From IMG/VR virus record IMGVR_UViG_3300031973_000739, positions 1 to 48,952 of that record: 48,952 nt of DNA; one strand, written 5' to 3'. The position numbers were made by a program, and so were the translations under genes. Shown in pieces: positions 1 through 48,952 of the stretch; the first letter of the stretch is position 1; the number at the start of each line of letters is the position of its first letter. The notes under the pieces were generated by a model, which did no database searches, was not told where the DNA came from, and saw only the letters and a list, made by a program, of their open reading frames with translations. This DNA comes from a virus.

Positions 1-2
1 GT

Positions 3-1265
3 TTTGGTTTTGGTATGCTTGCTCTCAAAGGATTGATTGCAGAAGAGGCTATGCGAAATAATAAAAGAGTTATCTTTATGTATATGAATGGAGGCATGAC
101 ACATACAGATACTTTTGATTACAAACCTTTAATGGTAGAAAAAGATGGCACAGACGATCCTGTAAGTAAAGGTAGAAAGATTGTAAAGCCCGGAGTGCCA
201 TTGACTCCTGCTGGCAAAAGTGGTATAGAGATTAGCGAGAATTTCCCGCATCTAAGAAAACATGCAGATGATTTATGCTTACTCAACGGCATGAAAAGTA
301 AAACAGGCAATCATAATCAAGCTAGAAGTTTATTGCACACAGGTAATTTTCAATTCAGCAGACCTAGCATGGGTAGCTGGCTATTATATGGATTAGGCAC
401 AGAGAATAAAGAATTGCCGGGGTTCATAACTATAGATGCTAATATCGGCCCTGATAACTATGGCAGTGCTTTTTTGCCAGCAGTATACCAAGGAACTGCT
501 ATCAATGCTGGAAATGTTCAAAGTCCTATTCCTAATCTTAAAAGTCCAATAGCATTAGAAAAACAAAGAGAGAACCTAGATTTCCTCAGAGATTTAAATG
601 GTCATCAATTAGGCAATGGTGAGAATAGCAGACTAGAAGGATTGATTGAGAGTTATGAATTGGCTTTTAGGATGCAGACAAGTGTTCCTAGTACTATTAA
701 TATTACAAACGAACCACCAGCAGTATTAGAAAAATATGGAATAAATGATAAAGCTACAGCTAAATTTGGACGACAATGTTTATTAGCAAAGAAGTTTAGT
801 GAAGCAGGAGTAAGGTTTGTAGAAATTGGACATGGTGGATGGGACATGCATCAGAATATTGTGGCAAATTTACAAAAACAAGCGTATAATATAGATAAGC
901 CAATTAGTGGTCTAATACAAGATTTGAAGGACTGCGGCCTTTTTGAAGACACAATTATATTGTTTGGCAGTGAATTTGGAAGAACTCCGGGTATAAAAGA
1001 AGGTGCAACTGGCAGAGATCATAACAATGGTGGATTTTCTATGTGGATGGCAGGCGGTGGGATTAAAGGTGGAATTAGACACGGTTCTACAGACGATTTT
1101 GGACATAAAGCAATTCCAGAATATAGCATGGACATGCATGATTTACATGCTACAATTTTACATCTCATGGGCATAGACCACACTAAACTAACATATAGAT
1201 ATAGTGGTAGAGATTTTAGGTTGACAGATGTGTTTGGTAATGTACAATATGATATTATAGCTTAG
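3..1265 (+). CDS. DUF1501 family protein (5' end cut by window edge)
   Basis: DUF1501 proteins belong to the alkaline phosphatase/sulfatase-like fold and are abundant, usually exported by Tat, in Planctomycetota; their reaction is unknown. The frame is open to the left edge: codons before the first ATG (position 15) read FGFG and continue into MLALKGL, which looks like the end of a Tat-type signal region, so the true start lies outside the window. Family motifs run the whole length: MNGGMTHTDTFD near the start, GSWLLYGLG, HGGWDMH, then GSEFGRTP followed by GRDHNNGGFS and AGGGIKGG, and the C-terminal block LHATILHLMGIDHTKL with GRDFRLTDV. The stop codon TAG (1263-1265) shares its G with the first base of the tmRNA. 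Base composition and codon use resemble the downstream phage genes. The family call is strong; why a phage would carry it is unknown. Confidence 0.88.
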   Translation, partial: FGFGMLALKGLIAEEAMRNNKRVIFMYMNGGMTHTDTFDYKPLMVEKDGTDDPVSKGRKIVKPGVPLTPAGKSGIEISENFPHLRKHADDLCLLNGMKSKTGNHNQARSLLHTGNFQFSRPSMGSWLLYGLGTENKELPGFITIDANIGPDNYGSAFLPAVYQGTAINAGNVQSPIPNLKSPIALEKQRENLDFLRDLNGHQLGNGENSRLEGLIESYELAFRMQTSVPSTINITNEPPAVLEKYGINDKATAKFGRQCLLAKKFSEAGVRFVEIGHGGWDMHQNIVANLQKQAYNIDKPISGLIQDLKDCGLFEDTIILFGSEFGRTPGIKEGATGRDHNNGGFSMWMAGGGIKGGIRHGSTDDFGHKAIPEYSMDMHDLHATILHLMGIDHTKLTYRYSGRDFRLTDVFGNVQYDIIA

Positions 1266-1602
1266 GGGGCGTAAAGGTTTCGACAGGTAAAAAGAAATAT
1301 AGATCGCATCGGGTAGTTGATCAAGAGGCTACCTTAAAACTTGATTACAATTTTAATTGCCGATACTTCTGTATTAGCACTCGCTGCTTAGTGAGCGGGG
1401 TTTCCTAAACCCTGTTGCCCAATTAGGATGACTCCGATAATCGGATAGGGAACGCAACCTGAACTAAATAAGAAATTGGCGTATTCGTCATGGCGCTGGA
1501 AAGACAGATAGTTTTGTTTGTAGTATTAATAACAACAAACTAACGATGTAGAAGTTTATGTGGAGTTTATACTGGACAGGGGTTCGATTCCCCTCGCCTC
1601 CA
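1265..1602 (+). ncRNA. ssrA: Transfer-messenger RNA (tmRNA)
   Basis: tmRNA rescues stalled ribosomes and tags the unfinished protein. The ends form a tRNA-like domain. The acceptor 5' strand GGGGGCG (1265-1271) pairs with CGCCTCC (1595-1601), with one G-U pair, followed by discriminator A1602. The T arm is AGGGG-TTCGATT-CCCCT (1578-1594). After the acceptor comes the conserved-looking GTTTCGACAGG, as in other one-piece tmRNAs. CCA is not encoded, so it must be added. The interior holds a tag reading frame ending in LALAA and several hairpins consistent with pseudoknots. The gene starts on the last base of the upstream stop codon and the next ATG is 18 bases downstream. Several large phages carry tmRNA; a host ssrA used as an attachment site is the alternative, but no integrase is visible. 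Confidence 0.95.
1359..1391 (+). other. tmRNA tag-peptide reading frame
   Basis: Within the tmRNA, codons from GCC (1359) to TAG (1389-1391) read ADTSVLALAA. A ten-residue tag beginning with Ala and ending LALAA is the usual proteolysis tag recognised by ClpXP-type proteases. The stop lies inside a hairpin (CTCGCT/AGTGAG), as in the helix that follows the tag in other tmRNAs. The resume codon is inferred from tag length and the Ala preference; upstream codons in the same frame are also open for a few positions. Confidence 0.8.
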
Positions 1603-1619
1603 CTTAGGAAAGGACAACA

Positions 1620-2261
1620 ATGATCTTTAATTTACAATCTATCAATGCTCAATTGAATTTTGATATAACAGGTGTTATACACGTTGGTGCATTTGATGGT
1701 GCAGAGTTAACAACATACAGGAAGTTAAATCTATTTAATACTATATTGTTTGAACCACAACGTGAAATGTATAATGTGGTTAGCCATAAGTGTATTGACG
1801 ATGAAGTTGTATATAATATAGCTCTTGGTTCAGAAGATATAGAAACAGAGATGTTTATATCTGATAAGGCTGGTGGTATGGCTAATGGTGCTACTCAGTC
1901 TAGTTCTATACTACAACCTAAAGTTCATCTGACAGAACATCCAGAGATTACATTTCCAAAGAAAGAAAATATCGTTGTAAAAAGATTTGACAATTTTGTA
2001 CAATCTAATAACATTGATGTATCTGGTTATAACATGCTTAACGTAGACGTTCAAGGTTACGAACTAGAAGTGTTTAAAGGATTTGGTGACTACTTAAATC
2101 AGATTGATATTATTATTGCAGAGGTCAACAGAAACGAAGTTTACAAAGATTGTGCTATGATTGGCGATATTGACAATTACTTACTAAAGTATGGCTTAAA
2201 ACAAGCCTCTGTTTACTGGCAATCTGCAAGCTGGGGAGATGCGATTTATGTCAGAAACTAA
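1620..2261 (+). CDS. FkbM-family SAM-dependent methyltransferase
   Basis: Predicted O-methyltransferase of the FkbM family, which methylates sugars or other small groups using S-adenosylmethionine. Length 213 aa. The SAM-binding loop is HVGAFDG (residues 21-27), the acidic end of strand 2 is FEP (44-46), and the family block NVDVQGYELEVFKG lies at 141-154, followed by the usual DIIIAEVN strand. A GGAAAGG Shine-Dalgarno sequence (about 1607-1613) supports the ATG at 1620. It is the first gene of a tightly overlapping run of sugar-related genes and probably modifies a glycan made by its neighbours. The exact acceptor cannot be read from sequence. Confidence 0.85.
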   Translation: MIFNLQSINAQLNFDITGVIHVGAFDGAELTTYRKLNLFNTILFEPQREMYNVVSHKCIDDEVVYNIALGSEDIETEMFISDKAGGMANGATQSSSILQPKVHLTEHPEITFPKKENIVVKRFDNFVQSNNIDVSGYNMLNVDVQGYELEVFKGFGDYLNQIDIIIAEVNRNEVYKDCAMIGDIDNYLLKYGLKQASVYWQSASWGDAIYVRN

Positions 2262-3198
2262 ACATCTAGTAACTCTTAGCGATCATAATTACTTAGTATA
2301 CGGCCTTAGTCTCTATGATTCTTTAGAAGAATACGATGACCAAAAAGACACATTTATCTTACATTATTTATGCACCAGCCAAGAAGCTTACGATAAACTG
2401 TCTTCTTTAAGTCTACCAAATATTGTTCCATATAATATAAAAGACTTAGAAAGCGATGAAGATTTTCTAAGATTAAAGAACAATCAACAGAGTAATACAA
2501 CTTCTGGGTATGATGGTAACAATCATTTTCACTGGGCATTGGCATCCTTCTTCTCGTATTATTTAATGGAGAATCATGATTTACCCCATATCGTTTACAT
2601 TGATAGTGATATTATGTTTTACAATCCTGTGGACAGAGTGTTAGACGCAATGCAGGATAAGAGTATTGGAATTATTACTCACAAACATATGGCTTTAGAA
2701 AAATCCAACAAAAATGTAGGATATTATAATGTAGGCGTTATAGTATTTAAAAATACAGAAGTTGGAAAGTCTTGTCTAAAATTTTGGAGAGACTGCTGTA
2801 TTGATACAGATAATAAATATGCAGAAGATTTTGGTACGTGTGGTGATCAAAAGTATTTAGAGTTATTCGATGAATTGTTTGACGAAAAAGAAATTAAAGT
2901 TTTGTGTCATGATGTTGGCAACATAGCGCCTTGGAATTTGCATATGTGTAAATTGCTTGGTAATAATGAAATGATGTGGTATGATCACAAAGGTTTTGTG
3001 CTACAGCCTGAGCAGAGTAAACTGCAAGATATAGTTTTCATGCACTTCAGTCATTTTACTCCAGATTTCGAGAGCGGATCTTTTAGGCTTGACAGAGGTG
3101 GTGAATGGGGTCCAATAGCGTCATACGAAAATGTTGTAGATTTGTATAGAGAGTATTATATAACTTGTTCACATACAAAAAGGAAATATAACTTATGA
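2248..3198 (+). CDS. GT8-like glycosyltransferase (GT-A fold)
   Basis: Predicted sugar transferase using a nucleotide sugar. The N-terminal VTLSDHNYLVYGLSLYDSL resembles the start of GT8-type enzymes. A metal-binding DSD follows the strand HIVYI (about residues 119-121 in this numbering), and NVGYYNVGVIVFKN followed by a Trp-rich C-terminal half also fits GT8-like proteins. ATG 2239 is an alternative start nine bases upstream; I prefer 2248 (MSETKH) because GGGGAG (2232-2237) then has normal spacing. It overlaps the FkbM gene by 14 bases and ends in an ATGA junction with the next gene, so the genes are translationally coupled. Confidence 0.72.
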   Translation: MSETKHLVTLSDHNYLVYGLSLYDSLEEYDDQKDTFILHYLCTSQEAYDKLSSLSLPNIVPYNIKDLESDEDFLRLKNNQQSNTTSGYDGNNHFHWALASFFSYYLMENHDLPHIVYIDSDIMFYNPVDRVLDAMQDKSIGIITHKHMALEKSNKNVGYYNVGVIVFKNTEVGKSCLKFWRDCCIDTDNKYAEDFGTCGDQKYLELFDELFDEKEIKVLCHDVGNIAPWNLHMCKLLGNNEMMWYDHKGFVLQPEQSKLQDIVFMHFSHFTPDFESGSFRLDRGGEWGPIASYENVVDLYREYYITCSHTKRKYNL

Positions 3199-3920
3199 CT
3201 AATGGAACGTATGTAGATTCTTGGAAAAGTTCAAAAAAAGCTTTTTATGATCAACTTAAATTAAATATGAGGGAAATGAAAGATAATCCCCCAGTTCATT
3301 GGCAAAATTTTATTGATTACATTAACGAGTGTAAGCCACAAAGAATAGTTGATGTTGGATGTGGAGCTGGCATATATTCTAAACTTTGTCATTATACTAA
3401 ACCTAACTATGGACAAGACCATGACACTAAGATTGAATATATTGGATATGATTATGCTGAAGCAGCAGTAGAAGTTGCAAATGAAGCTTGGACTGAAGGA
3501 GTTATAGAAGATCCCAGAAGTAGAATAGTGTTGAATAATCATGTTAAAACAAATTGTAGTTTTCATGTTAAAGGCTATGAAGATATTACAAAAGAGGATA
3601 TCAGAGATGGAGATTTATTAGTAGCTAATGGTTTAATTACTGTAATGGAAAATGGAATTGAATGTTTAGAACATCTGCTTTCTTTACAATGCAAAAATGT
3701 TCTTATACAGAGACAGGTAGTTACAGAAAAAGAAACATATGTAACAACTTATAACGCTTACGGTTTTACCACATATCTTTACCACATGAACAAAAAAGAA
3801 CTTAAATCTATAGTAAGAAAATATAATTACGATATAGAACTGATACGTCTTGGCGCAAGAACAGTAGATGATGAAAACTTCGATGCTCACTACGATATGC
3901 TTCTAAAATTACAGGATTAA
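3195..3920 (+). CDS. Class I SAM-dependent methyltransferase
   Basis: A 241-residue Rossmann-fold methyltransferase. Motif I is VDVGCGAG (52-59), followed by a second strand IEYIGYDYAEAAVEVA that would hold the SAM ribose, and DLLVANGLITVMENG where motif IV is expected. The start ATG overlaps the previous stop (ATGA), and the next gene begins five bases after its stop. Its substrate is unknown; placement between glycosyltransferases suggests a sugar or lipid-linked intermediate. Confidence 0.8.
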   Translation: MTNGTYVDSWKSSKKAFYDQLKLNMREMKDNPPVHWQNFIDYINECKPQRIVDVGCGAGIYSKLCHYTKPNYGQDHDTKIEYIGYDYAEAAVEVANEAWTEGVIEDPRSRIVLNNHVKTNCSFHVKGYEDITKEDIRDGDLLVANGLITVMENGIECLEHLLSLQCKNVLIQRQVVTEKETYVTTYNAYGFTTYLYHMNKKELKSIVRKYNYDIELIRLGARTVDDENFDAHYDMLLKLQD

Positions 3921-3924
3921 GGTT

Positions 3925-4806
3925 ATGAAAATTACATTTGGTATGATAGTATTTAATGGAAATTATGTGCTAAAAGAAGCCATAGAATCTATTTATCCAT
4001 ACGCTCATCAAATTTTAGTAGCAGAAGGCCCAGTTCAATATTGGCAAGACGAGGGCTATCAAACTTCAAATGATGGCACGAACGATGTTTTATCTCAGCT
4101 TTACGACCCAGATCATAAAATAACTATAGTACACAGTCAATATAAAGAGAAGGATGATCAGTGCAATATGTACATGAGTCTTATGAAGCCAGATACAGAC
4201 TATGTATGGAATTTAGATTGCGATGAAGTATTCAAACCTAAAGATACAGAAAAAGTTTTAGAGTTACTTGAAAAAGAAAAGTACACATCTGTTGGATTTA
4301 AGAGTCAAACTTTTTACGGAGGCTTTGAAAGATATCTTACAGGGTTTGAAGAAAATGCAGAATTTATTAGAATTAGAAAAGTATATCCCGGTTCTTATTG
4401 GTCTACACACAGACCGCCAACAGTGGCGCATGTAGTAAAAGCAGAGGACAGACTACCTGAAAAGCACTTAAACTACAACGTTTTGGCTGATGAACACGAT
4501 GTAAGAATGTACCATTACTCTTATGTGTTCCCACATCAAGTGTTTAACAAGATAAAATATTATAAAGAGTTTTTAAATAGTGCGAATACTATAGATAATT
4601 ATTTTTCACATGTATATCTGCCTTGGGTTATAGGTAGTGATCATATGAAAAACATGATAGAAGACAAATATCATGGAGTTCACGAATGGATACCGCAAGC
4701 TAGAGGGGAATGCAGAACAGCAAAGTTTACAGGTGAGCATCCAGAAGTTATAAATATAGAAGAATTGAACCACAAACTTGAGAAACAATTGAGTAAATAT
4801 ATATGA
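3925..4806 (+). CDS. GT2-like glycosyltransferase
   Basis: A 293-aa GT-A fold transferase. It begins with the typical first strand MKITFGMIVFNGNYVLKEAIESI and has NLDCDEVF (residues 96-103), in which DCDE is the likely metal/nucleotide-sugar site after VW. The C-terminal half contains a Trp/His-rich acceptor region. It has an in-frame ATG directly after GGTT and overlaps the next gene by four bases (ATGA). The donor and acceptor are not predictable; related phage and bacterial proteins act on surface glycans. Confidence 0.75.
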   Translation: MKITFGMIVFNGNYVLKEAIESIYPYAHQILVAEGPVQYWQDEGYQTSNDGTNDVLSQLYDPDHKITIVHSQYKEKDDQCNMYMSLMKPDTDYVWNLDCDEVFKPKDTEKVLELLEKEKYTSVGFKSQTFYGGFERYLTGFEENAEFIRIRKVYPGSYWSTHRPPTVAHVVKAEDRLPEKHLNYNVLADEHDVRMYHYSYVFPHQVFNKIKYYKEFLNSANTIDNYFSHVYLPWVIGSDHMKNMIEDKYHGVHEWIPQARGECRTAKFTGEHPEVINIEELNHKLEKQLSKYI

Positions 4807-5411
4807 AACCTTCAGTAATTTGTTGTGGATCTTTTCCATACAAGAATATTGATATAAATTACATAGTTGATTCTTTTGATACTATAATTAGACACAACAT
4901 GCTAGTGCCAAATTGTGGGTATGGGCTTAGAGATTCAACCATCCATGTGCTAAATAATCATTTATCTAAATATTGGAAGCAAAAAATTTCTATTGACAGG
5001 TGGTGTAAAATATATGAAAACCTCTATAATATAAGTAGAGAGCATATTGAAAAATTTCACGATTATGTAAATAGAGACAATATAAATTTAATTAACTATC
5101 CTACTAATAATACAGAATTAATGCAGGAAATATGCAAAAATAACAATGTAGAATATAATGTAACTGCTAAAATTCTTAGGTGTGGTTTAAGTTCTGTAGC
5201 TGCTTGTATATCAGATGGTTTAAAACCTTTCATGATTGGATACTCGATAGACGAAGAAAGCACGTTAGAGCATGTTTACAAGCATGATCGTACAATTAAC
5301 AAGAAATGGCATAATGCGTTGGAAGAAATCACCTTGATAAAATCTCTACATAAAGCTGGCTTAGTAGACGCTACGCTTTGCTGCTTAGAAGACAAAGATC
5401 ATTTATCATGA
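4803..5411 (+). CDS. Putative sialyltransferase-like (GT42/GT29-type) glycosyltransferase
   Basis: A 202-aa protein I place tentatively with sialyltransferase-fold enzymes. The N-terminus VICCGSFPYKNIDI then SFDTIIRHN parallels the GNGPSLK...FDVFRCN pattern of bacterial GT42 enzymes. CGLSSVAACISDGLKPFMIGYSID (broken here as CGLSSVAACISDG and KPFMIGYSID) parallels their SGVYMCAVAIALGYKEIYLSGID segment, and a later KWHNALEE offers the C-terminal His. If correct it would use a CMP-activated acidic sugar, which would fit the KdsA gene at 43.06 kb. This is pattern matching by eye; the protein is shorter than GT42 enzymes and could be another transferase. Confidence 0.5.
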   Translation: MKPSVICCGSFPYKNIDINYIVDSFDTIIRHNMLVPNCGYGLRDSTIHVLNNHLSKYWKQKISIDRWCKIYENLYNISREHIEKFHDYVNRDNINLINYPTNNTELMQEICKNNNVEYNVTAKILRCGLSSVAACISDGLKPFMIGYSIDEESTLEHVYKHDRTINKKWHNALEEITLIKSLHKAGLVDATLCCLEDKDHLS

Positions 5412-6328
5412 TAAACTTATTCAATGTCAATCATTACAAGATAGATACTGCACAGTTTTCAAATTTATTGCATGACAAATGTGTAACAGAGTTTGAAAAT
5501 GATTTTGCAGATTATGTAGGTGCAAAGTATGCATGTACAGCAAATAGTGCGTCAAGCCTTATCTTTTTAAGTCTTCTCAGATATGCACCAACTGTAGTAA
5601 AGATACCTACCATAATGCCCATAGTGGTTCCTAATGTAATAACTAACACTAGGCACAAAATTATATTCTATGATGATCCTGATTGGGTGGGTCATTGCTA
5701 TCATTTACATGATAACATATACGATTCAGCCCAAGAAGTATCTAGAGATATTTACAAAAAAATAAATGATGACAACGCCATAATGATATTTAGCTTCTAT
5801 CCAACAAAGCCAGTTGGCAGTTGCGATGGTGGAATGGTAGTCTGCAATGACTATGACACAATACAATATTTTAAAACAATGACTATGAATGGCACAACGC
5901 AAAATAGTGATAGCTGGAAAAGAAGTCAGACAGTTGCTGGATATAAGATGCATATTAATTCTTTACAAGCTGCAATGGCTCATTCAAACCTTAAAAAGTT
6001 AGATACAAAAAATAAAATATTAGAAGAGATAAAGGGGATATACAATCAAACATTTGGTATACAAAATACTAGCAATCATCTATATAGAATTAAGGTTGCT
6101 AATAACGCTTTATTCTTGAAGAAGATGGCAGAATGTGGTATACAGTGTGGTATACATTATGAAACTTGTCACAATAAAACATTTTTCAATTGCAACCAAC
6201 AGTCTTTACCTATATCAGAATCAGCATCCATGCACTATGCAAGTATACCATTTCATGAAGGACTATCTGTAAACGACATCAAAAAAGTGATAACATACAC
6301 TCATAAATTTTCAAAGGATAACAGATGA
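5408..6328 (+). CDS. DegT/DnrJ/EryC1-family PLP-dependent sugar aminotransferase-like protein
   Basis: The family transfers an amino group to keto-sugars linked to nucleotides, using pyridoxal phosphate. With the start at ATG 5408 (ATGA junction with the upstream gene; ATG 5378 would overlap more) the protein has 306 aa, shorter than the usual 360-400. FENDFADYVGAKYACTANSASS (split as FENDFADYVGAKY and ACTANSASS) is the standard N-terminal block. DSAQE (106-110) corresponds to the DAAQ cofactor-binding motif. SFYPTKP places the Schiff-base lysine at 134 and is followed by DGGMVVC. The key residues are present, so it is probably active. It would pair logically with the ketoisomerase at 46.09 kb. 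Confidence 0.82.
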   Translation: MINLFNVNHYKIDTAQFSNLLHDKCVTEFENDFADYVGAKYACTANSASSLIFLSLLRYAPTVVKIPTIMPIVVPNVITNTRHKIIFYDDPDWVGHCYHLHDNIYDSAQEVSRDIYKKINDDNAIMIFSFYPTKPVGSCDGGMVVCNDYDTIQYFKTMTMNGTTQNSDSWKRSQTVAGYKMHINSLQAAMAHSNLKKLDTKNKILEEIKGIYNQTFGIQNTSNHLYRIKVANNALFLKKMAECGIQCGIHYETCHNKTFFNCNQQSLPISESASMHYASIPFHEGLSVNDIKKVITYTHKFSKDNR

Positions 6329-7248
6329 ATAGGATTATAGTTACTGGTGGAAAAGGTTTTTTAGGTAAAGTAGTAACCACCAATCTACATTCTATGGGTA
6401 TGGTACATGCTCTTGATAGTTCAATGTATGATCTTAGATCTTACGAAGAAACAGAGCAGATGTACATAGATTTTAATCCTAATATTGTTGTACATTTAGC
6501 CGCTACGGTTGGAGGTATTGGGGCTAACAAAGAAAATCCGGGTAAATTTATTGAAGAAAACCTAGTAATGGGATATAATACTATCAAGTTAGCAAAAGAA
6601 TATGGTGTTGAAAAATTTGTAATGCTAGGAACAGTGTGTTCATATCCCAAACATTGCCCAGTACCATTTAAAGAAGAGGATTTATGGAATGGCTATCCAG
6701 AAGAAACAAATGCTCCATACGGAATAGCTAAGAAAACTCTTATGCAGATGATACAATCTTACAATCAACAGTATGGATTTAATGCAATTAATCTCATACC
6801 CGTGAATATGTATGGGCCTAATGATAATTTTGATCCTAAATCTAGCCACGTTATACCTGCACTGATTTTAAAATTCCAACAAGCAATTGATAATGGTCAT
6901 GAACCTGTTGAGATCTGGGGGACAGGTAGGGCTAGTAGAGAATTTCTATACGTTGATGATTGTGCAGAAGCTATAAAACTTGCAATCAAAAAATATAATA
7001 GACCTGAACCAACAAATATTGGAACAGGTAAAGAAATTACAATTATGGAATTAGCACAGAAAATATCAATAATTATGGGACATAAAGGAAGCATACACTA
7101 TAATCCTAAATATCCAGATGGTCAACCAAGAAGATGCTTAGATACATCTAAGGCTAAAGAACGTTTTGGCTTTGAAGCAACAACTGATTTCGACACAGGA
7201 CTAACTAAAACAATAGAATGGTTTAGAAATGATTACAGTAATACTTAA
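6325..7248 (+). CDS. fcl: GDP-L-fucose synthase-like NAD-dependent epimerase/reductase
   Basis: Short-chain dehydrogenase fold of the GDP-fucose synthase (Fcl/WcaG) type, which converts GDP-4-keto-6-deoxymannose to GDP-L-fucose. The nucleotide-binding loop TGGKGFLG is at 7-14. VHLAATVGGIGAN (56-68), then GTVCSYPKHCPVPFKEEDLW and the catalytic pair Y132/K136 in PYGIAK, match the Fcl pattern closely, as do NMYGPNDNF and SREFLYVDD. Length 307 aa is normal. No Gmd (GDP-mannose dehydratase) is visible in the window, so that step would come from the host or elsewhere in the genome. The start overlaps the upstream stop (ATGA). Confidence 0.85.
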   Translation: MNRIIVTGGKGFLGKVVTTNLHSMGMVHALDSSMYDLRSYEETEQMYIDFNPNIVVHLAATVGGIGANKENPGKFIEENLVMGYNTIKLAKEYGVEKFVMLGTVCSYPKHCPVPFKEEDLWNGYPEETNAPYGIAKKTLMQMIQSYNQQYGFNAINLIPVNMYGPNDNFDPKSSHVIPALILKFQQAIDNGHEPVEIWGTGRASREFLYVDDCAEAIKLAIKKYNRPEPTNIGTGKEITIMELAQKISIIMGHKGSIHYNPKYPDGQPRRCLDTSKAKERFGFEATTDFDTGLTKTIEWFRNDYSNT

Positions 7249-7975
7249 TGGGTACAGAAGACCTCATGTTCTAGAAGAACAGTATAACGCTATCAAAAAT
7301 CAAACTTTAAATGAGATTGATGGTATAATGCTGTGGTGTAATTTTGATGAAGAGTCTATGTCTAAGTATCCAGCCCACGTAGTACAAAATTGTACAGCTG
7401 CTTTTTGCAATCAAAATTTAGGCGTATGGGCTAGATTTTCTTACGCACTGAATAGTTTTTCAAAGTATATTTGCATGATTGACGATGATACTATACCGGG
7501 ATCAAAATGGCTACAAAACTGTGTTGATACCATGCAAACACACAGGGGAGTATTAGGATGCAGAGGTGTTCGCATGACCGGCGATGATTATTTAAATTAC
7601 CCCGGATGCCAATATGAAAGTTTTGGAGCAAGTAATCCTAATGAACAAGTTGAAGCAGTAGATATAATGGGTCACTGCTGGTTTTTTGAAAGAGAATGGC
7701 TAAGGGCATACTGGGCTGAATCGCCATCTTCTAGATTAACAAGTGGTGGAGAAGATATGCACATGTCTTATGTGGTGCAAAAACATTTGGGTTTATATAC
7801 TTACGTTCCACCACATCCAAAAGATGATAAAGAAATGTGGGGTTCTCTTGATCCAAATACTCATGGTGAGGATATGGTAGCTACTTCTAGGACGGGAGAA
7901 GGCCACATGCAAGCACACGCATATTGGAACTATATTATAAAAAATGGTTATACTCTGGTTAAGGATAGAAAATGA
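7229..7975 (+). CDS. GT2/GT64-like glycosyltransferase
   Basis: A 248-aa GT-A fold protein. It opens with MITVILNGYRRPHVLEEQY and has the metal-binding triad MIDDDTIPG (DDD at 85-87), then GHCWFFEREWL and GGEDMHMSYV, which resemble the acceptor and catalytic regions of exostosin-like (GT64) or GT2 enzymes. It overlaps the GDP-fucose synthase gene by 20 bases and the next gene by four, so it is part of the same coupled run. Donor sugar unknown. Confidence 0.72.
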   Translation: MITVILNGYRRPHVLEEQYNAIKNQTLNEIDGIMLWCNFDEESMSKYPAHVVQNCTAAFCNQNLGVWARFSYALNSFSKYICMIDDDTIPGSKWLQNCVDTMQTHRGVLGCRGVRMTGDDYLNYPGCQYESFGASNPNEQVEAVDIMGHCWFFEREWLRAYWAESPSSRLTSGGEDMHMSYVVQKHLGLYTYVPPHPKDDKEMWGSLDPNTHGEDMVATSRTGEGHMQAHAYWNYIIKNGYTLVKDRK

Positions 7976-9006
7976 TATTAGTAGCATTTGGAACAAGACC
8001 AGAATGGATTAAAATCAAACCTGTTTTAGAACAGTTCAGGCGTGGTCAAATTCCATACAAAATTATATCAACTGGTCAACACTGTGACATAATTGATAAA
8101 TCTGTAAAACATCACAATATAGAATATTTAAGTATACCTGAACAACATAATAGGCTGGATGATATTGTAAAGGCTGTAATAGATAATGGCGATACAATTT
8201 ACGAAGGTGTAAACCATGTCATGGTTCAAGGCGATACTACATCTGCATTTGCAGTTGCTTTAGGCGCATTTCATAGAAGAATTAAAGTGATACATCTTGA
8301 AGCAGGACTTAGATCTTGGGATATGTATAATCCATATCCAGAAGAATTCAACAGAGTTACAATTAGCAGTATGGCAGATATACATCTTTGTCCGACTGAG
8401 ACTAATGCTGAAGTTATAAGAAAAAATCACAGCGGCAAGGTGTTTGTGGTAGGTAATACAGTACTAGACAATCTTACTCACTTGAAGCCATCTCTTGGAG
8501 ATACTGTATTAATAACCATGCATAGGCGTGAAAATTTATCTATTATTGACAAATGGTTTGAAGCTATTGAAAAGGTAGCAGAAGATAATCCAAATTTAAA
8601 GTTTATATTTCCTATGCATCCAAACCCAGACATAAGAAAACATAAAAAAATGTTAAAACATGTTGAAGTTGTGAAGCCTTTATCGTATAATGACTGTATA
8701 GAGATATTATCTAAATGCGCAATAGTTATTACAGACAGCGGTGGATTGCAGGAAGAGTCATCATTCTTTAAAAAGAAATGTATTGTATGTAGAAAAACAA
8801 CAGAACGAACAGAAGGTGATGGATCGTTTGCTCGTATGTGTCATTCACCAGACAAGTTAAAAAAAATATTTAAAGACGCAAAGATAGAAATGGTAGATCA
8901 ACCGTGTCCATATGGTGACGGTAACGCAAGTGTAAAGATTCTAAAAATAATTAAAAAGGAAACGTATAAAGATGCAGCCATCTATAAAACAAGAAAATCT
9001 AGGTAA
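7972..9006 (+). CDS. wecB: UDP-N-acetylglucosamine 2-epimerase (non-hydrolysing)
   Basis: Interconverts UDP-GlcNAc and UDP-ManNAc, the entry to ManNAc-containing glycans. The 344-aa protein shows family motifs in order: GTRPEWIKIKP (7-17), QGDTTSA (86-92), HLEAGLRS (108-115), PYPEEFNR (121-128), HRREN (184-188), HPNP and TDSGGLQEE (254-262). The hydrolysing NeuC branch is the main alternative, but the overall pattern is nearer WecB/MnaA. It starts at an ATGA overlap and itself overlaps the next gene by 35 bases. Confidence 0.92.
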   Translation: MILVAFGTRPEWIKIKPVLEQFRRGQIPYKIISTGQHCDIIDKSVKHHNIEYLSIPEQHNRLDDIVKAVIDNGDTIYEGVNHVMVQGDTTSAFAVALGAFHRRIKVIHLEAGLRSWDMYNPYPEEFNRVTISSMADIHLCPTETNAEVIRKNHSGKVFVVGNTVLDNLTHLKPSLGDTVLITMHRRENLSIIDKWFEAIEKVAEDNPNLKFIFPMHPNPDIRKHKKMLKHVEVVKPLSYNDCIEILSKCAIVITDSGGLQEESSFFKKKCIVCRKTTERTEGDGSFARMCHSPDKLKKIFKDAKIEMVDQPCPYGDGNASVKILKIIKKETYKDAAIYKTRKSR

Positions 9007-9604
9007 TTACATAGTACCTGAAGAAGTAAAAGAAGGTGTTTGTTTAGAAATAGGAGCAAATGTAGGATCTTTTACAGATAAATACAAAGATTTCTTTGGC
9101 TTATTACACTATTACGAACCAATTACAGATTGCTTTAATGTTATAAAACAAAAACTTGAAGCATCGAACAATCCTCTAAGAAATGTAATAGGTTTTAACA
9201 AAGCATGTTATGATAAATCTGGAGAAGAACTAGAAATATTGTTGCATATAAATAATGACAGTGGCTCATCTGCTGTAAAAACAGATTTAACAAAAGACCA
9301 TGAAGAGTGGAAAGATGGTAACGTCATTCAAAAAGTTTCAACTATTTCATTAGAAGACGCAATAGAAGAAATTGGTGGAAGCGTAGACTATTGCAAATGC
9401 GACTGTGAAACAAGCGAGTATTATATATTCATGAGCAAGGATCTTAGTGCCATAAATTACATAGGCATGGAAGTACACTGGCAAATGGGAGAAGAACGAC
9501 AACATGAATTACTAAAACATATTTCTAAAACTCACAAGTTTGTTATGGGCCATGCAGGTTACACTTATGGTATTAATAGAGAAATACTGCTAAAGAGGAA
9601 ATAA
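8972..9604 (+). CDS. Second FkbM-family methyltransferase
   Basis: A 210-aa FkbM-type methyltransferase. The SAM loop LEIGANVGSF is at 25-34, the strand-2 end is YYEP (47-50), and the KCDCETSEYY segment with INYIGMEVH stands where other family members have the KIDVEGxE and IE-H blocks. It differs strongly from the first FkbM protein at 1620, so this is not a recent duplication. ATG 8972 overlaps the epimerase; no better in-frame start is present before the conserved region. Confidence 0.78.
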   Translation: MQPSIKQENLGNYIVPEEVKEGVCLEIGANVGSFTDKYKDFFGLLHYYEPITDCFNVIKQKLEASNNPLRNVIGFNKACYDKSGEELEILLHINNDSGSSAVKTDLTKDHEEWKDGNVIQKVSTISLEDAIEEIGGSVDYCKCDCETSEYYIFMSKDLSAINYIGMEVHWQMGEERQHELLKHISKTHKFVMGHAGYTYGINREILLKRK

Positions 9605-9605
9605 A

Positions 9606-10352
9606 ATGAAACTATCAACAGTTCCAAAAAAAGATATTAAGCATGATATAAAAGTGTTTGAAGAAAAGCTAAAGAACAAAGAAAACTTTACTTTTTCTAA
9701 ATACGCTGATGGTGAATGGTCTGTAATTACAAATCAATCTCTCAATAATAAAGAGTTTTGGTTTGATGCCAACAATGTCATGGATGGCTACAAAAGAACA
9801 AAACTTCTAGAGTCTTTCCAATATCATCATCCAAATTATTACGTTGGGGTTTCTTGCCCATGTTGCCAAGGTTTAGAAATTCATAAGAAAATGATACAGG
9901 AATGCAAACAAGATGAAGACCATATAACTTGGGCTAATCTTTGGGTAAATAATAACTATAATTATTTTACATCTAATATCTTACCGTTGTTCAAAGATCG
10001 TGATGTGGTTCTATATTCAAACAAAGAAGGGAAGTTTGAAAATCTACCTTTTAAGCCTATACAAATTTTTCCAGTTGAGAAGAATGCTTGGGCTTCTAAT
10101 TGGAATTTTATAGAAGAAAGTAAACACTTTGTAAAAAATAATGACATAGAAAATGCTTTGTTTTTATTTTGTTGTGGGCCGTTTGGAAATATTTTAGCAC
10201 ATGAGCTAACAAGTTGTTGTCCACAGAATACATATTTAGACATTGGATCTACCTTAAATCCATATTTACAATCTGAAGGTTTTGTAAGAGATTATTATGT
10301 TCAGGGTTCTTTCTTTTCTCAAATGGAGTGTATTTGGAATAATGAAGAATAA
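9606..10352 (+). CDS. GT-D fold (DUF1792-like) glycosyltransferase
   Basis: A 248-aa protein with FSKYADGEWSVI (30-41), which resembles the SFIRFGDGE signature of GT-D enzymes, where the acidic pair after DG binds metal. The later FLFCCGPFGNILAHEL and YLDIGSTLNPYL fit the GP-GK-L-EL and DIGS blocks of that fold. GT-D enzymes usually add glucose or GlcNAc to glycoproteins in bacteria. A protein target, for instance a virion protein, is therefore possible but unproven. An AAGAGG sequence precedes the ATG. Confidence 0.6.
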   Translation: MKLSTVPKKDIKHDIKVFEEKLKNKENFTFSKYADGEWSVITNQSLNNKEFWFDANNVMDGYKRTKLLESFQYHHPNYYVGVSCPCCQGLEIHKKMIQECKQDEDHITWANLWVNNNYNYFTSNILPLFKDRDVVLYSNKEGKFENLPFKPIQIFPVEKNAWASNWNFIEESKHFVKNNDIENALFLFCCGPFGNILAHELTSCCPQNTYLDIGSTLNPYLQSEGFVRDYYVQGSFFSQMECIWNNEE

Positions 10353-11256
10353 AAAGGTTACAAACTGTTATTACAACAGATCTTGTAGTGGGGTGGGAGA
10401 TTTTTTACGTGGTTGTTGTCATCTTTTTGATATTTTAAATAACAACCTATCAATCTCTTTTAGCGCTCACGATCTAGGAAACTATATTTCTACGAAGTGT
10501 AAAAAGAAAATAGTTGACGATGAAATATTTGACACAGAAAGTTACAACAAAGATAACTGTGATAAGTATAATTACTTTGATAATATGAAAACAAATTTAG
10601 AAAATGCACTAAACAACAACGAGGAAGATATGAAATTGTTCTCTAATTATTCTGATCACATTGTAGATTTAGAGGGTTACTTTTTATCACAAGACTGTAA
10701 ATCTTTCATGAAAGATAATATCATCTTTAGTGATGACATAGAGAGAGAGTTTTCTGAGCTGGGTATTGAAGATTATAATGTAATTCATTTTAGACTAGGT
10801 GATAGGGAGTGTTGTGAAAGTGTCACGAATGAAGAACTAGATAGATACAATATCAATACTGCCATGTTCGACATAGACTACGGCAATTTATTTAGAGAGG
10901 TTTATTCATATTACCTACGTAGTAATCCAATTATAGGAGAAGAAAAAACCTTGGTAGTGCTTTCAGACTCTAATAAATTCAAAGATTTTCTAGAGGTCTT
11001 TTTAGGAGATAAACCTTGGGATATTCGCGTTATACACAAAAAAAGTCTACATTCTTCAGACAATCCGGGTTTTGTTAAGAGTTTAAACGTTGACAGGGAA
11101 GAAAAAATTGATAAAATGAGGTATGTAGCGTTAGATATGAAGGTCATTTCTAAGGCAAGTGAGATAAAATCATACAGTGTTTATCCTTGGGGATCTGGTT
11201 TTGCCTTCTGGTTAGCTAGGATATTTGATATTCCAATCTCTAATAATAGTGTATAA
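10342..11256 (+). CDS. Fucosyltransferase-like GT-B protein (GT11/GT23-type)
   Basis: A 304-aa protein if started at ATG 10342 (MKNKKV), which overlaps the upstream stop; the longer frame from 10297 lacks a good ribosome site. NRSCSGVGDFLRG at the start, HFRLGD (149-154) in place of the HxRxGD of alpha-1,2/1,6 and O-fucosyltransferases, VVLSDSNKFKDFL, and a C-terminal DMKVISKASEI...YPWGSGFAFWLA all fit an inverting fucosyltransferase fold. The GDP-fucose synthase-like gene four genes upstream makes GDP-fucose the natural donor. Identity of the acceptor is unknown. Confidence 0.58.
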   Translation: MKNKKVTNCYYNRSCSGVGDFLRGCCHLFDILNNNLSISFSAHDLGNYISTKCKKKIVDDEIFDTESYNKDNCDKYNYFDNMKTNLENALNNNEEDMKLFSNYSDHIVDLEGYFLSQDCKSFMKDNIIFSDDIEREFSELGIEDYNVIHFRLGDRECCESVTNEELDRYNINTAMFDIDYGNLFREVYSYYLRSNPIIGEEKTLVVLSDSNKFKDFLEVFLGDKPWDIRVIHKKSLHSSDNPGFVKSLNVDREEKIDKMRYVALDMKVISKASEIKSYSVYPWGSGFAFWLARIFDIPISNNSV

Positions 11257-11257
11257 T
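11225..11257 (+). promoter_or_regulatory. Possible promoter ahead of the HNH gene
   Basis: TATAAT (11252-11257) preceded directly by GTG lies 18 bases before the HNH start. TTGATA (11225-11230) is too far upstream (21 bases) for a normal sigma70 -35 box. The -10 region and its surroundings resemble those at 20075-20083 before the virion genes, so it may be read by a phage-modified polymerase. Weak on its own. Confidence 0.35.
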
Positions 11258-11275
11258 ATCTATTGGAGGTTATTG

Positions 11276-11671
11276 ATGTTTAGTTTTATAGATAAAATGT
11301 ACGGTAGGTCTCCTAAATGGAGGTCTGTGCGTAATGAATATATAAAAAATAATCCCACATGCGCTGCTTGTGGACGAAAAGATGGGCTTCAAGTGCATCA
11401 TATCGTTCCTTATCACGTAGACCCTAGCAAAGAGTTAGACCCTACAAATCTTATCACACTATGCGGAAAATATTGTCATTTCGTATTTGGGCATTTCATG
11501 GATTGGAAAAGCTGGAATGAGAATGTAGTACGCGACTGTACCTTATATCATCTCGCAAAGAAAGATCGACCACACAGAGAAGTATTCGGTACTCCCCCAA
11601 AGGAGTGGTCCAATGCGGTATTTAATTTTATCTTTGATTATTTTACTTGGCCTTTCATCGACCGCGATTAG
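11276..11671 (+). CDS. HNH endonuclease
   Basis: A 131-aa HNH nuclease. CAAC (C29, C32), VHHIVPYHVDP (HH at 41-42), the DPTNLITLC block (N58, C63) and CH (67-68) form a complete zinc-braced HNH site. GGAGG (11264-11268) sets the start at ATG 11276 rather than the earlier frame opening. It could be a homing-type nuclease, a packaging-associated HNH protein or a DNA-degrading enzyme; nothing nearby decides. Its end overlaps the protease gene by 59 bases, which is long for this genome. Confidence 0.82.
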   Translation: MFSFIDKMYGRSPKWRSVRNEYIKNNPTCAACGRKDGLQVHHIVPYHVDPSKELDPTNLITLCGKYCHFVFGHFMDWKSWNENVVRDCTLYHLAKKDRPHREVFGTPPKEWSNAVFNFIFDYFTWPFIDRD

Positions 11672-12419
11672 CGGAACTAGAGATCCTAATACACCAGATT
11701 CCAAGCATTTAGCCTATGGCGAAAAACATGAATGCGTTGTTCCAGTAAAAGGCAAAATGAAAGTTAAAACGGTAGAAGGTGAAGAAATAGAAGTTACTGC
11801 TTCTGGTTCTGGAGTTATTATAAAAAAAAGATATGTGCTAACAGCAGCACATGTTGTCCAAGGAACAAAAGATCCATACATAATTTTAAACGGAAAAAAG
11901 ATACAAATTGAATGGGTTGTAATACCAAAAGCTTTTGATATAAATAAAACAGGACCAAACGATATAGCATTATGCAGACTACATGAAGATGCTATAGTAG
12001 ATTTTTATCCAGAACTATACGACAAAGACGATGAAATAGGCAAATTATGTAGTTTAGCTGGATGGGGTATGCATGGAACTTGGAAAACTGGCACTGTGTA
12101 CGATGACGACAAGCGTAGAGCTGGGTCTAACTATGTTGATCCTATTATGTTCAAAGGAATGATAACATGCTCTTTACAAGATGTGAGCAAAAGAACAAGT
12201 TTAGAGTTTTTGATTGGCAATGGCGACAGTGGTGGTGGATTGTTTATAGATAAAAAAATTGCTGGAATACATTCTTGCATTTACACAGGAGATGGTAAAC
12301 TAGATTCTAGTTATAAAGATTATTCAGCCCACACTAGAGTAAGCCTTCACAAATCTTGGATTGACTTGATTACAAACAATTATGAAGAAATTTTACAAAA
12401 AATTGCACCAGATAGTTGA
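11613..12419 (+). CDS. Exported trypsin-like serine protease (S1 family)
   Basis: A 268-aa protein with a signal peptide (MRYLILSLIILLGLSSTAIS) and a complete S1 catalytic triad: H80 in VLTAAHVV, D117 in PNDIALCRL, and S206 in GNGDSGGGL. There are also several cysteines (C41, C121, C147, C186) that could pair outside the cytoplasm. AAAGGAG (about 11599-11605) supports ATG 11613 despite the 59-base overlap with the HNH gene. It would cleave proteins in the periplasm or outside the host. Such a protease is uncommon in phage genomes; a role in lysis, superinfection exclusion or altering host surface proteins is speculation. A sigma70 promoter for the next gene begins within its last codons. Confidence 0.87.
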   Translation: MRYLILSLIILLGLSSTAISGTRDPNTPDSKHLAYGEKHECVVPVKGKMKVKTVEGEEIEVTASGSGVIIKKRYVLTAAHVVQGTKDPYIILNGKKIQIEWVVIPKAFDINKTGPNDIALCRLHEDAIVDFYPELYDKDDEIGKLCSLAGWGMHGTWKTGTVYDDDKRRAGSNYVDPIMFKGMITCSLQDVSKRTSLEFLIGNGDSGGGLFIDKKIAGIHSCIYTGDGKLDSSYKDYSAHTRVSLHKSWIDLITNNYEEILQKIAPDS

Positions 12420-12444
12420 CTTTTTACTGTAAACACAGTATAAT
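12416..12444 (+). promoter_or_regulatory. Sigma70-type promoter for thyX
   Basis: TTGACT (12416-12421), a 17-base spacer and TATAAT (12439-12444), 21 bases before the thyX ATG, with GAGGAAAGG between. This is near-consensus for host housekeeping RNA polymerase and suggests early or middle expression of the genes that follow. Confidence 0.82.
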
Positions 12445-12465
12445 TGGAATAGAGGAAAGGAACAT

Positions 12466-13110
12466 ATGAACACAGTAAAGCTTGTATCAATAACCCCCGA
12501 TGCAGAAAAAACTATAGCCTATTGCGCTAGAGTGTCTAACCCTAACAATCAAGATACAAATGAGTATGCCAAACTTTTAAGGTATTGCATACAGCATGGT
12601 CATTGGTCTATTTTTGAAATGGCTAATATGGTTCTTGAGATAAATACCACAAGAGGTATTGCAGCACAAATATTGAGACATCGTAGTTTTAGTTTTCAGG
12701 AATTTTCCCAAAGATACGCTGATACTTCGTTTCTTGGCAAGTCTATATCTACTCCAGATTTAAGATCACAAGACAATAAAAACCGTCAAAACAGCATAGA
12801 TGATCTTGACCAAGAAGTTAAACATAAGTATAATGTACAGATGAGAGAATTATTCTCAAAGTCTAAAGCATTATATGACGATATGATTAATAATGGAGTT
12901 GCAAAAGAGTGCGCAAGATTTGTATTGCCACTGGCTACTCCAACTAGAATGTATATGAATGGAACCATACGAAGTTGGATTCATTATATAAACTTAAGAG
13001 AGGGTCACGGGACTCAAAAAGAACACATGGATGTGGCAAATATGTGTAAGGATATTTTTATGAAACAATTACCCGTAGTATCGGAGGCATTAGGTTGGAA
13101 TGTTAGATGA
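12466..13110 (+). CDS. thyX: Flavin-dependent thymidylate synthase
   Basis: Makes dTMP from dUMP using FAD and methylenetetrahydrofolate. The 214-aa protein contains the diagnostic ThyX motif RHRSFSFQEFSQRY (71-84), HGHWSIFE (44-51) for substrate binding, and the C-terminal INLREGHGTQKE segment. Length is typical. It heads a nucleotide/DNA block under its own strong promoter and works with the dCMP deaminase and dUTPase in this window to feed dTTP synthesis. It overlaps the next reading frame by 11 bases. Confidence 0.96.
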   Translation: MNTVKLVSITPDAEKTIAYCARVSNPNNQDTNEYAKLLRYCIQHGHWSIFEMANMVLEINTTRGIAAQILRHRSFSFQEFSQRYADTSFLGKSISTPDLRSQDNKNRQNSIDDLDQEVKHKYNVQMRELFSKSKALYDDMINNGVAKECARFVLPLATPTRMYMNGTIRSWIHYINLREGHGTQKEHMDVANMCKDIFMKQLPVVSEALGWNVR

Positions 13111-13555
13111 AGCTACAATCGAAGTAACAGATAGGCATATCAATGAGGCTTATAATTCTCTTAATCATGTCAATGGTGCTACTGTAAATCCTTTAGAGAT
13201 TGCAGCAGCAGAAGTATTGAAAATTGATTTAGAGAGGGTAGAAGTAAAACATGATAGATTATTTGTCTGGATGTACGACGATTCAGACTATATACTATAC
13301 AAATATGATGAAGAGTCATATGTAAAGGTATATGATTTTTTAAATGAGTGGCAACTAGTACTACAAGGTGTGGAAGACGGTATTCCCACTAAATTTGAGG
13401 GTGATCTTATTTCTTTTAATGTAGAGGTGGATGATGATACAGGAACTCACTCCAATCATTGGCATGGAGCAAGCCTTTATTTTAGCGGGTTTGCCGACGA
13501 ACTTGATTCTCACAAAAAAAATCTAAAGTTTCGTTTGACAGATGACGAATATTAA
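13100..13555 (+). CDS. Conserved-looking phage protein of unknown function
   Basis: 151 aa, acidic, with no motif I recognise. Predicted mixed alpha/beta; DDSDYILYKYDEESYVKVYDFLNEWQ (two pieces: DDSDYILYKYDE and ESYVKVYDFLNEW) looks like a strand-helix unit and HSNHWHG near the end is His-rich. It begins inside the thyX stop region (11-base overlap), and the -35 box of the next promoter lies in its last codons, so it is co-transcribed with thyX. Confidence 0.6.
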   Translation: MLDEATIEVTDRHINEAYNSLNHVNGATVNPLEIAAAEVLKIDLERVEVKHDRLFVWMYDDSDYILYKYDEESYVKVYDFLNEWQLVLQGVEDGIPTKFEGDLISFNVEVDDDTGTHSNHWHGASLYFSGFADELDSHKKNLKFRLTDDEY

Positions 13556-13562
13556 GTATAAT
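13535..13562 (+). promoter_or_regulatory. Sigma70-type promoter for the rIIB-like gene
   Basis: TTGACA (13535-13540), a 16-base spacer and TATAAT (13557-13562), about 36 bases before ATG 13598, with GGAG at the expected ribosome-binding distance. The -35 box is consensus and lies within the preceding gene. Confidence 0.85.
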
Positions 13563-13597
13563 GATGGTAGGAGATTTTTAACACACAGGAGATTGAA

Positions 13598-14464
13598 ATG
13601 AATTACATTATTGCAAATGACGGAAACGTAACAGCGACAGTAGCAGGTGAAGTTTACACCTTTGGCAAGTCGCATCCAAGATACGAAAGACTTATTACTC
13701 ATCTTAAGAATAATAATGTCGAACACTTTGAGGCATCCTATGATATCGTGTCGCATGTAAATGCGTATTGCGATGGATATGCCAGCGTTGAGAATGGCAA
13801 GATGAAATGGGATGGGATTGATATGCCAGAGATGTTTGGTGGTACAATCCTTGATATGATCCAGCAGGGTTATCCTTTTGAGCCTATGCTTAACTTCCTT
13901 GATAACATGTCGCAGAATCCATCTGACCATGCTATCACAGAACTGTTTGAGTTTATGGAAAATAAGAACATGCCTATCACACCTGATGGACATTTCTTAG
14001 CATATAAAGCAGTATCTTCTAACTATAAAGATTTGTACTCTAATACATTTGATAACAGTGTTGGAAGTACGTGTGAGGTTCCACGTAGCAAAGTAAATGG
14101 AAACAGAGAACATCATTGTGCTGCTGGACTACACGTTGGAGCATTTGATTATGCCAAGTCATATGGCGGGATCGACTTGGATGATGACGAAGGCGGTGGT
14201 GGCAACAAGCTTATGATTTGCAAGGTTAATCCACGCGATGTTGTAAGTGTGCCAAACGACTGCCGTTGTCAGAAGTTACGCTGCTGTAAGTACGAAGTAG
14301 TCAGTGAGTTTGAAGACTTACTAAAGAGTGTTGTCCACATGACAAAGGACGACATTGACTACTCTAATCTCAAGAAGCGTAATAAGGAATGGATTGTCGA
14401 GGTCACTGCTAAGTTGGAGCGTGTCAATAACGTTCTCAAGAAGCGTGAAGCTGTTCTTAGCTAG
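13598..14464 (+). CDS. rIIB-like protein
   Basis: 288 aa, matching the phage rIIB-like family found in T4-type and cyanophages. The central segment ITPDGHFLAYKAV (127-139) and the later AAGLHVGAFDYAKSYGG block (177-191 region), followed by CKVNPRDVVSVP, are its hallmarks. T4 rIIB is membrane-associated and linked to exclusion and lysis behaviour, but function in other phages is not settled. It has its own consensus promoter and a strong terminator directly downstream, so it is a single-gene transcription unit and probably strongly expressed. Its second half uses CGT/CGC for arginine more than the AGA-rich sugar genes do. Confidence 0.85.
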   Translation: MNYIIANDGNVTATVAGEVYTFGKSHPRYERLITHLKNNNVEHFEASYDIVSHVNAYCDGYASVENGKMKWDGIDMPEMFGGTILDMIQQGYPFEPMLNFLDNMSQNPSDHAITELFEFMENKNMPITPDGHFLAYKAVSSNYKDLYSNTFDNSVGSTCEVPRSKVNGNREHHCAAGLHVGAFDYAKSYGGIDLDDDEGGGGNKLMICKVNPRDVVSVPNDCRCQKLRCCKYEVVSEFEDLLKSVVHMTKDDIDYSNLKKRNKEWIVEVTAKLERVNNVLKKREAVLS

Positions 14465-14476
14465 TGACTGTGGGGA

Positions 14477-14526
14477 GGGGTGGGGCAAGTAGTGTGTGGC
14501 TTGCCTCATCCCGGTCTTTATTTTTA
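14477..14526 (+). terminator. Intrinsic terminator after the rIIB-like gene
   Basis: GGGGTGGGGCAAG (14477-14489) pairs over 13 positions with CTTGCCTCATCCC (14500-14512), with two G-U pairs and a 10-base loop, followed by the U-rich GGTCTTTATTTTT. It sits 12 bases after the rIIB stop and is unusually long and stable. Confidence 0.85.
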
Positions 14527-14543
14527 CACATGGAAGCGGGGCC

Positions 14544-14705
14544 ATGAATTTGTGGAGAGTCTGGTGCAAAGCACTGGGAGAAAAAGCTGGGACAACAGAT
14601 AGACAGAGTGATGGTATTGCTTTTATAAGAACATTACTTGTCATGCAAGCAGTTGTCACTAACTTATTTATTGTTGCGAATATTCTAAAAGGATGGTACA
14701 ATTGA
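14544..14705 (+). CDS. Small conserved phage membrane protein
   Basis: 53 aa from ATG 14544 (the frame opens earlier at 14496, but that region overlaps the terminator). MNLWRVWCKALGEKAGTTDR followed by a hydrophobic segment (IRTLLVMQAVVTNLFIVANI) resembles, from memory, a small protein widespread in marine T4-like phages. One predicted membrane span, N-terminus probably cytoplasmic. Role unknown. It overlaps the next gene by 13 bases. Confidence 0.68.
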   Translation: MNLWRVWCKALGEKAGTTDRQSDGIAFIRTLLVMQAVVTNLFIVANILKGWYN

Positions 14706-14983
14706 AAGAGATACACCCAGCAACTTGGATTATTTGGGGCTTGCTAATGATTAGTATAACAACCAACTGGGTACAATGGCTCCAAATAAAACAGTTAGAA
14801 AAAGAATTAGCGCCTGTTATAATTAGACCACATATTAGAGCTTACGAAGAACCAGATGAAAACACGTATGTAGACCAAATTAAACCTATTGATTTTTATT
14901 TAGTTTATAAGTATTGGTTTGACGAAGAGTGGAGACAGGCAGACGAAATAACTAGAAATGAATCATGGCATTACCAGCAATAA
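14693..14983 (+). CDS. Small membrane-anchored protein of unknown function
   Basis: 96 aa. One N-terminal membrane span (WIIWGLLMISITTNWVQWL) is followed by a short charged stalk and a soluble acidic domain ending in RNESWHYQQ. No motif recognised. It lies between two other very small hydrophobic proteins in overlapping frames (14544 and 14965), suggesting a set that acts together at the host membrane. Confidence 0.6.
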   Translation: MVQLKEIHPATWIIWGLLMISITTNWVQWLQIKQLEKELAPVIIRPHIRAYEEPDENTYVDQIKPIDFYLVYKYWFDEEWRQADEITRNESWHYQQ

Positions 14984-15123
14984 TTATATCTACACTGTGC
15001 TATCTATGGACAACTACTGCATGTATAATTGGAAAAGATTATCCACACGCTTTGATGTGGTTTGCATACGCTTTGGCAAACACAGGGTTACTATGGTATG
15101 AGTTCAATAAAATGGGACAATAG
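14965..15123 (+). CDS. 52-aa hydrophobic protein
   Basis: Reads MALPAIIISTLCYLWTTTAC, then a short polar turn with IIGKDYPH, then ALMWFAYALANTGLLWYEF and a short polar tail ending KMGQ. Two predicted membrane hairpin segments. A similar small protein is, to my recollection, common in cyanophage-like genomes. It overlaps the previous gene by 19 bases and the dCMP deaminase by 26. Confidence 0.6.
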   Translation: MALPAIIISTLCYLWTTTACIIGKDYPHALMWFAYALANTGLLWYEFNKMGQ

Positions 15124-15535
15124 ATTTTTAGATATGGCTAAGTTAGTTTCTACTTGGTCAAAAGATCCCTCTACAAAAGTTGGCGCAGTTATAGTTGATA
15201 CTAATAATAGAGTCGTGTCTGTAGGATATAATGGTTTTCCACAAAAAATTTCAGATAATGATAGGTTAGAAAACAGAGAAGAAAAGTATAATATTATTGT
15301 ACACGCAGAGGCTAATGCGTTAATGTTTGCTAATAGATCTGTCAATGGGTATACTTTATATACTTATCCATTTCAGCCTTGCTCTAGATGTGCTTCTTTA
15401 ATTATACAATCAGGCATAAAAAGAGTAGTAACAATAATTAATGAAGACAAAAAATGGGAAGAGAACTTCAAACTTGCAAAACGTTTACTATCAGAAGCAA
15501 ATATAAAATTGGATTACTATGGACACATCACCTGA
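15098..15535 (+). CDS. dCMP deaminase (zinc-dependent cytidine/deoxycytidylate deaminase)
   Basis: Converts dCMP to dUMP, the substrate of ThyX. The 145-aa protein has HAEANAL (H69, catalytic E71) and PCSRC (C95, C98) as zinc ligands, and KDPSTKVGAVIVD near the start as in T4-type dCMP deaminases. ATG 15098 (MSSIKWD) is preferred over an upstream TTG at 15062 because it begins exactly at the family N-terminus. It overlaps genes on both sides. Confidence 0.93.
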   Translation: MSSIKWDNRFLDMAKLVSTWSKDPSTKVGAVIVDTNNRVVSVGYNGFPQKISDNDRLENREEKYNIIVHAEANALMFANRSVNGYTLYTYPFQPCSRCASLIIQSGIKRVVTIINEDKKWEENFKLAKRLLSEANIKLDYYGHIT

Positions 15536-15722
15536 TAAATACAATGATATAGAAGCATTAGTTTATGAATGCATAGCTTCTCATAACGAGATGATACTAG
15601 TAGAGCTGATTAATAACTTAGAAAAAGAATATATAGAATTAGCTAAACTCTCAACGTTTGGTGAATATGAAAGTGATTGGTCACACGAAGATGTTTTAAA
15701 TTATGTTACATTTAATACATAG
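15519..15722 (+). CDS. Small acidic protein of unknown function
   Basis: 67 aa, acidic, mostly helical by appearance (LVYECIASHNEMILVELINN, then LEKEYIELAKL). No recognisable motif. It starts inside the dCMP deaminase stop region (17-base overlap), so it is translationally coupled to it. About 45 bases follow before the next start and hold only a GGAGG ribosome site and an AT-rich stretch. Confidence 0.5.
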   Translation: MDTSPDKYNDIEALVYECIASHNEMILVELINNLEKEYIELAKLSTFGEYESDWSHEDVLNYVTFNT

Positions 15723-15767
15723 TTTTTTTATTGGAATATTGCTATAACTATATTGGAGGAAAAAATA

Positions 15768-15959
15768 ATGTCTGTAGAAGAAATGGCTCAAGCCCATCTA
15801 AATACAATACAAAAGACAATAGTAGATCTGCAAAACCAGAGAGTAACTATTGAAAATGAAATTGTTAGGCTTACTGAATACTTGCAACGAGGCGCGATGT
15901 TATTAGAAGAACGTCAAAACTTGTCAAGTACAGCAACTGTTAGTGATTCTAGTTTATAA
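15768..15959 (+). CDS. Small coiled-coil protein
   Basis: 63 aa from ATG 15768, set by GGAGG at 15754-15758 (the frame opens at a TTG 15 bases earlier, which overlaps that site). Residues about 10-50 (TIQKTIVDLQNQRVTIENEI then VRLTEYLQRG) form a clear heptad coiled coil, followed by a Ser/Thr-rich tail. Likely oligomeric; function unknown. Confidence 0.6.
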   Translation: MSVEEMAQAHLNTIQKTIVDLQNQRVTIENEIVRLTEYLQRGAMLLEERQNLSSTATVSDSSL

Positions 15960-15971
15960 GAGGAGTTTTAT

Positions 15972-16289
15972 ATGAATGTTAGTAATGTAATTGAAAAGTT
16001 GAATGGTGTCGCTCATTCGTACCACTGGGATGTTGACAACAAGCGTGTTGTTGCAACTCTGCGTAGTGGTAGCTATCGTGGGCATACACTAAATCCATTG
16101 ACAGCTTTAGCTCATAAGGCTGGTCATGGAGTTTTTGAAAATACGAGGGATGGCACTGAATATGCTGCAAGCCTTTTGGGTATTCCTCGTAGCACTGCTA
16201 GAGCGATTTATAGTGCAACACTTGGCACTCACAATCGTGGTAATACACAGGTGCTTCGTGGTAAAATTAGATCTGCATTGGAGGTATAG
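15972..16289 (+). CDS. Unknown protein, probably well expressed
   Basis: 105 aa, basic. LLGIPRSTARAIYSATLGTHNR resembles a helix-turn-helix region (split here as LLGIPRSTARAIY and SATLGTHNR), and PLTALAHKAGHG precedes it, so DNA binding is possible. GAGGAG sits well before the ATG. Six of its nine arginines are CGT, whereas most genes here prefer AGA, suggesting selection for efficient translation or a different origin. It lies directly upstream of ssb. Confidence 0.55.
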   Translation: MNVSNVIEKLNGVAHSYHWDVDNKRVVATLRSGSYRGHTLNPLTALAHKAGHGVFENTRDGTEYAASLLGIPRSTARAIYSATLGTHNRGNTQVLRGKIRSALEV

Positions 16290-16292
16290 CGT

Positions 16293-16628
16293 ATGAATAT
16301 GAATCATTGGAATGGAGCGGGTAGACTTACTAGAGACGCTGACTTTAGCGAAACTCAAAAAGGTACGTCAATGTCTAAATTCCGTATGGCTGTAAACGAC
16401 AGAAGGAACGATGATACCCTGTATCTAAATGTTCTATGCTTTGGCAAAATGGCTGAAGCTTTAAAAGATCATCTTAAGAGAGGTAGATTAGTAGGAGTGC
16501 AAGGAAAGATTAAGATAGACGATTATCAAGACAAAGAGGGTAATCCAAGAAATTCGGTATGCGTTATGGCAGATGAAATTTCTCTTGGACCTCAAAGTGC
16601 CTCTACGCAGGAGAAAAATGATAGTTAA
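16293..16628 (+). CDS. ssb: Single-stranded DNA-binding protein
   Basis: Binds and protects single-stranded DNA during replication. OB-fold features in order: WNGAGRLTRDADFSET, SMSKFRMAVNDRR, LYLNVLCFGKMAEALKDHL, and KRGRLVGVQGKIKIDDYQDKEGN (two parts: RGRLVGVQGKI and DDYQDKEGN). At 111 aa it lacks the long linker of bacterial SSB and ends in EKNDS instead of the usual acidic DxDIPF tip, so it may not recruit host SSB partners. It is followed 23 bases later by an intrinsic terminator. Confidence 0.92.
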   Translation: MNMNHWNGAGRLTRDADFSETQKGTSMSKFRMAVNDRRNDDTLYLNVLCFGKMAEALKDHLKRGRLVGVQGKIKIDDYQDKEGNPRNSVCVMADEISLGPQSASTQEKNDS

Positions 16629-16651
16629 CTCAATCTAATCATCCGATCTAG

Positions 16652-16692
16652 AATAGCCCGATGCGTTTATTCGTTTTCGGGCTATTTTTTTT
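16652..16692 (+). terminator. Intrinsic terminator after ssb
   Basis: AATAGCCCGA (16652-16661) pairs perfectly with TCGGGCTATT (16677-16686), with a 15-base loop and a run of eight T (16685-16692). A textbook rho-independent terminator, 24 bases after the ssb stop. Confidence 0.95.
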
Positions 16693-16703
16693 CAACTATA
16701 CGA

Positions 16704-16731
16704 TTGACTTTGCCGATAGTAGTGTTATACT
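16704..16731 (+). promoter_or_regulatory. Sigma70-type promoter after the ssb terminator
   Basis: TTGACT (16704-16709), a 16-base spacer and TATACT (16726-16731), followed by AAAGGAG and ATG 16751. It starts a new transcription unit immediately after the terminator. Confidence 0.8.
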
Positions 16732-16750
16732 TGAAACAAAGGAGAAAATT

Positions 16751-17206
16751 ATGAATCCACAACCAGAATTTTTAGAAGTTCTTCCGGTTACAATTGGTTT
16801 TTGCTTGATGGTTCTGTGGTTTGCTGCTAATCCTAAGAATCATTACAAATTTTCAGATAAATTTACACTCGCTGAGTGGGTAGACGAGTCGCCTACTGAG
16901 CATCCAAAACCACCACCAGTTCCTACTGTAGATGTATCGTTGTATTGTAAAGAGAGTAAGAAGTCTACACATACAAAGAAATCTAATATTAATGCGTCTA
17001 GAAAGCCTTCAAAACAATCTAAGCCAACAAAATCTCGCAACCATAATGGTTATACAGATTTACAACAAGACTGTTTTGATGCATTGAAGTCATTAGGTAT
17101 TAAAAGCGTAAAAGAAAGAAAATACATCGTAAGCAAAACTTTCAATGAACATGATCCAAAAACTATTCAAGAATTTCTTACAATTACAATGAGTAGGAGT
17201 TGCTAA
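16751..17206 (+). CDS. Membrane-anchored protein with a RuvA domain III-like C-terminus
   Basis: 151 aa from ATG 16751 (AAAGGAG upstream; the frame's earlier opening runs through the terminator and promoter). Residues about 10-26 (VLPVTIGFCLMVLWFAA) form one membrane span. A Pro/Lys/Ser-rich linker follows, then a compact helical segment from LQQDCFDALKSLGIKSVKER to FNEHDPKTIQEFL. That segment resembles the small three-helix domain at the C-terminus of RuvA, which contacts the branch-migration motor. The resemblance is by eye; the domain could simply be a helical adaptor. It ends in a TAATG junction. Confidence 0.55.
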   Translation: MNPQPEFLEVLPVTIGFCLMVLWFAANPKNHYKFSDKFTLAEWVDESPTEHPKPPPVPTVDVSLYCKESKKSTHTKKSNINASRKPSKQSKPTKSRNHNGYTDLQQDCFDALKSLGIKSVKERKYIVSKTFNEHDPKTIQEFLTITMSRSC

Positions 17207-17742
17207 TGAATAATCTAAAGAATATGAGAACTTACTTGGCTGGAGCTATGGATAGAGTAGTTGACGGTGGTATTGGATGGAGAAATGCGATTACACCAAT
17301 GTTACAAGAATTGAGCGTCAGCGTTATAAACCCTTGTGATAAACCTATAGAATCTGCAAAAGAAGGTCCAGATACTAGAACTATAATAGAATATTATAAA
17401 CAAACTGGACAGTTTCATAAAATTAGAGAAGAATATGGACACATAAGAAATGCAGATCTAAGATGTGTCGATGTATCTGATTTTGTTATAGCTAATATAA
17501 ATATGAATGTACACATGTGTGGCTCATACGAAGAAATAGCTACAGCTAATAGACAGAAGAAACCAATTTTAGTATGGTGCGAACAAGGCAAAATGGCAGC
17601 ACCTAACTGGTTGTTTTTTATGCTGCCACATGAACACATATTCAGCAGCATGGATTCAATGTTGGCTTACTTATACGATGTATCAAAATGTGAAGATACA
17701 GGAAAATTAAAAAGATGGTTTTTCTTTAAGGAGGAAAAATGA
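17206..17742 (+). CDS. Nucleoside 2-deoxyribosyltransferase-like protein
   Basis: 178 aa. TYLAGAMD (8-15) at the N-terminus, then RNADLRCVDVSDFVIANINM and CGSYEEIATANRQKKPILVW, are the three blocks of the nucleoside 2-deoxyribosyltransferase fold, where the Asp after SD and the Glu in SYEE carry catalysis. Proteins of this fold either salvage deoxyribose or bind nucleotides without that reaction. GGAG at 17196-17199 fixes ATG 17206 over the TTG at 17200. The C-terminal KRWFFFKEEK is basic. Confidence 0.72.
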   Translation: MNNLKNMRTYLAGAMDRVVDGGIGWRNAITPMLQELSVSVINPCDKPIESAKEGPDTRTIIEYYKQTGQFHKIREEYGHIRNADLRCVDVSDFVIANINMNVHMCGSYEEIATANRQKKPILVWCEQGKMAAPNWLFFMLPHEHIFSSMDSMLAYLYDVSKCEDTGKLKRWFFFKEEK

Positions 17743-18809
17743 TAAATGTCATAGCACCAATAAATCCTTTAGGTTATGGGATTGCTGGATTAAATATAAC
17801 AAAACAACTGATAAATATAACTGATGTGGCACTCTGGGTCATTGGTCAAGCTCAGTTAGACAGTCAGCTAGATGCAGATGCATTGAGTAAAGCTGCAAAA
17901 AACACTGCCCTCTTTGACATTGACGCTCCATGTTTAAAAATTTGGCATCAACATGATATGGCTATGTTTGTTGGTCGTGGAGAAAGAATAGGATTTCCCA
18001 TATTTGAACTGGACTCATTCAACGAAGTAGAAAAACATAACCTAAATTCACTAGATAGAATTTTCGTATGCTCACAATGGGCTAAAGACATTGTTCTGAA
18101 AGATATTAATATTAGTGAGAATAAGGTGAATGTAGTTCCTTTGGGGGTTGACAGCAATTTATTTCAACCAAGTGAATCAAAATCAACAAAAACTATATTT
18201 TTTAACTGTGGTAAATGGGAAATCAGAAAAGGCCATGATATTTTAGTTAATATATTTAACAAGGCTTTTAATGAAGATGATGATGTGGAACTGTGGATGA
18301 TGACTACAAATCCGTTTTTATCTCCAGAAGAAGACCAACAATGGAAAAATCTGTATTTAAACAGTAAATTAGGAGATAAAATTAAGTTTATTGATAGGGT
18401 CGCTACACACAATGAAGTGTATAATATTATGCGCAGAACCGATTGTGGCATCTTCCCATCTAAAGCAGAGGGTTGGAATCTAGAATTATTGGAGATGCTT
18501 TCTTGTGGCAAAACGGTTATTACCACTAATTACACAGCGCATACAGAATTCTGTACAGATGAAAATTCCTACTTAGTGAATATTAAAGACAAAGAACCTG
18601 CATATGATGGAAAATGGTTCAATGGTGATACTGGGTCGTGGGCAAAGATATCTGACACAGAAATAGATTTATTTGTGGATTACATGAGAGATGTCCATAA
18701 TCGTAAGTGTAATAACAAACTGGGTTTAAATGAAAATGGAGTTAAAACAGCTAAGAGTTTTAGTTGGGCTAATTCTGCCTCAACCATTAAAGAGATAATA
18801 AATGGATAA
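17739..18809 (+). CDS. GT4-family (group 1) glycosyltransferase
   Basis: 356 aa, GT-B fold. The N-terminal INPLGYGIAGLN loop, RIFVCSQWAKD (107-117), VPLGVD (133-138), the donor-site lysine in WEIRKGHD (K164), and EGWNLELLE (244-252), which equals the ExFGxxxxE motif, are all present. It is isolated among DNA and regulatory genes, away from the two sugar blocks, so it may glucosylate DNA, a protein or a sugar lipid; nothing decides. Starts at an ATGA junction. Confidence 0.85.
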   Translation: MINVIAPINPLGYGIAGLNITKQLINITDVALWVIGQAQLDSQLDADALSKAAKNTALFDIDAPCLKIWHQHDMAMFVGRGERIGFPIFELDSFNEVEKHNLNSLDRIFVCSQWAKDIVLKDINISENKVNVVPLGVDSNLFQPSESKSTKTIFFNCGKWEIRKGHDILVNIFNKAFNEDDDVELWMMTTNPFLSPEEDQQWKNLYLNSKLGDKIKFIDRVATHNEVYNIMRRTDCGIFPSKAEGWNLELLEMLSCGKTVITTNYTAHTEFCTDENSYLVNIKDKEPAYDGKWFNGDTGSWAKISDTEIDLFVDYMRDVHNRKCNNKLGLNENGVKTAKSFSWANSASTIKEIING

Positions 18810-19143
18810 TACAGAAGAAAAATTTGATGATGAAACTCTGGCAGCGATTACCTATCTAGCAAATGAAGAAGATGGCGAGATAGTAATTGATGTTGCTTTG
18901 TCAGATTATGACGAAAAATCCGCAAAAGCGTTATGTTCTATTCTAAGAGTATTGTCTAACGAAGCATCCATTCTAGAGACGATAAGCATAATCAAGGACT
19001 CTCTGATAGCAGCTGGAAAACAAGAGATGTTAATACAAATTTTGGCAGAAGTTGGAGCAATCGCAACTGACAAAGCATACAAAAAAAAGAATGATCAAAA
19101 TAATGATGACAAACCTTGCATATCTCCTTCAGATATGCTTTAA
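18802..19143 (+). CDS. Acidic helical protein of unknown function
   Basis: 113 aa, strongly acidic at the N-terminus (DNTEEKFDDETLAA), with amphipathic helices in the middle (SAKALCSILRVLSNEASILE) and a charged KKKNDQNNDD tail. No recognised family. It overlaps the glycosyltransferase by eight bases and is followed by an AAAGGAG site for the next gene. Confidence 0.5.
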   Translation: MDNTEEKFDDETLAAITYLANEEDGEIVIDVALSDYDEKSAKALCSILRVLSNEASILETISIIKDSLIAAGKQEMLIQILAEVGAIATDKAYKKKNDQNNDDKPCISPSDML

Positions 19144-19156
19144 TAAAGGAGAAAAT

Positions 19157-19579
19157 GTGTCAACTAAAAAAACCACTAAAAGAAGAATTGGATGGCAAAA
19201 GTATGAAGATTTACTAGAAAAACAAATCTCATCCCCAATGCTCAAAACTATTATACAGCAAATGATTTCATATGGTGGCAACGAGGATGAGCTTGACGAA
19301 GCAGAAGAAGATCTTTATACTAGTACTGGGCCACAGTCTGATTTACCTTTACTTCCTATCAGTCAACAATTGATGGATGATATGGCTATGCTTTCTAATT
19401 TTGATTGTTGGATTGGTCACACAAACTTTGATATTACTAAAGACATAAAATCCAAATTGAATAAAACAGAAGGCGTAGAATTACTAAAAATTATTAGTAG
19501 GTACAGGTTTTTTGTTGGTGTTGGGCAAATGTTTGATTTTAAACAGGTTCGTAAAAATATTGAAATTAATATTATATAA
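19157..19579 (+). CDS. Unknown protein with GTG start
   Basis: 140 aa when started at GTG 19157, supported by AAAGGAG (19145-19151); an ATG at 19052 would bury most of the N-terminus in the previous gene. Basic N-terminus (STKKTTKRRIGWQKYEDLL), an acidic stretch (GGNEDELDEAEEDLY), then LPLLPISQQLMDDMAMLSNF and a helical C-terminal half. It precedes the sigma-like gene by 11 bases, so it might be its partner, for example an adaptor or inhibitor; this is inference from position only. Confidence 0.5.
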   Translation: MSTKKTTKRRIGWQKYEDLLEKQISSPMLKTIIQQMISYGGNEDELDEAEEDLYTSTGPQSDLPLLPISQQLMDDMAMLSNFDCWIGHTNFDITKDIKSKLNKTEGVELLKIISRYRFFVGVGQMFDFKQVRKNIEINII

Positions 19580-19589
19580 AGGAGATTAT

Positions 19590-20072
19590 ATGAGCGATGA
19601 TACTTGCATGAATACTAAAATTGAAAATGCTCTGATGGACAAGGATATTAGTAAAATAATGACCAAGGCAACAAGACCATTTTTAAATCAACTAAATAGT
19701 GAGGATGTTTATACGTGTAAAATAAATGCATTATGGAAATCCTTTCTAAATTATGATCCTGATTTTGGTACTAAGTTTACCACCTATTTGTACACTGGTG
19801 TGTTTATTGAGTGTTTAAAAGCTGCCAAATTCTTGGAAAAATCTAAGAGGTTTAAACAACTTCACGATGGCGTTACAGTAGAAAATAATGATTATGAGCT
19901 ATTTGTAGACATACTGGACGAGGCTGAAAACGGTCAGGAAAAGAACATGATAATTGATAAAATGTCCAAAATGACCAATAAAGAACTCAGTGCAAAATAT
20001 GGTCTAGGAAAAGAAACCATGCGTAAAAAAATGAAGAAAATAACCAGCAAATTTCGTCACAAATTCACGTAA
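19590..20072 (+). CDS. Sigma70-like RNA polymerase sigma factor (phage late-type candidate)
   Basis: 160 aa from ATG 19590 (AAGGAG upstream). Residues about 38-80 (ALWKSFLNYDPDFGTKFTTY plus LYTGVFIECLKAAKF) match the shape of sigma region 2, where the core-binding and -10-recognition helices normally read ALxKAxxxFDPxxGxxFxTYA. After a spacer, 125-150 (MSKMTNKELSAKYGLGKETM) is a helix-turn-helix like region 4. A short two-domain protein of this kind is what gp55-type late sigma factors look like. It is immediately followed by a TATAAT element and the virion gene block, supporting a role in late transcription. Confidence 0.65.
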   Translation: MSDDTCMNTKIENALMDKDISKIMTKATRPFLNQLNSEDVYTCKINALWKSFLNYDPDFGTKFTTYLYTGVFIECLKAAKFLEKSKRFKQLHDGVTVENNDYELFVDILDEAENGQEKNMIIDKMSKMTNKELSAKYGLGKETMRKKMKKITSKFRHKFT

Positions 20073-20074
20073 TG

Positions 20075-20083
20075 GTGTATAAT
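20075..20083 (+). promoter_or_regulatory. Candidate late-type -10 element (GTGTATAAT)
   Basis: GTGTATAAT at 20075-20083 falls right after the sigma-like gene and about 75 bases before the first virion-type gene; no -35 match lies 15-19 bases upstream. The same nonamer occurs at 11249-11257 before the HNH gene, again without a correctly spaced -35. A second, weak TTGCTT (20119-20124) to TATATA (20140-20145) pair lies closer to the gene. Confidence 0.4.
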
Positions 20084-20157
20084 TTATTAGGAATAGGACT
20101 AAAAAGGATGAGTGGACATTGCTTTTAACACAATTACATTATATACGGAGATGATAT

Positions 20158-20829
20158 ATGTCTACTACAGCTGCAAAACAAGCTGGTGGTGCTGAAAAAG
20201 TTGATGGCGGTACAGTCGTCAATGCAGGTACTCCAGCGTCAGATAGTCCTATTACTGACACGCTAAATCCCAATGAGCTAGCTACAGGTTCTGAGTACGG
20301 CTCACAGGTTATTGCTAACGACGGTGGAGATACACCGGGGTTCACAGATCCTGCTGGCGTAACCACTGCTAAATCTGCTGGTACGGGTGGTTTGGCTTAT
20401 TTTCCAACCAAAGAAGAAAGAAATTTCCTTATTAAAGGTGCTGGAGCCACTGGTGCTGGTAAAATTAATAATGATGCTTCAACGCTTCTAACCATTCCCG
20501 GCGCACAATACGATAGCGTTGGTGTTGATGGAATTCATGAAACTGTCTCGACACGCAGAATTGGAAGTGCCTCTGATGTAGCTTTTGATGTCCTTGCTGT
20601 TCCTAGCAGCGGTGTTGTTCCGGGCAGGACCAAGGGTTCAAATGCTGGGGATGCACAAAACTTTGTACAAGCTGGCGATGGAAGCACTGCTGCCACGGAT
20701 GATGCAGGGACTCCAACAAGAGCTGTTCCGGGTGAACTTACCTATCACTTTGGTGGTCTTGGTAAGGCTACAACGGATGAGTACAAGGCTAGAGATGCAT
20801 TTGAAGACGCAACTGATACGTCTTCATAA
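20158..20829 (+). CDS. Probable virion structural protein (Gly/Ala/Thr-rich)
   Basis: 223 aa, very rich in Gly, Ala, Thr, Ser and Asp, with no cysteine and few large hydrophobics. It contains FPTKEERNFLIKGAGATGAG and repeated short glycine turns. This composition is typical of phage head-decoration, tail or neck proteins, although no family is recognised. CGGAG precedes ATG 20158, a probable late promoter lies upstream and a stable hairpin follows 25 bases after the stop. It is therefore likely its own, strongly expressed unit. Confidence 0.55.
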   Translation: MSTTAAKQAGGAEKVDGGTVVNAGTPASDSPITDTLNPNELATGSEYGSQVIANDGGDTPGFTDPAGVTTAKSAGTGGLAYFPTKEERNFLIKGAGATGAGKINNDASTLLTIPGAQYDSVGVDGIHETVSTRRIGSASDVAFDVLAVPSSGVVPGRTKGSNAGDAQNFVQAGDGSTAATDDAGTPTRAVPGELTYHFGGLGKATTDEYKARDAFEDATDTSS

Positions 20830-20853
20830 TTTATTTTGTTTAAGCAAAAAGAT

Positions 20854-20875
20854 GCGCCCTTCAAACGAAGGGCGT
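20854..20875 (+). terminator. Stable hairpin after the 20158 gene
   Basis: CGCCCTTC (20855-20862) and GAAGGGCG (20867-20874) form a perfect eight-pair stem with an AAAC loop. On the + strand no T-run follows (TGTCTACA), so termination there would be weak; on the - strand the hairpin is followed by CATCTTTTTG and would be a good terminator. It may act as a bidirectional or processing hairpin. Confidence 0.6.
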
Positions 20876-20902
20876 GTCTACATTATATAAAGAGGCAAAA
20901 AA

Positions 20903-21493
20903 GTGACAGAATTAAATCCAGAAATAATAACAATTATATTTGGAGGAGTAAGCGGTGGAATTGGGCTTATTACTATATTTTGGAAGAAGTTTTTAAAGCC
21001 AATAGTAAAATTATGCAAAAATCAAGATCTTTTTATGGAGTCTGTGGCTGAAATAAAAAAAGAACTTACAACTAATGGTGGAAGTAGCCTAAAAGATGCT
21101 ATAATATCTATGGGCAAAAGTTGTGAAAGGATAGAAGAAAGACAAAAAGTTATCATACAAAGAACTAAAGCTGCCTTACACTACAGTGGCGCTGCTTTGT
21201 TTGAGACAGATGAAGACGGAAGAATGATATGGAGCAATGCTAATTTTTTCAAATATCTACCAGCGGGTGGAACGCATCTTGAAGGATTTGATTGGCTGAA
21301 TATTATTCATGAAGACGAAAGAGAAGATGTCTTAAAAGAATTTATATCTTGTTTAACAATGAATAGAAGATTCTCAAGACCAGCAAAAAATTTCGATGGA
21401 CAAGAAATAAGATTTTTAGGTTATCCTTATCGTATAGACGAGGATAAACATGGAGGTTTCCTAGTAAGTGTTTCAAAAACTGAAGAGGTATAA
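20903..21493 (+). CDS. Membrane-anchored PAS-domain protein
   Basis: 196 aa from GTG 20903 (AAAGAGG upstream). One N-terminal membrane span (about residues 8-27), a charged coiled-coil-like region (30-90), then a PAS fold at about 95-193: ALFETDEDGRMIWSNANFF, GFDWLNIIHEDEREDVLKEF and EIRFLGYPYRIDEDKHGGFL are the typical strand-helix-strand sequence. No kinase, cyclase or other output domain follows. PAS domains sense ligands or redox state, or mediate pairing. A PAS domain between a virion gene and a holin-like gene suggests a sensor or timing part of lysis, which is speculative. Confidence 0.72.
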   Translation: MTELNPEIITIIFGGVSGGIGLITIFWKKFLKPIVKLCKNQDLFMESVAEIKKELTTNGGSSLKDAIISMGKSCERIEERQKVIIQRTKAALHYSGAALFETDEDGRMIWSNANFFKYLPAGGTHLEGFDWLNIIHEDEREDVLKEFISCLTMNRRFSRPAKNFDGQEIRFLGYPYRIDEDKHGGFLVSVSKTEEV

Positions 21494-21495
21494 AA

Positions 21496-21717
21496 ATGTC
21501 AGATAATAATAATTCACCAGCATTTAGTCTTAACGTAGCAGATGTACTTGATATTGCTAAGAACACTGCGCTAGTAGCATTGGCTGCTGGCCTTACTTAT
21601 CTTGGTGAAAATCTTGGAAATCTAGACTTGGGAAATGCGGGTGTTATGCTTGTGCCAATTGCAGCAGTTGTAATTAATACTGTTGTTAAATGGGCTAAGA
21701 ATAACACATCGGAGTAA
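21496..21717 (+). CDS. Holin-like small membrane protein
   Basis: 73 aa with two hydrophobic segments (NTALVALAAGLTYLGENLG and AGVMLVPIAAVVINTVVKW), a polar N-terminus and a charged C-terminus. Size and topology fit a class II holin, a membrane pore that times lysis. It lies three bases after the PAS gene and four bases before the papain-like protease gene. No sequence family is recognised, so holin is a topology-based guess. Confidence 0.5.
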   Translation: MSDNNNSPAFSLNVADVLDIAKNTALVALAAGLTYLGENLGNLDLGNAGVMLVPIAAVVINTVVKWAKNNTSE

Positions 21718-21720
21718 AAA

Positions 21721-22641
21721 ATGTTTAATACACCGCGAGATATCTTGAAAGCTTACAAGGATGGTCTTGTAGGCTCATGGTGCGATCCAGAAGATACTGA
21801 TAAACTTTTGGGAGAGTTGCCACACCCACTATTTGGTGTAGCTGCTTCTGATTTGTATAGTAGTGGCAAAGGGAAAGTTGCTTTACTCTATAAATCTGCA
21901 CAAAAATATGATCCCACCTTTGGTCCTCATGAGCGACAAACCACAGGTGACTGTGTTTCACACTCTACACGCACAGCGGTAGATGTAACTCGCTGCCACG
22001 AAATTGTTGGGGGAGACAGAGAAGATTTTGTTGCTAGAGGAGCTACAGAAGCTATTTATGGTTCTCGCGGTCATGGTGGTCAAGGAATGTCATGCTCTGT
22101 CGCTGCTAGATTTGTACATCAAAATGGTGGCATTCTAGTAAGAAAAGATTATGGATTTGTTGATTTATCTAAATATAATAGTAGAATAGGTACAAACTGG
22201 GGAAGAAGTGGTGTACCTAAACAAGTAAAAGAAGAAGGCAAGAAACATCAAGTAAAAACTATTAGTCTTGTAAAATCTGTAGACGAAGCAAGAGATGCTA
22301 TTGCTAACGGGTATGCTTTAAGTGTCTGTAGTAATTATGGATTTTCCTCACGCCGTAGTGAACATGGTATAGCAAAAAAAAGCGGGTCTTGGAATCACGC
22401 AATGGCATGGGTGGCGATGGACGACTCTCATGAGATATATAAGGAAACATTATTCTTAATTCAAAATAGCTGGGGAGCATTTAATAGTGGTCCCAAAAGA
22501 TTTGATCAACCAGACGGATCATTTTGGATTAGAGAAAGAGATGCTGCTGGTATGCTCAATCAAAATGGAGCTTGGGCATTTAGTGACGTAGATGGCTTTC
22601 CACCACGAAAAGTAGATTGGACTATCGACGAGGTATTTTAA
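21721..22641 (+). CDS. Papain-like (C1-type) cysteine protease
   Basis: 306 aa. Catalytic Cys78 in QTTGDCVSHSTRTAVD, His226 in GSWNHAMAWVAMDD and Asn249 in LIQNSWG reproduce the Cys-His-Asn order and the NSWG signature of C1 peptidases. There is no signal peptide and no propeptide-like extension. In a phage this could mature virion proteins, act on host proteins or cleave peptide cross-links in the cell wall; position beside a holin-like gene and just before fibre genes allows all three. The 3' end forms a TAATG junction with the fibre gene. Confidence 0.8.
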   Translation: MFNTPRDILKAYKDGLVGSWCDPEDTDKLLGELPHPLFGVAASDLYSSGKGKVALLYKSAQKYDPTFGPHERQTTGDCVSHSTRTAVDVTRCHEIVGGDREDFVARGATEAIYGSRGHGGQGMSCSVAARFVHQNGGILVRKDYGFVDLSKYNSRIGTNWGRSGVPKQVKEEGKKHQVKTISLVKSVDEARDAIANGYALSVCSNYGFSSRRSEHGIAKKSGSWNHAMAWVAMDDSHEIYKETLFLIQNSWGAFNSGPKRFDQPDGSFWIRERDAAGMLNQNGAWAFSDVDGFPPRKVDWTIDEVF

Positions 22642-23825
22642 TGGCTGCTATTTATCAGAGACTACAATTTAGAAGAGGGCAAGCAGGTCATTTTGCCATA
22701 CACAATCCGATACTAGCTAGTGGTGAACCAGCGTTCACTATGGATACGCAAGTAATGAAGGTTGGAAATGGCTCTGACAGATGGAATGATTTGCCAGTGT
22801 TTTCTTCTGGTGTAAGCGATGCTGCTGGAGCTACATTTGCACAACTAGCGACTGTTTCTGGTATGCTAGATATAGCTTCTGGTATCGCAGTGTATTCATC
22901 AGGCCAACAAAGTCTTGATGTAAGTAAAATTAATGCTGTTTCAGGCATTGCAAGTACTGCTTCCGGTATTTCTATATTTGCATCTGGACAAACTATTTTA
23001 TTAACAGCTTCTAGTGGAGCATTGAACACAAGCGTAGGACTACTCGAAGTATCTTCTGGTAATTTAAATACCAGCTCTGGCTTGCTCAATACAAGCGTTG
23101 GAGTGCTAGAAACTAACTCTGGCTTGCTCAATACAAGCGTAGGACTACTCGAAGTATCTTCTGGTAATTTAAATACCAGCGTTGGAGTGCTAGAAACTAA
23201 CTCTGGCTTGCTCAATACAAGCGTTGGAGTGCTAGAAACTAACTCTGGCTTGATCAATACAAGCGTTGGATTGCTTGAAGTTGCTTCTGGCGCACTTAAC
23301 ACTAACCTTGGAACTGCTGAATCTGACATTATCATAGTTTCTGGTATTGCAGAAGCTGGAGGTGGCGGTGGTGCTACTGCTTCTCAACTAACTGGAGTTT
23401 CTGGAATAGCTGATACAGCTTCTGGTATTTCTGTTTTTGCTTCTGGGCAAACAATATTGCTTGCAGCAGCATCTGGCGCACTTAACACTAGCCTTGGAGT
23501 TGCTGAATCTGACATTGTTATTGTCTCAGGTATTGCAGAAGCTGGAGGTGGCGGTGGTGCTACTGCTTCTCAATTAACAGGAGTGTCTGGTATTGCTGAT
23601 ACTGCTTCAGGGATATCAGTGTTTGCTTCTGGTCAGACTATTTTAAATACTTCAAATAACACAATAGTATCAGGAATATCAGTACATTCTGTTAGTGGTA
23701 GTGTAACCTACAACTCAACAGCTAGTGGCAATATTAGTGGCATAAATACCATGCTTTTAGTAGATCAAGCTGCTTACAATTCACTTAACAAAGATTCAAA
23801 CACACTTTACTTTATACCGGAGTAA
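22641..23825 (+). CDS. Tail-fibre-type protein with heptad and long repeats
   Basis: 394 aa from ATG 22641, which overlaps the upstream stop by one base. The N-terminal block (residues about 5-50: QRLQFRRGQAGHFAIHNPIL and GEPAFTMDTQVMKVGNGSD) is the attachment domain seen in many phage fibre and receptor-binding proteins (Mtd N-terminal-like). A stalk of about 14 seven-residue repeats (SGLLNTS, VGVLETN) follows, then two copies of a 62-residue unit containing AESDI-IVSGIAEAGGGGG, and a short C-terminal domain ending NTLYFIPE. Probably a trimeric rod carrying a tip. It shares its N- and C-terminal style with the next gene. Confidence 0.78.
   Translation: MAAIYQRLQFRRGQAGHFAIHNPILASGEPAFTMDTQVMKVGNGSDRWNDLPVFSSGVSDAAGATFAQLATVSGMLDIASGIAVYSSGQQSLDVSKINAVSGIASTASGISIFASGQTILLTASSGALNTSVGLLEVSSGNLNTSSGLLNTSVGVLETNSGLLNTSVGLLEVSSGNLNTSVGVLETNSGLLNTSVGVLETNSGLINTSVGLLEVASGALNTNLGTAESDIIIVSGIAEAGGGGGATASQLTGVSGIADTASGISVFASGQTILLAAASGALNTSLGVAESDIVIVSGIAEAGGGGGATASQLTGVSGIADTASGISVFASGQTILNTSNNTIVSGISVHSVSGSVTYNSTASGNISGINTMLLVDQAAYNSLNKDSNTLYFIPE
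23007..23300 (+). repeat. 21/42-base tandem repeats encoding a heptad stalk
   Basis: About 14 copies of a 21-base, seven-codon unit, best seen as near-identical 42-base doublets: GCTTG(C/A)TCAATACAAGCG recurs at 23080, 23122, 23206 and 23248. The translation alternates SGxLNTS with VGxLExx. Near-identical copies could allow slippage or recombination that changes stalk length in whole heptads. Confidence 0.85.
23289..23660 (+). repeat. Two copies of a 186-base unit in the fibre gene
   Basis: The unit beginning GGCGCACTTAACACTA at 23289 is repeated starting at 23475. Each copy encodes SGALNT-LG-AESDI, the GGGGG turn and GVSGIADTASGISVFASGQ. Differences are mostly synonymous, so the protein has been conserved since duplication. 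Confidence 0.85.
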
Positions 23826-23829
23826 TATA

Positions 23830-24294
23830 ATGCCAGATTACAGTAAAACACGCATACAGTTTCGCAGAGGGACTGCCGCAGAATTTGCTTCTGCTAATCC
23901 AGTGCTAGCGTCTGGAGAACCAGCATTTGCAGTAAATACTAATACCTTAAAAATAGGCGATGGAGAAACTGCTTATTCTAGTCTTTCTGCTGTTGCTGGA
24001 GGTGGAGGTGGGATTAGCAATGTTGTAGAAGATACAACTCCACAGCTTGGTGGTAATTTAGATCTTAATTCTAAAGACATAACCGGAGAAGGTGATATAC
24101 TAAGCACTGGAAGTGGTAACTTCGATCAAGGAGTTTTTGTAAGCGGTGATCCTGCTGTAAAATCTAGTGCATCGTCTGCGCTTGCTTCTGGTAGTTTGAA
24201 TGTTAGTGGTGTAACTAATATGGTAATCACAGATTTAGCTGGCTACTCAGGCATAGCAGTGCCAGATGACAATACAATATATTTTATAGTCTAA
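23830..24294 (+). CDS. Second fibre-type protein, short
   Basis: 154 aa. Its N-terminus (TRIQFRRGTAAEFASANPVL then ASGEPAFAVNTNTLKIGDGE) is the same domain as in the preceding fibre gene, followed by a Gly-rich hinge, a DTTPQLGGNLDLNSKDI segment common in phage tail fibres, and a C-terminal DNTIYFIV that parallels NTLYFIPE of the neighbour. It lacks the repeat stalk. Probably a paralogue that docks to the same baseplate or fibre socket. Confidence 0.78.
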   Translation: MPDYSKTRIQFRRGTAAEFASANPVLASGEPAFAVNTNTLKIGDGETAYSSLSAVAGGGGGISNVVEDTTPQLGGNLDLNSKDITGEGDILSTGSGNFDQGVFVSGDPAVKSSASSALASGSLNVSGVTNMVITDLAGYSGIAVPDDNTIYFIV

Positions 24295-24304
24295 GGGTAT
24301 AAAA

Positions 24305-24424
24305 ATGTCAAATCAACAAGAAGGCAGGAAAGGGTTGTCAAACATAGCTCTTTACTATGTTGGTGATAGAAAAATAAATCAGATTAAAAAGGGAACTAAA
24401 GTAATATACCCATCAGAAGGTTAA
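24305..24424 (+). CDS. 39-aa microprotein with the YVG...KGTKVIYP domain (copy 1)
   Basis: Reads MSNQQEGRKGLSNIALYYVG then DRKINQIKKGTKVIYPSEG. It matches the next microprotein along most of its length. The I-K-I-Y-KGTKVIYP pattern resembles a small beta module (IxKIYKGxxLVWE) found at ends of phage tail or fibre proteins. The ATG is 10 bases after the fibre stop, within GGGTATAAAA. Probably a small virion or fibre-tip component. Confidence 0.6.
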   Translation: MSNQQEGRKGLSNIALYYVGDRKINQIKKGTKVIYPSEG

Positions 24425-24428
24425 GAAT

Positions 24429-24533
24429 ATGGCTGGAAAGGTAAGCTTATCCGATATAGCTTCATATTATGTAGGCAATGTCGCAATAGCTAAAATTTAC
24501 AAAGGCACTAAAGTAATATATCCAGAATCGTAA
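24429..24533 (+). CDS. 34-aa microprotein, copy 2 of the same domain
   Basis: Reads MAGKVSLSDIASYYVGNVAI then AKIYKGTKVIYPES. It starts four bases after copy 1 and shares LSxIAxYYVG and KGTKVIYP with it, at protein level more than DNA level. The pair looks like an old tandem duplication kept under selection. Confidence 0.6.
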   Translation: MAGKVSLSDIASYYVGNVAIAKIYKGTKVIYPES

Positions 24534-24553
24534 CTTAGTAAAGGAGAATAATA

Positions 24554-24775
24554 ATGGCAGTCGTATCAACTACAGATGTAGTAACAAATCCAAACACTTC
24601 TTCAGAAGCAACTAAAGAAGCAACAGTCGTAGTAACATGTCTAGCAACTGGTGAGCATAAAACTATTGATGCAACATTAGATGTTAGTCCAAGTTACACT
24701 GTAATTGAAGCTAGACTAACTAGTAGATTTGATGACATTGCATACTATAATGCAGTAGATGGAGGCACTCCATGA
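24554..24775 (+). CDS. Small probable virion-associated protein
   Basis: 73 aa, Thr/Val/Ser-rich, with strand-like segments (ATVVVTCLATGEHKTIDATL, then YTVIEARLTSRFDDIAYY). GGAG precedes the ATG. No family recognised; position after the fibre genes suggests a structural or assembly role. It overlaps the next gene by four bases. Confidence 0.5.
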   Translation: MAVVSTTDVVTNPNTSSEATKEATVVVTCLATGEHKTIDATLDVSPSYTVIEARLTSRFDDIAYYNAVDGGTP

Positions 24776-25152
24776 TAAAGGAATCAAGACTAAATTTCAT
24801 ATTTATTCTTGTAGTAGCTTTTGCTTCATACATGGCGTTCAATCAAAAGTCTGCAAACATAGATGGTGGAACTCCATATAGTTGTAATACAGAAGATATT
24901 ACAAACATGTACGCAGACTACATTCAAAAATGGAAACAAGAGGTCAATATTGCATTTAATGAAGCTGAAGAAGAAATTATAGATATTGATACTCCAGATA
25001 TTGTTGGTCCAGATCCAGATCCAAAAAAATGTATTTGTGGTGGATCGGGATGGATCAAACAAGGCGATGGTCATAAAACAAAATGCCCTTATCATGGAAC
25101 AGGGATGGGTGATATTATAGAAAAAAATGGATTAATTTTACATAGACATTAA
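24772..25152 (+). CDS. Membrane-anchored protein with a DnaJ-type CxCxGxG zinc-like motif
   Basis: 126 aa. One N-terminal hydrophobic segment (FIFILVVAFASYMAF) acts as signal or anchor, followed by a helical acidic stalk, a Pro/Asp hinge (DPDPKK) and CICGGSGWIKQGDGHKTKC (C93-C111 region), which is half of a DnaJ-like zinc centre, ending in His-rich LHRH. Likely exposed to the periplasm. Function unknown; it belongs to a run of four anchored small proteins. Confidence 0.5.
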   Translation: MIKESRLNFIFILVVAFASYMAFNQKSANIDGGTPYSCNTEDITNMYADYIQKWKQEVNIAFNEAEEEIIDIDTPDIVGPDPDPKKCICGGSGWIKQGDGHKTKCPYHGTGMGDIIEKNGLILHRH

Positions 25153-25162
25153 GATTGGAGAT

Positions 25163-25453
25163 ATGATGGAAGTAGAAATGATACTAAGAATATCAGCTGT
25201 TGTTATTGCTGCTATGTTATTATTTGGAAATGTAGATATATCATATTGGAAAAATAAATTTACAGCACTCTTTAAAAGAAAACCAAGACCAGTTATTGAT
25301 GAGATAGAAGTAGAAAACGATAAAGCTTTCCTAGATATTGTAGATCTGTGGTATTCTCTGAGAAATAAATGCTCAGACCAAGAACTAACTCAGGCTGTAG
25401 AAAAATTGGACGAGGTATTTCCATTATTGAATGCGGAGAATGAAGATGCTTAA
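25163..25453 (+). CDS. Small membrane-anchored protein
   Basis: 96 aa. N-terminal membrane span (LRISAVVIAAMLLFGNVDI), a basic stretch (KRKPRP) and a helical acidic C-terminal domain (LDIVDLWYSLRNKCSDQEL). The topology suggests the C-terminus in the cytoplasm. A very similar plan (short span, then a basic stretch of Arg/Lys) is seen in the protein at 32848. ATG 25163 and an ATG six bases downstream are both possible. Confidence 0.5.
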   Translation: MMEVEMILRISAVVIAAMLLFGNVDISYWKNKFTALFKRKPRPVIDEIEVENDKAFLDIVDLWYSLRNKCSDQELTQAVEKLDEVFPLLNAENEDA

Positions 25454-25916
25454 AAAGATTGTAATAATTACACTTTTAGCTTACGGTGTATTTGGAGGCG
25501 GTTTGTTGGATATTCTAGACAAACTGCCTAAACCAGATCCTAAACCTAATCCACCAGCTAAAATATTAAACATTGACACGCCTAGTCAAGATGTAATTGA
25601 TAGAGTAAAATTATTTTCCGACATAGTAACTGATCCTACTGATAAAGCTAAACTGGCGATTTTTAATTATGAATTTGCAACTAGAGTGTTGTCTTATGAC
25701 ATAACATCTCAGCAGACAAATGATGTCTATACACTTGCTGGTAAGAAATTTTTTAAAAAAGCACTAGTAGATAAGTATGAAGGTCTAGCAGAAAACATCG
25801 TAGATCTTCTAACAGAATGTATAGGGGAAGAAAATCACACACTCTCACAAAAGGAGAAGGAATCACTTCATGAGTATTTCTTAGCGGTAGCTTGGGTTCT
25901 AATACAGAAAGGTTAA
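25446..25916 (+). CDS. Exported or anchored protein of unknown function
   Basis: 156 aa from ATG 25446, chosen because GGAG (25435-25438) lies seven bases before it; ATG 25431 and 25440 are alternatives. N-terminal signal-like segment (KKIVIITLLAYGVFGGGLL), a Pro-rich linker (KPDPKPNPPAK), then a helical domain ending LAVAWVLIQKG. No lipobox cysteine, so it is not an obvious outer spanin. Its start overlaps the previous gene. Confidence 0.5.
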   Translation: MLKKIVIITLLAYGVFGGGLLDILDKLPKPDPKPNPPAKILNIDTPSQDVIDRVKLFSDIVTDPTDKAKLAIFNYEFATRVLSYDITSQQTNDVYTLAGKKFFKKALVDKYEGLAENIVDLLTECIGEENHTLSQKEKESLHEYFLAVAWVLIQKG

Positions 25917-25920
25917 GTAT

Positions 25921-26544
25921 ATGTCACCTAGAGAAATATATGAAAATATATCTAATTTATTTAACGGAGAAGGTATTGTAGTCAAAGGATTTAAGATTAC
26001 ATCAAAAACCCCAACTGTTGCTACTGTAAGATATGATAATGAAATTGCACATATTACATTTGGCGAGAATCAACCTAAAGCAGAAATTACAAAAATAATT
26101 ACAATTTATGCATACATTGAAAAAATAGTTTTTGGGCCAGAAGGTGGATCAATTAAGTTAAGAAACTTTCCAGACTTTAGTTTTAGTTATGCAGAAGAAT
26201 TATCTACAACTTGTGCCACGTTTGACAACTCTGATATTTGCAATGAAATAGAAGTAAAATATTGTAAAAAATCTTACAAAGATATTGCTAAAAAGTGCTT
26301 GCAATATTCAGAAGAATGGGCTACAATGTCTATGTGTAATGGTATAACTTTTGATAATGCCGATTATTTTGATAGATGGAGACTTAAGGATCAGTGCTAT
26401 AACTTTGTATATGAAAATGCAGTCGAAGAGGCAGAAGAAAAATACGGATCAATTATATTGACATGGATTTTCTTGTATGTCATCTTACCAACTATCATAA
26501 GATGGATTGTAAATAGATTTTTAGATAAATTATTTGATACTTAA
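25921..26544 (+). CDS. C-terminally anchored cysteine-rich protein
   Basis: 207 aa. The N-terminal half (IVVKGFKITSKTPTVATVRY) is beta-rich. The middle holds at least six cysteines (TCATFDNSDIC, KYCKK, KKCLQY, SMCNG, QCYNF), which suggests disulfides or a metal site. One membrane span lies at the C-terminus (IILTWIFLYVILPTIIRWIV). No signal peptide is visible, so the soluble part would face the cytoplasm unless the protein is inserted otherwise. Function unknown. Confidence 0.5.
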   Translation: MSPREIYENISNLFNGEGIVVKGFKITSKTPTVATVRYDNEIAHITFGENQPKAEITKIITIYAYIEKIVFGPEGGSIKLRNFPDFSFSYAEELSTTCATFDNSDICNEIEVKYCKKSYKDIAKKCLQYSEEWATMSMCNGITFDNADYFDRWRLKDQCYNFVYENAVEEAEEKYGSIILTWIFLYVILPTIIRWIVNRFLDKLFDT

Positions 26545-26564
26545 AGAAAACACGGAGCTAGTAA

Positions 26565-28748
26565 ATGTCACTCAAGTCACTGATGAGTTATACGTTCGTA
26601 TCTAAATATGCGAGGTGGGATGAAAAAAAATTAAGAAGAGAAACATGGGGCGAATCAGTAGATAGAGTAAGGCAAATGATGGTTGATAAGTATGGAGATA
26701 CGCCAGAAGTATCTAAGGCCATTGACCAAGCTTATGGTGACATGAAAAAGAAAAAGATCCTTGGCTCACAAAGAGCTTTACAGTTTGGTGGATCTCCAGT
26801 ATTTAAACACAATGCTAGAATATATAATTGTATTGCGTCGTATATTGATAGAGTAAGATTCTTTCAAGAATGTATGTATTTACTATTATGTGGATGTGGT
26901 ACTGGATTCTCTGTACAAAAACATCACATAGCCAAACTCCCTAATCTAATTAAAGAGAAAACAGGTCAGAAAAAATATGTAATTAAGGACTCCATAGAGG
27001 GATGGTCAGATGCTGTAGGTGTTCTTGTCTCTAGTTATTTTAAGGGGTGTGACTTATTCCCAGAATACAGCGGTAAGAACGTGATGTTTGATTATTCAGA
27101 AATCAGACCAGCAGGTGCATACCTCAAATCCAGTGGTGGAAAAGCACCCGGACCAGACCCTCTTAAAAATGCCTTGACACATATTAAAAAGGTTTTAGAC
27201 TTGGCAGTTAAGAATGGTCAAAAAAAGATTACTCCAATCCAAGCATATGATATAGTAATGTATAGTGCAGACGCAGTAATCAGCGGAGGGGTTCGTCGTA
27301 GTGCTACGATCTGCGTATTTTCTGGTGATGATGAAGAGATGGCAAAAGCTAAAACTGGTAATTGGTTTACAGAAAATCCACAACGTGGAAGATCTAACAA
27401 TTCTGCGCTATTGTTACGAGGCGAAACAACTAAAGAACAATTCGCCACATTGATGGAGTCAGTTAAAGAGTTTGGAGAACCCGGATTCGTGTGGTCTGAT
27501 TCTACAGAGCTGATTGTAAACCCTTGCGTAGAAATTGGCATGTGGCCTGTTGATGAACAAACTGGTGAAACTGGTTGGCAAGCATGTAATCTTTCTACAA
27601 TTAACTGTGCCAAAGTAACCACAAAGAAAGAATTCTACAAAGCCTGTGAATCTGCTGCAATTATTGGCACACTACAAGCTGGATTTGCTAGTTTCCCATA
27701 CCTTGGGGAAGTGTCAGAAAGAATTATTAGTCGTGAAGCTTTGCTTGGCGTATCAATGACAGGAGTTATGGAACAGCATGAAATATGTCTTGATCCAGAA
27801 GTGCAAAAGAAAGGTGCAGAGATAGTAAAAGAAACTAATGCTAAATTAGCAAAATGTATTGGCATTAATCAAGCGGCTCGTACAACTTGTGTTAAACCAG
27901 AAGGTACATCTAGTTGCATCCTTGGCACATCTTCTGGCATTCACCCACATCACGCTAAGAGATACATCCGTAGAGTCCAAGCAAATAAAATGGAGCCTAT
28001 ATACCAGTATTTTAAAACTATCAATCCTAGAGCGTGTGAAGAGTCTGTATGGTCTAATAATGACTCAGATGATGTAGTTTCTTTTTGCGTAGAAGTTCCA
28101 GACGGTGCAAAAATTAAAAATCAAGTTGGTGCTGTTGATTTACTTGAATATGTCAAGAGTACACAACGTAATTGGGTTATTACTGGCACGAATCCAAAAC
28201 AATGTACCCAGCCTTGGTTAACACATAATGTATCTAATACTATAAATGTTAAGCCAGATGAATGGGAAGATGTAACAGATTTTATTTATAAGCATCGTAA
28301 ATATTTTTGTGGTGTTTCCCTGCTTCCAATTGCTGGTGATAAAGATTATGCACAAGCACCTTTCACAACTGTGTATTTACCTAGTGAGCAAATACAGCAT
28401 TATGGAGATGCAGCGATGTTTGTAAGTGGTCTAATAGAAGTTGGACTATCTTTGTATGAAGATAACTTATGGGCAGCATGTGATAGCTTACTTGGTGTTG
28501 GTCAAAAAGTAAAGGGTAAAGAAAAGATTGCATACAAAGAACGATGCCAAAAATTTTCTGATAAATACATGGATGGCGATCTAAAAAGATTGACATACTG
28601 TATGAAAGATGTATATAATTGGCATGAATGGTTAGATATTCAGCGTGAGTATAAAGAAGTTGACTATACAAATGTAATCGAAGAACAAAACAATGTAAAT
28701 CCAGTACAGGAAGTAGCCTGCGCTGGAGGTAAATGTGATATTATTTAG
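26565..28748 (+). CDS. nrdJ: Adenosylcobalamin-dependent (class II) ribonucleotide reductase
   Basis: Reduces ribonucleotides to deoxyribonucleotides using coenzyme B12. The 727-aa protein is the monomeric RTPR type: redox Cys88 in ARIYNCIA, the thiyl-radical and acid residues in VNPCVEIG (C321, E323), the ACNLSTINC segment, KPEGTSSCILGTSSGIHP (phosphate-binding) and the C-terminal CAGGKC (C719, C724) that re-reduces the active site. No ATP-cone is present at the N-terminus. It needs no small subunit and no oxygen but does need host cobalamin. It opens the replication and nucleotide block. Confidence 0.95.
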   Translation: MSLKSLMSYTFVSKYARWDEKKLRRETWGESVDRVRQMMVDKYGDTPEVSKAIDQAYGDMKKKKILGSQRALQFGGSPVFKHNARIYNCIASYIDRVRFFQECMYLLLCGCGTGFSVQKHHIAKLPNLIKEKTGQKKYVIKDSIEGWSDAVGVLVSSYFKGCDLFPEYSGKNVMFDYSEIRPAGAYLKSSGGKAPGPDPLKNALTHIKKVLDLAVKNGQKKITPIQAYDIVMYSADAVISGGVRRSATICVFSGDDEEMAKAKTGNWFTENPQRGRSNNSALLLRGETTKEQFATLMESVKEFGEPGFVWSDSTELIVNPCVEIGMWPVDEQTGETGWQACNLSTINCAKVTTKKEFYKACESAAIIGTLQAGFASFPYLGEVSERIISREALLGVSMTGVMEQHEICLDPEVQKKGAEIVKETNAKLAKCIGINQAARTTCVKPEGTSSCILGTSSGIHPHHAKRYIRRVQANKMEPIYQYFKTINPRACEESVWSNNDSDDVVSFCVEVPDGAKIKNQVGAVDLLEYVKSTQRNWVITGTNPKQCTQPWLTHNVSNTINVKPDEWEDVTDFIYKHRKYFCGVSLLPIAGDKDYAQAPFTTVYLPSEQIQHYGDAAMFVSGLIEVGLSLYEDNLWAACDSLLGVGQKVKGKEKIAYKERCQKFSDKYMDGDLKRLTYCMKDVYNWHEWLDIQREYKEVDYTNVIEEQNNVNPVQEVACAGGKCDII

Positions 28749-28757
28749 GAGGTTATA

Positions 28758-29183
28758 ATGGTTTTTGTGCATTTTAAATTGTTGAACGGAGTAGCAACCA
28801 AACCAACTAAGGCTCACCGTGGTGACGCTGGCTATGATTTGTACTCATCTGAGGATACAGTCATTGTTGGCAGACAACGTACAACTATAAAAACGGGAGT
28901 CTCTTTAGATATGTCAGAGGGTATGGCTGGATTAATCTGGCCTCGTTCTGGCCTTTCTGTTAAAAAGGGACTAGATGTTTTAGCTGGAGTCGTGGACTCT
29001 GGCTATAGGGGAGAGATCATGGTTTGTTTATACAATACTTCTGACGAAGATGTAGAAATAAATTGTGGGGATAGAATCGCGCAGATTATATTCCAAGAGG
29101 TTCCTCTAGTTTCTCTAATAGAATCAGAAAAATTAGAGACCTCGCAACGAGGGAGTAATGGTTTTGGCAGCACAGGCATTTAA
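28758..29183 (+). CDS. dut: dUTPase
   Basis: Hydrolyses dUTP to dUMP and pyrophosphate, preventing uracil in DNA and feeding ThyX. All five trimeric dUTPase motifs are present in 141 aa: DAGYDL (23-28), PRSGL (62-66), GVVDSGYRGEI (77-87) with catalytic Asp80, GDRIAQ (104-109) and RGSNGFGSTG (131-140). AGGAGG precedes the ATG. It overlaps the phoH gene by 26 bases. Confidence 0.96.
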   Translation: MVFVHFKLLNGVATKPTKAHRGDAGYDLYSSEDTVIVGRQRTTIKTGVSLDMSEGMAGLIWPRSGLSVKKGLDVLAGVVDSGYRGEIMVCLYNTSDEDVEINCGDRIAQIIFQEVPLVSLIESEKLETSQRGSNGFGSTGI

Positions 29184-29841
29184 TAATAGAAAAAAGCGTA
29201 AAGAACAAAAAGCAAGCAAACCAAACGTTCTGGAGGCTAAGACTGAAAACCAAAAAGATTATATAAGATCAATAGTAGAAAACGACGTTGTTTTCTGTAC
29301 TGGACCTTCTGGTAGTGGTAAATCATTTATCGCTGCTGGAATTGCAGCACAAAAGATTTTAAAAGACGAGATAGACATGATCATTGTAACTCGTCCTTTA
29401 GTTTGTGCAGGTAAAGATATTGGATCTTTGCCGGGAGAACTGAATGAGAAAATTAAACCTTATCTACAACCTATGGAAGAAAATCTACGTTACTTTCTAG
29501 GTAGAGATAAGTTTGGTTATTATTTCAATCAGCGTAGGATAAGATTTGAGCCGTTAGAAACAATGCGTGGATCTACGTTTCATGATTCTTACATGATTTT
29601 AGATGAAGCGCAAAACTGTACACTAGAACAAATTAAAATGTTTGTTACACGTATGGGTAGACATTCTAAAGCTCTTATAAATGGTGATAATAAACAGACA
29701 GATATCTATAAATATACTGGATTAGATACCTGTATGCAAAAATTATCCAATGTTACTGGGGTCGGAATCTCTAAATTAGAGTATCATGATATACAGAGGA
29801 ATGGAATTATTGGGGCAGTATTGTACGCACTGGAGAGTTAA
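29158..29841 (+). CDS. phoH: PhoH-like ATPase
   Basis: 227 aa. Walker A GPSGSGKS (49-56), Walker B MILDEAQN (146-153), the TRPLVCAG and GSLPGEL segments and the final SKLEYHDIQRN match PhoH proteins, which are RNA/nucleotide-linked ATPases common in marine phages, with uncertain function. The ATG lies within the dUTPase tail, preceded by AGGGAG. It ends in a TAATG junction with the zinc-ribbon gene. Confidence 0.9.
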   Translation: MVLAAQAFNNRKKRKEQKASKPNVLEAKTENQKDYIRSIVENDVVFCTGPSGSGKSFIAAGIAAQKILKDEIDMIIVTRPLVCAGKDIGSLPGELNEKIKPYLQPMEENLRYFLGRDKFGYYFNQRRIRFEPLETMRGSTFHDSYMILDEAQNCTLEQIKMFVTRMGRHSKALINGDNKQTDIYKYTGLDTCMQKLSNVTGVGISKLEYHDIQRNGIIGAVLYALES

Positions 29842-30179
29842 TGTTATACGATTATGGATGCCACGAATGTGGTGAGACTCTAAAGGATGTCAAACAATCT
29901 ATTCATGATGAAGCACTAACACTATGCCCATCGTGTGGTAAACATTCCTTAGAAAGAGTACCATATGGTGGGCTAGGTTCTTTTATGAAGCATGGATCTA
30001 ATACTATTGGTAGTCAAGCTGATAAGAACTGGTCTAACATGGGTCATTATCAAAAATCAGAAATTGAGTCTAAACGCAAGAGAGATCCTGCGGCAGAAAA
30101 GAAAAGGCAAGAGCGAAAAGAAATTAATAAAATGACAGCAAAGCAAAAGGAAAGGTATATAAAAACAGGTGAAAAATGA
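29841..30179 (+). CDS. FmdB-type zinc-ribbon protein
   Basis: 112 aa. The N-terminus YDYGCHECG (C7, C10) followed by CPSCG (C29, C32) is the CxxC-CxxC zinc ribbon of FmdB/putative regulatory proteins, after which comes GSFMKHG and a highly charged Lys/Arg/Glu helix. May bind nucleic acid or protein. It is coupled to phoH on one side and to the next gene by four bases. Confidence 0.75.
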   Translation: MLYDYGCHECGETLKDVKQSIHDEALTLCPSCGKHSLERVPYGGLGSFMKHGSNTIGSQADKNWSNMGHYQKSEIESKRKRDPAAEKKRQERKEINKMTAKQKERYIKTGEK

Positions 30180-30514
30180 AATACGTTGAAAAATACTCTG
30201 TAAAAGATGACAAAAAAGAAACTAACAATAAGCAATATAATTCTTATGGAGAAACAGTGTCAACAGGAGAAGAGAAGATTTATGCAGAATACAAAGCTAT
30301 AACTCTATCAGACAGTGTTCAAAAAAAGTTTTTTGTGCTTACATCTAATGGAAGTCTATTTGACCCAAGAGGAACAGATAGCCATAGAATAAATACCATT
30401 CGTACAGAACTAAAGTCAACATCAAAACAAACATTTGATTATTATTTACAATATCTTAAAACTAAAAATACTTTATACATGCGTAGAGCAGAGAGGAGTT
30501 TTATCAATGGCTAA
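30176..30514 (+). CDS. Protein of unknown function
   Basis: 112 aa. After a charged, probably disordered N-terminal third (KDDKKETNNKQYNSYGE), the central IYAEYKAITLSDSVQKKFFV and the C-terminal helix FDYYLQYLKTKNTLYMRRAE suggest a small folded domain. No family recognised. It overlaps its neighbours by four and eight bases, within the replication block. Confidence 0.5.
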   Translation: MKYVEKYSVKDDKKETNNKQYNSYGETVSTGEEKIYAEYKAITLSDSVQKKFFVLTSNGSLFDPRGTDSHRINTIRTELKSTSKQTFDYYLQYLKTKNTLYMRRAERSFING

Positions 30515-30809
30515 AAAAGGACCAATTAGTAAGATAGAAGCATTCTATATTGAAAGCAAGCAACGAGATCTGACTTTGGCAGAAATTGCAGTTGATCTAG
30601 ATAGGTCAGTATCTTCAATTGAAAAGTATCTCAAGAAATCTGTAGCTGAAGCGCCCAGACAAACTGGTGTTAAAGTTGGCGATCAATTTGCTAGAAATGA
30701 CAGAGGTAGCGTTGTAATGACAGAAAATGCTTCACAGATGTCAGACGAAAAAAGAAAGAGTTCTGTTAGAAAACCTCAACATTGTGTAACTAAGATTAAG
30801 AAGGACTAA
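30507..30809 (+). CDS. Small helix-turn-helix-like protein
   Basis: 100 aa from ATG 30507 (GAGAGGAG just upstream; the frame opens earlier within the previous gene). Residues about 8-43 (KIEAFYIESKQRDLTLAEIA then VDLDRSVSSIEKYLKK) form a convincing helix-turn-helix like those of transposase/sigma region 4 domains; a polar tail with KVGDQFARNDRGSVVM follows. Likely binds DNA; may be a regulator. Confidence 0.6.
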   Translation: MAKKGPISKIEAFYIESKQRDLTLAEIAVDLDRSVSSIEKYLKKSVAEAPRQTGVKVGDQFARNDRGSVVMTENASQMSDEKRKSSVRKPQHCVTKIKKD

Positions 30810-31246
30810 TGAGCTATATTTTTGGTAAAGATCAATGGCTAATACGTTATCGCAAACCAGAGAACAGAAGGAAGATCTGGATTTATGTAGTGACCTCTGA
30901 TGGTCAAGACATATTTATGGATGACTACAAGCACTGGTTAACATTCCAAGATTATATTGATAAGAATAATTTACAAATTAAAAAGATTGGTCTACAATTC
31001 AAGTCAACAGTAGTACAGCATGACGTTGAAGATGCTGAAGCAGTGTATGTTATAAAATCTGTAAAAGGAGAATTACATGCAGAAACTCTTCAGTGCTACA
31101 CTTTGGGCTTGTTAAAAGATGGAAAAGTTAGTAAAACATTTTACATACTACCTTCCTTGGTACGTGATATAAGATGTGTTGACGATTTTGAAGGTTGTTT
31201 TAAAGAGGCTTTTGTATACAATGTCAGACAGAGCGAAACCATTTAG
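30809..31246 (+). CDS. Protein of unknown function
   Basis: 145 aa, beta-rich (WIYVVTSDGQDIFMDDYKHW, AVYVIKSVKGELHAETLQCY). No recognised family. It begins on the last base of the previous stop (TAATG) and overlaps the next gene by 26 bases. Position between a helix-turn-helix protein and recA suggests a role in replication or its control. Confidence 0.5.
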   Translation: MSYIFGKDQWLIRYRKPENRRKIWIYVVTSDGQDIFMDDYKHWLTFQDYIDKNNLQIKKIGLQFKSTVVQHDVEDAEAVYVIKSVKGELHAETLQCYTLGLLKDGKVSKTFYILPSLVRDIRCVDDFEGCFKEAFVYNVRQSETI

Positions 31247-31742
31247 TCAGAAGTATCAAAAGCAATGGTCTGAAACACATAAGTACAAACATATTCACAC
31301 TGGTGAGTATTGTACATTTGAATCATACCTTGCTGAATATTTGATTATCAGATGGACAGAAGCTTTCAAGATGGAAAAACCATCTTATAAATTCTGGACA
31401 GTGGGTGATAAATATCATGACATGTTTATGAGAAACATGAAAGCTGCAAAAGGATTGCAAAAAAAGTTTAAAGAGAGTATAATCTTAGAGGCTATCAAGT
31501 CAGATCACTTCAAGAAAATATATCACATAGGATTAAAAGCGTATGGACCAAGAGGGTGGAAATATAATCAAGTAGCTGTGCAAGCTATTAAGAACTATAA
31601 CAAAGAGGTAAAGGATGCTGAAAAGCTAGCAAATAAATCCAAGCAAACAAAAAAAATAGTTGAAGAAAAGAAAGAAGTCAAAAGAAGAAAACAAGTATAT
31701 TCAAAAAGTAAAAAATCATTAAACAAATTGAGGGATCTATGA
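31221..31742 (+). CDS. Basic protein of unknown function upstream of recA
   Basis: 173 aa from ATG 31221 (MSDRAKPF). The N-terminal two thirds is helical with conserved-looking aromatic clusters (EYCTFESYLAEYLIIRWTEA). The C-terminus is an extended, highly basic coil (EKKEVKRRKQVYSKSKKSLN), suited to nucleic-acid binding. It overlaps recA by four bases. Confidence 0.5.
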   Translation: MSDRAKPFSQKYQKQWSETHKYKHIHTGEYCTFESYLAEYLIIRWTEAFKMEKPSYKFWTVGDKYHDMFMRNMKAAKGLQKKFKESIILEAIKSDHFKKIYHIGLKAYGPRGWKYNQVAVQAIKNYNKEVKDAEKLANKSKQTKKIVEEKKEVKRRKQVYSKSKKSLNKLRDL

Positions 31743-32851
31743 GCAAGTTAAAAAAGAAAAAGATAGCAAACAAATTTGATACCGATGTTGTAAGTAATTC
31801 AATTGTTAGCAAGTATGGCGATGTTGTTTGCACTGGCACAGATGTACTAGAAACTATCAATAGATTAGAGGTTATTGGTGTTTCCCCTGCGTTGGATATT
31901 GCGCTTGGCGGTGGCTTGAGGGAAGGTTCTGTTGTTGTAATGACAGGCGATCCCAAGTCAGGCAAAACAACAACAGCATTACACTTTGCAGCAAAGTGTC
32001 AAGCCAAAGGAAAGCGTGTGATTTACCTAAATACTGAAGGTAGATTATCAAAACAAAACTTTGATGGTATTAAGGGTCTAGACCCTGAAGGTATTCTAAT
32101 TGTGCAATCTACAGATGATAAGATTTTATCAGCAGAAGAATTTTTAAACATTACAGAGTATTATATTAATAATGATCCGGGTTGCTTGATCATTGCAGAT
32201 TCGTTGTCCAACATGGTTCCATCAGTAGAGCTAGACGGTGAAGTGCGTACAGGTGTGCGTAACGCATTACCTCGATTGCTATCTATGTTTTTCAAGCGTA
32301 TCAGTGGTTCGCTAATGAAGAACAAGACTATTCTCATAGCTGTAACTCATAATATTGCAAATACTGGTGGATCACCATATGCTCCAGCAAAGATGGCAGA
32401 CTGTGGCAACATGCTACAGTATCAGGCTGGCACTAATATGGTAATCACACACCGTGGGCGTTGGCAAGTACCAAAAGATACTGGGCCTCACGTTGGTCAA
32501 ATTGCCAACTGGAATATCAAAACATCTTGTGCTGGCGGTACTCCCAACAGCACAGCAGAAAGTTGGATTAGATACGGAATTGGTCTAGATGAAGTCCAAG
32601 AAGTAGTTCAAATTGCTTGTGAGTTTAGACTAATAAAAGCCGCTGGAGCTTGGTACACAATACAGTGTGCTGTTGATAACTTAGAAGATCCGGTAGTACA
32701 GAACATACTATCTGCCAATAAAATTTCTGATAAACCAGAAGATATAGAAAGATTTTTTAAATTTCAAGGTGCTAATAATTTAGCGACATTTCTTAATGAT
32801 AATCCAGACATTGCGACATTTGTATACGACAAAATAAAGGAATTATTTTGA
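31739..32851 (+). CDS. recA: RecA-family recombinase
   Basis: Strand-exchange ATPase for recombination-dependent replication and repair. 370 aa with Walker A GDPKSGKTT (70-78), Walker B LIIADS (150-155), the GREG-type region GALREGSVVV-like at 58-67 and the L1/L2-like loops around VRTGVRNALPR and SPYAPAKM. It is nearer phage RecA/UvsX-like recombinases than bacterial RecA, with an N-terminal Lys-rich stretch (KLKKKKIANKF). It uses CGT arginine codons in several places, like other likely highly expressed genes here. Confidence 0.9.
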   Translation: MSKLKKKKIANKFDTDVVSNSIVSKYGDVVCTGTDVLETINRLEVIGVSPALDIALGGGLREGSVVVMTGDPKSGKTTTALHFAAKCQAKGKRVIYLNTEGRLSKQNFDGIKGLDPEGILIVQSTDDKILSAEEFLNITEYYINNDPGCLIIADSLSNMVPSVELDGEVRTGVRNALPRLLSMFFKRISGSLMKNKTILIAVTHNIANTGGSPYAPAKMADCGNMLQYQAGTNMVITHRGRWQVPKDTGPHVGQIANWNIKTSCAGGTPNSTAESWIRYGIGLDEVQEVVQIACEFRLIKAAGAWYTIQCAVDNLEDPVVQNILSANKISDKPEDIERFFKFQGANNLATFLNDNPDIATFVYDKIKELF

Positions 32852-33051
32852 ATATAGAAACTATACTAAATATATGTGCTGGAATTATACTTGCAAAAAT
32901 TCTAATAGGAGTTGTTAATGAAGGTTACTGGTATAAATGGCAAAGAATACGCTTGGAATTTAACAAGCTATTCCGTAGACGCAAACGACAAACGCAAGCG
33001 GTCAAAGTTCCACGTTCGCGCAAGAGAACTCTTGAAGACTATCTTCCATAG
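32848..33051 (+). CDS. Small membrane-anchored basic protein (TTG start)
   Basis: 67 aa. TTG 32848 overlaps the recA stop (TTGA). One N-terminal span (ILNICAGIILAKILIGVVNE) and a strongly basic C-terminus (FRRRKRQTQAVKVPRSRKR), which could bring nucleic acid to the membrane. The following nuclease gene lies largely inside this frame, so only one of the two may matter in the overlap; both keep good codon structure. Confidence 0.4.
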   Translation: MNIETILNICAGIILAKILIGVVNEGYWYKWQRIRLEFNKLFRRRKRQTQAVKVPRSRKRTLEDYLP

Positions 33052-33340
33052 CTACAGGATACTAGAAGAAGTTAAATTACCGGGAAGTACTGAATCGCAC
33101 AGAAAAGGTGTACTATATTTAGATTTTTATATACCACAGATTATGATGGCTATAGAGGTTCATGGTCAACAACATTATGAATACACACCATTCTTCCACA
33201 AGAATAAAGCAGACTTTGCACTTGCGCAAGCCAAAGATGATGATAAGATTAGATGGTGCGAATTAAATAAAATTGATATAATAGTATTAAAGCACTCTGA
33301 CACAGACGAGCAATGGAGAGATCAAATTGAAAACGGTTAA
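32918..33340 (+). CDS. PD-(D/E)XK endonuclease-like protein (Vsr/DUF559-like)
   Basis: 140 aa from ATG 32918 (AGGAG at 32907-32911). E51, D69 (YLDFYIP) and E80 with VHGQQH (81-86) follow the E...D...ExH order of Vsr/DUF559 nucleases, and CELNKIDIIVLKH gives the last strand. Probably cuts branched, nicked or mismatched DNA during phage recombination. It overlaps the upstream small gene by 134 bases, the longest overlap in the window. Confidence 0.72.
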   Translation: MKVTGINGKEYAWNLTSYSVDANDKRKRSKFHVRARELLKTIFHSYRILEEVKLPGSTESHRKGVLYLDFYIPQIMMAIEVHGQQHYEYTPFFHKNKADFALAQAKDDDKIRWCELNKIDIIVLKHSDTDEQWRDQIENG

Positions 33341-33788
33341 TGAGCAGTTGGCTGACTTGAAGGCTATGGTTGATGAATTTCTAGGTGGCAATAACACTAG
33401 ATTTGCTAACTTTAAAGAAGAATTTTTACTAGCTGCTGACTTATCCCAAGAACAGATTAGAGCTTTGACTAAGGACGAATTGTTTGAAAATGGATACATT
33501 TTATATAGTTATGCTTCATACATACAGGACGAAATGAACATGCAAAAAATTGCACTAGATTGGTGCAATGATAAGCTAGATAAGATGGTAGCTAAGAATA
33601 TAAATGAATTTAACCCATATACTAAACACGACATGCGTAGACAGTTGATTGTCATGAATGACGAGTTCGCAAACGCTGTAGATCACTACAGACAGATCGC
33701 TCACGCAAGAGTGCAATCATTAGAGGGTAAGGTATACGAACTAAAAAGAAAAGCAGATATATTATTAGAGAAAGGTAAAAGATCATGA
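33327..33788 (+). CDS. Helical protein of unknown function (TTG start)
   Basis: 153 aa from TTG 33327; GGAG at 33315-33318 fits this start. Almost entirely helical, with long amphipathic runs (YASYIQDEMNMQKIALDWCN and YRQIAHARVQSLEGKVYELK). Lying close to recA, it could be a recombination mediator in the place of T4 UvsY, but no sequence match supports that. Overlaps its neighbours by 14 and four bases. Confidence 0.5.
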   Translation: MKTVNEQLADLKAMVDEFLGGNNTRFANFKEEFLLAADLSQEQIRALTKDELFENGYILYSYASYIQDEMNMQKIALDWCNDKLDKMVAKNINEFNPYTKHDMRRQLIVMNDEFANAVDHYRQIAHARVQSLEGKVYELKRKADILLEKGKRS

Positions 33789-34204
33789 ATCTAAAAAGTT
33801 TTGTTGATGGTTTAGACAATTCGGAAAGAGAAGAGTTACTAGATATTCTTACAGGACGTATGGATCAGTCTACAACAATGCCACCACACATTGCTAAGGA
33901 GTTTGAGGAAGAAGTTGAAAAACCTCAAAGAGCGCAAGAAGATTTTACAATGCACAAGAATAAAAGTAATAACGGTGTTAAAAATAAGAGAAGAGAACCA
34001 GTAAAAGCTAGAGCAAATACTTGGACAGATACTGGAGAACACAAAGAAGTAGCAACTCCAAATGTGCAAAGGACTCCTAGAAATAGGCCATCGCCCAAAA
34101 AGAAAGATGTTCGATGTAATACTTGTGGCAAAACGTTTAAGGTAAATGCTAGTATTGTGTATGGTGAATACTACAGGTGCGAAAGGTGCGTGGGGTCACG
34201 ATAA
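33785..34204 (+). CDS. Protein with a C-terminal zinc ribbon
   Basis: 139 aa. A helical N-terminus (FVDGLDNSEREELLDILTGR), a long charged disordered middle, and a C-terminal zinc ribbon CNTCGKTFKVNAS followed by CERCVG (two CxxC pairs). Likely a nucleic-acid or protein adaptor in the replication block. Starts at an ATGA junction. Confidence 0.6.
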   Translation: MNLKSFVDGLDNSEREELLDILTGRMDQSTTMPPHIAKEFEEEVEKPQRAQEDFTMHKNKSNNGVKNKRREPVKARANTWTDTGEHKEVATPNVQRTPRNRPSPKKKDVRCNTCGKTFKVNASIVYGEYYRCERCVGSR

Positions 34205-34209
34205 GTATT

Positions 34210-34623
34210 ATGATAAAACGAATAGATTCTAGCCACAATATAGATGAGTACTTTGATTGTGTTAAGGATTTAATGAGAAGTAATGCTAGGCCAGATGATG
34301 ATAAAGAAGCTTTGTCTAAAATCATGTATCCTACAAATAATTATCATGTATATGTTTATATTTATTATGGTAAAATAATTGCTACAAGCGCTATAATGTA
34401 TGAGTACAAAATACGATACACACGACCAAAGGCTTATATTGAAGACGTTGCTGTACACCCAAAGCATAGAGGTAAAGGTCTAGGTAAAAAAATGGTGGAA
34501 CACTGCCTGTCTTGTGCTAAAAAAAGAAACTGTTATAAGGTAGTATTGAGTTGTGATGACAATGTTGTAGGTTTTTATGAAAACCTTGGGTTCAAAAAAG
34601 AAATAAACTTTATGGTTAAATAG
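34210..34623 (+). CDS. GNAT acetyltransferase, GNA1-like
   Basis: 137 aa from ATG 34210. The acetyl-CoA loop HRGKGLGK (86-93) is preceded by YIEDVAVHP and followed by CAKKRNCYKVVLSCDDNVVG and FYENLGFKKE. This order is strikingly like glucosamine-6-phosphate N-acetyltransferase (GNA1), which makes GlcNAc-6-phosphate on the way to UDP-GlcNAc. UDP-GlcNAc is the substrate of the WecB-like enzyme at 7972. Other GNAT enzymes share the loop, so the acceptor is not certain. Confidence 0.75.
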   Translation: MIKRIDSSHNIDEYFDCVKDLMRSNARPDDDKEALSKIMYPTNNYHVYVYIYYGKIIATSAIMYEYKIRYTRPKAYIEDVAVHPKHRGKGLGKKMVEHCLSCAKKRNCYKVVLSCDDNVVGFYENLGFKKEINFMVK

Positions 34624-34624
34624 T

Positions 34625-36094
34625 ATGGAAAAGTTGTTAGATGTTGGTGCAGAACGAGCAGTGCTAGCTGGATTACTCCAGCATGGCATAGATGGATATG
34701 TTGGAATATCTGATTTGATTACTTCTGAAACGTTTGGGAATACGAATAATCAAATTATATACAACTGTATAGAAAAGATTATTGCTGATGATAAATCTGT
34801 GGACATAGCATCTATATTATCTGCCGCAGAGCAGCTTAATCATTCAGACATTATTAATACTAAGCAAGAATTGAAATATATAAAATCTCTGATGGTCTTT
34901 CCAGTAAACAGAGACAATATTTTTAATTTTGCAATACAGATGAAAAAGTTTGAATTTGCTAGAAAAATTAAGAAACTTACTAGTAAAGTTCACAAAGATA
35001 TGGATGATGTCACTGGTTCTGAAACAATCAATGAAATCATACAGAAATTAGAAGATCCTGTAACAGACTTTCTAAGGGAAGATGATGGCGGTGAGAATCC
35101 AGAAAAAATTGGCTCAGGAGCAGAAGATTATGTCAAATTTCTCGAAGAAAATAAATGCGATATCATTGGTATACCCACGGGATTCGCTAGATATGACGAA
35201 GCCATTGGGGGTGGTCTTAGACGAAAATGCGTTGACCTTGTATCTGCAAGACCAAAAGTTGGTAAGTCAGTATTCGCTGATAATGTTGCCCTTAACATAT
35301 CTTCACTAGACATTCCAGTTTTAGTTTTAGATACTGAGATGTCCAAGGAAGATCATCTGAATAGATTAATTGCAAACATAAGCGGCGTTCCCATAAACGA
35401 AGTAGCAACTGGAAAATTTGTAGAAGATCCCTACAAGCAGCAAAAGGTTCAAGAAGCGGTACAAAAATTATCTGACATACCATATAGTTATGTAAGTGTC
35501 GCTGGCAAACCATTTGAACAAATTCTAAATATTATTAAAAGGTGGATAGTACAAGAAGTAAAAACTGATGATTCTGGAAAAACAAATGATTGCGTGGTCA
35601 TCTATGACTATCTTAAGCTGATGTCATCTTCATCTATTACAAACAATATTCAAGAATATCAAGCATTAGGATTCCAGATTACCTCTCTTCATAATTTATG
35701 CGTTAAGCTAGACATACCATGTCTATCTTTCGTGCAATTAAATAGAGATGGAATCACAAAAGAAAGCACGGACGCTGTAAGTGGTTCTGACCGCTTGATA
35801 TGGCTGTGTACATCTTTTAGTATATTCAAAACAAAATCTACAGAAGAATTAGCTGAAGATGGACCAAACGCAGGAAACAGAAAGCTTGTACCCATTGTTT
35901 CTCGTCATGGTGCTGGTATGGATGATGGAGATTACATCAATATGCAGATGCAAGGCGCACACGCAAAACTGATAGAGCTACAATCCAGAAATGAATTTAA
36001 GAATCAACCAGTAGGCGATACTGGGCTAATCAACAATGACTCTATGAAAAAACTAGCAAATGAACTTAAAACAGATCAAGAAGATGCTGAATGA
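34625..36094 (+). CDS. dnaB: DnaB-like replicative helicase
   Basis: Unwinds DNA at the phage replication fork. 489 aa. An N-terminal helical domain (about 1-150) begins GAERAVLAGLLQHG, followed by a linker and a RecA-type motor: Walker A ARPKVGKS (208-215), VLVLDTEMSKEDHLNRL, DYLKLM as Walker B and the SRHGAG arginine region. It overlaps the primase gene by 11 bases. Confidence 0.9.
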   Translation: MEKLLDVGAERAVLAGLLQHGIDGYVGISDLITSETFGNTNNQIIYNCIEKIIADDKSVDIASILSAAEQLNHSDIINTKQELKYIKSLMVFPVNRDNIFNFAIQMKKFEFARKIKKLTSKVHKDMDDVTGSETINEIIQKLEDPVTDFLREDDGGENPEKIGSGAEDYVKFLEENKCDIIGIPTGFARYDEAIGGGLRRKCVDLVSARPKVGKSVFADNVALNISSLDIPVLVLDTEMSKEDHLNRLIANISGVPINEVATGKFVEDPYKQQKVQEAVQKLSDIPYSYVSVAGKPFEQILNIIKRWIVQEVKTDDSGKTNDCVVIYDYLKLMSSSSITNNIQEYQALGFQITSLHNLCVKLDIPCLSFVQLNRDGITKESTDAVSGSDRLIWLCTSFSIFKTKSTEELAEDGPNAGNRKLVPIVSRHGAGMDDGDYINMQMQGAHAKLIELQSRNEFKNQPVGDTGLINNDSMKKLANELKTDQEDAE

Positions 36095-37082
36095 AAATGC
36101 ACATCTAGTTTTTGCAGAACTAGGCATGAAGTGTGAAACATTCTCAGACAATATATACTCTACGTGTCCAGTGCATGAGGGCAGCGATAATCCAAGAGCT
36201 TTCTCATTTTCTCCACAAAAAGGTATATGGAAGTGTTGGACGAGGGACTGTCAATCTGAATGTGGAAACGATCTGTTTGGTCTTATCGCTGGAGCTTTAT
36301 CTGCACAGGAAGGCAGAACAGTTGAATTTAAAGAAGCTTTAGCTTGGGCGTGTAAGATTTTAAATGTAAAACAAACGTATACCCGTGGAACTCCTAGTCC
36401 AGTAGAAGAATTAGAAGATCCGTTCCAACAAATGATAAATATTATGAGTACCATGCCCGCTCCACATGAACATAAAACAGTGGAGATGGATGTAAATATC
36501 GAGATACCATCACAGTATTTTGTGGAGAGAAACTATAATAAAAGAACTATGAAACACTTTGGGATTGGCGATTGTTATTCTAAGTGCAAATTAAATGAAA
36601 GGGCGATAATTCCTATACATGACGAAAGTGGAAAACGATTAATTGGATTGATAGGAAGATCTACTAGAGACTACAGAATACCCAAATTTTTATTTTATCC
36701 TACTGGTTTTGACAAAAGATACTGTTTATACAACTACCACAGGGCAATCAAAAAAGCAATAGAAACCTCTTGCCTCTATATAGTTGAAGGACAAGGCGAT
36801 GTCTGGAAACTATACGAAGCGGGAGTTCACAATGCTGTGAGCATCTTTGGTAAAACTGTATCAAGTCAACAACAACAAAAACTAATGAGTATACCAGTAA
36901 CACATTTAATTATACTTACTGACAATGATCAAGCAGGAAGAGAGTCTAAGGTTCAAATAAAAAGGGATCTTGGAAGAATGTTCAAGCTTACTTTTCCAAA
37001 GCTAGCTCATAAAGATGTTGGAGATATGAAGGTAAAAGATATTAAATTAAACATTTTATCTAATCTAAAGGGTACTTACTAA
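36084..37082 (+). CDS. dnaG: DnaG-type primase
   Basis: Makes RNA primers. 332 aa from ATG 36084 (ATG 36060 is an alternative). The N-terminal CHC2 zinc site is C28, H31, C51, C56 (TCPVHEGSDN and WKCWTRDC). A middle domain follows, then a TOPRIM fold with IVEGQGD (233-239) and TDNDQAG (279-285) for metal binding. It is shorter than bacterial DnaG and lacks the C-terminal helicase-binding domain, as expected for phage primases. It pairs with the helicase encoded just upstream. Confidence 0.9.
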   Translation: MLNENAHLVFAELGMKCETFSDNIYSTCPVHEGSDNPRAFSFSPQKGIWKCWTRDCQSECGNDLFGLIAGALSAQEGRTVEFKEALAWACKILNVKQTYTRGTPSPVEELEDPFQQMINIMSTMPAPHEHKTVEMDVNIEIPSQYFVERNYNKRTMKHFGIGDCYSKCKLNERAIIPIHDESGKRLIGLIGRSTRDYRIPKFLFYPTGFDKRYCLYNYHRAIKKAIETSCLYIVEGQGDVWKLYEAGVHNAVSIFGKTVSSQQQQKLMSIPVTHLIILTDNDQAGRESKVQIKRDLGRMFKLTFPKLAHKDVGDMKVKDIKLNILSNLKGTY

Positions 37083-37828
37083 TGGTAAAGATTATAGGAA
37101 TATCAGGAAGAAAACAGGCTGGTAAGAATACAGTCGCTAACTATATAAATGGCGATATACTAAAAACACACGGTATGGTAGATGATTTTTCAATAAATAC
37201 TAATGGCGAATTAGAAATAAACACAACTGACTCAAACGGTCACAAAGATTGGGGCGTGTTTGATGTAACCAGAAAAGATAATTCATTTCTTGAGTATGCA
37301 GAAAAAGAACTTTGGCCTTACGTAAAGCTGTATCATTTTGCAGATTCTCTCAAAGAAATTGCTATAAATTTGTTTGATATCAACGCTGTAAAAGTTTATG
37401 GAACAGACGATCAAAAAAACACAATGACAAAAATAAAATGGCAAAATATGCCTGAGTATAATGGTGATAAATCAGGTAATATGACTATAAGGGAGTTTCT
37501 TCAGCATTTTGGAACAAATGTCATGAGAAAAATAAAAAACGACATATGGGTGTCTGATACCATAAAAAGGATTCTTTTTGAAGATTCTGAGGTAGCAATT
37601 ATACCAGACGTTAGATTTCCAAATGAGGTAGATACAATACAGGAAAATGGTGGAATTGTAGTTAGATTAACTAGAGATGTATATACTGATAAACACAAAT
37701 GTGAAGCATCTTTAGATCAAGAAAACTTTAATTGGGATAAGTTTGATTACATTGTTGATAATAATAATTGTAATATAGATAGTCTGTGTGAGTCACTGGA
37801 ACAAATTAAACACATATGGAGTAATTAA
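37082..37828 (+). CDS. Deoxynucleoside monophosphate kinase
   Basis: Phosphorylates dNMPs to dNDPs, as T4 gene 1 does. 248 aa. The P-loop is GRKQAGKNT (9-17); HFADSLKEIAINLF, TIREFLQHFGTNVMR and IIPDVRFPNEVDTI match the phage dNMP kinase family. Start overlaps the primase stop by one base. It completes the dNTP pathway with NrdJ, ThyX, dUTPase and dCMP deaminase. Confidence 0.85.
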   Translation: MVKIIGISGRKQAGKNTVANYINGDILKTHGMVDDFSINTNGELEINTTDSNGHKDWGVFDVTRKDNSFLEYAEKELWPYVKLYHFADSLKEIAINLFDINAVKVYGTDDQKNTMTKIKWQNMPEYNGDKSGNMTIREFLQHFGTNVMRKIKNDIWVSDTIKRILFEDSEVAIIPDVRFPNEVDTIQENGGIVVRLTRDVYTDKHKCEASLDQENFNWDKFDYIVDNNNCNIDSLCESLEQIKHIWSN

Positions 37829-38866
37829 ATGTTAGTAACCTACATAAGATCATCTAGTTATAATAATTATGCATACTGTCAAATGCAATACTTTATAACA
37901 TACAATCTTGGGCATCAATCTAAGAGTGGCAAGAAAGCAGACATGGGTACAATGGTACACAAGGTCATGGAAGTTTTAGCTGGATTGAAAAAGTACGAGC
38001 AAGACAAACCAAAGGTTAAATTTTTAAAAGTAGATGACGACGCTATTGGTAAGTTTAAGTGTAGAAAAGAAGAACTGCATACTGATGAATTAGTAAATCA
38101 ATTAATTGATCTCAGCATAGATTCCTATGAAGCAAAGTCTCCCCACAGTTTTAGCAAAACGGATAGATCAGAAATAGCAAAAACCGCTTGGTGCTTTTTA
38201 ACTCACAGCGATTGTCAATTCGATCCTAGACTAAGGGATATTCACTATCCAGAACCGCACTTTGATATACCTATTGAAGAAGATTGGGCTAAATTTGAGT
38301 ATGAAATAGATGGCAAAAAGGTTACTGGTAGATTAGCAATCAAAGGCACAATTGACCTTGTAACTAAGATTAATGATGATACAATAGAGGTTGTCGATTG
38401 GAAAACAGGCAGGAGAATGGATTGGGCTACGGGGGAAGTCAAAGATTACGAGAAATTAGAGAATGATCCACAGTTATTATTATACTATTATGCAATCTCT
38501 AAACTATATCCTGAATTTCCTAACAGAATCATGAGTATTTTCTTTTATAAAGACAAGGATGGTAATCCTGACCCGTCGCCTTTCAGTATATGCTTCTCAC
38601 CGGAAGATGAAGAAAGATTCTTAGAAATGCTAAAAAATAGAGTAAATGAAATTAGACAAAATATGCTGCCTGAACCCCTAGATCCTAACAGAAAACACTG
38701 GAAATGCACTGCTTTATGTCATTTTTGCAAGAACAATTGGCCCGGAACTGACGAAAAAATGTGTATTTATATAGAGAAGTACTTGAAAAAACATGGAATG
38801 GAGAAAACTGTTGCTGATTGCAGCAGGGAAGGTTTTGATATAGGATTTTACGAAGCACCGGGATAA
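37829..38866 (+). CDS. RecB/Cas4-like PD-(D/E)XK nuclease with Cys cluster
   Basis: 345 aa. H44 (GTMVHKVME), D176 (KGTIDLV) and D190-WK192 (EVVDWKTGR) form the RecB-family nuclease site. C17 near the start with a C-terminal cluster (CTALCHFC and later MCIY) resembles the iron-sulphur arrangement of Cas4/AddB-type exonucleases. No Cas1 or Cas2 is near, so this is a replication/recombination exonuclease, not CRISPR. It follows dNMP kinase without a gap. Confidence 0.85.
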   Translation: MLVTYIRSSSYNNYAYCQMQYFITYNLGHQSKSGKKADMGTMVHKVMEVLAGLKKYEQDKPKVKFLKVDDDAIGKFKCRKEELHTDELVNQLIDLSIDSYEAKSPHSFSKTDRSEIAKTAWCFLTHSDCQFDPRLRDIHYPEPHFDIPIEEDWAKFEYEIDGKKVTGRLAIKGTIDLVTKINDDTIEVVDWKTGRRMDWATGEVKDYEKLENDPQLLLYYYAISKLYPEFPNRIMSIFFYKDKDGNPDPSPFSICFSPEDEERFLEMLKNRVNEIRQNMLPEPLDPNRKHWKCTALCHFCKNNWPGTDEKMCIYIEKYLKKHGMEKTVADCSREGFDIGFYEAPG

Positions 38867-38871
38867 AGGAT

Positions 38872-39738
38872 ATGATAAAAAAAGATAATAAATTACTGAC
38901 GATAGGAATGGCTACCTACGATGATTATGACGGTTTGTATTTTTCAATACAGAGTTTACAGTTATATCATCCAATCGCTAGAAGTGATGATGTAGAAATA
39001 CTAGTTATCGACAATAATCCAGACAGTGAACACGGAAAAGCGACTAAGAATTTAGTAGAAGGATGGATAAAAAACGGACGATATATACCATTTACAGCAA
39101 GAAAAACAACAGCTTGTAGAAATGAGATTTTCAGGAATGCAAGGGGCAGATATACAATATCTATGGATTCTCATGTTCTGTTCATGAAAAATTCATTAGA
39201 ATCCTTGATACAGTATTACGGAATGAATCCTAATTGTAAAGACATAGTTCAAGGACCACTAATTTATGATGACTTAAAACTGGCTTCAACTCATTTCAAA
39301 AAAGATTGGGGTGGTGACATGTATGGTAAATGGGCTACAGATAAAGAAGGTTTAGCGACTAATAAGCCTTTCCCCATACCAATGCAAGGATTAGGTGTAT
39401 TCTCTTGTGAGACGCATAATTGGAGAGGTTTTAATAAATATTTTAGAGGATTTGGTGGAGAAGAAGGATATATTCATGAAAAATTTAGAATGATGGGCGG
39501 CAGGGCCATATGTTTACCGCAATTTAAGTGGCTTCACAGATTTGGAAGACCCGGAGGTGTTCCTTATCCACTAAAAATAGAAGATAGAATATGGAACTAT
39601 TTTATAGGATGGTTAGAACTGTATCAGGATGAAAATCATCAAATGATACAAGACATTTATAATTATTTTAAAACTCGTATTCCTGTGCAGACTTTAGACA
39701 ATATTCTAAATGAAGCTAAAGAAAAAATGTTAATTTAA
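38872..39738 (+). CDS. GT2-like (GalNAc-transferase-type) glycosyltransferase
   Basis: 288 aa. Typical GT-A start (LTIGMATYDDYDGLYFSIQS), VLVIDNNPDS-type strand at 42-52, RNEIFRNARGRYTISMDSH with the metal-binding DSH (99-101), and a C-terminal GGEEGYIHEKF helix as in polypeptide GalNAc-transferase-like enzymes. Such genes recur in phage structural regions, where they could decorate capsid proteins. It stands directly before two probable structural genes. Confidence 0.78.
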   Translation: MIKKDNKLLTIGMATYDDYDGLYFSIQSLQLYHPIARSDDVEILVIDNNPDSEHGKATKNLVEGWIKNGRYIPFTARKTTACRNEIFRNARGRYTISMDSHVLFMKNSLESLIQYYGMNPNCKDIVQGPLIYDDLKLASTHFKKDWGGDMYGKWATDKEGLATNKPFPIPMQGLGVFSCETHNWRGFNKYFRGFGGEEGYIHEKFRMMGGRAICLPQFKWLHRFGRPGGVPYPLKIEDRIWNYFIGWLELYQDENHQMIQDIYNYFKTRIPVQTLDNILNEAKEKMLI

Positions 39739-39748
39739 GGAGAATAAA

Positions 39749-40594
39749 ATGCCCACACCTAAACGTGGAAAAGAAGAAGATCGCAATAAATTCATGTCCA
39801 GATGTATGCGTGATCCTAACATGAAAGAAGATTACAAGGAAGGCAATCAAAGAGTTGCTGTATGCCTAAATCAAGCTACAGAGGGTATGGATTTGATTCA
39901 AAAAGCAGACTTTGAGAAACAAGTTAAAGAATATGGATATGCGGAAGAACTTGATGAAAACAATTTTTACGTTCCAGCAGAAGCTGAATACGAAGATTTT
40001 GGGGAACCAGAAGAAGAATGGGACATTTCGATAGCAAAACCGGGACTTTGGGAAAATATTCGCAGAAAAAAAGAACGTGAAGGCAAGAACTATAAGCCAG
40101 CTAGAACTGAAAAAGAAGGTAGGCCCACACAAGAGCAACTTAAAAGAGCGCAATCAGAACCAAGCGAAAAGCAAAAAAAAGCTCTTGATAAAAACAAAGA
40201 TGGCAAGATCAGCAAGGAAGATTTTGAATTGCTACGTAAAGGTAAAAGTTCGTACAAGTATGAAGATCCAAAAACAGGACAAGTATTTACCTATACAAGA
40301 AGAGGTAACTATAAAAATGGAGATACGCCCTTAATATATAAAGGTGAAGCAGCGGAATATCAGGGTAGAAAAGTTAAACTTGGTAAGCCATTCCTCACTC
40401 CAGACGGTCCTAAAAAAAGAAGCGTATATGTAAAGAATGATAAAGGTAACGTAGTCAAGGTAAACTTTGGCGATCCTAATATGGAAATTAAAAAGGATAA
40501 TCCTGCAAGAAGGAAGTCTTTCAGGGCTAGACATAACTGCGATAACCCCGGACCACGCTGGAAAGCACGATACTGGTCCTGCAAAGCTTGGTAA
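39749..40594 (+). CDS. Probable structural protein with an EF-hand-like loop
   Basis: 281 aa. The N-terminus (MPTPKRGKEEDRNKFMSRCM then NQRVAVCLNQA) and the C-terminus (RRKSFRARHNCDNPGPRW then KARYWSCKAW) are modules I associate with phage head or portal-linked proteins. Between them, DKNKDGKISKEDFELL (about 145-160) is an almost canonical EF-hand loop: D1, N3, D5, G6, I8, with Asp instead of Glu at position 12. Calcium binding is therefore plausible. GGAG precedes the ATG. Confidence 0.6.
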   Translation: MPTPKRGKEEDRNKFMSRCMRDPNMKEDYKEGNQRVAVCLNQATEGMDLIQKADFEKQVKEYGYAEELDENNFYVPAEAEYEDFGEPEEEWDISIAKPGLWENIRRKKEREGKNYKPARTEKEGRPTQEQLKRAQSEPSEKQKKALDKNKDGKISKEDFELLRKGKSSYKYEDPKTGQVFTYTRRGNYKNGDTPLIYKGEAAEYQGRKVKLGKPFLTPDGPKKRSVYVKNDKGNVVKVNFGDPNMEIKKDNPARRKSFRARHNCDNPGPRWKARYWSCKAW

Positions 40595-40604
40595 GGAGTA
40601 AAAA

Positions 40605-41231
40605 ATGAAATACATTAACGATATAGACAAACAAATATGTAAATCTGACGAGGGCAATATGGCTAAGGGCCAGCTTATGAAAATCTCTAAGCAGGCTGGA
40701 GAGCTAGCTGAAAAAATACAAAGTGGTATGAATTTAGACGCTTGGGTACAAGACAAGATATCTAAAGCAGAACATTTTATTGAAGCGGCATATGACTTCA
40801 TGATGTACAGCGAAACAGAAGCGTCACAAACACAAGCAGACAAGCCGGGACCAAAAGATCCTAGAAGAACTCCTGCGCCTAAGAAAGATCAGAAAAAGGG
40901 CAGTAAGAAAAACAAGCCTGATAGTGCTAAAGATGATAAAGGTAAGATTAGCTTTAATCAAAGCACTACAAAAAGGCTACAGCAAAAAGTAAAAGAACAT
41001 AACGCAAAGGGTAAGGGTAGCAAGGCAACGCTTGGTATGCTCAAGGCAGTGTACAGAAGAGGTGCTGGTGCATACTCTACTTCTCATGCGCCTAAAATGA
41101 GTAGAGATGGTTGGGCTATGGCTAGAGTAAACGCCTTTCTTACGCTACTCAGAACAGGTAGACCCTCTAACTCAGGTTATAAACAAGACAATGACTTGTT
41201 GCCCAAGGGACATCCGAGAAGTTCAAAATGA
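40605..41231 (+). CDS. Phage protein with a DUF5824-like C-terminal domain
   Basis: 208 aa. N-terminal helical block (KISKQAGELAEKIQSGMNLD then AWVQDKISKAEHFIEAAYDF), a long charged linker, and a C-terminal domain with LGMLKAVYRRGAGAYSTSH, WAMARVNAFL and NDLLPKGHP, which I recognise from jumbo-phage proteins annotated DUF5824. It follows the EF-hand protein and shares its disordered, basic style, so both are likely virion-related. Confidence 0.6.
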   Translation: MKYINDIDKQICKSDEGNMAKGQLMKISKQAGELAEKIQSGMNLDAWVQDKISKAEHFIEAAYDFMMYSETEASQTQADKPGPKDPRRTPAPKKDQKKGSKKNKPDSAKDDKGKISFNQSTTKRLQQKVKEHNAKGKGSKATLGMLKAVYRRGAGAYSTSHAPKMSRDGWAMARVNAFLTLLRTGRPSNSGYKQDNDLLPKGHPRSSK

Positions 41232-41449
41232 CACTAAAGAAAAAATGGATCGAGCATTTAAGTGAAAATCATATGACCTACTGGGAACATTGGAAGTTTG
41301 CAGTGAGTCATGGGCTAACATGTGTAAAAGCTGGAATATACTTGTGTATACATGGCTTTTTCCCTTGTTGGTACAGAAAAGCCGGAACTAAACTAGTGCA
41401 TAAATTAGAACAAGATTTTACTGAGAGAGAAAATGAGCTTAATAAATAA
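41228..41449 (+). CDS. DUF6356-like small protein
   Basis: 73 aa. HLSENHMTYWEHWKFAVSHG followed by a hydrophobic helix (LTCVKAGIYLCIHGFFPCWY), then GTKLVHKLEQDF, matches the DUF6356 pattern, a bacterial family often found beside capsule genes. It is coupled (ATGA) to the previous gene and overlaps the PAP2 gene by 17 bases. Confidence 0.55.
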   Translation: MTLKKKWIEHLSENHMTYWEHWKFAVSHGLTCVKAGIYLCIHGFFPCWYRKAGTKLVHKLEQDFTERENELNK

Positions 41450-42137
41450 AGTATCTGCGATTATTGATAACAAAGTTCCACTGAAAGATCTTACATATTC
41501 TCAACCATTTGTGTATGAATCAGGACAGGGTATACTTAGTATAAATTGGAAAAATATTCTACCAAAACCACCTGCTAATGACAGCATAACCACCAAAAAA
41601 GAACTAGATTTGGTCATTGAAGCAGCAGCTAATAGAAGTAATAAAGCTACTGAACTAGTATATAAAGTAGACGATGACCCTTTGCATTTATTCTACGATT
41701 TTCTAGAAAAGAAGAAATTAGAATATAATAGAAGTCTGTTTGACGAATACTATAATATATTAGAGTCTTACATGTATGCTACAAAATATCATTACAATAG
41801 ACCTAGACCAGAGCAAATTGCACCTTATTACAATCAAGAAGTCAAAGTTATATATACATCTACGCATCAAACTCCAGCATATCCTAGTGGTCACACAGCG
41901 TATGCAGCCTTAGCAGCACATATGTTATCTAAGAAATTTCCAGAATATAAAAAACAATTTTTCGACTTGGCAAAACAGGCTGGAACTGCTAGAATATTAC
42001 AGGGGGTTCACTTTCCCTCTGATAATGTCGCTGGAATAACTCTCGCAAAATTTATATTTAAAGAGATTGAAAGGAAGGTCCAAGATGTCTCAAAAAGAAC
42101 CAAAACGTATCCCTCTGACTACACCCGGACAACCTAA
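41433..42137 (+). CDS. PAP2-type acid phosphatase
   Basis: 234 aa. The three phosphatase motifs are complete: KYHYNRPRP (118-126), PSGH (151-154) and ARILQGVHFPSDN (186-198) with the nucleophile His193, Arg187 and Asp197. It lacks the six membrane spans of lipid phosphate phosphatases, so it resembles soluble class A acid phosphatases, but it has no signal peptide. Substrate may be a sugar phosphate from the neighbouring pathway, a nucleotide or a lipid pyrophosphate. Confidence 0.85.
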   Translation: MSLINKVSAIIDNKVPLKDLTYSQPFVYESGQGILSINWKNILPKPPANDSITTKKELDLVIEAAANRSNKATELVYKVDDDPLHLFYDFLEKKKLEYNRSLFDEYYNILESYMYATKYHYNRPRPEQIAPYYNQEVKVIYTSTHQTPAYPSGHTAYAALAAHMLSKKFPEYKKQFFDLAKQAGTARILQGVHFPSDNVAGITLAKFIFKEIERKVQDVSKRTKTYPSDYTRTT

Positions 42138-42183
42138 GCGTATAAAAGAACCTAAAAGAAGGCCGTTGCGACCAAAGAAATAA
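42085..42183 (+). CDS. 32-aa Lys/Arg/Pro-rich microprotein
   Basis: Reads MSQKEPKRIPLTTPGQPKRI then KEPKRRPLRPKK. It is preceded by AAGGAAGG at a usable distance and overlaps the PAP2 gene by 53 bases. The highly basic, proline-rich sequence resembles small DNA- or scaffold-binding phage peptides, but a chance frame cannot be excluded. Confidence 0.35.
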   Translation: MSQKEPKRIPLTTPGQPKRIKEPKRRPLRPKK

Positions 42184-42211
42184 TTGATTTAGGACTTCAC
42201 AAGGAAACGAA

Positions 42212-43066
42212 ATGAACGTTGTACCCATACCACCTTCGTATAACGAAGATCAATCTCTATCACTAAAAGATACAGAATTTTACATTAAATTTCTAGAAGT
42301 AAATCATTGCCAAGCAGTGATGACTACCGCTGGAACCTCCCAGTTTAATCTACTGTCTATAGAGGAAATCAAGGAATTAAACTCATGTGTGTGTGATTTT
42401 TCTGGTAAAAAGATTATTGGTTTACCACCTTTATCTCTTGTAAAAGTAATTGAATTTGTGAAATCCTGCACAGAGTCGGAAGATTCGCACTGGATGGCAT
42501 TGTACCCAGACAGATACTACGACGATGATTCTATTGTTGAATATTTTCTAAGGATTAGAGAGCATACTAACAAAGCTATTTATGTTCACGGTATGTTTAC
42601 TAGATCTGGATACGGAGGTACTTGGAATTACACCGCTGATGTTTTGAATAAACTGTGGGATCAAGGCATTATATGTGGAATTAAAGAAGAACATAGCGAC
42701 CTTGCCAAAGCATTCAATGTTCTAAATAAATGCCCTAAAAATCTAGATGTAATCGTAGCTGGAGGCAGTATGAGAAGACATCAGTTTTTAAAGAACGCTG
42801 GAGCAAACTCTTTTCTTGCTGGCATTGGTAATATATTTCCTAGCATAGAACAGAAATATTGTGATGGTGTTGATATTGATAAATGCTTGCAAAAAGAAAG
42901 TACGTTGTTTAGTACATTCGGAAAGTATGGTTGGCACAGATCTCTAAGAATAGGTCTTGCTCTATCTAATCTTTGTTGTTATAATGATAGAATGCCATAT
43001 CCAAAGAGAGACACAGAAGTTGTCAACGCAATAAAGAAAGTTTTGGAGAAGATATCAAATGTATAA
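42212..43066 (+). CDS. DHDPS/N-acetylneuraminate lyase-family aldolase
   Basis: 284 aa, TIM-barrel class I aldolase family. TTAGTSQF (38-45) is the pyruvate-carboxylate-binding loop, Y124 (KAIYVHG) the proton relay and K158 (GIKEEHSD) the Schiff-base lysine. Family members make dihydrodipicolinate or split/build acidic keto-sugars from pyruvate. Being joined to a Kdo-8-phosphate synthase gene, an acidic-sugar role is more likely than lysine synthesis. GGAAACG precedes the ATG; it overlaps kdsA by eight bases. Confidence 0.8.
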   Translation: MNVVPIPPSYNEDQSLSLKDTEFYIKFLEVNHCQAVMTTAGTSQFNLLSIEEIKELNSCVCDFSGKKIIGLPPLSLVKVIEFVKSCTESEDSHWMALYPDRYYDDDSIVEYFLRIREHTNKAIYVHGMFTRSGYGGTWNYTADVLNKLWDQGIICGIKEEHSDLAKAFNVLNKCPKNLDVIVAGGSMRRHQFLKNAGANSFLAGIGNIFPSIEQKYCDGVDIDKCLQKESTLFSTFGKYGWHRSLRIGLALSNLCCYNDRMPYPKRDTEVVNAIKKVLEKISNV

Positions 43067-43862
43067 AACTTGGATATTGGGACCATGCTCTATAGAGTCG
43101 GAAGCATTGTTTTTCGAGTGTCTTGCTGAAATCAACTCAATTATGGATACTAGAACTGTTCATAGAGAATCTGATGATACATGGTACATGAAAGCTAGTT
43201 TTGATAAGGCAAATAGGACATCCTTACATGGTGGTCGTGGTCCGGGTCTGGAAGAAGCTTTAAAAATATGGGCTGCTGCAAAAGAGAAATACCCAAAAGT
43301 TAAATTTACAACAGATGTGCATGAGTGCCATCAAGTAGAAAAACTAAAGGGTGTTATTGATGTAGTGCAAATACCAGCATTTTTGTCGCGTCAGACTGAT
43401 CTTATTGTAGAGTGTGCTAAACACTTTGATGTTGTCAATATTAAAAAAGGTCAATGGCTTGGTCCAAATAACCTTAAAGCTTCTGTAGATAAGATTAAAG
43501 AAACAAACGATAAGTGTCAAGCTTGGGTTTGTGACAGAGGATCAAACTTTGGTTATCATGATTTGTTTGTAAACTTTGGAATTGTAGACGAACTCAAAAA
43601 GTGTTATGACAAAGTAATCCTTGATTGCACACATTCAACCCAAAGATCCAGAGAAGTGTATGGCGTACAAGGCGATCCAGTATTAGCTGAAAGATACTTT
43701 TTAGCTGCTGATATTTTTAATTACGATGGAGTTTTTGCAGAGGTTCATCCTAGACCAAAAGAGTCTGTGTCAGATGGAGAATGTCTTATTGATCTTGAAC
43801 GACTTCGTTCTTTAGTTATAGAGGCTAAATCTATTAAAAGATTGAGAGAAAAATTACGATGA
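43059..43862 (+). CDS. kdsA: 3-deoxy-D-manno-octulosonate-8-phosphate synthase
   Basis: Condenses phosphoenolpyruvate with arabinose-5-phosphate to Kdo-8-phosphate. The 267-aa protein contains GPCSIES (8-14), KASFDKANRTS (45-55), GRGPG (59-63), TDVHE (85-89), QIPAFLSRQTDL (104-115), NIKKGQ (127-132) and CDRGSNFGYHDL (158-169), all in KdsA order. No SAF domain is present, so it is not NeuB. KdsD, KdsC and KdsB are absent from the window and would have to come from the host or elsewhere in the genome. Confidence 0.92.
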   Translation: MYKTWILGPCSIESEALFFECLAEINSIMDTRTVHRESDDTWYMKASFDKANRTSLHGGRGPGLEEALKIWAAAKEKYPKVKFTTDVHECHQVEKLKGVIDVVQIPAFLSRQTDLIVECAKHFDVVNIKKGQWLGPNNLKASVDKIKETNDKCQAWVCDRGSNFGYHDLFVNFGIVDELKKCYDKVILDCTHSTQRSREVYGVQGDPVLAERYFLAADIFNYDGVFAEVHPRPKESVSDGECLIDLERLRSLVIEAKSIKRLREKLR

Positions 43863-44533
43863 TAATGCAAACTCTTTTACACACCAATCCTATAGAGGAC
43901 ATGAAAGATGTGCTAGTAGAAGACGGTGTTTTTAAGATTGATAATTACATTTCTGATACAACTCTACAAGAATTATACGACGATGTGCTACAAAGATGCA
44001 CTACTGAGGCCGGTCATTATGAGTTTGGAAGAAACTACAGGGGTGGAGACTTATCAACATATAATAAGTCAAATATAATTCATAGAGTATACAATGCGGA
44101 ATGGATGAGAAAACTACATGATTTGTACACTGGTAGGCCACAGACATATGGAATGAACGTATTTGCTACGCATGATTATAAATACGATGGAGAGCTAGCT
44201 AGAAATGGTTGGCTACACTTCGATAGACATTGGAGGCTAAAGTTTTTTCTGTACCTTACCGATATAGACGTTAGTTCAGGTGCATTTAGTTGTTCAGTTG
44301 GTTCTAGATTTGCTGGATCAGTGCTTAGAGAAAAAGCTTGGCAGCAACCTAAATATGAAGACGTAAAAAATAGGATAGAGCTAGATTATCCAGATTTAAT
44401 TGATAAATATCCAGCAGAACCAGTTGAGGGCAAAGCTGGAACTTTAATAGTATTTGATACGGACACTTTCCATAAGGGTGGCAAGTGCGAAGATGGAAAA
44501 GAAAGACTAATCGTGAGGTTGCATTGTGGATAA
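43859..44533 (+). CDS. Phytanoyl-CoA dioxygenase-type Fe(II)/2-oxoglutarate oxygenase
   Basis: 224 aa. The iron ligands are H120 and D122 (LHFDRH) and H205 (DTFHKGG), with arginine near 216-220 for 2-oxoglutarate. LKFFLYLTDIDVSSGAFS and VFDTDTFHKGG are typical. Family members hydroxylate small molecules, lipids or sugars. It starts at ATGA over the kdsA stop and overlaps the next gene by eight bases, so it probably acts on a product of this pathway. Confidence 0.83.
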   Translation: MIMQTLLHTNPIEDMKDVLVEDGVFKIDNYISDTTLQELYDDVLQRCTTEAGHYEFGRNYRGGDLSTYNKSNIIHRVYNAEWMRKLHDLYTGRPQTYGMNVFATHDYKYDGELARNGWLHFDRHWRLKFFLYLTDIDVSSGAFSCSVGSRFAGSVLREKAWQQPKYEDVKNRIELDYPDLIDKYPAEPVEGKAGTLIVFDTDTFHKGGKCEDGKERLIVRLHCG

Positions 44534-45695
44534 AGTTAAATTTCTTGATTTAGGCAAACAACCTATAGCAAATAGATTTTTAAGTAAAGATGATTTTGAG
44601 AATGAATTTTTCTATAATCTTCAAGTTGGCGTAGACAAAGAAACAATGCTAGTTACACACATGAACTATGTAGATGCACCACTTATGTTCAATGACAACT
44701 ATGCATATAGGGGTTCAATGTCAAAGACTATGGTTAATCATTTTCAGAGTTTTAGTTCATTGATCAGAACATCCTTAAAACCTGAAGCAAAGATTTTAGA
44801 AATAGGTAGCAATGACGGAGTGTTCCTAAAAAATTGGCATACAGATAATACTATTGCTGTAGAGCCTTGTGGTAACTTTGCAAAAGAAACAAATGATTTA
44901 GGATATAAAACATATGATGAATTTTGGACAGAGGATTTAGCAGAAAGAATGGTAGAAGAACACGGTCAGATGGACTTTATTTTTTCAGCTAATTGTATGT
45001 GTCACATACCAGATTTAGACCAAACTTTTAACGCTATAGTAAAAGTCATGGATCATAATGGTATATTTGTGTTTGAAGACCCATCATTATTACAAATGAT
45101 TTGTTTAAATTCATATGATCAAATATACGATGAACACCCACATGTATTTTCAATAACATCTTTAGATAGAATATTAAGAAAACATGGACTATTTATAATT
45201 AAAGTAGAAAATACTACAGTGCATGGTGGATCAAATAGAGTATGGGTTCAGAAAAAACATGCAAATAGGGATAGAACAGTAGAAGATAATCTCAATGCAG
45301 AAAGAGTAATGGGGCTTTGTGATATGTCTACTTATGATAAATTCGCTGAGTCTGTAGACAAGTCAAAAAATGATTTAGTAAATCTGTTGAAAAGATGTAA
45401 AGCTGATGGTAATAAAGTTATATCATACGGCGCAACTTCAAAATCAACTACTGTATTTAATTACTGCAATATTGGAACTAATCTTATTGACTATATTACA
45501 GACACTACCCCTGAAAAACAAGGACTTTATTCTCCCGGTATGCACATACCAATTATACCACCGGAGCAGGGAGTTGATAAAACAGTAGACTTTGCTTATT
45601 TAGGTGCTTGGAATTTTGCTCAAGAAATACAAGAAAAAGAAAAGAACTTTCATGGGAAATTTATAACACATGTACCTACAGTAAGGATATTATGA
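44526..45695 (+). CDS. Nucleotide-sugar C-methyltransferase
   Basis: 389 aa from GTG 44526. SAM motif EIGSNDG (92-98), CMCHIPDLDQTF, EDPSLLQMI, then a second domain with VENTTVHGGSNRVW and ISYGATSKSTTVFNY, the GYGA-x-K signature. This is the TylC3/NovU layout, which adds a methyl to C3 or C5 of keto-deoxysugars. The Cys-rich zinc site normally found at the very N-terminus is missing (the protein begins LDLGKQPIANRFLS), so it is trimmed compared with bacterial members. Confidence 0.85.
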   Translation: MDKVKFLDLGKQPIANRFLSKDDFENEFFYNLQVGVDKETMLVTHMNYVDAPLMFNDNYAYRGSMSKTMVNHFQSFSSLIRTSLKPEAKILEIGSNDGVFLKNWHTDNTIAVEPCGNFAKETNDLGYKTYDEFWTEDLAERMVEEHGQMDFIFSANCMCHIPDLDQTFNAIVKVMDHNGIFVFEDPSLLQMICLNSYDQIYDEHPHVFSITSLDRILRKHGLFIIKVENTTVHGGSNRVWVQKKHANRDRTVEDNLNAERVMGLCDMSTYDKFAESVDKSKNDLVNLLKRCKADGNKVISYGATSKSTTVFNYCNIGTNLIDYITDTTPEKQGLYSPGMHIPIIPPEQGVDKTVDFAYLGAWNFAQEIQEKEKNFHGKFITHVPTVRIL

Positions 45696-46093
45696 ATTAT
45701 CACGAAGACGATAGGGGTCAAAGATTATTTGATCTGTTTCCAGAACTTAATGGTCAAGTAAATATTACCTATGTAAACTCAACAAGCCATGTTGTAGCTT
45801 GGCATAGACACGAAATACAAACTGATTATTGGTTTTGCCCAAAGGGTTCTTTTAAGGTTGGTTTAGGATATGAAAGAGATGATGGTACGGTAGATGTAGA
45901 TGTAGTTTGGCATTATATATCAGACAAGAACCATCGTGTCCTTGAAATACCTCCGGGCGTGTGGCACGGATATAAAGCTTTACAACCAGAATCAATTATG
46001 TTATACTACCTTACAGAAAAATATAATTTTGCAGATGAAGAAAAAGTTTTACCCGGAGCGTTCCACGAAGATTGGAACACAATAAGTCAATGA
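45692..46093 (+). CDS. RmlC-like cupin (deoxysugar epimerase/isomerase type)
   Basis: 133 aa from ATG 45692 (ATGA junction). AWHRHEIQTDYWFCPKGSF (36-54) with H38 and H40 and LEIPPGVWHGYKAL (84-97) correspond to the substrate-binding strands of dTDP-4-dehydrorhamnose 3,5-epimerase-like cupins. It is shorter than RmlC (about 180 aa) and I cannot see the full His-Asp pair with certainty, so it may be a related isomerase. Confidence 0.68.
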   Translation: MNYHEDDRGQRLFDLFPELNGQVNITYVNSTSHVVAWHRHEIQTDYWFCPKGSFKVGLGYERDDGTVDVDVVWHYISDKNHRVLEIPPGVWHGYKALQPESIMLYYLTEKYNFADEEKVLPGAFHEDWNTISQ

Positions 46094-46542
46094 AGACTAA
46101 ATATGGACTACCAACAGTTCAAGATATAAAGATTATTAGCTTTCCACTCAATATTACTACGTTGGGTAACGGTCAAAATGCTGGTCATCTAGTGGCAATT
46201 AATATGCCTGAATTGCCTTTTATTCCTAAAAGGATGTTTCATGTGTCAAATGTTCAGCATAGATTTGATCGAGGTAGACATGCACATTATGATACTACTC
46301 AATTGATAACGTGTGTAAGCGGTAGCGTTAAGCTAACTTTGAAAGATGGAATAGGTGGCGTTGTGTCTTTCAATCTATCACAACCTCAAACTGCCATCCT
46401 TGTACCTAGAATGATATGGGATGAAGTGAATTACGCTGACTCTCAATCTACTTTATTGGTTTTTAGTGACACAGAGTACGATCCAGAAGATTACATTATC
46501 AGTTGGGATAAATATATAAATGAATATAATAAAACCTCATGA
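46090..46542 (+). CDS. FdtA/QdtA-like dTDP-4-keto-6-deoxyhexose 3,4-ketoisomerase (WxcM-like cupin)
   Basis: 150 aa from ATG 46090. RGRHAHYDTTQLITCVSGSV (61-80) contains the catalytic HAH and the strand typical of 3,4-ketoisomerases; LTLKDG, PRMIWDEVNY and FSDTEYDPEDYI complete the family order. The product, a 3-keto sugar, is the normal substrate of DegT-type aminotransferases such as the one at 5408. Overlaps the neighbours by four and 23 bases. Confidence 0.82.
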   Translation: MKTKYGLPTVQDIKIISFPLNITTLGNGQNAGHLVAINMPELPFIPKRMFHVSNVQHRFDRGRHAHYDTTQLITCVSGSVKLTLKDGIGGVVSFNLSQPQTAILVPRMIWDEVNYADSQSTLLVFSDTEYDPEDYIISWDKYINEYNKTS

Positions 46543-47167
46543 AAACTTTGATGCTTGGTATATTGACAATTTTGTACCATCAAGCGGATTAGTTAGAGCA
46601 GCAGCAGAAAGTTTTGATAGACTAGCACCTGAGTGGTGGGTCTCATATGGCGATGAAGGACAGATAGGTAAATGTTCTCCCGCATCTATACAGTCAATTA
46701 CCCATGAGTGCTTAGTGGTAATGGACTACATAGCGACACATTTTGACACCACTGCGATAAATAAGAAAGACAAAACTTTCCCAGATTTAACTGGTTACGG
46801 TGGTGGTATGATGGTGACACCAAATAAAAATGGTGAAGGAGGGTTTCTTGGTATGCACATAGATGCTCAAACTCACAAGCTTCACACAAACTGGAAGAGA
46901 GAATACAGTGTAGTTCTTGGTTTATCAGAAGACTATGATTCTTCGTTCGATCTAAGATTGCACAATGGAGAGCAACATTGCAGATTACCTTACAAATTCA
47001 ATAGACTAAATATATTTAAGTTTCATGAAAACTCTTGGCATGGATTTCCAGAGATTACAAAAGGTAAAGACAGGAAAACTATTGGCCTAATGTATTGGTC
47101 TATAACAGATGAGGAAATGTCTTTTACTAAAGCTAGATTTAATAGGGAACTAAATTTTAATGAATGA
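46520..47167 (+). CDS. Prolyl-hydroxylase-like Fe(II)/2-oxoglutarate oxygenase
   Basis: 215 aa. H113 and D115 (GMHIDAQTH), H174 (NSWHGFPE) and R185 (KDRKTIGL) give the complete Fe/2OG set on a double-stranded beta-helix; DLTGYGGGMMV is the strand before it. Of a different subfamily from the oxygenase at 43859. May hydroxylate a protein, sugar or lipid; context favours a glycan or glycoprotein step. Confidence 0.8.
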   Translation: MNIIKPHENFDAWYIDNFVPSSGLVRAAAESFDRLAPEWWVSYGDEGQIGKCSPASIQSITHECLVVMDYIATHFDTTAINKKDKTFPDLTGYGGGMMVTPNKNGEGGFLGMHIDAQTHKLHTNWKREYSVVLGLSEDYDSSFDLRLHNGEQHCRLPYKFNRLNIFKFHENSWHGFPEITKGKDRKTIGLMYWSITDEEMSFTKARFNRELNFNE

Positions 47168-48149
47168 TGTTTGCTTACTAGTCACAGTTAGGACAAGAAG
47201 AGATAATATACCAAAACTATGTGGTTACTACAAAGACTTTCCTTGTAGAAAAATATTATCAGATAATTACGACACACCATATGAAGATATCGAACTAATT
47301 AAAGAGTGTGGATTTGAGTATATACATAGTGATCCTAGCAAATGGTGGTGGGATATCCTAGCAGATATTTCTTTAAGTATTGAACAAAAGTACATGATAC
47401 AAGTAGCAGACGATGATAGAATATTAAAATCAGGTCTGATAAAAAGTTTAGATTTGTTAAGACAAAATGAAGATATGGTCACATGCGATGGTGGTCAACT
47501 AGGATTTAATGTGGCACATAATCCAGATATTTCAAGAGTTACTGTAAAAAACTTAGGAAGTGGTTCGTATTACAAACAAAATACAATGAACCCTGATTCG
47601 CGGCAACGATTAATAAATTTTTATTTTCATAATTACTATGATATCATACATTCAGTTCATAAAACTGAAGTACATGCTAGAGTATATGATTTCTTAAGAA
47701 GTAGTGGCGCAAGGAAATCCCTAAACGCAGAGGGGAATTTTTTCACAATTATGGCTCTAGATGCAGGCAAAAAGGGTTCTGTTGCTCCATATGCAATGTT
47801 AGTTAGAAATACAAACACAAAAGACAGAGAAATAGAAATGGGTCATGAAAGGAAGTTGTATGAATTACTTGGTTGGAATTTAGATTCAGAATTTACTGAG
47901 AAAAAACAAAATTTGGTAGAATTATCTGAAATTGTTCTAAAAGATACTTTACTTTTAGATAAAGATCAAAATACTGTAGATAAAATTGATTTTCTACATG
48001 GACTGACAACTGCCTATATTAAATTCTGGAGAAGAGATATACATAGTAAGAGATTTACTCCGTGTCCTGATAGACGTTTAGATTTCAACGAATATATGCA
48101 CGAAAGTCAAGTTACAGAAATATCTAACTGTATAAGGAATATGAAGTGA
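47160..48149 (+). CDS. GT-A glycosyltransferase (TIGR00180-like)
   Basis: 329 aa. It begins with a short GT-A strand (DVCLLVTVRTRRDNIPKLCG), a metal-binding VADDDRIL (82-89), then a domain for acceptor binding containing GNFFTIMALDAGKKG. The arrangement resembles the TIGR00180 group often found in phages and capsule loci. It overlaps the previous gene by eight bases and the next by four. Confidence 0.7.
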   Translation: MNDVCLLVTVRTRRDNIPKLCGYYKDFPCRKILSDNYDTPYEDIELIKECGFEYIHSDPSKWWWDILADISLSIEQKYMIQVADDDRILKSGLIKSLDLLRQNEDMVTCDGGQLGFNVAHNPDISRVTVKNLGSGSYYKQNTMNPDSRQRLINFYFHNYYDIIHSVHKTEVHARVYDFLRSSGARKSLNAEGNFFTIMALDAGKKGSVAPYAMLVRNTNTKDREIEMGHERKLYELLGWNLDSEFTEKKQNLVELSEIVLKDTLLLDKDQNTVDKIDFLHGLTTAYIKFWRRDIHSKRFTPCPDRRLDFNEYMHESQVTEISNCIRNMK

Positions 48150-48850
48150 GATTACTAGTATCTGGTGGGAATGGCAAATTTTGCAATAAACTTATACAAA
48201 AAAATAAAGATCATGAAATATTTGCGCCTGATAGATATGACATGGATATTACTAATATTAATTCTGTAAAAAGCAATATTAGTAAATTCAAACCAGATAT
48301 ATTTTTACACGCAGCAGCACTGACTAGACCAATGGTTAACCATGTAGACAGGCCACACATAAGTATAAAAACTAATATTATTGGTACTGGAAATGTCTGT
48401 TTAGCTTGCATGGAAAGTAATCTAAAACTAGTCTATATTTCTACTGATTATGTATATCCCGGCACGAAAGGTGATTATAGAGAAGATGATCCCCTTTTAC
48501 CAGTAAATGAGTACGCTTGGTCTAAATTGGGTGGAGAATGTGCTGTGCATTTATACAAAAATTCACTTATAATTAGGACTTGTATGACAGAAAAACCCTT
48601 TGTGCATACCCACGCATTAGTAGATTGTAAAAAAAGCATGATTTATATTGACGATGCAGCAGAAATATGCTTGAAAATTTTAGGCCAAACGGGTATCATT
48701 AATTTAGGCGGGTCTCCTACTTCTCCTTACGAATTTGTAAAAAAAGATAATAAAGACATAGGGAAGATATATATGGAAGACGTATCAGATGTTGATATGG
48801 CTGAAGATAGTACGATGAATATAGACAAGCTAAAAAAGGCATTGACATGA
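48146..48850 (+). CDS. RmlD-like (dTDP-4-dehydrorhamnose reductase-like) SDR
   Basis: 234 aa from GTG 48146 (GTGA junction). Nucleotide loop SGGNGKFC (6-13), DRYDMDITN, KPDIFLHAAALT, YISTDYVYPGTKG (97-109), and Y123/K127 in YAWSK are the RmlD pattern. It is shorter than RmlD (about 290 aa), with a trimmed C-terminal substrate domain, so the sugar may differ. It likely reduces the keto-deoxysugar shaped by the cupins upstream. Confidence 0.8.
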   Translation: MRLLVSGGNGKFCNKLIQKNKDHEIFAPDRYDMDITNINSVKSNISKFKPDIFLHAAALTRPMVNHVDRPHISIKTNIIGTGNVCLACMESNLKLVYISTDYVYPGTKGDYREDDPLLPVNEYAWSKLGGECAVHLYKNSLIIRTCMTEKPFVHTHALVDCKKSMIYIDDAAEICLKILGQTGIINLGGSPTSPYEFVKKDNKDIGKIYMEDVSDVDMAEDSTMNIDKLKKALT

Positions 48851-48952
48851 AAAAATTAAATTTAGGATGTGCATGTCGATTTTTAGAAGGATATATCAAT
48901 ATAGATATGGATTCTATCGAGGACATAAAGCACAGATATCCAAACGTAAATA
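48847..48952 (+). CDS. SAM-dependent methyltransferase, N-terminal part (cut by window edge)
   Basis: The frame from ATG 48847 (overlapping the previous stop, ATGA) reads MKKLNLGCACRFLEGYINID and continues to the edge. KLNLGC followed by GYINID is the start of many phage and bacterial methyltransferases acting on sugars or lipids, where the usual glycine pair (GCG) is here GCA. Only 35 residues are visible. Confidence 0.65.
   Translation, partial: MKKLNLGCACRFLEGYINIDMDSIEDIKHRYPNVN

Follow-up and report, generated by a model that had tools for sequence, protein, structure and literature searches.

A conserved viral gene module for the putative synthesis and transfer of a CMP-activated 3-deoxy-ulosonic acid

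A core module composed of a DHDPS/NAL-fold class I aldolase-like enzyme (ALD), a KdsA-family synthase and a cytidylyltransferase, often accompanied by a GT29-like glycosyltransferase, is kept in diverse viral contigs. It was followed up from a 48,952-nucleotide stretch of viral DNA (IMG/VR record IMGVR_UViG_3300031973_000739, hereafter the window). This large uncultured virus of bacteria carries two sugar lines, of which the dTDP line (RmlA, RmlB, cupins, C-methyltransferase and RmlD-like reductase) is accessory. On balance, we favour the reading that these genes belong to a phage system that builds glycans along two nucleotide-sugar lines. Its core would make a CMP-activated 3-deoxy-ulosonic acid, either Kdo itself or one of its derivatives, and transfer it. 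Phage sugar genes are usually reported as loose lists, whereas the compact module seen here recurs in diverse viral contigs, which allows its parts to be assayed together.

The gene block and its continuation beyond the window

The block consists of nine overlapping genes on one strand (Table 1). A sequence-only reading had described eight of them as a contiguous chain with overlapping ends, and all eight were indeed present in this arrangement; the putative glycosyltransferase, which also lies inside the chain, was absent from that reading. For both cupins, ATG starts, which give an ATGA overlap with the upstream stop, were preferable to the listed TTG starts (45608 and 46072). The earliest cysteine of the sugar C-methyltransferase was residue 115.

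Table 1. Position and basis of assignment of the sugar-related genes in the window
Feature	Position	Strand	Basis or remark
FkbM methyltransferase, GT8-like and GT2-like transferases, methyltransferase (four genes)	1620-4806	+	
Divergent GT29-like (sialyltransferase-family) glycosyltransferase	4803-5411	+	Motif VS H170, E175; predicted structure; relatives adjoin ALD
DegT-family aminotransferase, 316 aa	5378-6328	+	Family match; synteny
GDP-fucose-synthase-like epimerase/reductase	6325-7248	+	283.8 of 500 bits
ALD, DHDPS/NAL-fold class I aldolase-like	42212-43066	+	Pfam DHDPS, 20.3 bits; predicted fold
KdsA family, 3-deoxy-D-manno-octulosonate 8-phosphate synthase, metal-type	43059-43862	+	NCBIfam; C10/H192/E228/D239; KANRTS
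PhyH-type Fe/2OG oxygenase	43859-44533	+	Domain match
Sugar C-methyltransferase	44526-45695	+	Methyltransf_13/23/14
RmlC-like cupin	45692-46093	+	ATG start overlaps preceding stop
FdtA-like 3,4-ketoisomerase cupin	46090-46542	+	Pfam FdtA, 100.9 bits; ATG start
2OG-Fe(II) oxygenase	46520-47167	+	PF13640
Putative glycosyltransferase	47160-48149	+	TIGR04440, weak (57.9 bits, cut-off 70)
RmlD-like short-chain reductase, 234 aa	48146-48850	+	Domain/family match
Class I methyltransferase gene, start only	48847-48952	+	Runs off the window; corresponds to L005:15789-16394

When codon positions were compared with L006, the third position differed most in nine of the ten gene pairs, the sole exception being a distant RmlD-family paralogue. 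Differences at codon positions 1, 2 and 3 reached 19, 12 and 52% for KdsA, and 9, 3 and 41% for the 2OG-Fe(II) oxygenase. This excess indicates that the block is not due to chance. Together with the intact frames, the ATGA overlaps, the retention of catalytic residues and the maintenance of the module in diverse viral contigs, it argues against passively carried, decaying remnants of a host cluster, an explanation that we consider very improbable, although the KdsA (seven extra residues), GT29-like and RmlD-like proteins of the window are somewhat divergent or short.

It had been suggested that the contig be extended to the right and that kdsB/kdsC and rmlA/rmlB be searched for. The window ends within the block, which L005 (99.96% identical over 15,894 bases) carries onward. 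In near-identical longer contigs, rmlA, rmlB and a small HAD phosphatase gene were found no more than 5 kb past the window end; the CMP-sugar synthetase found with them was not KdsB-like. RmlA, RmlB and RmlD scored below their equivalog cut-offs (205.4 versus 360.65, 317 versus 365.1 and 90 versus 224.05 bits, respectively) and are homologues of the dTDP-rhamnose enzymes that may differ from them in exact substrate. The labels RmlD, RmlB and Fcl overlap in neighbourhood tables because all are related reductases/epimerases.

The block had also been presented as a second sugar block, a wording that finds no support, because relatives merge parts of the two blocks into one. Relatives of the four leftmost genes of Table 1 lie directly upstream of ALD-KdsA in L062 and L064, in a slightly changed order. 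In L010, L016 and L060, a DegT gene directly precedes the GT29-like gene and the ALD-KdsA pair, and this synteny supports the link that had been proposed between the block and the DegT protein.

Conservation of the module across viral contigs

Gene order was tabulated for 36 loci, one per contig, of which 34 carry ALD (L081 and L082 only partly). The table leaves out L002-L004, which are near-identical to L005, as well as any second locus on a contig already represented; non-redundant counts drop nine further loci (L008, L013, L014, L019, L063, L064, L066, L075 and L076), whose KdsA shared 90% or more identity with one that was retained. ALD was located directly before KdsA in 29 of the 31 loci having downstream sequence (20 of 22 without the nine near-duplicates), and in 15 of the 17 loci retrieved by ALD alone, which are unbiased for KdsA. 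KdsA was no more than four genes from ALD in all 31 loci whose contig continues there. In 29 of 31 loci (20 of 22 non-redundant), a cytidylyltransferase gene was present no more than six genes away, and PF02348 was detected in 18 of the 19 records retrieved by KdsA.

In 22 out of 32 loci (16 out of 24 non-redundant), ALD had a GT29-like gene at most two genes upstream of it; counted anywhere on the locus, the gene was present in 27 out of 34. The window copy is an extra one, outside the L005 locus. Among the seven loci on which it was not found, L005 has one elsewhere in the record, and L063, L074 and L081 are truncated. A HAD domain was observed in 19 of 34 loci (18 free-standing, and a methyltransferase-HAD fusion in L011), or 20 with the HAD-ALD fusion of L057. 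Since the iterative HAD profile drifted via the L011 fusion onto a methyltransferase, only proteins with DID and DDK-type motifs were counted. Genuine members can escape this filter, as did the L057 fusion, which was caught by a separate motif scan. The HAD half of this fusion was identified from its motifs and by visual inspection; with NCBIfam at 1e-3, the ALD half alone scored. The fusion was seen in one contig, where an assembly error is possible. Host enzymes may serve the loci that have no HAD or GT29-like gene.

These arrangements bear on a simpler explanation, in which ordinary CMP-Kdo boosts or alters the LPS of the host as a means of superinfection exclusion. ALD would then be incidental, such as a pyruvate aldolase feeding precursors. 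Such a supply of plain Kdo is consistent with KdsA being the best-scoring family; with phage S-SCSM2R, which has KdsA beside KdsB and gave no ALD match; and with L015, where a KdsA of the same clade occurs on a locus with no ALD. Marine viral kdsA/kdsB are on record (PMC10653327), one report proposes that such genes act on the host surface (PMC5332604), and a plant GT29 is described, on genetic evidence, as a putative CMP-Kdo transferase (PMC11288761). However, given the frequency of the ALD-KdsA pair and the ALD-phosphatase fusion in one contig, ALD does not look incidental, and the cytidylyltransferase resembles PseF/NeuA, not KdsB. We therefore regard this explanation as unlikely.

Properties of the core enzymes

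The best NCBIfam model for the window KdsA was Kdo-8-P synthase (NF003543; 236.8 bits versus a cut-off of 242), in agreement with the identity first assigned to it; against TIGR01362, it scored well under the cut-off (222.4 versus 314 bits). Of three relatives, L018 was over the cut-off of NF003543 (265.7 bits) and under that of TIGR01362, and L010 and L016 were under both. Identity to E. coli KdsA was 40% over 234 aligned positions. The catalytic residues, whose alignment had been proposed as a check, were retained: metal-site residues C10, H192, E228 and D239, equivalent to the Cys/His/Glu/Asp ligands of Aquifex KdsA, are conserved among the full-length viral sequences aligned. What we take to be the KdsA aldose-phosphate motif, KANR(S/T)S, was also present (KASFDKANRTS). 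An eight-carbon acid, the product that had been ascribed to KdsA, is likely, a weaker claim than the original wording; the cytidylyltransferase does not resemble KdsB. Two Staphylococcus phage proteins matched KdsA with 26% identity. "Acinetobacter phage MD-2021a" was left out as a phage KdsA, since the inspected stretch of its 155.7-kb contig (pyrG-kdsA-eno-ftsB-ispD) is bacterial chromosome.

The cytidylyltransferase is closer to PseF/NeuA than to KdsB. It was below every equivalog cut-off, with PseF scoring best (108.8 versus 205.7 bits) and KdsB models at 58.6 of 193 bits and lower; PseF ranked first for all six cytidylyltransferases tested. The nearest solved structures were those of NeuA (1.8e-19), versus 2.1e-12 for KdsB.

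ALD fell just below the Pfam DHDPS cut-off (20.3 versus 22.1 bits). Its AlphaFold model (pLDDT 90), with a predicted TIM-barrel fold spanning the whole protein, matched DHDPS/NAL structures over 272-277 residues (Z 27.9-28.8, rmsd 2.4-2.8, for the best 50 matches). The Schiff-base Lys158, invariant in 26 of 26 sequences, falls opposite the lysine of the GIKE motif when aligned with E. coli DapA. The usual tyrosine is absent: His126, likewise invariant (26 of 26), stands at the place of DapA Tyr133, presumably the proton-shuttle residue. Neither the 50,697 phage records nor the 72,556 plasmid records gave a match in a tblastn search with the window copy at 1e-5. No relative was found in bacterial genome contigs by two scans for exact short motifs (TAGTSQ and IVAGGS types), which would miss distant or motif-variant relatives, and a bacterial source of ALD was dropped on these strict-motif scans. 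Within the searches made here, ALD is a subfamily seen only in viral contigs. Its reaction is a guess based on the predicted fold, and ALD might instead precede KdsA in the route or use another substrate.

With its DHDPS/NAL fold and Schiff-base lysine, ALD might instead be a second ulosonic-acid synthase, joining pyruvate and an aldose in the manner of a reverse N-acetylneuraminate lyase. Two acids would then be made, and the cytidylyltransferase and GT29-like enzyme, whose NeuA/PseF-like and sialyltransferase-family characters suit a nine-carbon acid, would serve the ALD product. L019, with two cytidylyltransferase-like genes, agrees with such a division, but it is the only such locus among those listed, and all 31 uncut loci keep KdsA no more than four genes from ALD. 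We give this second explanation a low probability.

The window GT29-like protein had no match in Pfam, PF00777 included, and is named GT29-like for this reason. PF00777 was above cut-off in nine of nine relatives tested, none of them from the window copy's own subgroup; profile assignments were Pfam-checked in these nine and the window copy. The 25-member profile matched ST3Gal1 (1.6e-23), and H170 and E175 of motif VS, aligned with ST3Gal1, were invariant in 25 of 25 members; we assume that this His and Glu are functional. In a Foldseek search with the model of the window protein, the best 28 PDB matches were all sialyltransferases, 15 of them at E <= 0.001, with loose superpositions (TM-score 0.44-0.58 of the query, rmsd 7.5-10.7). 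Profile and model both suggest a relative of animal and plant sialyltransferases. Queried at 1e-5 with the L073 protein, the GT29 search retrieved no isolate phage, the sole phage record being uncultured. The window gene is located 37 kb from KdsA in this genome, and the sequence-only reading drew no tie between it and the KdsA block.

Proposed route, acceptor and related systems

From gene content, order and conservation, folds and active-site residues, which are what we observed, we infer every reaction, product and acceptor that follows. In the first line, KdsA would join PEP and arabinose 5-phosphate into a 3-deoxy-ulosonic acid phosphate, from which the small HAD protein would strip the phosphate. 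ALD would then form a Schiff base with the 2-keto-3-deoxy acid and rework it, dehydration and C4 epimerisation (retro-aldol/aldol) being examples of what it might do. A PseF/NeuA-type cytidylyltransferase would next form the CMP sugar, which would serve the GT29-like enzyme as donor. Decoration of the acid may be the task of the PhyH oxygenase, a role that a methyltransferase could fill in other contigs. In the second line, RmlA and RmlB would produce dTDP-4-keto-6-deoxyglucose, which the cupins, C-methyltransferase and RmlD-like reductase would convert into a branched, possibly aminated deoxysugar.

Glycan assembly is probably cytosolic, on a virion protein or a host lipid-linked glycan. Of 155 ORFs that together span the 135.8-kb contig, none had at least four hydrophobic segments; the scan includes the 3.7-kb gap between the window end and L041 and counts a few ORFs twice at the seams, and the same measure gave nine segments in E. 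coli RfbX and six in WbbH. The top ORF, with three segments, is part of a long tail-measure-like protein. The flippase family PF01943 was found in none of 23 records. A temperate phage with lysogenic conversion was also considered and rejected, PF00589 integrase being found in none of the 23 records, all of which may be fragments. As acceptor, we lean slightly towards the virion, at a little under even chances, with the host surface a somewhat less probable choice and DNA a doubtful one. A more specific version, somewhat less likely than not, is a virus-specific route to an undescribed CMP-3-deoxy-ulosonic acid, combining the KdsA product, the His-for-Tyr ALD class, a NeuA/PseF-type synthetase and a phage GT29, and yielding a sialic-acid-like coat or host-surface tag. 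Through the module, the GT29 family would be tied to Kdo-type donors in phages, the DHDPS superfamily would gain a new branch, and phages would have a testable means of putting an acidic, sialic-acid-like sugar on themselves or the host.

P-SSM2 reportedly carries an LPS cluster. The combination of genes had been called no known phage pathway, which stands for the whole module: no report of ALD-KdsA-GT29 in phages was found in a literature search mostly at title and abstract level. It does not stand for the parts. KdsA and NeuA in a marine virus are already in print, the 179-kb TARA_ERS478052_N000008 being reported with KdsA, NeuA, Gmd and WcaG in an annotation list whose relevant section mentions no ALD-type enzyme, GT29 or gene order (PMC5332604), and kdsA/kdsB are reported viral metabolic genes (PMC10653327). 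In Synechococcus phage S-SCSM2R (PQ898602), KdsA similarly adjoins KdsB amid glycosyltransferases and 2OG oxygenases, but lies on a long branch outside the viral clade of ALD-linked KdsAs, and ALD had no match.

In Acinetobacter prophages, epaA/epaB convert pseudaminic into 8-epipseudaminic acid, as shown by capsule NMR; an ulosonic acid is again remodelled by phage-encoded genes, but the sugar altered is host-made, and the abstract names no synthesis, activation or transfer genes (PMC12053666). Azotobacter phage TayeBlu has a gene annotated as an alpha-2,3-/2,8-sialyltransferase, a likeness by annotation in passages that mention no donor-synthesis genes (PMC12772287). Arabidopsis RCKT1/MGP2, a GT29 putative CMP-Kdo transferase, is described as linked to Kdo and not to sialic acid; it is a plant Golgi-type enzyme, whereas phage GT29 members lie beside KdsA (PMC11288761). 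Bacterial GT29 proteins extend sialylmotifs outside eukaryotes, in a paper that uses neither "phage" nor "virus" anywhere in its main text (PMC5811610). Finally, 13 of 31 loci have a PhyH-type oxygenase gene at most three genes away from KdsA; a possible model for it is KdoO, the Kdo dioxygenase that forms Ko and is described as acting on lipid A-core Kdo (PMC5462993).

Sugar gene block and its continuation

The 48,952-base window is an entire virus record, in which nine genes with overlapping ends, all on the + strand, occupied positions 42212 to 48850. They encode, in order, a DHDPS-family aldolase-like protein (hereafter ALD), KdsA, a PhyH-type oxygenase, a sugar C-methyltransferase, an RmlC-like cupin, an FdtA-like cupin, a 2OG-Fe(II) oxygenase, a putative glycosyltransferase and an RmlD-like reductase. 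The sequence-only reading had named these genes correctly, its sole omission being the putative glycosyltransferase. For each cupin gene, the probable start is an ATG whose overlap with the stop of the gene before it reads ATGA.

Over 15,894 bases, L005, a locus from a 135,790-base record, matched the window at 99.96 % identity, and it extended beyond the window end. Less than 5 kb of this extension carried genes for a methyltransferase, a family-less protein, a second methyltransferase, RmlA, RmlB, a cytidylyltransferase and a 101-residue HAD protein, followed by a DNA polymerase III alpha gene. The rmlA, rmlB, CMP-sugar synthetase and phosphatase genes that the earlier reading proposed to look for were thus all present, and the same downstream genes were found in loci L002 and L003. 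In addition, a 234-residue PAP2-superfamily phosphatase with fewer than two hydrophobic segments (scan) was encoded 74 bases upstream of the block. In L041, which lies past the window end, the polymerase apparently lay in two ORFs (521 and 519 residues; only the first part was scanned), with an exonuclease-like and an HNH-like ORF, identified by eye, between the halves; this may be a split gene, an intein or an intron.

Positions of features in the window and in other viral loci
Feature	Sequence	Position	Strand	Remark
DUF1501 protein	window	15-1265		left end; 430 bits
tmRNA gene	window	1265-1605		Rfam 116.6 bits; tag ADTSVLALAA
Four sugar-block genes	window	1620-4806		
GT29-like protein	window	4803-5411		
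PAP2-superfamily phosphatase	window	41433-42137		
ALD	window	42212-43066	+	
Extra residues of KdsA	window	43146-43166	+	7 residues, in frame
RmlC-like cupin, start	window	45692	+	probable
FdtA-like cupin, start	window	46090	+	probable
Putative glycosyltransferase	window	47160-48149	+	weak TIGR04440 match
DNA polymerase III alpha, two ORFs	L041	1159-5284		
GDP-fucose-synthase-like gene	window	6325		
GDP-mannose 4,6-dehydratase-like gene	L044	10314-11300	-	by eye
Gene upstream of DUF1501	L045	964-3282		

A module shared by viral loci

Searches with KdsA and with an ALD alignment yielded 19 and 37 viral loci, respectively. Gene order was compared in 36 loci, one per contig (L002-L004 were omitted as near-copies of L005). 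ALD was present on 34 of these, or on 25 once nine loci with a KdsA at least 90 % identical to another's were removed. KdsA was the very next gene after ALD in 29 of the 31 loci with downstream sequence (non-redundant, 20/22), including 15 of the 17 loci found via ALD only; in the remaining two, L067 and L079, it lay four genes beyond. A cytidylyltransferase gene was located at most six genes away in 29/31 loci (20/22), 14 genes away in the window's own lineage, and was not found on the L079 locus. A gene for a GT29-like transferase lay at most two genes upstream of ALD in 22/32 loci (16/24) and anywhere on the locus in 27/34; none was seen on L062-L064, L074, L079 and L081, and that of L005 was elsewhere in its record, off the ALD locus.

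Other genes were less constant. A HAD domain was found in 19/34 loci (20 counting a fusion in L057), and PhyH at most three genes from KdsA in 13/31 (10/22). The C-methyltransferase or the RmlC-like cupin, markers of the dTDP-sugar line, were present on only 17/34 loci, and this line is therefore accessory. On one contig (L057), a single 398-residue reading frame encoded a HAD domain followed by ALD, and on another (loci L011 and L058) a methyltransferase was fused to a HAD domain; these fusions suggest that phosphatase, ALD and decorating methyltransferase serve one pathway.

In the KdsA tree, the ALD-linked sequences formed one group (support 100/99, though the tree carried long-branch warnings and had just two bacterial rows), separate from E. 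coli KdsA, Synechococcus phage S-SCSM2R and LR756500. This group included L015, a 20.8-kb locus on which no ALD was found. A further candidate, CAKLQF020000008.1 (L094), filed as an Acinetobacter phage, was rejected, the stretch seen being bacterial chromosome (pyrG-kdsA-eno).

As gene order shows, the two sugar blocks of the window are partly joined into a single block in relatives. Relatives of the four genes near the left end were directly upstream of ALD-KdsA in L062 and L064, and upstream with only the GT29-like gene in between in L072 and L076; in L010, L016 and L060, a DegT gene preceded the GT29-like gene and ALD. A GDP-mannose 4,6-dehydratase-like gene in L044, close to the far end of the L005 record, may be the partner of the window's GDP-fucose-synthase-like gene.

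Predicted properties of the enzymes

The window KdsA shared 40 % identity with E. coli KdsA across 234 aligned positions and contained the KANRTS motif as well as C10, H192, E228 and D239, which correspond to the metal ligands of Aquifex KdsA. It scored 236.8 bits (cut-off 242) and 222.4 bits (cut-off 314) with two Kdo-8-P synthase models, and below 50 bits with DAHP synthase models. Its extra residues, near position 30, were absent from viral relatives outside the near-identical contigs. Between the window and L006, differences peaked at the third codon position in 9/10 gene pairs, the exception being a distant paralogue. Iron- and cofactor-binding motifs looked retained by eye in the oxygenases, the FdtA-like cupin, RmlB and DegT.

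The ALD model (pLDDT 90) showed the entire DHDPS-type barrel (Z about 28, at 11-17 % identity among the 50 matches listed), and the best sequence matches were structures named DHDPS. The Schiff-base lysine, K158, was invariant in 26 members; an invariant histidine occupied the place of the tyrosine of known families (DapA Y133), and the threonine pair of DapA was replaced by Gly-Thr. No relatives were detected in 50,697 phage records or 72,556 plasmids, nor by strict motifs among 84,980 bacterial and archaeal species (one genome each). Because KdsA yields exactly the type of 2-keto-3-deoxy acid bound by the ALD superfamily, ALD would rework the KdsA product.

The GT29-like protein of the window is a divergent member of the family that adjoins ALD elsewhere; its subgroup (L006, L007, L012, L013, L060, L067 and L020) was 33-43 % identical to it. 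The Pfam GT29 (sialyltransferase) cut-off was passed by 9/9 relatives tested, none of them from this subgroup; for the window copy, Pfam gave no GT29 hit. A profile built from 25 members matched ST3Gal1 (1.6e-23), the His and Glu of motif VS falling in the same columns, and the first 28 PDB rows for the window model (pLDDT 92) were all sialyltransferases, in loose superposition (TM-score 0.44-0.58). Members of GT29 also exist in bacteria (PMC5811610), and genetic work points to one in plants as a putative CMP-Kdo transferase (PMC11288761). The cytidylyltransferase (CYTIDYLYLTRANSFERASE) was closer to PseF and NeuA than to KdsB in 6/6 tested, always under curated cut-offs; against solved structures, that of L005 gave 1.8e-19 (NeuA) versus 2.1e-12 (KdsB). 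The activated sugar may therefore, judging from these similarities, be other than plain Kdo.

Phage-borne sugar genes are of a known kind. Published work reports KdsA with NeuA in a marine virus (PMC5332604), kdsA/kdsB among marine viral genes (PMC10653327), phage enzymes remodelling pseudaminic acid (PMC12053666) and a TayeBlu phage gene annotated as a sialyltransferase (PMC12772287). Our literature search found no description of the ALD-KdsA-cytidylyltransferase-GT29 module; this module and the ALD subfamily merit a bench test.

Acceptor, phage lineage and host

No ORF with at least four hydrophobic segments was found among the 155 ORFs covering the 135.8-kb record (controls: nine in E. coli RfbX, six in WbbH), and PF01943 flippases were found in 0/23 records. 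The phage thus seems to bring enzymes without export machinery, an absence that is weak evidence, the records being fragments; the acceptor would then be a virion protein, a lipid-linked glycan of the host or DNA. Mycobacteriophages are reported to have glycosylated virions (as cited in PMC12619734), and a host-surface role is a proposal in PMC5332604.

The terminase of the L005 record was about 26 % identical to the best-matching phage terminases and another large structural-region protein had no match, which places this record, by sequence, in a phage lineage far from isolates.

A DUF1501 gene was present in 3/23 records, including the window's own lineage. Since two further DUF1501 genes were in tandem (L087 and L089) inside a related 121.8-kb viral record (G014), that of the window looks phage-carried rather than host flank. 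The gene upstream of DUF1501 in L045 resembles a family that frequently accompanies DUF1501 in Planctomycetota and Verrucomicrobiota, a weak hint of a host in these phyla. In the window, the DUF1501 gene was directly followed by a tmRNA gene.
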